Assembly: GCF_020085105.1 (NCBI RefSeq)
Contig: NC_058065.1
Coordinates: 4,757,718-4,821,717 of the forward strand
DNA length: 64,000 bases
Direction: 5' to 3'
Origin: Siniperca chuatsi
Lineage: Eukaryota; Chordata; Actinopteri; Centrarchiformes; Sinipercidae
Part shown: positions 1 to 64,000 of the stretch, in pieces
How positions within the stretch are numbered: the stretch's first letter is position 1
Layout of the letters: every line of letters starts with the position of its first letter
The notes under the pieces: generated by a model
What the model was told of the DNA's origin: nothing
Seen by the model: only the letters and a program-made list of their open reading frames with translations
The model's database searches: none
Position numbers and translations under genes: made by a program

Positions 1-2130
1 TCCATATGCTGTTGACCCGGTCTGATCTCGAATCAAACTCAACTCTGTCTTGCAACTGAGAGGGACTTGACCGAGGTTTTCTTGACTTGACATTGCAGGA
101 AGAATTCAGTTTGTCACAGTGGAAAAACAGACACAACCCCCAAACAAAAACCCTATAATGCAGATTCTGATACGGATAGGCCTGTATCGACTAAACAAAT
201 ACACATTCATCCTTCAACCCTCTGCAGTCAAACTTTAGATTTACGTTCCTCCAGCTTTTCCAGTTCTCCTTGGCTGGTGTCATTTCCACAGCCTGAGTAA
301 GGCAGTTAAAGTCAGCTCTTTAATCTGCTGATTCAAGCACTTTGCATGTCTGACTGTAACGATGTATTCAAACCAGAGACACTACTTCATACAAAATAAA
401 GAAAAGGAGTTTGGGGTCTGACTGAAGCTGAGAGACGTTCGACTTTGGTGGAGCGATCTTGGGAAAAGAGCTGAGACAAAAATACAACATCATATCTTGT
501 AACTTGAACTTTTCACATGAAGGGAATATTAACACGGGCTCTGCTGGACTGCATCTTGGGGGTTTGGATCGTAAACAGATGGACTGTGAGTGTTCACTTT
601 GTATTTATCTTTATTTCCAACGTCCATTATAGGAGTTGGATGACATGGTTTTGAAAAACCTTTATACATTTAAGATATTTGCAGTACTTTTCTATAGTTT
701 CCAACACCTAAAAATGTGTTCTTGACATTTTTGGCTTGTGGCCCCTTAAGAGTACCCAGTATTTTACAAGAAAAAGGCAAAACTTGGACAAAGATCAGAA
801 AAAATAACAGATTTTCCCCCCTTTAATTATCTTGTGACCCCTTCGGATTTATCACCAGATCGCTGGCCCAATCCCCTGAAGTGCTGGTGGGTTATTACAA
901 ACTCATGCCATACAGCTAAAAATGGTTCAAACCCACATCATATAAAATTTGAGTGGAGATCCAAAAGTTTCCAGATATCAAACATGTCAGGCTGAACTGG
1001 GGGGAAAGGTGTATAAAATGGGAACAAAAACGGGAACAAGCTGATACAGTACATATGACAATAATAGCATTCCCCCATCCTTAAAAAGGGATGTAAAGTG
1101 GATAATCAGACCTTACTGTCAGCTGCAGTAACTGATTTCAGCACCATGGACAGCTGCAGCCTGGTCTCCAGGGGAAAAGGCATTTTTTCATACTGAATCT
1201 CAGCCATGCTGAGGGAGTGGATCATGTAGATCAGAAAATCAGATATGAAGCCACTATGGTACTTTAACTGTACTAGAAAGGTACAACTATTTGTGCTAAG
1301 ATATTATTAAAAGCAAGTAAAACAGCTATTATGAGGAAACACTGGAGAAAAGTAGATGGCTAGTAATTATTATGGAAATCTTATGGTATGATCTTATGGC
1401 AGATGGTTTAATGTCGCTATGTTCAGAAATGAGCAAGCTGTTGAAATTACAACCTTGAAAAGTGCATAATTATGGACTTAGCACAATTCTCTAAGTTTAA
1501 CTTAGTGTAACTTTTTTTTTTACAAACTCACAAATCTGAAATGTTTAAAGGATGTCGCTCTCTATAATGGCAGTGGTTTGAGATTTCTATGTTGAAAACG
1601 TTATTGAAGATTGAAATGGGTCGTATTGCACATTCATGACGGTCCCTAACTACACCTATAGTGACACACACCAACACAGCTCCACCCCGGTGACTTTTAC
1701 TTGTACTGGAGTATTTTTACATTGTGGTGCTTTATAATCGCTGTTTGATGATTTATTCAAGTTTTGTCATCCACATTAAGAATCCCTGTTTAAAACCAGA
1801 ACGATGTTTATGCTCTGAAACTCTTATATGCCCCCCCCAAAAAAATCCGGACTTGCAGTAAGAATATTGTAGAAATATTATGATTTTAAGCCATAAAGAA
1901 TAATAATGTAACCATAACACTCAGGGAAAGACTGAGCCCAGCCCCTACAGGAATACCTTGTGATGTGATAATGTACAGCCTTCTGGGAGGTTGTGACTGT
2001 GATCCAGCCAGCTGTTTGAAGACGAACAGACGACAGGCTGTTCCGGAGATGAACGATGGGCAAACAAAGGCTGAACACTTGTGAGACAACCCGAGCTTCC
2101 TCTTGACAAAATCAGTTTTTGCTGTTTTAA
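1..2130. other. Upstream region without a recognisable gene
   Basis: I see no convincing coding exon, RNA gene or mobile element here. Short open frames on the minus strand near the right end run across the start of the receptor gene and have no recognisable protein similarity. The stretch presumably holds the promoter and 5' untranslated region of the acetylcholine receptor gene that starts at 2131, but no TATA box or other element stands out clearly enough to place it. Confidence 0.5.
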
Positions 2131-10286
<8,156 letters not shown>

Positions 10287-10312
10287 AAACCAAACTGGAT
10301 ATCAAAAGAATT

Positions 10313-10318
10313 AATAAA
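10313..10318 (+). promoter_or_regulatory. Poly(A) signal of the receptor gene
   Basis: AATAAA lies 27 bases after the TAG stop of the receptor gene; another AATAAA-like stretch follows within 20 bases in an AT-rich run. A 3' UTR this short is plausible but later signals cannot be excluded. Confidence 0.5.
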
Positions 10319-10723
10319 ATAATTAAATTAATAAATCAATGATTCAGAAAAAGTGGAGTTTGTTTGTAGGTAAAGAAAGAGAGATGAAAACTCACGTCTC
10401 TTAAGTTTCCTTGGAAGTAAGATAACATGTTTGACCTGAAGTACAATTAAGGCTGCAATTAACAGTTATTTTCATTATCAATTAATCTGCCTTTTTGCTT
10501 GAAAAATGACTTGAAAAATTGTTGCTGATTGTTTGTCGATCGACTAAATCTTCAAAAATGCATAAAACCCCAAATAAAGCTTATTTAGAATTTAACTATT
10601 TTCAAAGAATTAAATTAAAACTTCCTTTGTGAAATTTTGAAATCCTTTCTTGTACTGTTTATAGCTTTTAAATTCAGAATAAGACGGTGTAGTCCCTCAT
10701 TCGTCCAGGAGTGTTCTATCCTA

Positions 10724-10947
10724 GAAAAGGTTTCAGTCGTAGTCATCTGGACACTGTTTTCAGAATCAAGACGTTTCGGCTCCCATCCGGAAGTCATTCT
10801 CAATAGTAAAAAAAGGGGACGGGGACTAGAAATTTAAGCTACTCTGTGTTACATAAACCCTGCCTTCAGGAAGGAATCTGCCTGAGTATCTGTTAATAGC
10901 TAGTTTCACCTGAAACTGACCTAATAGTTTCCAAGATGGCCCAGTAA
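10724..10947. repeat. Left inverted arm of the Penelope-like relic
   Basis: Reverse complement of 11238-11454 with scattered substitutions. It contains, on the minus strand, a GGATGGGAGCCGAAACGTC motif and GTCCAGATGACTACGAC. Confidence 0.85.
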
Positions 10948-10960
10948 TCAGTAATCAGGC

Positions 10961-11221
10961 CTATTGTTTTCTGGCTGCATCTACTTCATCACTGTTAAGT
11001 ACCTGATTAGCATGTGATAGGCGTGACCAAGGTGATAATACACTCTGATAGACTTTGGGCAGATTAAATCTCAGACCACCATTTCTGTTCAAAGAGGGGT
11101 TCTCTTTCTTCACAAAAATGGCTTCCTTGACGCCTTGTTCAAACCAACTCTTCTCTCTACTTAGAATCTTCACCTCGCTGTCTTCAAATGTGTGGTTTGT
11201 AACTTTTAGATGCAAATGCAC
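10961..11221 (-). pseudogene. C-terminal remnant of a Penelope-type GIY-YIG protein
   Basis: An open frame of 86 codons. It reads HLHLK, FEDSEVKIL, REKSWFEQGVKEAIFVK, NPSLNRNGGLRFNL and YQSVLS in order, which matches the conserved tail that follows the GIY-YIG endonuclease core in fish Penelope-like elements (typically WFERGVKEAI..., PSLNRGGGLR...). The catalytic GIY and YIG motifs, the arginine helix and the whole reverse transcriptase are missing, so it cannot encode an active protein. The frame starts and ends without relation to a gene and lies between inverted terminal repeats. Confidence 0.6.
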
Positions 11222-11237
11222 GGCGCTCTGTAACTAG

Positions 11238-11454
11238 TTACTGGGCCATCTTGAAAACTATTAGGTCAGTTTCAGGTGAAACTAGCTATTACTCAGGCAG
11301 ATTCCTTCCCGAGGGCAGGGCTTATGTAACACAGAGTAGCTTAAATTTCTAGTCCCCGTCCCATTTTTTCACTATTGAGAATGACTTCCGGATGGGAGCC
11401 GAAACGTCTTGATTTTGAAAACAGTGTCCAGATGACTACGACTGAAACCTTTTC
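11238..11454. repeat. Right inverted arm of the Penelope-like relic
   Basis: Reverse complement of 10724-10947. It begins at TTACTGGGCCATCTTG and ends at CTGAAACCTTTTC. Confidence 0.85.
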
Positions 11455-14400
11455 TTTTAAATTCAGCACAACATAGTTTTTCTTGGAGATGAAGAGACAT
11501 GCCAGACAATGTCAGAATCTGAATTTGCTTTGCCTCTCATGACATTGGCTTGCTAACAGGTGATGTAAAAGTCAATCAGTCAATGTTCATTGAAGAAAAG
11601 AGAGAAAGAAGACTGACAACAGATGAGAGGACAACAAATATATGTCACGAACGAGAAAAATCTAAATTTTCAGCTGCAGAGTGAACGGGGACACTTGAAC
11701 ACACAAGATGTCATCCAATTATCAATGAAGCAGGGAAGAGAGAAAGAAAGCGTCCCTTAATATACAACTATTAAGGCCCTGATTGGCTAATTACACTGAA
11801 TGAAAGTAGCTGTCAATCATGAGATACTGTGCCTTCTCTTGGGTCCCCACTATCATGTCTTCTCCTTTATCAACATGATATATTCAGGTCAGCAACACAG
11901 CACTTTTTCAAAACTAATCCCCTTAAGTTGCCATCAAAAGTAAGAACATTTAGCTTAAAGCTTGTTTTCATCTGCCCTTGGCAGTTCTCAATTAAAACAT
12001 ACAAAATTGACATATAAAGCGTACACCTTTCACCATGTACAATACAGCGTGTATGGATTAACTTTAACTGCTATAACGACATTGTTTTGATACTAAGCTA
12101 GCCTGCCTGATTGGCACTCAGTTCAATTCAATATGGTTTATTGGCATGAGTATAACAAAGACAATATTGCCAAAGCCTCGTGTAATAATGAATGCTCAAT
12201 GCATTCAATTAATTTAACATTTATCAAATTTTACAGTGTACACTATATGAACAAGAAAAAGTTTTTGAGGACTACTTTTGCATTCCTTCGCAATATGTTT
12301 TGTGTTACCTCGCAATACTTTTCTTCTTCCATTCCTTCTGAGCCATATGTCTATTTCTGCTCAGCTGCTCACAGTGCAACGCCCAAGCATATCAGCTCAT
12401 TGAATTTTACTTTGAACTGGGCATTGAGTATGCTGATATAGTACTTCTGCTTAATTGGCATGCATGGTTATGTAATTAATGAAAGTAAACTTAAATGAAT
12501 TCTTAGATCAAGAGGTCGCTCCAGAAGAAAGCTGCACGGTAATCTGCAGGATGCTGTCGATTTCATTCGTGAACAGTTACTGTATCTGTACTCTGTACTG
12601 TAGCCCAGAGGGGTTTTACTGAGGAAAAGGACACGTCTCCAGAAGCAGAATTACAGATGTGCAGTTGAATCTACCTCTTAAAGCTAATGAGCTGGATTTG
12701 TATGATCCAAAAAAGCAACAAACAAGAAGCATTCAGAATTATAATTTTCAGCTCGGTACATAAATAAAATTCCACTCACCCTCATTGTATTGAATGGAGG
12801 ATAATTTTACCCTGAATCACCCTGAAGATATCGTATTTGTTGTGAGCAGTTTCATGTAGTAACTATTTTCTTTCTACTGATAGTTCCTACATGAAAATGC
12901 TCACAACAAGGTCTGTGGATTATCTCGTGTAACAGGGTCAGGATTTCTGGAAAGAGACACTACTGTTGAGTTTTTCAAATGTATTTTTTGGCGCTTTGAG
13001 CACCACAAGCCGAGTGCCATTTAGTTCCATTATATTCAAAAAAGGCAGACATCTCTATGGCCGATGTCTCCAAAACTGGGCAACTCCCACCAAAACAATC
13101 TAGATGGATAAATAACACTACAGGTAAGAGGAAAAATATGTATTTTTGATTTTGGGGTGAACTGTGCCAGTACAGTACTTGAATAAATGTACTTAGTTAC
13201 TTTCCACCACTTATTCTGACTGTGTCGAGTGCACAGTTCATTCTAAAAAAGACACATTTAAGAAAAATGTGCAGCATGCCAGTCACTGCAAGTTTATTGG
13301 CTGCCGAATTGCATCTCTTGGCGGCAACCCTATCAAACATGTGTTGAATGTGTGGTTATCATCCCACGTCACACACAGAGCTTGTGAGTTAAAATGGCAA
13401 AAGAAATCATTAAGATACTCATGTTAACAAATGCGCTCGTTGTTCTCAGTGGCTGCAGGCGAAGTGGAGGCATTAGCAGTGCAGTGCGACACAGCTCCCA
13501 TTCAGCTCAGTGAGGATAAGCATCAGAGTTTATGCAAGTTTTTACTCATTTAACCATCATAGTTAGCATGCTAACATTTTATAATTAGCATTAAACAAAG
13601 TACAGCTGAGGCTAATGGGAATGTTGTTAGATTTGCAGGTATTTGGTCATAAACCAAAGTACAGAACAAAATGAAATCTGGACAAGATTGTGGAGCTAAA
13701 TGAAAAGTCAGAGATTCACCAAAGTTATTGTAATTCATCCTGATGGGATCATGAATGTCTGCACTGCACCAATTTTCATGGCAATCCATCCAATAGTATT
13801 TGAGATATTTCAGCCTGGACCAAAGTGACGGACCAACCAACAGACATCCTTAGAGCCATGCTGCTAGCATGGCTGGAAATAAACTTGATCCCATATGACT
13901 TCTACTGAGATCTGAATGGATCTACAGCCAATTTGGAGGTCTTGCAATCATAGCTTGGTTTGTGCATGTTGTAGCTCATTTTACCACGTACCAATTTCCA
14001 AAGTATGGTGTAATAATTTTGAACTCTTATTCCAATATTTAAGGCAGGGACTTGCATTAGAAAAGTAGACATGACCTTCACGTTGAATGATTATCTATTG
14101 ATTATCCATGTCCGTTGAAAACCATGTATTTCCATATTTGGTGATTTTTAGATTTTCTGATAAACTTTTACATGCTGAGTGAGTTATATGCTCCTTTTGG
14201 GTGGGGACATTTCTCCTACAACTTAGGCTAAAACACCTACAAACACTCAGTGAATTATCTAAAAACAAAAGCACATTCACAAAACAAGTCTTTACCTTAA
14301 ACACAAATGAGCCAGATCTCTGCTGAGTAAACAAAGTGATCTCGGAAACCAATCCAACAAGGGTTAAGTAAAAGGAAGGCGAACTCCACTGGTTTATGTG

Positions 14401-15270
14401 CGCTGAAGAGGCTGTAATGCTGTAGTAATAATGTTCTTGGACGTGAAAAGATTAACAAACCAACTCCTTACATAACCCCAGCCATCCCTAATCTTAGCCT
14501 TGAGGACGATTTTCAATTTTATACCAAAACGTAACCCACTCAAAGCTTTCACGCAATCAAAACCATCCTCTTCTCATGTAAGTGATCAAGTGATACTTAC
14601 AACCCGGGTTTGTTCTCCTCTCCTGAACTCACATCACATTACAGTTTACACTTAGTTACCCAGAAGAAGTCAGTTTTCCAGGAGAATAAAACCCTAATTA
14701 GCTTGATGGGTCTTGCCCAGCTCTGTTAAGCAGCTCTGTTAAGATTCACACATTTCCAGTTTTGCGAACTAAAAGGAAAGCATTTTGTTATGTCACCATG
14801 TCCACAGCAGGCTGTGATTTTTTACAAGAATCTATATCTATATTTTTCTACTCTTTACCTCATGATTGTTGTGACAAAAGATAAAATAATTGCTGCTGTG
14901 AAAACTTTCCAGAGTCGCAAAATCCTGTCTGAGGATTACGAAAAAGTTGTGCAGCATTTTGGCGTGATAATCACTAGACTTCCTGGATAGTATTTGATCC
15001 AATGCAACCTCCTGCGCTGTTAATGCAGGGCTGTTGTCGGTCTGAATCCCCACATCTGAGGACTATTTGTTTGTTGATCTGTTAATTCAAAAATGTATCT
15101 GTTTTTACCTTCTTGTTTTTTTGTGCCACATTGTTATATTTTTCTTTATTATTATCATTATTATATTTAAAAAGAAATTCTGACCTAGGTGGTGAATAAA
15201 AATAAGTAAATACATTTTTTTAATGTATGTGTACACTATTCATCATATAGTGTTTATCTCCAGATATGTG
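11455..15270. other. Gene-free interval with fragments of dispersed repeats
   Basis: No exon or RNA gene could be supported. At 12118-12180 lies a short copy of a common fish repeat (CAGTTCAATTCAATATGG, TTATTGGCATGAGTATAAC, CAATATTGCCAAAGC). The rest is AT-rich sequence with only short, unrecognised open frames. Confidence 0.55.
13715..13870. repeat. Partial copy of the MITE-like repeat
   Basis: Shares TTCATGGCAATCCAT, then GATATTTCA and CTGGACCAAAGTG in the same order with the right half of the element at 7867-8284, and ends in a similar GGACCAACC stretch. The left half is lost. Confidence 0.6.
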
Positions 15271-15275
15271 TGTAC
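15271..15275. repeat. Target-site duplication, left copy (TGTAC)
   Basis: TGTAC directly precedes the 5' LTR and is repeated directly after the 3' LTR at 20118-20122, as expected for a 5-bp staggered integration. Confidence 0.85.
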
Positions 15276-15570
15276 TGTCACAGACACGCCAGGCTCCACC
15301 TCACCTCAGCCACACCGCTCCTCCTCACCTGAATACTAATCACCTGCACATGTGACTCATCACACACCTGGTTGCAATTAGCCACTCCTCTCCACTATAA
15401 ATCCCCACTCCTCACCTCAGTCAGTGTCCAGTCTCGTTCGCTCGAAGGACAGAGCTACTCCTTCTACCTTCAGGTATCTTCTCCACTCATATAGACTCTC
15501 TATTCATCTCTGTACTCAATAAACTCTCGAAATCTCCTTACCGTTGTCTCCGGTTGGTCTGTCCGTAACA
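15276..15570 (+). repeat. 5' LTR (295 bp, internally shortened)
   Basis: TGTCACAG to GTAACA. TATAAA is at 15396-15401 and AATAAA at 15518-15523. It is 137 bp shorter than the 3' LTR because two internal segments, of about 28 and 109 bp, are absent. Confidence 0.92.
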
Positions 15571-15586
15571 GAAGAGCGGACCTTAC
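15571..15586 (+). other. Putative primer-binding site, self-priming type
   Basis: The sequence after the 5' LTR (GAAGAGCGGACC) does not resemble the usual TGG-starting tRNA-complementary site. Bases 15573-15581 (AGAGCGGAC) are complementary at eight of nine positions to GTCCGGTCT, which lies exactly 30 bases after the first T of the TATA box in the 3' LTR, where the RNA should start. This fits the self-priming known from the Tf1/sushi group. Confidence 0.45.
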
Positions 15587-18500
15587 AACAGGATCCATTC
15601 CAGGAGCTGGTGGAGATCCTACGCCGTGGCCTCAACGCTCCACCATCATCCACATCCACCTCCACCACTTCCGCTTCCGCTCCGGTCACACCAGCAGTTC
15701 CGCACTGTTCCAGTCCCATGGCCAAACCAGCGCCCTTCTCTGGCTCGGCGGAGGACTGCAATGGATTCATTTTACAATGTACCCTGGTCCTGGAAATGCA
15801 ATCGCCCTTGTATCCCACTGAACGCTCCAAAATAGCCTTCGTTATCTCCCAGCTGCAAGGGAGAGCGTTACAGTGGGCCGAGTCCATCTGGTCACAAAAC
15901 GGACCTGTCACCCAGTCTCTGACGAGTTTCCTAGATCACTTCCGCGAGGTATTCGGACGACCCGCCGGAGATTCCTCAGCTGGTGAGAAATTATATCAAC
16001 TTAAGCAAGGTCAGCGCTCTATCCAGGACTACGCCCTGGAATTCCGAACCCTCGCAGCAGCCAGCGGATGGAACGAGCAATCCCTCATCACCACCTTCCG
16101 TCAGGGATTGGAACCCCGCGTACGATTGCATCTCGCTGCATACAAAGATACCATCGGCCTCGAAAGGTTTATACAGTTAGCCATTAGGGTGGCTACGCGT
16201 ATGCAGACGTGTTTGGTGGAACACCAGGACCAACCATCACACACTCACCATCCCCGTCAGCAAGAGAAACATCGCTCTCCAGAACCTGAACCCGAACCCA
16301 TGCAGTTAGACTCCAACCGTTTAACCCCGGCGGAGCGGCAGAGACGGCTGACCCAAAGATTGTGTTTGTACTGTGGAGCCTCAGGACATAAGGCCACTTG
16401 TCCCGTGAGACCACCACGTCCAATGGTGAGTGCAATAATTCCTAGTCTCCCATGTAGTAAGCCCTTGTCTACTGAAATCATCCTGGTGACCCCTACTCTA
16501 TCCCTTCCAGTACAAGCCCTCATCGACTCCGGGTCAGCCGGCAACTTCATCTCTGGCTCCCTCTGCCGGCAACTAAATATCAAAACTTCCTTCACATCAA
16601 CCAGTTACCAAATTAGTGCCATAACCGGGAAATCAATCAGCCGCCGTGGTGTTCAGAAGGTAACTGACCCCATCACCCTCCGGGTAGGTCTACTGCATGA
16701 GGAACAGCTGCACTTAATGGTTCTGGAGGGTTTGACTGCGGAGGTAATCTTAGGGCGACCTTGGTTGGAGCAACATGACCCCATCATTTCCTGAACTACA
16801 GGGGAAGTGCTGAAATGGGGCAAGTCCTGTTATCCCGGCTGTTTCCCGCGGCGACCACGACCATCCTCGTCCAGCTTCCAGAGTCTTCCCGTGTGTGCGA
16901 CGTCCATCGAAAGCCCTAAAGAGAAGCAGTCAGTGGACATCCCGTCTTGCTATGCCGCCTATCAAGATGTTTTCTGCCCTAAGAGAGCCTCCCAGTTACC
17001 CCCGCATCGGCCATGGGACTGTGCAATAGACCTCATACCGGGTGAACCAGTGCCCCATGGAAGAATCTATCCATTGTCCCTACCAGAACAGAAAGCCATG
17101 GGGGAGTATATTGAGGAGGCCCTAGCCCAGGGGTATATCAGACCATCCACTTCTCCAGCAGCCTCTAGCTTCTTTTTTGTGGCCAAGAAGGACGGAGGCT
17201 TGCGGCCCTGTGTGGACTATAGAGCACTCAATCGGATTACAATCAAGTTCCGTTACCCACTTCCTCTCGTCCCTGCTGCACTGGAACAACTTCGTGGTGC
17301 CACTGTCTACACCAAGTTGGACCTCCGCAGCGCATACAACCTGATCCGGATACGGGAGGGAGACGAATGGAAAACAGCCTTCGTAACACCCACCGTTCCT
17401 TCACAGATTCGTCATAGTTTACATCGATGACATCCTGATCTACTCCCGGAACGTGGAAGACCATCGCCAACACGTTGCGGAGGTCCTCGAACGCCTGCGA
17501 AGCCATCAACTCTTCCTCAAGGCTGAGAAGTGCGAGTTCCATCAATCCTCGGTGCAGTTCCTTGGTTATGTTATCAGTAGCAGTGGCATCCAGATGGACG
17601 AGGGGAAAGTGGAGGCCATCAGGAATTGGCCCACTCCAACTACGATAAAGAAGCTACAGCGATTCCTGGGGTTTGCAAACTTCTACCGCCGCTTCATACA
17701 AGATTACAGCAGGATAGTCCACCCTTTGACCAGTCTCCTTCACAACAAGCCCAAGTCTCTGTCCTGGCCACAAGTGGCACAGGAAGCTTTCGACCTCCTC
17801 AAGAGGACATTCACCAGTGCACCGCTCCTCACCCATCCAGACCCCGAGAAACCATTCACAGTCGAGGTGGACGCCTCTACTACGGGGGTAGGAGCGGTGC
17901 TATCACAACTTCAGGGAGATCCAGCCAAACTCCACCCATGTGCTTTCTTCTCTCGGAAACTCAGCCCGGCGGAGAGAAACTACGACATCGGTGACTGTGA
18001 ACTGCTGGCCGTGAAGTTGGCACTAGAGGAATGGAGACATTGGTTGGAGGGCGCCCAACACCCATTCACCGTGTTAACAGATCATAAGAACCTAGAGTAT
18101 CTCAAGAGAGCCAAACGTCTCAACCCACGCCAGGCATGCTGGGCCTTGTTCTTTACCAGATTCCATTTCAACATCTCATATCGCCCTAGATCCAAGAACC
18201 TGAAAGCCGATGCACTTTCCCGTCTACACGCTCCAGAAAGCACCACGGAAGACCCAGAACCCATTCTACCCCGGCACGTGTTCGTTAATCCCATACAATG
18301 GTCAGAGGATTCTGTTCCCTCCTCCAATGTCTCCACCAACACTCCGCCGGGCTGTCCCCCCAATCGGCAGTATGTTCCGAGAACCCAGAGAAATCAACTC
18401 ATCCATACTTCTCACACCTCACTGGGCACTGGTCACCCAGGGGCCAATGAAACCCTCTCGCTGCTACGAGAACGCTTCTGGTGGCCAAGCATGGCAAGGG

Positions 18501-19670
18501 ACGTGAGGAGGTACGTGCAGGGTTGTACAGAATGTACAATGTACAATGTCTAAATCTCTGCGTCATCTTCCTGCAGGCAAACTATGTCCCCTACCGACGC
18601 CCAACAGACCCTGGTCACACCTAGGAGTGGACTTCATCACAGACCTCCCTCCATCAAACAACAACACCTGTGTCCTGGTTATAGTGGACCGTTTTTCGAA
18701 GTCCTGCCGACTCATCCCTCTTCGGGGACTACCTACGGCCATGGAGACGGCAGAATGTCTCTTCAACCATGTCTTTCGATACTATGGGATACCTGAAGAC
18801 ATAGTTTTCTTTCTCCTCTGGTTACCATCCCCAAAGCAACGGCCAGACGGAGAGGAAGATTCAGGATATTGGGCGTTTTCTACGTACCTTCTGCCATGGC
18901 CATCAGGACTCTTGGAACCAGTTCCTGGGCTGGGCCGAGTACGCACAAAACTCGCTGCGTCAACCATCTACTGGACTCACTCCCTTCCAGTGCGTGCTCG
19001 GTTACCAGCCTCCTCTCTTCCCATGGTCTGGGGAGCCTTCGGAGGTTCCTTCCGTGGACTACTGGTTCAGAGAGAGCGAGAGGGTCTGGGACGCAGCTCA
19101 TCGGCAACTCAGAAGAGCACTCTGCAGGCGCAGTCTGACGGCCGACCGTAGGAGATCCACCACTCCGACGTACCTACCTGGCCAGAAGGTCTGGCTATCC
19201 ACACGCGATATCAGGATGCGCCTGCCCTGCAAGAAGCTAAGTCCCAGATTCATTGGTCCCTTTACCATAACAGAACAAATCAATCCTGTTACATACAAGC
19301 TTCAGTTACCACCACAATACAAGATTCATCCTACTTTCCATGTATCACTGCTTAAACCTTTCTATCCCTCTGTCTCCGTCTCCACAGAGCCTGGCGATTC
19401 GGCAGATCCCCCCTTACCGCTAATCGTATACGATGGAGCTGCTTACCGGGTCAGTGAGATCTTGGAATCCCGACGCCGTGGTGGTCTCCTGGAGTATCTG
19501 GTGGACTGGGAGGGTTACGGCCCGGAAGAGAGGTCATGGGTTCCCCGACATGACATCCTCGATCCCTCCCTTTTGACCGAATTCCACGCTAACCATCCGG
19601 ACCGACCTGCCCCCCGAGGAAGGGGACGACCGCCACGACGTCGGGGTCCTCGGTCCTCAGGAGCGGGCCG

Positions 19671-19685
19671 TGAAGGGGGGGGTAC
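19671..19685 (+). other. Polypurine tract
   Basis: A purine run (GAAGGGGGGGG) directly before TAC and the 3' LTR, the expected site of plus-strand priming. The second element has the same arrangement. Confidence 0.75.
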
Positions 19686-20117
19686 TGTCACAGACACGCC
19701 AGGCTCCACCTCACCTCAGCCACACCGCTCCTCCTCACCTGAATACTAATCACCTGCACATGTGACTCATCACACACCTGGTTGCAATTAGCCACTACTA
19801 TTATGCCTATTAGCCACTACGATTTATAGCCACTATAAATCCCCACTCCTCACCTCAGTCAGTGTCCGGTCTCGTTCGCTCGAAGGTTAGAGCTACTCCT
19901 TCTACCTTCAGTTAACCACGGACTCTCCTACGACGCTACGCCTTGATCACAGCCATCCAGCGCTACGAACCCCTATCCAGACTCCAGTCTTCTGTGGGTG
20001 TCGGTTCTCACCCAGGGACAGTATCTTCTCCACTCATATAGACTCTCTATTCATCTCTGTACTCAATAAACTCTCGAAATCTCCTTACCGTTGTCTCCGG
20101 TTGGTCTGTCTGTAACA
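19686..20117 (+). repeat. 3' LTR (432 bp)
   Basis: TGTCACAG to GTAACA. TATAAA at 19834-19839, AATAAA at 20065-20070. Compared with the 5' LTR it has an extra 28 bp containing repeats of AGCCACTA near 19790-19835 and an extra 109 bp at 19912-20020. The first 64 bases code for the end of the pol protein. Confidence 0.92.
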
Positions 20118-20122
20118 TGTAC
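20118..20122. repeat. Target-site duplication, right copy (TGTAC)
   Basis: Matches 15271-15275. Confidence 0.85.
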
Positions 20123-20334
20123 AGTGTGCACATTATGTATATGACTATTAGGGTTTATATATAGTATGTGTGTGATATTAGGTATGCTGTATATGTTCAT
20201 GTGTATGTACATTATTTTTTGAGGAATAAAAACATTGGTGGATCAGAGGGCATATAAGCACAGTATTAATAATAATTACATTAATAATGAATAAATGATA
20301 CGAAATAAATACAAAAGGATGATTCATGATAACT

Positions 20335-20340
20335 TTTATT
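20335..20340 (-). promoter_or_regulatory. Possible poly(A) signal of the SDR gene
   Basis: AATAAA on the minus strand, about 260 bases after the stop codon at 20597. It is the first canonical hexamer I found downstream of the gene, and it would place the hairpin at 20405-20453 in the 3' UTR. Confidence 0.4.
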
Positions 20341-20404
20341 CCAACAGAGAGACAGTGTAGAACAAATAAGAGTCATGAAACCATAATATTCAAAACAGTT
20401 TTAC

Positions 20405-20453
20405 AAAGTTATAATCATTACATATTTATTATATATGTAATGATTATAACTTT
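20405..20453. repeat. Perfect 21-bp inverted repeat, 7-base loop
   Basis: The arms are 20405-20425 and 20433-20453, perfectly complementary, AT-rich, with loop TTATTAT. It lies about 145 bases downstream of the SDR stop, on that gene's 3' UTR side. It may form a cruciform in DNA or a hairpin in the transcript. Confidence 0.85.
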
Positions 20454-20596
20454 ATACCTAAAACACTTATCTATTTCAAAGGTGTTTTACAAATATAGGG
20501 AATTTATAATGGAAATATAAAGGACAGAAAAAGCAAAACATTAAATGCAGTTTCCCAGGCCAGTTTCTCTGTTTCTTCCATTACCTCACTACTTTC

Positions 20597-23308
20597 TTAT
20601 TTAGTGTAAAGCATTTCTTTTCTTTTAGCATACATGGAGCTGAGAGAAAACACAGCATCTGTGAGGACGGTGGGGAGAAAAGGGAAGAGCTTGAAGAAAA
20701 ACATATCCATCACTGAGACCAGCAGGTATCTGTGTTTAGGCTGAGCGGACGTGACCGCATGCAGCATGGCGTTGATGACGAGGTCGCTGTTCTTGAATCC
20801 CGACCTGCATGTTGACGTGAAGTACTCATTGGCCAGCTCAATGTACTGTCGGTTGAAGATTTGCTTTCGTTCATCGTCTAATTTCTCCCAAACATTAAAA
20901 CCAGTTTTCATCTTCAGGATGTTGGTGGCTTGGCTGAAATTACCTGGCTGGATGATGCTGACCTGAAAGGGAGGAAAAAAACTGAGTTAGATATTGAATT
21001 AGTCTCAAACTATGCTTTTATTGCTACAACACAAACTTAAAGGAATAGTTTGGTCATTTACTTTAAATCTCATATTTGTGCACAAAAATGAAGCTACCAC
21101 CAGTAGCTTAGCTTACAATCTCAAAATTATGAGATAGTATCTCATAATTCGAGTCAAATTTTTGACTAAGTACTAGGTTTGATATACTAAGCAAGTCAAA
21201 AATAAAGTATACTTTTAAAAATTTTTTGATTTTAAACCATAAAGGAGTTTTTATTTTTTCCAATCCTAACATTCATCCAAATTTTTTCCTTTTTTTTGGC
21301 AGAAATTAGCTTCCATACATATTAAAACTGGATAACAAGAAATTGTCTTCTTTCTTGCCAAGACATACTGCAGCACTGACATGAAAGTACTCAACTCTGC
21401 ACAGTGTAATTAGAAAACCTATTTCCTATGGCAGGCATCATATTTTATCGCAGACTTCCCACAATGTTACGCCTCATGCTTCAGAATGTCATGGGATTTG
21501 TGTGTGGTTTTGCAATGCTATCGTACTTTCACACCAAAACTGGCCATTTCAACCCTTAGGCAATCGGCAAATGCCTCCAGTCCTCTCTTTGACACACTGT
21601 ATGCTCCCATGTTCAGGCAGTTGAAGAAGGCAAAGATGCTCGACACGTAAACCATCCGACCTGCGGCAGTTAGGAAACATAAAACATTAATTTTTAACCT
21701 TAAAATCACTACAATAAAATGTGAGGTGACAGGGAAATGTAGCCGTTGAGCTAACCTTTGGCGGCACGCACCAAAGGTAGAAATGCAATAGAGGTCCTGA
21801 TACAGCCAAACAAATTGATGTCGACCATGTTGCGGAAATCTTCAACAGTGCTCCATTCGATCTCGGCCCAATCTGAGATGCCAGCGTTGTTCACAATTGC
21901 CCACAGACCTGACAGCATATGAAAGTCACAGGTTGAAGTCACAAGTTATTCTTCAGAAAGAGACGATGCAATGAGTTAAAATGAAGGTCAAATATGTACA
22001 TGTGTATTATACTTACATTACTGAGCAAATATTTATGATTAAACACGTATTCGTGCAACCACAATGAAATAATCAAATTTGCATCCAATGTAAATCCAAC
22101 AATAATCTCTATTGAGACTGCATGAAAAGCAAAACTGTAAGCAAATTACAGTCACAATGATGCGACATGTTCTAATTCTATGACTTATTAAGACAAAATT
22201 TAGAAATCTTAAGTCTAAGTTTTGAGATAGTAAATCACACATTTTTACTTTGTTAGTCAAAATGAGCAGTCAAAAACGTTTTTAATATCTTAATTTTTAG
22301 TTTATTTATTATTTATAGAAGCCCATTTCCAAAGAAAAATACTCATGGTAAATAAAAATTATGAGATAGTAACTTTGAGAGTGTTAATAAAAATGAGGAC
22401 TTAGTGTATAAATGTGACTCACATTTATTTATGGAAGCCCACTTTCAACAGGAAAAAGAAAAAAGGGAAAATTTGGGAATTATAAAAAATAATAATTATA
22501 AAAATATTATTGGTAAATCCAAATTATTTGATAGTAAGTTCTAATTTGAACTCATTATTAAGAATGAATATGCCGTGTTTTTTTCGACTTTTTAAGTCAA
22601 ACTTAAGACATATTAAGTATCATTTTGAAATTGTAAAGTCAAAAACAATGAAATAACTGGTCACAATTTAAACTACAACTACAATCAGATACACAAAGCT
22701 ATATCATGACTTAGTATCTCATAATTTTGATTTAGAAAGAATTTTGAGATTTGTCGTTGAAATTAAGTAATACTAAGCCACAATTGTTTCATAATATCAT
22801 TAATTGATAAGTCATAATTTGGACTTTGTACCTCATAAGTATTTTCTTTTCATGTCAATTTAATCTATTTCATTTTTGGAAGAAATGAGCTTCCACACAC
22901 ATTATAGCTGGTTACAAAAGAATTTTTTTTTTTACAGCATGCTAAACCCTCACCTTTCTTTGGCAGGTTCTCCTGGACCATCTTCTTCGCAAGCTGCACC
23001 TCTTCATCACTGGTGACATCCAGCTTGAGGATTTTCAGATTACTGGAGCTCTGTCTGGCCAGGCTCTGGGCACCGGCTCCTTCTGGAGACAAACACCCAG
23101 CAAAGACCACAAACCCTTTGTGATCCAAACATCGAGCCAGCTGGTGTCCGAAGCCGCTGTCACAGCCTGTTATCAACACAGCGTAGCCGGAACCATCCTG
23201 CACATGGCTGCGGCAGTGGTGGGAAACCAGCTTGGCAAGGACGAAGAGCAGCATGGCAGAGATGAGGACAATGCAGATGATTTGGCCGATGAAGAAGAGC
23301 GTGTTCAT
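20597..23308 (-). CDS. BDH1-like short-chain dehydrogenase/reductase, 4 exons
   Basis: NAD(P)-dependent oxidoreductase of the classical SDR family. Exons on the minus strand: 23308-22954, 21908-21756, 21660-21527, 20962-20597, giving 335 residues. The first ATG is at 23308; an in-frame TAG lies at 23335-23333. Seen: a hydrophobic N-terminal segment (about residues 3-29); the cofactor motif TGCDSGFG at 47-54; NNAG at 125-128; the catalytic Ser in YVSSIF and YSVSK with Tyr190 and Lys194. Length and the C-terminal half resemble D-beta-hydroxybutyrate dehydrogenase 1, which acts on ketone bodies in mitochondria. However, the N-terminus looks like a membrane anchor as in retinol or 17-beta-hydroxysteroid dehydrogenases, not a mitochondrial presequence, so the substrate is open and I give no symbol. 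All catalytic residues and splice sites are intact, so it is probably functional. An L2 fragment begins about 120 bases upstream of its start codon. Confidence 0.85.
21039..21120 (+). repeat. Fragment of the AAAGGAATAGTTTG dispersed repeat
   Basis: Starts AAAGGAATAGTTTGGTCATTT and keeps ATGAAGCTACCACCAGTAGC, like the element at 4621-4905. It lies in the last intron of the SDR gene. Confidence 0.5.
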
Positions 23309-23429
23309 GCTGGTGAAGCGTCTGTGAACCACCTAGTCTGAGGAGTGTCTGCTTGTGCTGCCTACTGCACAATATATGCCTGTTCAGAGTACAGCAACAG
23401 TTCATTGTGAGGGTTGTTTGTTTTTCCTT

Positions 23430-24765
23430 CAGATGCCCTAGGGGGAATTTCACACAATTTGCTCAGGTTTTCATGTAAGAAACATCTGATGTCCAAGAAG
23501 CACATCACCTGCTTGCTAGATGTTCTGGTCTGTCTTGATCTTGTGCAACATGTAAAGAGGGCCACCCACAACCATGGGAATATATTAGATTTGGGTATCA
23601 CAAGGGGTATTGAAATAGATATCTCTGATATCACTGATGTTCCTGTATCTGACCATTTCTGTTTTTCTTTTATGCTACTATGTCTGCATCACAACAGTGT
23701 CATGAGTCTGCTGTTGTAAAGTGAATCCTCGATAACTATAACAGGACTAGAATTTTAGATATTATGCATACTTTTCCTCCATCGAATGCTTGCTCAGTTA
23801 ATGATCTAATGCATGATTTTAATAATAAGTTGAGGTCTTCTTTTGAAACTGCTGCTCCTCTAAGAATTAAAAAAATGACAAGTAGCCCACAAATCGCCTT
23901 GGAAATCTGCTGCTATTTGCCAGCTTAAAGTCTCACATGAGAATTTACAATAATGCTGTCAGAAAAGAAAGACAAGCCCACTTCTCAAAGATCATTACTG
24001 ATAACAAACACAATCCCAAAGTCCTCTGCTCCACGATCAACACCCTTTTGAACCCATCTCCGGCCTCTAGTTTAAATGATCAAGGATCAGTTCTCAAATG
24101 TGAGGAATTAGCTTTATTTTTTAAAGAAAAAAATCGACACCATTAGATACAGTATTATAAATGCAGATTCATCAACTCTCTGTGGCCTGCCGGTGGTTGA
24201 GCCTCCATCTACTATGACATCCTTTAGTTTGACAACAGATGATGAAATTGGTGTCACCATTAACAAAATGAAGTCATCCACATGTGCACTAGACCCTACC
24301 TCCCTGTTTAAATCCAGCTTTAAGTACATCTCCCATGAAACAACAAGAATAATCAACACATCTCTGCAGTCAGGTACCTTCCCCTCTGCTTTTAAAACAG
24401 CTCTAGTAAAACCATGAAAACACTCGTTACTGATCTGGGAGTGGTTTTAGACATCATTTTCCCAAGAAATCTGGTGAGGCTGCTTTCTGTCTTTATGGCC
24501 CTAAACTGTGGAACTCCCTCCCCTTGGATCTCAGGACAGCAAACTCCCTTGGTCTTTTTAAAAATAAATTAAAAACCTCTTTTTAACTTGGCTTTTAATT
24601 TGGATTTACGTTCCTGGTATCATGTATCAAACTGTTCATTTATTATTTTTCCTCTTTATATTGCCTTTGTTGTTTATTATTAATTTTCTTTGCCACATTA
24701 TCTGTTCCCACACACACACACACACACACAGTCACACACACACACAATACACACACACACTAATA
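23430..24765 (+). mobile_element. Decayed L2-type LINE with CA-repeat tail
   Basis: Fragments of one non-LTR element in order: the end of the endonuclease (LLDVLVCLDLVQHV, THNHGNILDLGITRG, VSDHFCF at 23510-23665); a linker (RKERQAHFSKII, KVLCSTINTLLNP near 23960-24060); the start of reverse transcriptase (MKSSTCALDPTSLFKSSF, INTSLQSGTFPSAFKTALVKP split over two lines of homology near 24265-24415); then a jump to the extreme C-terminus (YGPKLWNSLPLDLR, FKNKLKTSF at about 24490-24585). These are hallmarks of fish L2 elements. The frame changes several times and the polymerase core is deleted, so it is inactive. The microsatellite at the end is typical of L2 tails. Confidence 0.8.
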
Positions 24766-24829
24766 TAAATCAATGTCAATAGGTTTTGATGCCAAAAACA
24801 ATCCTGGAAAGAAAAACACACACACACAC
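24711..24829. repeat. (CA)n microsatellites
   Basis: CA runs at about 24711-24765 and 24812-24834 follow the LINE end, separated by a short unique stretch. Confidence 0.85.
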
Positions 24830-24835
24830 ACACAT

Positions 24836-25932
24836 GAATAAATGACTCAAACTCATTGTTTGTTTTAACCCACTCCCTTTATTATTTTTTTGTTTTTCTA
24901 TGCTAATAACAATAATAACATAATAATGGTACAACAGCATCTCTCAGTGTAATAACAGCCAGTTTTAACTGATAATCTTCATTTATAGTAACTTCAATCC
25001 ACTTTTAATCATGATTCACTTCATTTATTTCCTTCCACTGGATCTCTAAACCTCTTTCAGCAAAGCTTCTTTCAAACTTCTTTTAACTTCATGTCACTAA
25101 AACACAGAAATTCTGTTTCTGCATTCACTAGGTAGCATTTAGGCTGTGTGCATTTAAAGTAGGCAGTTAACATTATGGAAAGGAAGAAATTATATATATT
25201 TTAAAAGAACCCACAGAACCAGGAAGTAGTGCAGATAGTAAATAAAACCCTCTAAACCCTTCTTTGATTATTTTTCTTCTTCACTTCTATTATTTCATCA
25301 CAGATTATCTTCCATTTCAAAATCTCATTAATAAGTTGCATGAATCAGTGGGTTGAATCAGCACCCCACAGATTCTGCAGAAATAATATGTAATATCTCA
25401 GGTGGGTCAAATGAAGATCGGTGTTATGGCAAATATATCTGGTTTCACAGCAACAATAACTTCAAACATCCTTTCAAAGCCAGTGAGATTTCAGGCTCCT
25501 TATCGGACGCAGGTTCAGTCAGGAATCAGCTGAGAAGACAACCAGACAAAACTGAGATTCAGCGTGATTTATATTTGGTCTCTGATGTAGGAAAATATCA
25601 AAATTTGAATGACTCCTTGACCTTTCCTCTAGCGCCACCCACAGGACAAACTTTACATGTTTAGCTCCATGAAAAGCTACATCACCAGCATGATGTTGTT
25701 CAATCCAACCTTTCTCTCTCAAATGTCTTTCTGGTTAGTTACTAAGATCAAAATTCAGTCATTAAAAACAAATTAAATTCAGGAAGGTGTGAGTCCTCTT
25801 CCTCTGGGTTAGGATACTTCTGGAGCCCTCTCAAATATTGTGGGAGCGTTTTAGACACACTTCAGATCCAGACTTTACTCTGAGTGGCTTTATACATACC
25901 ATGTAATGAATCAAAAGGGGAGCTGTCTTTAC
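24836..25932. other. Gene-free interval
   Basis: No exon seen on either strand. It is the 3' flank of the VWD-ZP gene. A short stretch near 25610-25640 (CTTGACCTTTCCTCTAGCGCC) belongs to the fish repeat also present in the receptor intron. Confidence 0.5.
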
Positions 25933-28900
25933 CTAGTTACTCCAGGCCATAGTGATGAGGGCTGGGCTTTCATCTGCATATTTAGACCTGGAAGATCTGC
26001 GCCTCCTGAGAGCACCTGTACCGCAGGACTGTAAGACAGAGAGGATGGCTAGAGTTCAGGCTTCAGACTGTGTCGGCTTTATGAAGATCAGCAGCACTTT
26101 GTGAATATTTAGCTTTTTGTATACAAATATTATAGTATCCCTTTAGCATTATGTATTAATTATATAGCACAGAAACAAATCATCGTTTCAAACAAGTTGA
26201 TTTAAATTGAAAACAGGCTGAAATATTGTTGACACACAGCAAAACAAGGTCTTTAGGACAGAAATGATTTTGTAACATTGGAGTTTTACAAAGTACTAGA
26301 ATCAGCTCCACCTCAGCCAGCTACAACAGCAATGCTGCTCACATATTAATGCATCAATGATAATAATCCTATAACACCATGAAAGGAACCATTCAGCATA
26401 ACGAGTACTTTTACTTTTGTTAAAGTACAATTTGCTGATAATACTTCTGTACTTATGCAGGACTTTTCCTTGTAATGGAGTATTTTTACATTGTTGTATT
26501 ACTACTTTGACTTTAGTAAAGCAGTATTTCCTCCACCCTGCTTACCTGAGCACAGGAATGGCCCTGTGTGGCGCACAGATCCAGTTTGCAGTGCAGGTAG
26601 ATTTCGCCGCTTTTCCCAGAGAACTGGAACATGTTGAAAGAGAAGGAGTTGGATGTTCCCAGTCCGTTTCCCTCCACCTTCACCGTCTGGTCTTCGGGGT
26701 TCGGGCATCTGCTCAGAAACAGGAAGACGGTCATGATGACTTCATCAGCAGTAAAGCCACTGACAAAGTCTCAGTTTGAGCTTTGTCTCACCCGTTAATG
26801 ACGAGGTTGTATCGCAGAGTATCTGTAGGTGACCGCTGGTTGGTTGCCCAGCAGGAGTTGGTCACCAAGGCGACCATGTTGCCGTCCAGGCCCTCCGTCT
26901 TGAGCTCCACCCAGATCTTCTGGTTCAGCCCGATCTCAGTGTCCGGCCCGACAAGGTCCGTGCGGCCGGCGTTGGTGTAGGCGTTTATCATCAGAGTGTA
27001 ATTCCAAACTCCAGATACAATCTGCTGCACCACAGAGCTGGAGAGCACAGACACACACACTTCAGCTGTCTTAAACTTTAACTACAACAAGCTTCAGTCA
27101 GCACATTAACAACCAGGTGAAGCTCAGCCAGCCTGCACACACCCATCTTTGATCTTGAAGGCCACGCTCTTGACGTCTGGCTTGGTGTAGAAGCAGGAGA
27201 AGTCGATGTATACTTGGTCCTCGCGGGTGATGACGGCGTCCGGGGAGCTGGTACTCATCTTGATGGCGTTCTTGTAGATGATTTGGCTGTCGTTCGTCTA
27301 GATTGCGAAAGGAACACAGACATGTTTTCAGGTGAAGAAAACTCGCATGCCTGATGAAGGCCTTTCCTGGAAGCCTAACGTTTCCTGTAAATAACAATAT
27401 ATGGCAGCCTGGCTGAGGCTCATTACTTTGCCATTACAGTCTACAGGGAAGTGATCAGCAAAAACAGCATGTGTGTTTGTACTTGTTGAGAGCAAAGAAC
27501 TAGAGGAGAGTACCCACCGTAACCTCCGTCCCGCAGGTGTTGCTGCCGTCGAAGCTGAAGGTCACCATGTGGGTCTGCTCGTCCATGGAACCTTTGCACT
27601 TCTGGTCATTGAGCTGTAAGGCGGAGTAGTCGATGCCATTGTCCTCCAGCAGACATCCAGCCAGAGCGAGAGTGGCAGAGTTCTTCATGCAGACTGTCGG
27701 CTCGCCTGAACACCCAACAGGACAAAGAAGCAAAACCATCACCACTTCAATATGGATTTATTTGGGGTCGGGGTACTCAGTAAGCAACAGCTGGTTTGTG
27801 CTGATCTTTTTTTTTTTATTTACAAAAATGTCTTTGATTCGGAGCTATTATGGAGGCACGAACACGTCCCGTTTTTAATTAAACACTAATTCGTGACAAG
27901 AGAGGAGCGCAGCGACAAAACCCAAAACAGCTGTGCCTTTGCCAGATGTTTGCATAACTAAAATCAATTGGCATCTTTTAGGTATCAGCAGGTGGTTTTC
28001 AGCAGGTGGTCTGTCATTTGTACAATGTTCTATAGAAATATAATCCAGAATATCTGGTTCCTGTTTTTCCTGTAATTTAGAATGCAGATAAGTTAATGAG
28101 CCAAACAAATTCAAATTCCCCACTAGCTGTAGTCTGTCAAATGTAGAGAGTTAAAACTTTACATGTAAAGAATTTCTTTCAGAATATTTACTTTGAAAAA
28201 CATCTAACAACAAGAACTGTTAATCTTCTCATAACAGGATCAAAAAATGATGTACCAAGATAAAAGAAAGCCAACTCTACTGGTTGGTGATATACTATAA
28301 CAATTTAAATGAATAAATAAAACCACATTCAGTAGCTGTGGTCAGGAGGGAATCATCAAATTGATCCTGATGATTTTGTCTAATGCTGCAGGACGTCTGG
28401 ATCAACTCTCCCTCTGAAGAAACATTACAACCCTTAACGGTGTCTTTTCATGCCACGGTTGTTGCACAGTACCTAAAGTGTTTGTCGGTTTGTACTTGGA
28501 GGCAAAAATGGCCCGACAGTAGCAGCGGGTTCCACCGAGCTTCTCGCCGCAGAACTCATGAGGGCTGCAGTACTGGTCCTGACAGAAGGCCTGAGGGACA
28601 GCAGCTACAGACAGACACACAGACACATGATGAGCTTCACTATCAAGTGAAGGATGAATGACATGAACATCTTAAAAAGGTTTTTTTTTTCTTTCTTTAT
28701 ACTTCTAATTTCCACTGCATTTATTTGACAGCTATAGCTACTTGTTACTTTTCAGATCAAGATTATACATACAAAACATGTCATGATCTTATGAAATGTG
28801 GTGCATTATTATAGATTTAGTAAAAAAGGTATATTTAAATAACACCAGATTAAAAAACCATTTAAAATGAACATTAAAATGCTGCTTACATTGCTACATA

Positions 28901-31900
28901 TTTCTACTTTAAGTAGCTTTTGCTGATCATTCTGCAGTGTTTACACAGTAGGAAATTATTATAGTTTCTTAAGTAAAGGGCCTGAATTCCATCACCATCA
29001 TAACGACCAAGTGGAATTAACTAAACAAATATATACTGCACCAAATTTGTATACTAGTACATGCATATCATATATATTTTAAATACATTTAGACTTAAGC
29101 TTGTGTTCAGTGTATTTAACCCCAAGTTGCTCTGTTTCTGTCAATAATTCTACTTTCTCTCTTCTGTATGATTCATTTGTTTCAGCCTGGAACAGCAGGC
29201 ACAAATCAATACATTTTGATTTCCTCTTATCTCATCTCGCCCCGTTTCATCGCATGAAACACAGAAGTGAAAGTGAGTGACGATCTTACAGCAGCCGGCC
29301 TTTGACCTCCAGTCCTCCAGCCCGATGCTGCCCTTCAGGTTGCAGGACTTGGCGTAAGCCTCCAAAAACTGGCACTTGAGATCGTCCACCTCTGGGTATT
29401 TGCACAAAGTGTTTGTGCAGGCGGTTATGTAGGGCTCCGGGTCAGTGAGGCTGTGGCAAGCAGTGAAGGGCGCCTGCCTCATGAGATTACAGCTGTTCAC
29501 AGAGGAAGGATGAGAGTAAATGACCAGTTTTCTGAACAGAGTCATGGCACCTCAGGACTGTGTGATAAAGATGACTCGTTCCTGTTTTAAGGCTGACAGC
29601 AGTGTTCAGTGTGTGTTTGAATGGGTCAGTTCTTACTGTTCAGTTGCGAGGCTGCAGACGATCGTACTGTCAACGGTGTCGTTGGGCTGGCGCCGCAGCT
29701 AGGGGAGACAAACAGAGCGGCACATTCAATTTGAAACCCATACAACATCAATAAACAGGTAATATCAGTCAGTGCATTCATGTGGTTGTGACTGAGTTGT
29801 ACCCGAGTGCACTGTAAGAAGAGGACTTCTCTGCACTCAGGGTGGTGGTCTGACTGGCTTGAGTGGGGCTGCCACACAAGCCCTTTACAGCTCCAGCAGG
29901 TCCTGGCAGATGTCAAGAGACAAGACAAACCAATGAACTTTCAACCTAATAAGCACAGCTGGCATTCTTATATTCTGTAGTTTTCTGTACCTGCCACATG
30001 TGCGGTGTTGCCATCAAAAAAGACAGTCGCATTGAGGGAAAGTATCTTGGCAGTAACTCCAGTCTGGTCCTTGGAGAGCTCCACACCGTGGACCAGCTGA
30101 GCCGTGGTGCTGAGCGTTAGTATTTGGTCTTTAACCTACATCACAGCGGAAACACTGGCTGAAACATCACAAATACATCCATACATACATGTGCTTTGCA
30201 TGTGCGCTCGTTCCCACTTAAACAGGCTTTTTCACAGCAAGACTCAGTAAATGGCAATAATCTTTTGCTCAGATTACACCATCAAAATGTCTCCTCTCTT
30301 CACTCAAAGTTAAAATAACAGCTTCTAATTCTTTTCCTGGGAGAACGATGAAACAAGAGCCCACTGGAAAAGTAACAGATGACAGAAGACGTCAGCAAAT
30401 GAGAACATCGGTAAAAACAAATCATATTTTTGCTTTGTCACAATGTTCCTGTTGCACCAACGTTCATTAGTCACAGATGCAGAAATCCATCCATCAGAGG
30501 TAGAAATCCTCAAATGGCTGTTATTTACAAATGATGAAGATTTTGTAATTCTGGACAGGTTTGTACTCTGGTTCTGGTCCTTTTTGATTTGTCTATCTCT
30601 CTTCAGATAATGTATTTAAGTTGAACGCTCTGAAATCACTACACTGTAAGGTTCACATAAAAAAAAATTGTTTTCTGAGAACTTCTGAATGCATGGCTGT
30701 GCAGGATTTAGGCTGTAACCTAAATGTTTTAATAATCATTTATTATTCAAAAGTTCATTTTAAACAATGTTGGACAGATCATTCTACACCCACAGGTGCA
30801 GGAAACAGACCGCAGGATGATAGTGTGCATCTGGATCTTTAATTATCTCTCCATATAAAGGGGGTTGTATTAAAAACTACATTTGGCAGCTCTAGTTACT
30901 AGTCATGAGGAGTAAAATATGATACTAAACACTAGATACAAATCTAACTGATGAAATGAATTAATAACAACAAATAAAGATCTGTCACCTGAAAGCTGCC
31001 AAAGCCAAAGAAGAAGAAGTTTAAAGTTCGATTATTTTGCTACACATAAGTAAATATCATCACAAATAGATAATACTCTGACAATTAGTATGTAACAATT
31101 CAACACAAATACTGAGTTAATTGTAAAAAAAACTTTCCATTTCTATTTTACGCTGCTTTGTACTTCTGCCCCACTATAATTCAGAAAGGAAAGGTACCAC
31201 CACACCTGTCTATACTTTAAATACATCAACACAAAGTGACTCCTGGCATGTAATGATCTTCAGTGATTGGTCAAACCTTTGAAAACAACCCCATAAAAAC
31301 TCTGTTACTTGCTTTTAGATGGATTGTGGCAGCTTACCCGAACTCTTCCACCTTGTTCCAGGTACATGTTTACGCCTGTATCTTCCAGCCACAGTATCAA
31401 GTGGTCCAAAAATGGCACATCTTGACGCCGTCGCTCCATGAAACCGGCCAATAGGGTGAAATTCGAGCTTTTTTGAGGCTTCATCAGACCGTATACACAC
31501 CGGTCCGGGACAGAGTAGACTCTGCCGGAGAAATCGATGACAGTGGAGCCGGTCACAGTGCACACGGGAATGGGTTGTACGCACCTGATGGAGACGGAAA
31601 GGGACAGATGTTTTCTGTTTTTTATGGATCCTATGAAGATGTCATTTCCAGTTAATAGGAATCCTCACTTGAAAGTTAAAGGGGTACTCCACCAATTTTA
31701 CACCTAAAGGTCACTTTCCTCCTCGTCATGGGAAGAACTACTCAGCCTGTGAAAACACTTGTATAATGTCTTCTGTGGCTCTGGTGGAGCTTTCTAAAGT
31801 CTAAAAAAAACCAAAACTCTAAGATGAGAAATGTTTTGAGTTAGGCTGGGAAATGTAGGATCCAGCGTTTATTTAAGTTTGACTCTACTGGAGACTTAAA

Positions 31901-34900
31901 GTCAGGATATCTGGGCCTCTGCTGCTTCAGGTTTGACCATTTTTTATCAAGTGCCCCTACTTCATGGCTGTGCAATACTACCATACTGCGAGAGTGTGGA
32001 CAACAAGTGAAAAGGACTATCTGTATCTCTTAACTTTGAAGCAATATATGCAAACCAGAAGTGGGCAGTGCTATTGTGACGAAGACAAATGTTGTGACTG
32101 TAACAAACCTAACCGTAGATATATATCCATACAAATAATCTCACAAATCACTCAGTGACTTTAGATTAAAGAAAAACTGTGCAACTTCACACAGATTTTG
32201 AGGGTTATTGGAAAAAAAAGGCTGTATCGCAACCTCAGTCCAAGGGTGTACTGCTTGTAGTTATTAGTATTAATGGTGTCAAAGACGTCCAAGTCGTAAA
32301 GTAAAGACAAAACTCATCAGATAAGACATTCTTATCTGTTTAGAGTGAACCTGCTCATATCTGAATTAGAAGAGAAACAATTAGTCAGTTAATTGATAAA
32401 GTTATCGACAGAAAATGGAATGAATTGGTAATCAATTCACTGGTTCCTGCTTCTCAAATTTGAGGATCTGCTGCTATTTTGTACTGTTGGGCAGACAAAA
32501 CAAGAGATTTGAAAACATTACCCTGGGTTTCAGGCTACATTAGCCACTACTAGCATAACACACCTGGATCTCCAAAAGGACTGACAGCAGTTGAGTTGCA
32601 TTGTGGGTAATGTAGGTTTTGACAAGGAAGAAAAACTGTCCATCATGAGTCCGACAATGTTATTGAAGTGCTAAATCGTTGGAAATCTCTTTTAAGTTTT
32701 ATAGACTCAAAGATTAATCAGCTGATCAAAAAAATAGATAGATTTTTAGAAATAATATAATATAAAGAAAACATATTTACTTGTTGTTGCCCAGGCAGAC
32801 CTCCAGGGCTCCACATGTACTGACAGGAGAGAGGGATGCAGACGCATCACAGACTTGCATGGTGCAATTTTCTGAGTTCAGCTTCTTGTAACTTGAATTG
32901 ACTACAAAAGGGGCATCTGGGAGGTGATAGGAGGTTTATGAGATTAGTTTAATATTAAACTTCACCATCTAGTGTACAACATTTTAAAATATCACAGTTT
33001 GTTTTGAGGATCCCTGAAGAGTCCCAGCCCCTTCTTTGCCTACCTGAGATTCTGCATCCGCTCACGTCTATGTATTTCACTTCTGAAGATTTAGGAAACG
33101 ACCACGAACCCAGAGATGAGCTACCGACCGTTGCATTCAGGCTCTAGAAAAGGAATTGAAAAAAATCAAGATTAATAGTGTGATACTGTACTACTCTAAT
33201 ACTGAGTGAACACTGACTTGAAGCCCCCTTTTTATACGTGTATAAATATTTTTCTCCAATTTTAGGACAATTCAGTGGGACAGTGGGAGCAGTGGTGACC
33301 TAAGCATTGGATGAATGAGCCGACATATGACCAGACGGCAGCGGTTCAATTCCCAGACTGGCAAAGGCAAAGTCTAAGAGCAGCACTCGCCTGTGTGTAA
33401 TTATTCAAACTAATTATTCCTAATCAACCTTTCTGGACACTTTTAGTCTCCACCAACTCCTGAGAAAAGTATCTGGCTTTTTAGCTGCTAAATGTTCCAC
33501 TTTCTTCAGCTGCGAGTCAATACGTGTGTGTGTCTGCTGTTTGGTGCTGGGCAGGTAGTGTGCACTCAGTTTCTCTGAACAGCTGCCTGCTGCTGCTAAA
33601 AAACTCATCATTCTCTGTGGGTTGAGACTGTGAGTGAGCTCTCTCTTTTTACACAACGACTATTGTTAATATTCAAAAAATATACAGATTAGTGCTGTTT
33701 TTATTCAAAATACATTTTGGTTCACATTTCCTACACTCTCCATCTTATGTGGACGTAAATACCCTAAAAACAAAAGCTGACCGTCACTTTAATGTCACTG
33801 TCACTGTTCATTTAAAATCCAGCGTGCCAAGTACAGAGCAAACCATTGCATCACTGCATTGTATATCAGCAGTGAGTAACTGTTTCAAGCTCAATTCCTA
33901 AACTGCTAACCATCTCGTAGGATGCCCCAGTTTGTACCTCTCATATATTACCATTAGATTCAAGCCACAGATCTAAGCATTTCCCAATAATTACCCGGCA
34001 ACGTTTGAAAACCCAGAAGGTCACATGTGCCGCGCTTCTGGAGGAATTTCCAGAATCCGCTGCACAACAAAAAATACTTTTGAACCCATTTCACAAGTTG
34101 CCAGAAGTGACACGAGTCCTTGGTCTTTTTGTAAAACACAACCAAAATATTAAAAGAACCAAAACTTGTAAAGAGGAAAAACTCTTTTGTTGTTGTTGTT
34201 GTCCTGCTGCAGGTAGAATGTTTTAAATCAAGATGGTTAGAAGAGTCTTTGAGGATTCTTGTTAAACGACCTTCTGGGCTCATTTCTAGGATAACTGAAT
34301 GCTCGGGTCACATTACTCAGCTGTAATGGTGCAATACACGAGAGGAACAAACTGGGTCTCCTCTCAGGGATGAGACTCTGTGAAATCCAGTGGTTAACCT
34401 CTGGCTGACAGCTGGAGTCTGACATCACAGCCTGAGGTTGGGATCAAGTTAACTTGCCATAAAGCAGAATGGTTGAAGGACATAAGTTGCCATGGTAACA
34501 GGCTCATCTCTGAGACCAAAGTTAGGTCTTCCATATACTTACATAAGTAGCTGAAGTATATACATCAGAATATGTCAGGCTTGCCATAACTGTTTGTGCG
34601 CCAAAGCTGTAGAAAATAACACCGATCTGAAAGCATAAACAGACAAGACACAGAAAATATTAGGAAATGGCTTCCAAAATATGTTAGAAATAAACTTTGA
34701 TTTGAAGTTCCTTTGCCACACGATGTCTCTGAAATGTTCATTTTGTACAAAAGGCTGGACAGTCAGTCGATCTAAAAACATGGAACTGATGATCACTCAC
34801 ATATGATTTCAAATTTCCATCCTGTAAGTAAAATTGAACAGCGCAGTCTGAAGTGGTCTTGATGTTTGGCACAGCTAGATGAATGGCTGATCCAGGACTT

Positions 34901-37522
34901 GTTTTGGCAGTAAACACGTTCACATCCAATCTGTCCACAGTCAGCTGATCTTTTATCAAAACACAGTCTGTTGGAGTTTCAGTTGCGGGCTCTTTGAAAC
35001 AAATGACAGCAGATGAATCTTTGAACGACACCTGCAAAAACAGAGAGACACCATACATGAATTACTCCAAAATAAAATGAGTTCAAGTCAACAATGACAT
35101 CAAAACATCTTCATCATTTTGGTGCAAAACCTTTCAGTCCAGCAAGTCTTCACACCTAAACCACAAAATATGTCGTTTTTTTACTCGTATGAGCAGTTTT
35201 GCAATAGAGAGAATAAATAGATGTTCACAGCGAGCTGGGGGGAAATTTAGAGATTTGTGGGCAATATTGGGTTCTATAAAAAATCTGACAGGTCAGAAGA
35301 TTATTACCAGTATAGGATACAATCAAAAATACACTCTGCAACACAAAATTCAGTTTTATAAATAATTATTGCATTTTTAAATACTGGATAGTTTTACTCT
35401 TTGAGGCTGATAAGAATTCGGTAATGCTCGAATGCTCTTGCGGCTCTGTTACTTCCTCATACTTTCCTAATAATTTCTTGGAGGTTTCCTGGAAAGAACT
35501 ATGCAGTTTGAATATTGATCACAGGGAAAATAAACACAATGTTCTGAGACTGCTGTTTCAGTTAGCTCAGTTAGTTGTGTTGAGTTTAATAACTTTCTTG
35601 AAAGAACTGCTCCATTTAAAGCCAAGTACCCAGTATTTATTCATCTTTCATCGATTATTGGAAACTTTATTTTTCATACATGTTGAGTTGAACACTTGCC
35701 TGCTGACAAGTTGCACATCTTTGTATGTTCAGCTGAGCTGCTACACACTGACTAAAAGAATTGAAGTTACGCTAGCTTGTATGCTAGTATGCTTTCAGTA
35801 TCACTCTGCAGCTGGAGTTAAGTTTGCCTTGGGTTAGTTTGCAGTGTTGCTAACATTAATGTGCAGAAGGGCCACATCGTAGGTGCGCTCATTAAATAAC
35901 AAGGCATGCACAGCAGCTGGAACTCAGCCTCTGCGGCAGCTGTTGGTAATTTACTCTGCACATCATTTATCGGCCAGCAGAGGACAGCGCTGCCTTGCTA
36001 ATGGACTTAAACCTGCTGTTTCAGCTTCAGAGACGCCTCTTGCCTGTACACTGTCATGCTATTTCACTGCTGTTCGCACTACGTTGCACAGTGTAATCTG
36101 CATGTAGTTTTAGTTAAGCAGCTTGCATGTTTCATGTGTACTGTATACATTTCTTGTGTTATTTACAGTTATCTCTTTCTTGTATATTATTCTGATTTCA
36201 TACAGAAGGACTTCTTCCCCATCAGTTGTGCAGAAGGAATGTGGTTGTGGTGCTGAAATAAAGGCTCTGGCATTGAAGACATCTGTGTGGTTCTGATTGA
36301 TCTCTTGCAGCAGGTGACTATTTAAGTTAATCGTGCACAGAAACAGCAGGGAAGCTACAACCTGCTCACACTATACATTAACTATTAAGCTTGTGACAAG
36401 GCGTCACAATTGCATTTTTTAAGCAAAATTTGGAATGCAGGACCTTTACTTGTAACAGAGTATTTGCAGTATTGCTACTTTTACTTTGAAAGATCGGAGT
36501 ACTTCTTCTACCACTGCAGGCTGCTGCTGTAGCTTCATTTTACTGTACAGACATGAGAGTGATGCCACACTTCTCATCTAACTCTCAGCAAGAAAAGCAA
36601 ATGAGCGCATTTCCCAAAACGCTGAACTCTTTATTGAACTGTCGCTGAAATGTGTGTTAGAAATCTTCGCTAACAGACAGTCACCAGCAGTCAAACAGTC
36701 TGTCTGTTAGATACAGTAACAACAGCAGAGTGAAAGACAAGCCTTTTCTCAAACATGTTTCATTTTACTCACATCCAACATGGAGTATTTGCGTCCATAA
36801 AAGGTGATGGGACACGAGCTGATGTTCTTCACTCCAGAATTAACAATAACTGCAGCAGACAGAAGGTCAACCTGGCTGGCAGCAACTACAGCGTGAATGT
36901 GAAGGGAAAAGAAATGAGACATCATACATCAATCTATCAAGACCAACTTTCTTTCTTTTCATTCCCAAGTCACACCTCTGACTTCAAATGGCATTGATCA
37001 CGGCAAGGATTTCTGAGTGTAAAAGACTGAATGAATTAATAAAATACATACTCAGACTGTAGAACATATTTTCCATCATCACTACAGGAGCTGGCTTCAT
37101 TCTGAGGGTTTTATTTTATTCAGAAATGTGAGGACTTAAAGGTTAAGCGCCTCATGAAGAAGTGGAGCAATAAACTGAATCTAGTGCAAAATCTCTCCAG
37201 TGAAACAAAATTGCCCCAACTTGACTTACTTAAGTTGATTCAAAGGTGCCCTTACCCTTATTCATTTATAATGATTCCATGGATGAGCATATGTTTTTAA
37301 AAAGGTATCATTCAGGCACATTTTGTATTGGAAATTAGCACAATATAGACAAATCGTTCCAGGGAAGAAATGTGTAAAATAAAATCTCTTGTAGGGCCTG
37401 CTACATGTTGAAAATGTAGGCCAGTCATCAGATGCCTTTAAAATAAGGGTTCTAGTCTAAAGCACTTTTCACTGGCTCAGCTTACCTGCCAGAAGGAGAA
37501 GCAGAGCACCCGGCTTCGCCAT
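25933..37522 (-). CDS. VWD-C8-ZP domain secreted protein, copy A (complete exon set, frameshift in exon 9)
   Basis: Secreted alpha-tectorin/uromodulin-like protein; ZP domains polymerise into extracellular matrices or coats. Sixteen exons on the minus strand: 37522-37486, 36885-36773, 35031-34801, 33143-33044, 32916-32781, 31584-31338, 30135-29991, 29902-29803, 29698-29637, 29492-29290, 28604-28473, 27705-27518, 27297-27143, 27037-26792, 26708-26546, 26028-25933. Signal peptide (MAKPGALLLLLA); an unrecognised Cys-containing N-terminal region (to about 205); VWD (about 206-390, CTVTGSTVIDFSG); C8 (CNLMRQAPFTACH); a TIL/EGF-like segment; ZP (about 503-753); RRRRSSR, a furin-type site, then a short tail without a membrane segment. 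Would be 784 residues, but exon 9 is 62 bases against 63 in copy B, which shifts the frame and leads to a stop in exon 10. So it is a pseudogene unless the base is a sequencing error. Paralog name unknown. Confidence 0.85.
36520..36640 (-). repeat. Inverted fragment of the AAAGGAATAGTTTG repeat in intron 2 of copy A
   Basis: In reverse complement it reads TTTTGGGAAATGCGCTCATT, then CTTGCTGAGAGTTAGATGAG and ATGAAGCTACAGCAGC, matching the element at 4621-4905. The same fragment is in copy B at about 52840-52965, so it predates the duplication. Confidence 0.6.
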
Positions 37523-38525
37523 GATGGAGCCCCGGCAGTAACCTGTCGGAGAGCTGGGAGAGATACAGCTCACATAGTGAAATCCATACAAATACAGGGA
37601 GGGAGGGATAGTATTCATGATTTGATTGATGAGAGTTTTAATGCCTTTCTTGCATGCTGCATAGGGTTATTAAAAAAAGCAATTTACTGTATCTAAAATC
37701 CCTTAAATGAACCCTTAAGTTGTGGCTTATTCACAAACTTAGTTTGACTGCAAAAGGCTCCATGTGAACTCTTTTAGATGAGGCCCACGCAGTCGCACTG
37801 AGCAAAGGTGATAAATGCAGATTGTGAGCGGACATTAGTGGCCGTAACTCAGTGATCACATCACGTTGAGTACATTATTATCAGCAGCACTAGCAGTGTC
37901 TAATTTTAATTTTTTATCATCCAATGAAGCCATTTTACATTTTGCTCACACTTCCCTCCTGCGTCTGAGTGTGTCAAACGTAAAGGCCATGAGGAAACAG
38001 AGAAGTGGTTGATGTTGTAAGGAACTTTAGTTTCACTGTAAAACATAACAAGAGTAAATCATCAGATTAAGAGAATTTAAACAAAATGGGAACAACAAGA
38101 AACTTTTTTAAAGCTTTTTAAAATGTGGCACAAACTCAGCTGATCTGACACTGAGGGGGAGTTTATTCCACTGCGTTCGAGCTGATAGACTAAAAGCTTT
38201 TTCTTAAACCTGGACCGGGAAACCTTTAACAACATTTGGTGTAGAATAAGGAGCTAAGAGATCAGAAATAAGCTGTGGAGGCTTTGAAAGTAATCAGAAG
38301 AATCTTACAAGTCTAAAATGAATAGCAATGTAATGTATTGTGTGACTATTATATAAGAATAAAATAGAGAAGTGATACATTTAAGTGCACTTTCTTAATT
38401 GAGTTGGCATGATGCATCTTTATAGAACCAGCAGGATTTCAAAGATCTCCAGTCATCCTGTAAGTGCATAAGCATCGTCCACATGAAGCCAGACAGAGAG
38501 AGGAAGAGCGTGCAGCCGGTCTTAC

Positions 38526-38680
38526 CGTCTGGAGGTCGGGTGGAGCAGCAGGGAGATGAAGCTCTGCAGATGGAGGTCGGTGTCGAACCTGTCTCAGGTT
38601 CAGCTCTCGGGCAGATGTGCCTGCTGTGTGTCTCTATCTGTCGCTTTTTACGCAGGTCCTTCTCGTTCACGCCCCTGAAG
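38526..38680 (-). other. Probable non-coding first exon of ZP copy A
   Basis: On the minus strand CCACCCGACCTCCAGACG is followed by a good donor (GTAAGACC), and the next good acceptor (CTCTCCCAG at about 37553) lies 30 bases before the start codon. The same donor is in copy B. The open frame across this exon (start near 38670) is not in frame with the signal peptide, so it would be 5' UTR. The 5' limit is a guess. Confidence 0.35.
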
Positions 38681-39487
38681 ACTTATGTAAGATTTACACA
38701 TTCTTAAAAAGTTTGGACTCCCCAAACTGGCTTTTTGTCACCTGCAGCAGTCCATTGAGTAACTGTGCTTTTCTCTGGTATTATTTTCCGAAAAATGCAG
38801 TAAGTGACTGTCAGTAAGTAAGAACAATTAACGAGCTTTGAGAAGCCCTGGAGAAAAATACTTTGCCTATGAGACCTGGTCCATATGAACAAGTGAAACA
38901 TTTTTCTTAACATTATTTTATGGTGAATCTGTTTCAGCATAAACACAATTTCTCAAATACTGACACAAAGGCTTTTACATTGTTATAGAGGATGGAGAAA
39001 CTAATATCCTAAATTCAGCAAAATTCTCTCTGGTGTTTGGTTTAAATGCTCAGAGTAAATAATAGCTTGTATTATTGAAGTAAAAGCGTTAGTTTCCATA
39101 TTATTCAAACCCCAGTCTGTTTTGTTACATTGCATTGTGGTCCGACTGCTCCTGTGAGCTCTGATGGATTATTTAATGTATGGATTGTTGATAAAAATTG
39201 GTGCCCCACAAAGAAGCCCCTCACCTTTTGATTCCAAATAAAAACATGCAGTGAACTTTCGATGTTTTAGATCCCTGAAGCATTTCCTGCTGTCAGATTC
39301 CACTAAAGCTGCTGGAAACACCCGGAGGTTACGGTGGCATTGTCCGCGTTCTAGATGAGTGTATCTACAGGGAGGTACATACAGTAAATCAGACTACTGA
39401 CTGGTGCCCACAGAGTCAAGTTTGGGGAAAGAGGGCCTTTACAGGTGCAGTGTTGCACGGTCGAGCTGTTTCACTGTTGTGTTTTCT

Positions 39488-40220
39488 CTTCATGTGATGG
39501 GAACTGGGACTTCTATACTGGAATTCTCAAAGTTAAAAGACACTGTTGATACTCTGTATATTTACTTTTTAACAGACACGGCCTATTTTACACATGCGCA
39601 CGATTTGTTGATTTATTTTCCAAATCATAATACAATATAGGAGACAACTAGCAAATACTGTCATTAAAAAAGTAATCCTTAATAATTAATAATAATCCAT
39701 AATATTAATGTAATATTTTGTGTTTTGAGATAAAGAATGGTAATTTTTTATTTGACCACATTTTACAGCTGACAGCCCAAACAGAACTAATTCATCAGTG
39801 TCATCAGTTCAGCATCATGTTCATTTCTACAAATTTCTACAAATTTAGGGAAAGTCGTAAGGTATCAAGGTGATAAAATAATGTACAGTATGTTTTACGA
39901 GATGTTACGGAGGGTTTGAATGAGAGAAACGGATCACTCTAAGCATTCGCACCAAACCCAGAGAGATTTTTGCTGAATCATCAGACCTGTTTAGCAGCAT
40001 CGTGCTACCTCTCCATCCCAGGGTAGAAAAAGCGTGGGTTCTTACAATCAGCATGCATAAAATCAAACACTTAATTCCTGATTCCAATCTACGCTGATGC
40101 ACAAAAAGGCACAAATTCTTCCTGTTACGATGAACATATATGGACATTACTGGACTGCCCCTTTGATACACCACATGTACACAATGCTGTTTCTGTACAT
40201 AAAACAAACTGTTGTTTCTG
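39488..40220. repeat. Insert specific to unit A, with an inverted copy of 42110-42305
   Basis: Unit B jumps from the equivalent of 39480 to that of 40230 through a different short stretch. The first 160 bases of the insert are the reverse complement of 42110-42305 (for example GATTTGTTGATTTATTT and TATAGGAGACAAC), and the later part (TTTACAGCTGACAGCCCAAAC, TTCCTGTTACGATGAACA) matches 59045-59130. It looks like a composite dispersed repeat; type unknown. Confidence 0.5.
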
Positions 40221-41612
40221 TTTTAAAGAAATTAAATCAACATGTGAGCGTCAGAGTTCGGATGTGTCCCATTCTCCCTGATGGGAAATGAGGCTGTAAA
40301 GACTTCACTAAATAGTTGTCTGTGTTATTTATTTATTGGTTATGATGCTTTAGTGAATTGTTCACACTCTAGGACTTGACCCTTGACCCCATGAAGACAG
40401 AACGATTAGTAACATGGTTTGATTTGATTAAAACTTGAGTAAAAGTTACTCTGAGTAAATCTTTGTTGTTGTACTTCAGTAGTTTGTAAAAATGCATCAC
40501 ATGGTTTCAAATATTTCATTTTCCAGTTGAGCAGGTTCCCCCTTTATGATCTCTGCTGTCTTTCACCTCTGTTTTCTTGGCAGACTTAAATCTGTCCTCC
40601 GCTTTCACACGCCCATCACTGGACTTAAAATAGTGACCTTTGACGTGTTTATCCTGAGGGGGTTTCAGGTGCAATTACAGAAACCAGTTTGTGCAAATGT
40701 CGTGCCACAAATACCTTCCTTGGTTTTATTTGTGACCATTTTTGAAATTACTTTTTAAACTTTTTCTAAATCAACAGAGTAGAGAAAAGGGCCAATTACA
40801 AATACCACTAACAATAATCATGAAAATAATATGTACTGTGCTTTTAACCAATCCCCCCCCTAAAGGAAAGGGTCGAACCTAAATACTACTGCTACTAAAA
40901 ATAACAAGTACTGTACACATAACTCACATCTGGAAATTAAATCCAGAGAATTATTCATTCATATGCACCTACATGAGAAAAGACCAAATCAAACTCGTAA
41001 AATAAATGTTGTGTATGTAGTAGCGTTGGATATAAATTTCCTCTTGTGCCCGTGATAAGATCAGCCTTTGTTGATCCTCAGAGGAGAAATTCAGGAATTG
41101 CAGCAGCACAAGAACACAAATCAGTCCAGATAAACTGAGACACTTATTAAATAGATAATTACAAGTATATGAAATATAATAACAATAGAAATAACAATAT
41201 AAACTATTAAAGAGCATTTTAACCCAAACTTACAAGGCAAGCTGTACACATACAGTACACATACAGTACAGTACCCACGAACAGTGTTGTACTTAAACTA
41301 ATACTGCAGTGCTGTCTCAAGTGAGGTGACACAGTGGTGAGATTAGTAACAGCAAAGTATAGTACATGTAAGAGTAATATGATACCATCTACTGTAACAG
41401 CGTACAGCAGATTAATATATATGATTAAGTAAAAATACTTTTCCTTTTCTCCTGATAGTATTTTCATTTTGAGATTATAGATTTAGATAATTGTATATCA
41501 GAACAGACAGATAAACAGGAATAGATAAACAAAATAGCAACGTATCATGCATCGCTGCCTCAAACCAAAGTAACATTTCAGTCAGGTGCTCCCCCATCTG
41601 TCTCTCTCTGTA

Positions 41613-41704
41613 TGTTGGGCGTGGTCTCCCCTCCTGTCTCCTGGCTCCTCTGAACACCTGTCTGCAATCAGCTCTTCACCACTCCCAGCTGGCTCACCTG
41701 CCTT
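41613..41704 (+). repeat. Truncated LTR-like sequence in unit A
   Basis: Matches the first 92 bases of 57475-57913 (TGTTGGGCGTGGTCTCCCCT onward) and then breaks off. Unit A therefore lost the rest by a deletion after duplication, or unit B regained it. Confidence 0.6.
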
Positions 41705-42365
41705 TGTTATTGTACTTTAGTATTTTATAAAAGTAATCATCAAAATAACTCGAGTTGAGAAAAATACAAAAGTATTTACTGAAAAATAACTTGAGCAGCA
41801 AGTAAATGAAAATCAAAAAGAAAAAACACCATCAGTAGTGCCTTTTCCCTGGAAAAGACTGGAATTATTTCAACCACAGATGATCTTCCTCAGTTAAAGG
41901 TAAAAAAGTGAACAGAAATGTATTTGTGATTAAATAACAAGTCATCATCTCCTGATTAGATAGCCTGTCACAAATATAATAAAGGTAAAACAGAAAAATT
42001 CCAGTCTTTATCTCTCAAGTGTGATCACAAAATACTACATTAATATTATACTCTATTAAGAACACCAATGAGTAAAGGAATACTTTTTTTTTGTTTAAAT
42101 TTGCTTGTTGTCTCCTATATTCTATTATGATTTGGCAAATAAATCAACAAATCATGCGCATGTGTATAATAGACCACTGTGTCTATTAAAAAGTAAATAT
42201 AAAGAGTGTCAGCAGTGTCCTTTAACTTTGATAATTCCAGTATAGACGTCCCAAGTCCCAGTTCCCATCACAGACAGCCACAGATGTGAGCCCATCACAT
42301 GAAGAGAATAAGACACCGCTGTCTTACATCCTGCGTCTGACTTTGTGGAAAATACAATTTGATTT

Positions 42366-42419
42366 ATTTACTTATTCATGAATATATCACAATCCTTCAT
42401 TAACATGGGCCAAATAGCC
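42366..42419. other. Unique 54-bp joint between the tandem units
   Basis: Sequence between the end of unit A homology and the start of unit B homology; it matches neither the left flank of unit A nor the right flank of unit B. It marks the duplication breakpoint. Confidence 0.75.
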
Positions 42420-42819
42420 GCATTATGTATTAATTATATAGCACAGAAACAAATCATCGTTTCAAACAAGTTGATTTAAATTGAAAACAGGCTGAAATAT
42501 TGTTGACACACAGCAAAACAAGGTCTTTAGGACAGAAATGATTTTGTAACATTGGAGTTTTACAAAGTACTAGAATCAGCTCCACCTCAGCCAGCTACAA
42601 CAACACTGCTGCTCACATATTAATGCATCAATGATAATAATCCTATCACACCATGAAAGGAACCATTCAGCATAACGAGCACTTGTCCTTTTGTTAAAGT
42701 ACAATTTGCTGATAATACTTCTGTACTTATGCAGGACTTTTCCTTGTAATGGAGTATTTTTACATTGTTGTATTACTACTTTGACTTTAGTAAAGCAGTA
42801 TTTCCTCCACCCTGCTTAC

Positions 42820-45800
42820 CTGAGCACAGGAATGGCCCTGTGTGGCGCACAGCTCCAGTTTGCAGTGCAGGTAGATTTCGCCGCTTTTCCCAGAGAACTG
42901 GAACATGTTGAAAGAGAAGGAGTTGGACGTTCCCAGTCCGTTTCCCTCCACCTTCACCGTCTGGTCTTCGGGGTTCGGGCATCTGCTCAGAAACAGGAAG
43001 ACGGTCATGATGACTTCATCAGCAGTAAAGCCACTGACAAAGTCTCAGTTTGAGCTTTGTCTCACCCGTTAATGACGAGGTTGTATCGCAGAGTATCAGT
43101 AGGTGACCGCTGGTTGGTTGCCCAGCAGGAGTCGGTCACCAAGGCGACCATGCTGCCGTCCAGGCCCTCCGTCTTCAGCTCCACCCAGATCTTCTGGTTC
43201 AGCCCGATCTCAGTGTCCGGCCCGACAAGGTCCGTGCGGCCGGCGTTGGTGTAGGCGTTCATCATCAGAGTGTAATTCCAAACTCCAGATACAACCTGCT
43301 GCACCACAGAGCTGGAGAGCACAGACACACACACTTCAGCTGTCTTAAACTTTAACTACAACAAGCTTCAGTCAGCACATTAACAACCAGGTGAAGCTCA
43401 GCCGGCCTGCACACACCCATCTTTGATCTTGAAGGCCACGCTCTTGACGTCTGGCTTGGTGTAGAAGCAGGAGAAGTCGATGTATACTTGGTCGTTGCGG
43501 GTGATGATGCCGGAGCTGGTACTCATCTTGATGGCGTTCTTGTAGATGATTTGGTTGTCGTTCGTCTAGATTGCGAAAGGAACACAGACATGTTTTCAGG
43601 TGAAGAAAAACTCGCATGCCTGATGAAGCCCTTTCCTGGAAGCCTAACCTTTCCTGTAAATAACAATTTATGGCAGCCTGGCTGAGGCTCATTACTTTGC
43701 CATTACAGTCTACAGGGAAGTGACCAGCAAAAACAGCATGTGTGTTTGTACTTGTTGAGAGCAAAGAACTAGAGGAGAGTACCCACCGTAACCTCCGTCC
43801 CGCAGGTGTTGCTGCCGTCGAAGCTGAAGGTCACCATGTGGGTCTGCTGGTCCATGTAACCTTTGCACTTCTGGTCATTGAGCTGTAAGGCGGAGTAGTC
43901 GATGCCATTGTCCTCCAGCAGACATCCAGCCAGAGCGAGAGTGGCAGAGTTCTTCATGCAGACTGTCGGCTCGCCTGAACACCCAACAGGACAAAGAAGC
44001 AAAACCATCACCACTTCAAGATGGATTTATTTGGGGCCGAGGTACTCAGTAAGCAACAGCTGGTTTGTGCTGATCTTTTTTTTAAATTTACAAACATTTC
44101 TTTGATTCGGAGCTATTATGGAGGCACAAACACGTCCCGTTTTGAATTAAACACTAATCTGTGACAAGAGAGGAGCGCAGCGACAAAACCCAAAACAGCT
44201 GTGCCTTTGCCAGATGTTTGCATATCTAAATCAATTAGCATCTTTTAGGTGTATCAGCAGGTGGTTTTCCAGTCACATGCTCTTCTGTTCTCTGTCATTT
44301 GTACAATGTTCTATAGAAATATAATCCAGAATATCTGGTTCCTGTTTTTCCTGTAATTTAGAATGCAGATAAGTTAATGAGCCAAACAAATTCAAATTCC
44401 CCACTAGCTGTAGTCTGTCAAATGTAGAGAGTTAAAACTTTACATGTAAAGAATTTCTTTCAGAATATTTACTTTGAAAAACATCTAACAACAAGAACTG
44501 TTAATCTTCTCATAACAGATCAAAAAATGATGTACCAAGATAAAAGAAAGCCAACTCTACTGGTTGGTGATTTGCTATAACAATTTAAATAAATAAATAT
44601 AACCACATTCAGTAGCTGTGGTCAGGAGGGAATCATCAAATTGATCCTGATGATTTTGTCTAATGCTGCAGGACGTCTGGATCAACTCTCCCTCTGAAGA
44701 AACATTACAACCCTTAACGGTGTCTTTTCATGCCACGGTTGTTGCACAGTACCTAAAGTGTTTGTCGGTTTGTACTTGGAGGCAAAAATGGCCCGACAGT
44801 AGCAGCGGGTTCCACCGAGCTTCTCGCCGCAGAACTCATGAGGGCTGCAGTACTGGTCCTGACAGAAGGCCTGAGGGACAGCAGCTACAGACAGACACAC
44901 AGACACATGATGAGCTTCACTATCAAGTGTAGGATGAATGACATGAACATCTTAAAAAGGTTTTTTTTTTTTTGCTTCTTTATACTTCTAATTCCCACTG
45001 CATTTATTTGACAGCTATAGCTACTTGTTACTTTTCAGATCAAGATTATACATACAAAACATGTCATGATCTTATGAAATGTGGTGCATTATTATAGATT
45101 TAGTAAAAAAGATATATTTAAATAACACCAGATTAAAAAAACCATTTAAAATGAACATTAAAATGCTGCTTACATTGCTACATATTTCTACTTTAAGTAG
45201 CTTTTGCTGATCATTCTGCAGTGTTTACACAGTAGTAAATTATTATAGTTTCTTAAGAAAAAGTGCCTGAATTCCATCACCATCGTAACGACCAAGTGGA
45301 ATTAACTAAACAAATATATACTGCACCAAATTTGTATACTAGTATATGTATATCATATATATTTTAAATACATTTAGACTTAAGCTTGTGTTCAGTGTAT
45401 TTAACCCCAAGTTGCTCTGTTTCTGTCAATAATTCTACTTTCTCTCTTCTGTATGATTCATTTGTTTCAGCCTGGAACAGCAGGCACAAATCAATACATT
45501 TTGATTTCCTCATCTCATCTCATCTCGCCCCGTTTCATCGCATGAAACACAGAAGTGAAAGTGAGTGACGATCTTACAGCAGCCGGCCTTTGACCTCCAG
45601 TCCTCCAGCCCGATGCTGCCCTTCAGGTTGCAGGACTTGGCGTAAGCCTCCAAAAACTGGCACTTGAGATCGTCCACCTCTGGGTATTTGCACAAAGTGT
45701 TTGTGCAGGCGGTTATGTAGGGCTCCGGGTCAGTGAGGCTGTGGCAAGCAGTGAAGGGCGCCTGCCTCATGAGATTACAGCTGTTCACAGAGGAAGGATG

Positions 45801-48800
45801 AGAGTAAATGACCAGTTTTCTGAACAGAGTCATGGCACCTCAGGACTGTGTGATAAAGATGACTCGTTCCTGTTTTAAGGCTGACAGCAGTGTTCAGTGT
45901 GTGTTTGAATGGGTCAGTTCTTACTGTTCAGTTGCGAGGCTGCAGACGATCGTACTGTCAACGGTGTCGTTGGGCTGACGCTCGCAGCTAGGGGGAGACA
46001 AACAGAGCGGCACATTCAATTTGAAACCCATACAACATCAATAAACAGATAATATCAGTCAGTGCATTCATGTGGTTGTGACTGAGTTGTACCCGAGTGC
46101 ACTGTAAGAAGAGGACTTCTCTGCACTCAGGGTGGTGGTCTGACTGGCTTGAGTGGGGCTGCCACACAAGCCCTTTACAGCTCCAGCAGGTCCTGGCAGA
46201 TGTCAAGAGACAAGACAAACCAATGAACTTTCAACCTAATAAGCACAGCTGGCATTCTTATATTCTGTAGTTTTCTGTACCTGCCACATGTGCGGTGTTG
46301 CCATCAAAAAAGACAGTCGCATTGAGGGAAAGTATCTTGGCAGTAACTCCAGTCTGGTCCTTGGAGAGCTCCACACCGTGGACCAGCTGAGCCGTGGTGC
46401 TGAGCGTTAGTATTTGGTCTTTAACCTACATCACAGCGGAAACACTGGCTGAAACATCACAAATACATCCATACATGTGCTTTGCATGTGCGCTCGTTCC
46501 CACTTAAACAGGCTTTTTCACAGCAAGACTCAGTAAATGGCAATAATCTTTTGCTCAGATTACACCATCAAAATGTCTCCTCTCTTCACTCAAAGTTAAA
46601 ATAACAGCTTCTAATTCTTTTCCTGGGAGAACGATGAAACAAGAGCACACTGAAAAAGTAACAGATGACAGAAGACGTCAGCAAATGAGAACATCGGTAA
46701 AAAACAAATCATATTTTTGCTTTGTCACAATGTTCCTGTTGCACCAACGTTCATTAGTCACAGATGCAGAAATCCATCCATCAGAGGTAGAAATCCTCAA
46801 ATGGCTGTTATTTACAAATGATGAAGATTTTGTAATTCTGGACAGGTTTGTACTCTGGTTCTGGTCATTTTTGATTTGTCTATCTCTCTTCAGATAATGT
46901 ATTTAAGTTGAATGCTCTGAAATCACTACACTGTAAGGTTCACATAAAAAAATGTTGTTTTCTGAGAACTTCTGAATGCATGGCTGTGCAGGATTTAGGC
47001 TGTAACCTAAATGTTTTGTTTGTGTTGCTCAATAAAACATTTATTATTCAAAAGTTCATTTCCAACAATGTTGGACAGATCATTCTACACCCACAGGTGC
47101 AGGAAACAGACCGCAGGATGATAGTGTGCATCTGGATCTTTAATTATCTCTCCATATAAAGGGGGTTGTATTAAAAACTACATTTGGCAGCTCTAGTTAC
47201 TAGTCATGAGGAGTAAAATATGATATAAACACTAGATACAAATCTAACTGATGAAATGAATTAATAACAACAAATAAAGATCTGTCACCTGAAAGCTGCC
47301 AAAGCCAAAGAAGAAGAAGTTTAAAGTTCGATTATTTTGCTACACATGAGTAAATATCATCACAAATAGATAATACTCTGACAATTAGTATGTAACAATT
47401 CAACACAAATACTGAGTTAATTGTAAAAAAAAACACTTTCCATTTCTATTTTATGCTGCTTTGTACTTCTGCCCCACTATAATTCAGAAAGGAAAGGTAC
47501 CACCACACCTGTCTATACTTTAAATACATCAACACAAAGTGACTCCTGGCATGTAATGATCTTCAGTGATTGGTCAAACCTTTGAAAACAACCCCATAAA
47601 AACTCTGTTACTTGCTTTTTAGATGGATTGTGGCAGCTTACCCGAACTCTTCCACCTTGTTCCAGGTACATGTTTACGCCTGTATCTTCCAGCCACAGTA
47701 TCAAGTGGTCCAAAAACGGCACATCTTGACGCCGTCGCTCCATGAAACCGGCCAATAGGGTGAAATTCGAGCTTTTTTGAGGCTTCATCAGACCGTATAC
47801 ACACCGGTCCGGGACAGAGTAGACTCTGCCAGAGAAATCGATGACAGTGGAGCCGGTCACAGTGCACACGGGAATGGGTTGTACGCACCTGATGGAGATG
47901 GAAAGGGACAGATGTTTTCCGTCTTTTATGGATCCTATGAAGATGTCATTTTCAGTTAATAGGAATCCTCACTTGAAAGTTAAAGGGGTACTCCACCAAT
48001 TTTACACCTAAAGGTCACTTTCCTCCTCGTCATGGGAAGAACTACTCAGCCTGTGAAAACACTTGTATAATGTCTTCTGTGGCTCTGGTGGAGCTTTCTA
48101 AAGTCTAAAAAAAACCAAAACTCTAAGATGAGAAATGTTTTGAGTTAGGCTGGGAAATGTAGGATCCAGCGTTTATTTAAGTTTGACTCTACTGGAGACT
48201 TAAAGTCAGGATATCTGGGCCTCTGCTGCTTCAGGTTTGACCATTTTTTATCAAGTGCCCCTACTTCATGGATGTGCAATACTACCATACTGCGAGAGTG
48301 TGGACAACAAGTGAAAAGGCCTATCTGTATCTCTTAACTTTGAAGCAATATATGCAAACCAGAAGTGGGCAGTGCTATTGTGACGAAGACAAATGTTGTG
48401 ACTGTAACAAACCTAACCGTAGATATATATCCATACAAATAATCTCACAAATCACTCAGTGACTTTAGATTAAAGAAAAACTGTGCAACTTCACACAGAT
48501 TTTGAGGGTTATTGGATAAAAAAGGCTGTATCGCAACCTCAGTCCAAGGGTGTACTGCTTGTAGTTATTAGTATTAATGGTGTCAAAGACGTCCAAGTCG
48601 TAAAGTAAAGACAAAACTCATCAGATAAGACATTCTTATCTGTTTAGAGTGAACCTGCTCATATCTGAATTAGAAGTGAAACAATTAGTCAGTTAATTGA
48701 TAAAGTGATCGGCAGAAAATGGAATGAATTGGTAATCAATTCACTGGTTCCTGCTTCTCAAATGTGAGGATCTGCTGCTATTTTGTACTGTTGGGCAGAC

Positions 48801-51800
48801 AAAACAAGAGATTTGAAAACATTACCCTGGGTTTCAGACTACATTAGCCGCTACTAGCATAACACACCTGGATCTCCAAAAGGACTGACAGCAGTTGAGT
48901 TGCATTGTGGGTAATGTAGGTTTTGACAAGGAAGAAAAACTGTCCATCGTGAGTCCGACAATGTTATTGAAGTGCTAAATTGTTGGAAATCTCTTTTAAG
49001 TTTTATAGACTGAAAGATTAATCAGCTGATCAAAAAAATAGATAGATTTTTCGAAATAATATAATATAAAGAAAACATATTTACTTGTTGTTGCCCAGGC
49101 AGACCTCCAGGGCTCCACATGTACTGACAGGAGTGGTGGATGCAGACGCATCACAGACTTGCATGGAGCATTTTTCTGAGTTCAGCTTCTTGTAACTTGA
49201 ATTGACTACAAAAGGGGCATCTGGGAGGTGATGGGAGGTTTATGACATTAGTTTAATATTAAACATCACCATCTAGTGTACAACATTTTAGAGAAGGAAA
49301 CAACAGAAATTTTAAAATATCACAATTTGTTTTGAGGATCCCTGAAGAGTCCCAGCCCCTTCTTTGCCTACCTGAGATTCTGCATCCGCTCACGTCCATG
49401 TATTTCACTTCTGAAGATTTAGGAAACGACCACGAACCCATAGATGAGCTACCGACCGTTGCATTCAGGCTCTAGAAAAGGAAATGACAAAAATCAAGAT
49501 TAATAGTGTGATACTGTACTACTCTAATACTGAGTGAACACTGACTTGAATCCCCCTTTTTATACGTGTATAAATATTTTTCTCCAATTTTAGGACAATT
49601 CAGTGGGACAGTGGGAGCAGTGGTGACCTAAGCATTGGATGAATGAGCCGACATATGACCAGACGGCAGCGGTTCAATTCCCAGACTGGCAAAGGCAAAG
49701 TCTAAGAGCAGCACTCGCCTGTGTGTAATTATTCAAACTAATTATTCCTAATCAACCTTTTTGGACACTTTTAGTCTCCACCAACTCCTGAGAAACGTAT
49801 CTGGCTTTTTAGCTGCTAAATGTTCCACTTTCTTCAGCTGCGAGTCAATACGTGTGTGTGTCTGCTGTTTGGTGCTGGGCAGGTAGTGTGCACTCAGTTT
49901 CTCTGAACAGCTGCCTGCTGCTGCTAAAAAACTCATCATTCTCTGTGGGTTGAGACTGTGAGTGACACAACGACTATTGTTAATATTCAAGAAATATACA
50001 GATTAGTGCTGTTTTTATTCAAAATACATTTTGGTTCACAATTCCTACACTCTCCATCTTATGTGGACGTAAATACCTTAAAAACAAAAGCTGACCGTCA
50101 CTTTAATGTCATTGTCACTGTTCATTTAAAATCCAGCGTGCCGAGTACAGAGCAAACCATTGCATCACTGCATTGTATATCAGCAGTGAGTAACTGTTTC
50201 AAGCTCAATTCCTAAACTGCTAACCATCTCGTAGGATGCCCCAGTTTGTACCTCTCATATATTACCATTAGATTCAAGCCACAGATCTAAGCATTTCCCA
50301 ATAATTACCCGGCAACGTTTGAAAACCCAGAAGGTCACATGTGCCGCGCTTCTGGAGGAATTTCCAGAATCCGCTGCACAACAAAAAATACTTTTGAACC
50401 CATTTCACAAGTTGCCAGCAGCCAGAAGTGACACGAGTCCTTGGTCTTTTTGTAAAACACAACCAGAATATTAAAAGAACCAAAACTTGGAAAGAGGAAA
50501 AAAATCTTTTGTTGTTGTTGTTGTCCTGCTGCAGGTAGAATGTTTTAAATCAAGATGGTTAGAAGAGTCTTTGAGGATTCTTGTTAAACGACCTTCTGGG
50601 CTCATTTCTAGGATAACTGAATGCTCGGGTCACATTACTCAGCTGTAATGGTGCAATACACGAGAGGAACAAACTGGGTCTCCTCTCAGGGATGAGACTC
50701 TGTGAAATCCAGTGGTTAACCTCTGGCTGACAGCTGGAGTCTGACATCACAGCCTGAGGTTGGGATCAAGTTAACTTGCCATAAAGCAGAATGGTTGAAG
50801 GACATAAGTTGCCATAGTAACAGGCTCATCTCTGAGACCAAAGTTAGGTCTTCCATATACTTACATAAGTAGCTGAAGTATATGGAGAATATGTCATGCT
50901 TGCCATAACTGTTTGTGCGCCAAAGCTGTAGAAAAAACACCGATCTGAAAGCATAAACAGACAAACAGACAAATATTAGGAAATGGCTTCCAAAATATGT
51001 TAGAAATAAACTTTGATTTGAAGTTCCTTTGCCACACGATGTTCCTGAAATGTTCATTTTGTACAAAAGGCTGGACAGTCAGTCGATCTAAAAACATGGA
51101 ACTGATGATCACTCACATATAGTTTGAAACGTCTATCCTGTAAGTAAAATTGAACTAGGCAGTCTGAAGTGGTCTTGATGTTTGGCAGAGCTAGATGAAC
51201 GTCTGATCCAGGACCTGTTTCAACAGTTGATACGCTCACATCCATTCTGTCCATAGTCAGCTGATCTTTTATCAAAACACAGTCTGTTGGAGTTTCAGTT
51301 TTGGACTCTTTGAAACAAATGACAGCAGATGAATCTTTGAACGACACCTGCAAAAACAGAGAGACACCATACATGAATTACTCCAAAATAAAATGAGTTC
51401 AAGTCAATAATGACATCAAAACATCTTCATCATTTTGGTGCAAAACCTTTCAGTCCAGCAAGTCTTCACACCTAAACCACAAAATATGTCGTTTTTTTAC
51501 TCGTATGAGCAGTTTTGCAATAGAGAGAATAAACAGATGTTCACAGCGAGCTGGGGGGAAATTTGGAGATTTGTGGGCAATATTGGGTTCTATAAAAAAT
51601 CTGACAGGTCAGAAGATTATTACCAGTGTAGGATACAATCAAAAATACACTCTGCAACACAAAATTCAGTTTTTTAAATAATTATTGCATTTTTAAATAC
51701 TGGATAGTTTTACTCTTTGAGGCTGATAAGAATTCAGTAATGCTCGAATGCTCTTGCGGCTCTGTTACTTCCTCATACTTTCCTAATAATTTCTTGGAGG

Positions 51801-53847
51801 TTTCCTGGAAAGAACTATGCAGTTTGAATATTGATCACATGGAAAATAAACACAATGTTCTGAGACTGCTGTTTCAGTTAGCTCAGTTAGTTGTGTTGAG
51901 TTTAATAACTTTCTTGAAAGAACTGCTCCATTTAAAGCCAAGTACCCAGTATTTATTCATCTTTCATCGATTATTGGAAACTTTATTTTTCATACATGTT
52001 GAGTTGAACACTTGCCTGCTGACAAGTTGCACATCTTTGTATGTTCAGCTGAGCTGCTACACACTGACTGAAAGAATTGAAGTTACGCTAGCTTGTATGC
52101 TAGTATGCTTTCAGTATCACTCTGCAGCTGGAGTTAAGTTTGCTTTGGGTTAGTTTGCAGTGTTGCTAACATTAATGTGCAGAAGGGCCACATCGTAGGT
52201 GCGCTCATTAAATAACAAGGCATGCACAGCAGCTGGAACTCAGCCTCTGCAGCAGCCGTTGGTGATTTACCCTGCACATAATTTATCGGCCAGCAGAGGA
52301 CAGCGCTGCCTTGCTAATGGACTTAAACCTGCTGTTTCAGCTTCAGAGACGCCTCTTGCCTGTACACTGTCATGCTATTTCACTGCTGTTTGCACTACGT
52401 TGCACAGTGTAATCTGCATGTAGTTTTAGTCAAGCAGCTTGCATGTTTCATGTGTACTGTATACATTTCTTGTGTTATTTACAGTTATCTCTTTCTTGTA
52501 TATTATTCTGATTTCATACAGAAGCACTTCTTCCCCATCAGTTGTGCAGAAGGAATGTGGTTGTGGTGCTGAAATAAAGGCTCTGGCATTGAAGACATCT
52601 GTGTGGTTCTGATTGATCTCTTGCAGCAGGTGACTATTTAAGTTAATCCTGCACAGAAACAGCAGGGAAGCTACAACCTGCTCACACTATACATGAACTA
52701 TTAAGTTTGTCACAAGGGGTCACAATTGCATCGTTTTAAGCAAAATTTGGAATGCAGGACCTTTACTTGTAACAGAGTATTTCTATGCTGCAGTATTGCT
52801 ACTTTTACTTTGAAAGATCGGAGTACTTCTTCTCCCACTGCAGGCTGCTGCTGTAGCTTCATCTTTACTGTACAGACATGAGAGTGATGCCACACTTCTC
52901 ATCTAACTCTCAGCAAGAAAAGCAAATGAGCGCATTTCCCAAAACGTTGAACTCTTTATTGAACTGTCGCTGAAATGTGTGTTAGATATCTTCGCTAACA
53001 GACAGTCACCAGCAGTCAAACAGTCTGTCTGTTAGATACAGTAACAACAGCAGAGGGAAAGACAAGCCTTTTCTCAAACATGTTTCATTTTACTCACATC
53101 CACCATGGAGTATTTGCGTCCATAAAAGGTGATGGGACACGAGCTGATGTTCTTCACTCCAGAATTAACAATAATTTCAGCAGACAGAAGGTCAACCTGG
53201 CTGGCAGCAACTACAGCGTGAATGTGAAGGGAAAAGAAATGAGACATCATACATCAATCTATCAAGACCAACTTTCTTTCTCTTCATTCCCAAGTCACAC
53301 CTCTGACTTCAAATGGCATTGATCACGGCAAGGATTTCTGGGTGTAAAAGACTGAATGAATTAATAAAATAAATACTCAGACTGTAGAACATATTTTCCA
53401 TCATCACTACAGGAGCTTGCTTCATTCTGAGGGTTTTATTTTATTCAGAAATGTGAGGACTTAAAGGTTAAGCGCCTCATGAAGAAGTGGAGCAATAAAC
53501 TGAATCTAGTGCAAAATCTCTCCAGTGAAACAAAATTGCCCCAACTTGACTTACTTAAGTTGATTCAAAGGTGCCCTTACCCTTATTCATTTATAATGAT
53601 TCCATGGATGAGCATATGTTTTTAAAAAGGTATCATTCAGGCACATTTTGTATTGGAAATTAGCACAATATAGACAAATCGTTCCAGGGAAGAAATGTGT
53701 AAAATAAAATCTCTTGTAGGGCCTGCTACATGTTGAAAATGTAGGCCAGTCATCAGATGCCTTTAAAATAAGGGTTCTAGTCTAAAGCACTTTTCACTGG
53801 CTCAGCTTACCTGCCAGAAGGAGAAGCAGAGCACCCGGCTTCGCCAT
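42820..53847 (-). CDS. VWD-C8-ZP domain secreted protein, copy B (open frame, no terminal exon)
   Basis: Tandem paralog of copy A with the same domain order. Fifteen exons on the minus strand: 53847-53811, 53210-53098, 51347-51117, 49471-49372, 49220-49085, 47888-47642, 46425-46281, 46192-46093, 45987-45925, 45780-45578, 44884-44753, 43974-43787, 43565-43417, 43311-43066, 42982-42820: 751 codons in one uninterrupted frame with matching phases. Exon 9 has the full 63 bases (GCERQPNDTVDSTIVCSLATE). Exon 13 is 6 bases shorter than in copy A, in frame. Exon 15 ends after GHSCAQ at a good donor (GTAAGC) in phase 0. Nothing like exon 16 of copy A lies downstream before copy A itself, so it lacks a furin-type site and stop. 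Reading into the intron would add ten residues (VSRVEEILLY) and stop. The N-terminal exons differ strongly from copy A, the VWD to TIL exons hardly at all. Confidence 0.82.
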
Positions 53848-54856
53848 GATGGAGCCCCGGCAGTAACTGGCCGGAGAGCTGGGAGAGATACAGCTCACAT
53901 AGTGAAATCCATACAAATACACACAGTACAGTATGAGGGATAGTATTCATGATTTGATTGATGAGAGTTTTAATGCCTTTCTTGCATGCTGCATAGGGTT
54001 ATTAAAAAAAGCAATTTACTGTATCTAAAATCCTTAAATGAACCCTTAAGTTGTGGCTTATTCACAAACTTAGTTTGACTGCAAAAGGCTCCATGTGAAC
54101 TCTTTTAGATGAGGCCCACGCAGTCGCACTGAGCAAAGGTGATAAATGCAGATTGTGAGCGGACATTAGTGGCCGTAACTCAGTGATCACATCATGTTGA
54201 GTACATTATTATCAGCAGCACTAGCAGTGTCTAATTTTTATTTTTTATCATCCAGTGAAGCCATTTTACATTTTGCTCACACTTCCCTCCTGCGTCTGAG
54301 TGTGTCAAACGTAAAGGCCATGAGGAAACAGAGAAGTGGCTGATGTTGTAAGGAACTTTAGTTTCACCGTACAACATAACAAGAGTTAATCATCAGATTA
54401 AGAAAATTTAAACAAAATGGGAACAACAAGAAACTTTTTTAAAGCTTTTTAAAATGTGGCACAAACTCAGCTGATCTGACACTGAGGGGGAGTTTATTCC
54501 ACTGCGTTCGAGCTGATAGACTAAAAGCTTTTTCTTAAGCCTGGACCGGGAAACCTTGAACAACATTTGGTGTAGAATAAGGAGCTAAAAGATCAGAAAT
54601 AAGCTGTGGAGGCTCTGAAAGTAATCAGAATAATCTTACAAGTCTAAAATGAATAGCAATGTAATGTATTGTGTGACTGTTATATAAGAAAAAAATAGAG
54701 AAGTGATACATTTAATTGCATTTTCTTAATTGAGTTGGCATGATGCATCTTTATAGAACCAGAAGGATTTCAAAGATCTCCAGTCATCCTGTAAGTGCAT
54801 AAGCATCGTCCACATGAAGCCAGACAGAGAGAGGAAGAGCGTGCAGCTGGTCTTAC

Positions 54857-55015
54857 CGGCTGGAGGTCGGGTGGAGCAGCAGGGAGATGAAGCTCTGCAG
54901 ATGGAGGTCGGTGTCGAACCTGTCTCAGGTTCAGCTCTCGGGCAGATGTGCCTGCTGTGTGTCTCTTTCTGTCGCTTTTTACGCAGGTCCTTCTCGTTCA
55001 CGCCCCTGAAGACTT
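54857..55015 (-). other. Probable non-coding first exon of ZP copy B
   Basis: Same donor (GTAAGACC after CTCCAGCCG) and position relative to the coding start as in copy A; the 5' limit is unknown. Confidence 0.35.
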
Positions 55016-57474
55016 ATGTAAGATTTACACATTCTTTAAAACTTTGGACTCCCCAAACTGGCTTTTTGTGACGTGCAGCAGTCCATTGAGTAACTGTGCT
55101 TTTCTCTGGTATTATTTTCAGAAAAACGCAGTAAGTGACTGTCAGTAAGTAAGAACAATTAACGAGCTTTGAGAAGCCCTGGAGAAAAATACTTTGCCTA
55201 TGAGACCTGGTCCATATGAACAAGTGAAACATTTTTCTTAACATTATTTTATGGTGAATCTGTTTCAGCACAAACACAATTTCTCAAATACTGACACAAA
55301 GGCTTTTACATTGTTATAGAGGATGGAGAAACTAATATCCTAAATTCAGCAAAATTCTCTCTGGTGTTTGGTTTAAATGCTCAGAGTAAATAATAGTTTG
55401 TATTATTGAAGTTAAAAGCGTTAGTTTCCATATTATTCAAACCCCAGTCTGTTGTTGTTACATTGTATTGTGGTCCGACTGCTCCTGTGAGCTCTGATGG
55501 ATTATTTAATGTATGGATTATTGATAAAAAATGGTTCCCCACAAAGAAGCCCCTCACCTTTTGATTCCAAATAAAAACATGCAGTGAACTTTCGATGTTT
55601 TAGATCCCTGAAGCATTTTCTGCTGTCAGATTCCACTAAAGCTGCTGGAAACACCCGGAGGTTACGGTTGCATTGTCCACGTTCTAGATGAGTGTATCTA
55701 CAGGGAGAAACATACAGTAAATCAGACTACTGACTGGTGGCCACAGAGTCAAGTTTGGGGAAAGAGGGCCTTTACAGGTGCAGTGTTGCACGGTCGAGCT
55801 GTTTCACTGTTGTGTTTTTGATGAACTGTTGTTTCTGTTTCAAAGAATTTAATGTTTTTAAATCTTGAAAACCCCCCTCTCATTCCCAATATTTAAGAAC
55901 GTATGGATTTCCTGGTCACTTCACTGTTGGAAAAGGATGCTTTCATCACCTATTCCTAATAAATCATTGCTAAAAGCACATCAACATGTCAGTTGGTCTC
56001 CCTTTCCATTCATAAAGTCAAAACTGCAGCTACTGGTGACAAATTTAGAAAGAGAAAAGCTGAGAAACTAATCAGATGTTACTGGGTGAGCGAACTAATC
56101 GACATGTGAGCGTCAGAGTTTGGATGTGTCCCATTCTCCCTGATGGGAAATGAGGCTGTAAAGACTTCACTAAATAGTTGTCTGTGTTATTTATTTATTG
56201 GTTATGATGCTTTAGTGAATTGTTCACACTCTAGGACTTGACCCTCGACCCCATGAAGACAGAACGGTTAGTAACATGGTTTGATTCGATTAAAACTTTA
56301 GTAAAAGTTACTCTGAGTAAATCTTTGTTGTTGTACTTCAGTAGTTTGTAAAAATGCATCACATGGTTTCAAATATTTCATTTTCCAGTTGAGCAGGTTC
56401 CCCCTTTATGATCTCTGCTGTCTTTCACCTCTGTTTTCTTGGCAGACTTAAATCTGTCCTCCGCTTTCACACGCCCATCACTGGACTTAAAATAGCCACC
56501 TTTGACGTGTTTATCCTGAGGGGGTTTCAGGTGCAATTACAGAAACCAGTTTGTGCAAATGTCGTGCCACAAATACCTTCCTTGGTTTTATTTGTGACCA
56601 TTTTTGAAATTACTTTTTAAACTTTTTCTAAATCAACAGAGTAGAGAAAAGGGCCAATTACAAATACCACTAACAAAAATCATAACAACAATATGTACTG
56701 TGCTTTTAACCAATTCCCCCCCTACAGGAAAGGGTCAAACCTAAATACTACTGCTACTAAAAATAACAAGTTCTGTACACACAACTCACATCTGAAAAAT
56801 AAATCCAGATATTTTTTAATTCACATGCACCTACATGAGAAAAGACCAAATCAAACTCGTAAAATAAATGTTGTGTATGTAGTAGCGTTGGATATAAATT
56901 TCCTCTTGTGCCCGTGATAAGATCAGCCTTTGTTGATCCTCAGAGGAGAAATTCAGGTGTTGCAGCAGCACAAGAACACAAATCAGTCCAGATAAATAGA
57001 GACACGTATTAAATAGATAATTACAAGTATATGAAATAAAATAACAATAGAAATAAAAATATAAACTATTAAAGAGCAATTAAACCCAAACTTACAAGGC
57101 AAGCTGTACACATACAGTACACATACACTACAGTACCCAGGAACAGTGTTGTACTTAAACTAATACTGCAGTGCTGTCTCAAGTGAGGTGACACAGTGGT
57201 GAGATTAGTAACAGCAAAGTATAGTACATGTAAGAGTAATATGATACCATCTACTGTAACAGCGTACAGCAGATTAATATACATGATTAAGTAAAAATAC
57301 TTTTCCTTTTCTCCTGATAGTATTTTCATTTTGAGATTATAGATTTAGATAATTGAATATCAGAACAGACAGATAAACAGGAATAGATAAACAAAATAGC
57401 AACGTATCATGCATCGCTGCCTCAAACCAAAGTAACATTTCAGTCAGGTGCTCCCCCGTCTGTCTCTCTCTGTA

Positions 57475-57913
57475 TGTTGGGCGTGGTCTCCCCTCCTGTC
57501 TCCTGGCTCCTCTGAACACCTGTCTGCAATCAGCTCTTCACCACTCCCAGCTGGCTCACCTGCCTTGCATCCACTCGCAGTACTTCAGCCCCAGCTCCAC
57601 CCAGATCGCTGTTTCTGCCACCGTGGCAGCTGTGCTCAGGCTTGTAGATGTACTCCCATTGCTTACCAGTTTCCCCTGTTCTTCTTCCAGTGATTAACGC
57701 TGGTTTTGGCTCCTGTGCCTCAGAACTCCTGCCTGCTTCCTAACCAACGCTTCCCCGCTACCTCTGCCGCCCACCGCCTCGCCGTTCTCCATTCCTCCTC
57801 AACCCTCTGCCATAACCAGCCAACGCATCTCCTCAACACATTCAATAAATCACCTTCACCTGCCTCTTAGTCTGTGTTCTGCGCTTGGGTCCACTTTTGG
57901 ACTAACTCTAACA
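57475..57913 (+). mobile_element. Possible solo LTR
   Basis: Starts TGTTGGGCGTGG and ends CTAACA, is C-rich, has AATAAA at 57844-57849 and ends about 60 bases later, all in the manner of fish gypsy-type LTRs. No target duplication was found (CTGTA before, GCATG after), so one or both ends may be wrong or altered. Only its first 92 bases survive in unit A. Confidence 0.45.
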
Positions 57914-58958
57914 GCATGAGGCTGCAAAGACTTCACTAAATAGTTGTCTAGTTTTTATTTTTAAAAAGTTCATGCTGTTATATTTTCATTTCTGTTTTAT
58001 CAGAGTGACACTTTGCGCAGGAAGTCAGTCACTTAATGGAACTTTGGATCCTAGTACCATTTTGCATCTTAACAATACCAGACAATAGGGTTTTGCTTTT
58101 GGCCCGTGGCCCACCATTGAGTTTCAGTTTTGGCCCTCCAAGGGAAAAAGTTTGGGCAGCTCTGTGAATTGTTCACACTCTAGGAGTTGACCCTTGACCC
58201 CATGAAGACCAAAAGATTACTAACATGGTTTGATTTGAGTAAAACTTGAGTAAAAGTTAGTTTGAGTAAATCTTTGTTGTTGTAGTCTAGTAGTTTGTAA
58301 AAGTAGTCATCAAAATAACTTGAGTTGAGAAAAATACAAAAGTATTTATTGAAAAATAACTTGAACAGCAAGTAAATGAAAAGCACCAAGAAAAAACACC
58401 ATCAGTACTGCCTTTCCCTGGAAAAGACTGAAATTATTTCAACCACAGATGATCTTCCTCAGTTAAAGGTAAAAAAGTGAACAGAAATGTATTTGTGATT
58501 AAATAACAAGTCATCATCTCCTGATTAGATAGCCTGTCACAAATATAATAAAGGTAAAACAGAAAACTCCCAGTCTTTATCTCTCAAGTGTGATCACAAG
58601 ATACTACATTAATATTATACTCTTTTAAGAACACCAATGAGTAAAGGATTACTTTTTTTTTTTAAATGACAGTTTTTGCTTGTTGTCTCCTATATTCTAT
58701 TATGATTTGGCAAATAAATCAACAAATCATGCATGTCTATAATAGACCACTGTGTCTATTAAAAAGTAAACATAAAGAGTGATAAAGATGATAATTCCAG
58801 TATGGACATCCCAAGTCCCAGTTCCCATCACAGACAGCCACAGATGTGAGCCCATCACATGAAGAGAATAAGACACCGCTGTCTTACATCCTGCATCTGA
58901 CTTTGTGGAAAATACAATTTGATTTGGGGGTGGGGGCCTTGGGAGCCAAATGGCTCCA

Positions 58959-58996
58959 GCACACACACAGACACACACACACACACACACACACAT
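58959..58996. repeat. (AC)n microsatellite
   Basis: AC dinucleotide run with one GAC interruption, just past the end of unit B. Confidence 0.9.
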
Positions 58997-59133
58997 GCAC
59001 GCTCTCCCGCACATGGAAAAAGGTGTATTTTATATACTACTCATTATATTTGACCATATTTTACAGCTGACAGCCCAAACACAAAAGGCACAAACTCTTC
59101 CTGTTACGGTGAACAAATATGGACATTACTGGG

Positions 59134-59538
59134 TAAATAATAATAATAATAAAACTTTATTTATAGAGTACTTATCAAAACAAAGAAATAAAATACCACA
59201 GTGAATGACTAGATATGAAGAAATAAAATACATAAAATACACAAAAGCAATAAAATAAACAGTAAAATAAACAGCCAGTTCAGGTAAAATCAGGATATAC
59301 TTTCAGATAAAAATGTGTTTTGAGACGAGACTTAAACGAAGACACTGACTCAGACAACCTAATTTCTTCGATCAAGTTGTTCCAGAGCCTCGGTGCCCTG
59401 ATAGCAAAAGCTCTGTCCCCCTTAGTTTTCATCCTGGACTCAGGAACAAACAGGAGACCCCTGCCCAAAGATCTCAAACTACGTGAAGGTTCATAAGGGA
59501 TTACAAGGTCTAAAATATAATCTGGGGCCAGGCCATGA
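59134..59538 (-). repeat. Dispersed fish repeat cut by the second LTR element
   Basis: On the minus strand it encodes RSLGRGLLFVPESRMKTKG, RAFAIRAPRLWNNL and SVSSFKSRLKTHFYL, similar to the C-terminal end of LINE polymerases, and on the plus strand it reads CAGAGCCTCGGTGCCCTGAT and CTCTGTCCCCCTTAG, which I recognise as a common fish repeat. It stops at GGCCATGA where the LTR of the chromovirus begins, so it was the insertion target. Confidence 0.6.
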
Positions 59539-60081
59539 TGTTACGGACAGAACAACCGGAGGCGAGTGGTAAGGATACTGAGAGTTTATTGCAAACACAG
59601 AAGTATTATAAAGAAGAATAGATACTGTCCTTTCTCTTACTGATGGCAGAGGTGTGTGGGCACTGGGGCGCCACACACCGAAGACGGGGAACACACACAG
59701 GAGCTCCGGACACAGGAGACAGACGGGAGCCAGGATTCGGAGCGGCACACTCAGGAGATACGAGATGGACTGGAGCCGGGAGATAGAGCGGCACAATCTG
59801 GAGACTGTAGATCGACAGAAGCTGGGGTTCAGAGTTCTCAGGGAGAAAGATCCAATAATCGTAGTGGTGAGTCCGTGAAGCATATACAGGAAGACTGCTC
59901 TGATCTGTCCTTAGTATAAACGAGACCGGACACTGACTGAGGTGAGGAGCTGGGTTTTATAGGGAGTAGAGTGGCTGATTAAGTGCAGGTGTGTGATGGG
60001 TGACAGGTGTTGGGAAATTAGTATTCCGGTGAGGGAGTGCGGTGTGGCTGTGATGAGGTGGAGCCTGGCGTGTCTGTAACA
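59539..60081 (-). repeat. 3' LTR of the second chromovirus (543 bp)
   Basis: On the minus strand TGTTACAG to GTAACA. TATAAA begins at 59961, AATAAA lies near 59586-59591. The stretch TGTCCGGTCTCG around 59920-59933 is shared with the other element. Bases 60018-60081 also encode the end of pol. Confidence 0.88.
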
Positions 60082-63023
60082 GTACCCCCCCCCTCACGGT
60101 CCGCTCCTGAGGACCGGGGACCCCGACGTCGTGGCGGCCGTCCTCTTCCTCGGGGGGCTGGACGATCCGGATGGTCAGCGTGGAATTCTGTCAGAAGAGA
60201 AGGGTCGAGAATGTCATGTCGGGGAACCCATGACCTCTCCTCTGGACCGTACCCCTCCCAATCCACCAGATATTCCAGAAGGCCACCACGGCGTCGGGAG
60301 TCCAAGATCTCGCGGACCTGGTAAGCGGTACCATCCTCTAAGAGAAGCGGTAAGGGGGTATCTGTCGTTTCGCCAGGCTCTGTGGAGACAGGAACAGAAG
60401 GATAAAACGGTTTAAGTAGTGAGACATGGAAAGTAGGATGGATCTTGTACTGGGCTGGTAACTGGAGTTTATATGTGACAGGGTTGATTTGTTCGATTAT
60501 GGTAAAGGGGCCAATGAATCTGGGACTTAGCTTTCTGCAGGGCAGGCGCATCCTGATGTCACGGGTGGATAACCAGACCTTCTGGCCGGGCAGGTATCTA
60601 GGAGTGGTGGATCTCCTATGATCGGCCGTCAGCCTGCGCCTGCAGAGTGCCCTCGGGAGTTGATGATGAGCTGCGTCCCAGACCCTCTCGCTCTCTCGGA
60701 ACCAGTGGTCCACGGCAGGAACTTCCGAGGGTTCCCCAGACCATGGGAAGAGAGGGGGCTGGTAACCGAGTACGCACTGGAAGGGAGTGAGTCCAGTGGA
60801 TGGTTGACGCAGAGAGTTCTGGGCGTACTCGGCCCAGCCCAGGAACTGGTTCCAAGAGTCCTGGTGGTCATGGCAGAAGGTACGTAGAAAACGCCCAATG
60901 TCCTGAATCTTCCTCTCCGTCTGACCGTTGCTTTGGGGATGATAGCCAGAGGAGAGGCTGACGGTCACACCCAGGAGTGAAAAGAAGGCTTTCCAGAACC
61001 GGGAGATGAATTGTGGTCCTCGATCTGAAACTATATCCTCCGGTAATCCGTAGTATCGAAAGACATGGTTAAAGATGCACTTGGCTGTTTCCATAGCCGT
61101 GGGTAGTCCTCGAAGTGGGATGAGGCGGCAGGACTTCGAGAACCGGTCCACGACCACAAGGACACAGGTGTTGTTGTCTGAAGGAGGGAGATCTGTGATG
61201 AAGTCCACTCCTAGGTGTGACCAGGGTCTATTGGGCGTCGCCAGGGGACATAGTTTGCCTGCGGGAAGATGACGTGGAGATTTAGACATGGCACATTCAG
61301 TACAACCCTGGACGTACCTTCTCACATCCCTTGCCATGCTTGGCCACCAGAAGCGTTCCCGTAGCAGCGAGAGGGTTCCATTGGCCCCTGGGTGACCAGT
61401 GCCCAACGAGGTATGAGAAGTATGGATGAGTTGATTACGCTGGGTTCTCGGAACGTACTGTAGACTGGGGGGACAGCCCGGCGGAGTACTGGTGGAGACA
61501 TTGGAGGAGGGAACTGAGTTATCGGACCATTGAATGGGGTTGACGAACACGTGCTGAGGTATAATAGGTTCAGGGTCATCTGTAGTGATTTCGGGAGCGT
61601 GTAGCCGGGATAAAGCGTCTGCCTTTATGTTCTTAGAACCGGGACGGTAAGAGATATGGAAGTGAAATCTGGTGAAAAACAGAGCCCAGCGTGCCTGCCG
61701 TGGGTTAAGACGTTTGGCCTGTTTGATATACTCCAGATTCTTATGGTCAGTTAACACAGTAAAGGGGTGCTGGGCGCCCTCCAACCAATGCCTCCATTCC
61801 TCTAAGGCCAACTTCACGGCCAGCAGTTCTCGGTCACCGATGTCGTAGTTCATCTCCGCCGGGCTGAGTTTCCGGGAGAAGAAAGCACATGGGTGGAGTT
61901 TAGCTGGGTTTCCATGAGGTTGAGATAGCACTGCTCCTACCCCAGTAGTAGAGGCGTCCACCTCGACTGTAAATGGTTTCTCAGGATCAGGATGGGTAAG
62001 GAGCGGTGCGCTGGTGAAGGTCCTCTTGAGGAGGTCAAATGCTTCTTGAGCAGCTGGTGGCCAGGACAGAGACTTGGGCTTATTGTGAAGGAGGTTGGTT
62101 AAGGGATGGACTATCCTGCTGTAGTTGCGGATGAAGCGACGGTAAAAGTTTGCGAACCCCAGAAATCGTTGCAGTTCTTTTACAGTGGTTGGAGTGGGCC
62201 AATTCCGGATGGAATCCACCTTCCCCTCGTCCATCTGGATGCCACTACCACTGATGACATAACCAAGGAACTGCACAGAGGTTTGATGGAATTCGCATTT
62301 CTCGGCTTTGAGGAAGAGGTGATGACTTCTCAGGCGTTCTAGGACCTCCGCAACATGTAGGTGATGGTCCTCTAGGTTCCGGGAGTAGATCAGGATGTCG
62401 TCAATGTATACGATTACGAATTTATGAAGGAACTCCCGGAGTACCTCATGAATGAAGTCTTGGAAGACTGAGGGGGCGTTGGCCAGACCGTAGGGCATTA
62501 CCAGGTACTCATAATGGCCCGTAGGTGTTACGAATGCCGTCTTCCATTCGTCCCCCTCACGTATCCGGATCAGGTTATAGGCGCTGCGGAGGTCCAACTT
62601 GGTGTAGATAGTGGCACCGCGAAGTTGTTCCAGCGCAGCAGGGACAAGGGGAAGTGGATACCGAAATTTGACAGTAATCTTGTTGAGGGCTCGGTAATCC
62701 ACACAGGACCGCAAGCCTCCATCCTTTTTGGCCACGAAGAAGAAGCTTGAGGCTGCTGGAGAAGTGGATGGTCTGATGTAGCCCTGGGCAAGGGCCTCCT
62801 CAATGTACTCCCCCATGGCTTTCTGTTCAGGAATGGATAACGGATAGATCTTTCCATGGGGCACTGGTTCACCCGGGATGAGGTCTATTGCGCAGTCCCA
62901 TGGCCGGTGCGGAGGTAACTGAGAGGCTCTCTTAGGGCAGAAGACATCCTTATAGGCGGCGTAGCATGGTGGGATTTCCACTGACTGCTTCTCTCTGGGA
63001 CTTTCGATGGAGGTGGTGCACAA
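60018..63023 (-). CDS. Chromovirus pol polyprotein: reverse transcriptase, RNase H, integrase, chromodomain
   Basis: One open frame of 1001 codons. Seen in order: reverse transcriptase with LDLRSAYN (143-150), [13 protein letters not shown] and the catalytic YIDD at 206-209; RNase H ([38 protein letters not shown]); integrase zinc finger ([11 protein letters not shown] ... CTECAM); integrase core with the acidic triad in [16 protein letters not shown] and SNGQTER; a C-terminal chromodomain ([17 protein letters not shown]) that could bind modified histones and steer integration; then a Pro/Arg-rich tail that ends inside the 3' LTR. All catalytic residues visible are kept, unlike the copy at 15571-19749. 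It joins gag-protease through a frame change. The true N-terminus is set by proteolysis, so the first codon is arbitrary. Confidence 0.93.
60084..60098 (-). other. Polypurine tract of the second chromovirus
   Basis: On the minus strand a GAGGGGGGGGG run directly before TAC and the LTR, as in the first element. Confidence 0.7.
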
Positions 63024-64000
63024 GTGAAGCCTATGAAGGTGGGATGACGATGGTTTGGGTCGACGAGGAAACAGCCAGGAAACAGGACTTACCCCATTTC
63101 AGTACTTCACCTGTAGCCCAGGAAATGATGGGGTCATGTTGTTCCAACCATGGGCGCCCTAAGATTACCTCTGCAGTTGAACCCTCCAGAACCATTAAGT
63201 GCTGTTGTTCCTCATGCAGCAGGCCTACCCGGACGGTGACAGGATAGGTAGCCCTCTGAATGCCGCGGCGACTGATGGCTTTCCGGTTATGGCTCGGACC
63301 TGGTAACTGGTGGGTGTGACGGATGTCTTGATGCCGAGTTGACGGCAGAGGGAACCGAGATGAAATTGCCGGCTGACCCGGAATCAATGAGGGCTTGTAC
63401 TGGAATGGAAAAATTTTGGGTCACCAGAGTTATTTCGGTAGACAGGGGTTTACTGCATGGGAGACTAGGAAGAATTACACTCACCATGGGGCGTGGTGGT
63501 CTCACTGGACAGGTGGCCCTATTATGTCCAGAAGCTCCACAGTACAAGCACAATCCTCGGGTCAGCCGTCTCTGCCACTCCGTCGAGGTTAGTCGGTAGG
63601 AGTCCAACTGCATGGGTTCGGGTTCTGGTTCTGGAGGGCGGAGTTTCTCTGGCTGACGGAGGTTGCGCGTGAGTGATGGCTGGTCCTGGTGTTCTGAGAA
63701 ACACGTCTGCATACGAGTAGCCACCCGGATGGCTAACTGGATAAACCGTTCGAGGCCGATGGTGTCCTCGTATGCAGCGAGATGCAATCTTACCCGGGTT
63801 CCAATCCCTGACGGAAGGTGGTGATCAGGGACTGCTCGTTCCATCCACTGGCTGCCGCGAGGGTTCGGAATTCCAGGGCGTAGTCCTGGATCGACCGCTG
63901 ACCTTGTTTTAGTTGATATAACTTTTCTCCGGCCGAGGAGTCTCCAGCTGGTCTTCCGAACACCTCGCGGAAGTGCTCCAGGAAACTCGTCAGGGATTGA
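63024..64000 (-). pseudogene. Gag and protease of the second chromovirus, frameshifted, 5' end outside window
   Basis: Gag remnants include a canonical zinc knuckle CLYCGASGHNRATC (CX2CX4HX4C) near 63540 and Pro/Glu-rich linker PEPEPEP; the protease keeps LIDSGSAGNF near 63370 and VILGRPWLEQHDPIISW near 63150. Aligned by eye with the first element, one base is missing at each of about five points: near 63800 (in GLEPRVR), 63355 (after GNFIS), 63285 (in AITGK), 63085 (in GKSC) and about 63030. The frame therefore changes repeatedly and no complete gag-protease can be made. Confidence 0.85.

Follow-up and report, generated by a model that had tools for sequence, protein, structure and literature searches.

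Gene structure and copy inventory

The stretch of DNA analysed here (the window) comprises 64,000 nucleotides of Siniperca chuatsi (GCF_020085105.1, NC_058065.1, 4,757,718-4,821,717, forward strand). The assembly contains five near-identical copies (A-E) of a gene that encodes a secreted matrix protein, of which copies A and B are in the window, copies C and D are located further along C24 and copy E is on C17. Self-comparison of the window resolves two tandem units, A (26146-42365) and B (42420-58925), and alignment at the left edge of unit B places this edge within intron 16. The window includes no N bases; a 100-base gap lies directly beyond it.

Copy A (25930-37522, minus strand) consists of 17 exons, as indicated by splice sites and reading frames. 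Exon 1 (37522-37486) is followed by exons 2-6 (32781-36885: 36885-36773, 35031-34801, 34626-34543, 33143-33044 and 32916-32781), which correspond to the N-terminal module; exons 7-12 (28473-31584: 31584-31338, 30135-29991, 29902-29803, 29698-29637, 29492-29290 and 28604-28473), which encode the VWD and C8 domains; and exons 13-17 (25930-27705: 27705-27518, 27297-27143, 27037-26792, 26708-26546 and 26028-25930), which encode ZP-N and ZP-C and, near the end, a basic RRRR stretch. When the exon columns of copy A are applied to copies D and E, P0001 and P0002 are obtained letter for letter, and the translations of these two copies are identical to LOC122871757 and LOC122864393, respectively. Alignment to copy A identifies exons 1-16 of copy B at 42820-53847 on the minus strand (exon 1, 53847-53811, to exon 16, 42982-42820). 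Pfam matches support the VWD (E-value 2.1e-6), C8 (7e-17), ZP-N (5.6e-16) and ZP-C (2e-29) domains, with the ZP assignments based on exons 5-16 of copy B and the RRRR stretch on the translation of exon 17; a TIL domain, proposed in an earlier sequence-only reading of this DNA, is absent from these matches. The predicted protein would be secreted; behind its signal peptide comes a beta domain at the N-terminus, about 170 residues long, followed by VWD-C8 and a ZP module.

Copies C, D and E are intact. Copies A and B are damaged as assembled, and it is unlikely that both represent full-length genes. A one-base deletion at 29694-29695 (minus strand) causes a frameshift in exon 10 of copy A; the missing base is present in the other four copies, and the deletion is outside any homopolymer. 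A second one-base deletion, at 50936-50937 (minus strand), shifts the frame of exon 4 in copy B; it falls within a T run that counts six bases there and seven in copy C. Exon 17 was not found for copy B: on the C24 stretch, this exon matches only in copies A, C and D. The two frameshifts, the missing exon and the three copies outside the window had all escaped the sequence-only reading.

Divergence between copies A and B

The two copies of exon 3 (34801-35031 in A, 51117-51347 in B, both on the minus strand) represent the densest part of the fast-changing N-terminal module. They differ at 25 of 231 bases, with 17 of 77 residues replaced and one purely silent codon change (GTG/GTA), exactly as counted in the sequence-only reading; the differences are closely spaced and set in sharply at base 43. 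The adjoining introns are, as claimed there, nearly identical (27 differences in 1741 positions of intron 2 and 8 in 172 positions of intron 3), the overall intron divergence between A and B being 1.5%, and the excess of exon 3 replacement differences over the introns is beyond chance (p about 1e-12). A conversion tract extending past exon 3 in copy B, suggested by the intron 3 differences (p 0.004), was dropped because six of the eight mismatches sit in one small complex indel. For exon 3 alone, the Nei-Gojobori estimates (dN 0.130, dS 0.076, ratio 1.7) do not reach significance (p 0.24) because several codons have changed at more than one base.

The 'about nine' replacements without silent change reported earlier for what are here exons 2, 4 and 6 are borne out; in exons 2, 4, 5 and 6 combined, there are 11 replaced codons and a 3-base length difference, with no silent changes. 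Exons 7-12 carry no replacements at 669 sites, against 1.5% divergence in the introns (p 1e-4). A recount also recovers the two differences, both silent, in the 827 bases of the earlier comparison, which in the present numbering are exons 7, 8, 9, 11 and 12 (247+145+100+203+132). Exon 10, the site of the copy A frameshift, lies outside that comparison.

Diversifying selection among the five copies

The whole five-copy family shows selection on the N-terminal module, the intact copies C, D and E included. All 10 copy pairs, which are not independent of each other, have more replacement change in exons 2-6 than either silent change (p 0.0003-0.034) or intron change (p<3e-7), and exons 7-12 are conserved across the pairs. 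Codon models for the five copies, the p-values of which can be inflated by recombination, yield omega values of 4.12 for exon 3 and 4.09 for exons 2-6 (p 1.4e-7), compared to 0.31 for exons 7-12 and 0.54 for exons 13-17; with the intact copies only, omega is 3.45 for exons 2-6 versus 0.36 for exons 7-12. The distribution of variable residues among the five copies is similarly uneven, with 67 of 221 in exons 2-6 (30 of the 77 residues of exon 3), 14 of 296 in exons 7-12 and 28 of 281 in exons 13-17. Within the N-terminal domain, the variable positions are clustered at 82-95, 99-104 and 114-131. The signal is not confined to one exon, given that exons 2, 4, 5 and 6 without exon 3 give an omega of 4.3. 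Exon 3 alone shows an excess of replacement over silent change at p<0.05 in just 3 of the 10 pairs; when codons with multiple base changes are dropped, p remains under 0.05 in 8 of the 10 pairs for exons 2-6 and in none for exon 3. Diversifying selection on an N-terminal module over a conserved scaffold, one of the proposals of the sequence-only reading, is supported, with dN/dS above 1 for exons 2-6. The sequence supports recurrent diversifying selection on this module among the copies, most densely in exon 3, with VWD-C8-ZP constrained.

The frameshifts in A and B and the lack of exon 17 in B are compatible with both copies being decaying pseudogenes in which exon 3 merely drifted under relaxed constraint. 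This is the least probable of the explanations considered, and hardly to be credited: exons 2-6 outpace the introns in every pair, beyond what drift can give, the intact copies show the same pattern, and exons 7-12 of A and B retain no replacements at all. It is also improbable, if somewhat less so, that units A and B are two haplotypes assembled side by side, with sequencing errors appearing as frameshifts. The intron divergence of A and B is indeed only 1.5%, the frameshift of copy B is in a T run and the gap is directly beyond the window, but the window itself is free of N bases, unit B shows a breakpoint within intron 16 and no exon 17, and the deletion in copy A is not in a homopolymer. 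Moreover, the pattern recurs at the separate loci C, D and E, and the selection result holds without A or B.

Gene conversion and the origin of exon 3

In structure, the copies resemble mosaics of short tracts. Conflict between informative sites is seen in 27% of the site pairs less than 50 bases apart and in 55-65% of those farther apart, and the agreement of adjacent sites is greater than in permutations (p 0.0005), although homoplasy under selection may contribute to the signal in exon 3. Shuffling of variants among the copies by short-tract gene conversion is therefore supported. GC-biased conversion was rejected as the source of the exon 3 differences: the GC content of this exon is 0.398-0.420 in the five copies, with no outlier.

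The mosaic structure, together with the dense exon 3 differences and their abrupt start, could also be taken to indicate that one copy acquired its present exon 3 through a single conversion event from an unseen paralogue of greater divergence, with no part played by selection. In one of the 10 pairs, A/B, silent change within exon 3 by itself is in fact raised above the introns (p 0.0099). A neutral donor would, however, carry silent changes in proportion, and in exons 2-6 silent divergence matches that of the introns in all 10 pairs; furthermore, the excess of replacements extends to all pairs, beyond A/B, and persists in exons 2, 4, 5 and 6. The search for a further paralogue proposed in the sequence-only reading recovered copies C, D and E and no outside donor, as the only five exon 3 matches in the assembly are copies A-E. 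A wholesale copying of exon 3 is accordingly very unlikely, and selection combined with short-tract conversion is the preferred explanation.

Relationship to SPP120 and other ZP proteins

Alpha-tectorin proper contains a NIDO domain and several VWD domains, and the IgGFc-binding protein is characterized by an IgGFc-binding N-terminal domain. The S. chuatsi protein differs from alpha-tectorin, zonadhesin, uromodulin and GP2 in that Pfam finds a single VWD and neither NIDO nor MAM; with no NIDO match at E<=1 and a single VWD, it does not classify with alpha-tectorins, and no IgGFc-binding domain was matched at E<=1 in any of the 30 N-terminal members. Egg-coat ZP proteins are made in the ovary or liver and are part of the egg envelope.

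The copies belong to the family of the cichlid seminal plasma glycoprotein SPP120, for which positive selection in the N-terminal region, gene conversion and pseudogenes have been reported (PMC6302530). According to the same source, the N-terminal region of SPP120 immobilises sperm, and the vWD is needed for homopolymers. P0130 (A7TYC0, sperm plasma glycoprotein 120) aligns with the S. chuatsi protein over the whole length at 47% identity, and both possess VWD, C8 and ZP with an N-terminal region. Both also occur in several copies, with pseudogenes among them, and show gene conversion among the copies and positive selection extending to the N-terminal region; in the cichlids, vWD sites are also selected (PMC6302530), whereas exons 7-12 are conserved in S. 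chuatsi. Abalone VERL, a ZP-type fertilisation protein with repeats shaped by gene conversion, is an egg protein in which these repeats are internal (PMC6302530), whereas in S. chuatsi, the variation is between whole gene copies and lies in an N-terminal domain that is not of the ZP type.

The introduction of PMC6302530 states that SPP120 occurs only in cichlids. In a tree of 39 proteins, rooted at the midpoint only, SPP120 falls within a 17-row clade and copies C, D and E within a 13-row clade, both with 100/100 support; judging by this topology, the S. chuatsi copies are a separate paralogue clade rather than SPP120 orthologues. The SPP120 clade includes P0044, an S. chuatsi protein named alpha-tectorin-like isoform X3, which has the same architecture as the copies A-E, is 57% identical to SPP120 and is encoded on a different chromosome from the window family. 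No literature was found on LOC122871757 or LOC122864393, none on this locus among the titles listed, and none on alpha-tectorin with male-biased testis expression in fish; SPP120 is not mentioned in the part of a 2026 review of ZP proteins considered here (PMC13361971).

Possible function and implications

By analogy with SPP120, the N-terminal domain would interact with a partner that itself changes, on a scaffold that forms polymers. On this basis, a link to gametes is plausible; the function judged most likely, at about even odds, is one in semen, at the surface of sperm. The same selection could have another cause, namely binding of microbes or mucosal targets by the N-terminal domain. Many relatives are named IgGFc-binding protein-like, zonadhesin-like or GP2-like, names that are automatic, and the nearest ZP structures are those of GP2 and uromodulin; against this, the relative that has been studied by experiment occurs in seminal plasma and affects sperm through its N-terminal region (PMC6302530), so that the microbial or mucosal alternative appears possible but doubtful. 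The family may not be restricted to semen, given that the killifish genes that change in diapause include, according to PMC4657215, some with transcripts labelled a-tectorin-like and seminal plasma glycoprotein 120. As a whole, diversifying selection on the N-terminal module, a constrained VWD-C8-ZP part, short-tract conversion and, most likely, a role in semen make up a quite probable account of the locus. A more speculative, rather unlikely extension is that the N-terminal domain is a recognition domain of unsolved fold in a percomorph multi-locus repertoire, where short-tract conversion, even between chromosomes, would reassort selected motifs while the polymer scaffold stays fixed, with damaged copies, such as A and B, serving as reservoirs of variants for the intact ones.

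The selection is real and of a kind already known from SPP120; the lineage is new. An architecture of the SPP120 type combined with N-terminal selection is now found in a paralogue clade apart from SPP120, in mandarin fish. The fast N-terminus and slow remainder extend across 131 full-length relatives, among which 909 close pairs show 1.8 to 7 times more difference in the N-terminal part than elsewhere, depending on the bin. The locus offers a clean example of selection mapped to exons, with introns as a neutral yardstick, and three intact copies can be compared in a farmed species. If C, D or E is expressed in testis, a fast-evolving, polymer-borne domain acting on sperm would become testable outside cichlids.

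Organization of the five-copy gene family

The window (C24:4757718-4821717, in an assembly of 718.8 Mb) carries a 17-exon gene in two copies, A and B, both on its minus strand. In this gene, exons 2-6 encode the N-terminal module, exons 7-12 the VWD and C8 domains and exons 13-17 the ZP part. The respective tandem units, both with the gene on the minus strand, are arranged head to tail at window positions 26146-42365 (A) and 42420-58925 (B). Three further copies were located by a genome search with the ZP family, and their sequences were retrieved: C (C24:4840227-4829330), D (C24:4856635-4846282) and E (C17:4959273-4948562). Copies C, D and E show open reading over 808, 809 and 806 residues, respectively, with standard splice sites in all three; the translations of D and E are identical, letter for letter, to LOC122871757 and LOC122864393 of Siniperca chuatsi, which identifies the window as mandarin fish DNA. 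A gap of 100 N directly past the window end (C24:4823151-4823250) separates copies B and C, so that more array sequence could be absent from the assembly.

Copies A and B are damaged as assembled. Exon 10 of copy A is one base short, the base being present in B, C, D and E; exon 4 of copy B is one base short within a run of six T, where copy C has seven; and copy B lacks exon 17, which forms the end of the ZP part, because unit B breaks in intron 16. The difference counts between A and B given in the sequence-only reading hold, but these losses had been overlooked and alter the picture of the two copies. Probably, A and B are not both full-length genes; this is put no more strongly because a homopolymer error could account for the frameshift in B, and exon 17 of A might be spliced onto a transcript of B. 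The two copies share a strand (window 25930-53847), with B, which lacks exon 17, on the upstream side, and such splicing might be possible in principle.

The window also contains two oppositely oriented Ty3/gypsy LTR retroelements, which share about 86-89% identity over the aligned parts. The left one (15523-19749, plus strand) is broken into several frames; the right one (60018-63098, minus strand) has an open frame of 1026 codons matching reverse transcriptase, RNase H, integrase and chromodomain. At 6965-8833 (plus strand) lie exons of a neurotransmitter-gated ion channel subunit, with Pfam ligand-binding and transmembrane matches, and at 22865-23332 (minus strand) an open frame with a short-chain dehydrogenase match.

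Evidence for diversifying selection on the N-terminal module

The N-terminal module is very probably subject to diversifying selection. Averaged over the 10 pairs of the five copies, divergence at replacement and silent sites is 0.101 and 0.037 in exons 2-6 (0.144 and 0.059 in exon 3), compared with 0.010 and 0.034 in exons 7-12 and 0.023 and 0.039 in exons 13-17. In exons 2-6, replacement divergence exceeds both silent divergence (p 0.0003-0.034) and that of the introns, taken as comparison (p<3e-7), in all 10 pairs, and a difference between silent and intron divergence is seen in none of the 10 (p>=0.29). After removal of codons with more than one changed base, 8 of the 10 pairs remain at p<0.05. 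For exon 3 alone, replacement exceeds silent divergence at p<0.05 in three of the 10 pairs (AC, CD and CE) and in none after the same removal; silent divergence exceeds that of introns at p<0.05 in one pair (AB).

A custom codon model (five copies, best of 15 topologies, p against omega 1) gave omega of 4.09 for exons 2-6 (p 1.4e-7), 4.12 for exon 3 (p 5e-5), 4.32 for exons 2, 4, 5 and 6 (p 1.7e-4), 0.31 for exons 7-12 (p 0.001) and 0.54 for exons 13-17 (p 0.04). With only C, D and E, the values are 3.45 for exons 2-6 (p 5.6e-5), 4.30 for exon 3 (p 0.0013) and 0.36 for exons 7-12 (p 0.008). Comparison of M1a and M2a for exons 2-6 yields p near 1e-28 under two topologies, with a fast class of about a quarter of sites; the pair counts are given more weight because values of this kind are exaggerated by recombination and by changes that occur in clusters.

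Variable residues number 67 of 221 in exons 2-6, 14 of 296 in exons 7-12 and 28 of 281 in exons 13-17. In the predicted model of copy D, they form clusters (82-95, 99-104 and 114-131) that occupy strands and connecting loops. Sequons at 33, 45, 86 and 204 are gained or lost among the copies; those at 157 and 194 are constant. The structure of the N-terminal domain is predicted with high confidence, and its comparison with solved structures produced no trustworthy match.

Probable exchange of variants among copies

Among 131 informative sites spanning exons 1 to 16, conflict affects 27% of site pairs less than 50 bases apart and 55-65% of pairs farther apart, and neighbouring sites agree in 79 of 130 cases, against a mean of 56 in shuffled order (p 0.0005). 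This is the pattern that short-tract gene conversion leaves, and such conversion among the copies is quite likely. Exon 3 of copy B has one motif in common with E, on another chromosome, and another in common with C; convergence under selection could add to this sharing. Conversion of exon 3 from an unseen paralog, as proposed earlier, finds no donor in the exon-3 search: all five matches are copies A-E. The exchange is a reshuffling of variants among known copies, not the import of a foreign exon.

Relationship to SPP120

The family search counted 332 relatives at E<=1e-10 and a search started from a tilapia member counted 424, with 120 listed in each case. In a set of 131 full-length relatives, the 909 pairs whose C-terminal parts diverge by at most 30% differ 1.8 to 7 times more in the part encoded by exons 2-6 than in the remainder. 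The cichlid sperm plasma glycoprotein 120 (SPP120; P0130) and copy D can be aligned along their full length, with 47% identity. According to PMC6302530, the N-terminal region of SPP120 immobilises sperm, its homopolymers require vWD, codon models for every group back positive selection, pseudogenes make up many of the copies in some groups, and gene conversion is said to have shaped the evolution of the gene; the paper calls SPP120 cichlid-only. PMC4273931 likewise attributes to the tilapia protein an ability to bind and immobilise sperm.

In a midpoint-rooted tree of 39 proteins (38 chosen from 179 relatives, and copy C), SPP120 and an alpha-tectorin-like protein (isoform X3) of S. chuatsi, P0044, belong to one 17-row clade (100/100), whereas C, D and E fall into a 13-row clade with Sebastes, Dicentrarchus, stickleback and others (100/100). 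P0044, a mandarin fish protein, thus groups with cichlid SPP120 (57% identity) in spite of the published restriction of SPP120 to cichlids. The window family therefore is a paralogue of SPP120 and not SPP120 itself, although it has a similar build and has evolved similarly. Whether the family acts in semen or on sperm is an evenly balanced possibility, at about even odds; the system is of a known kind, found in a new lineage.
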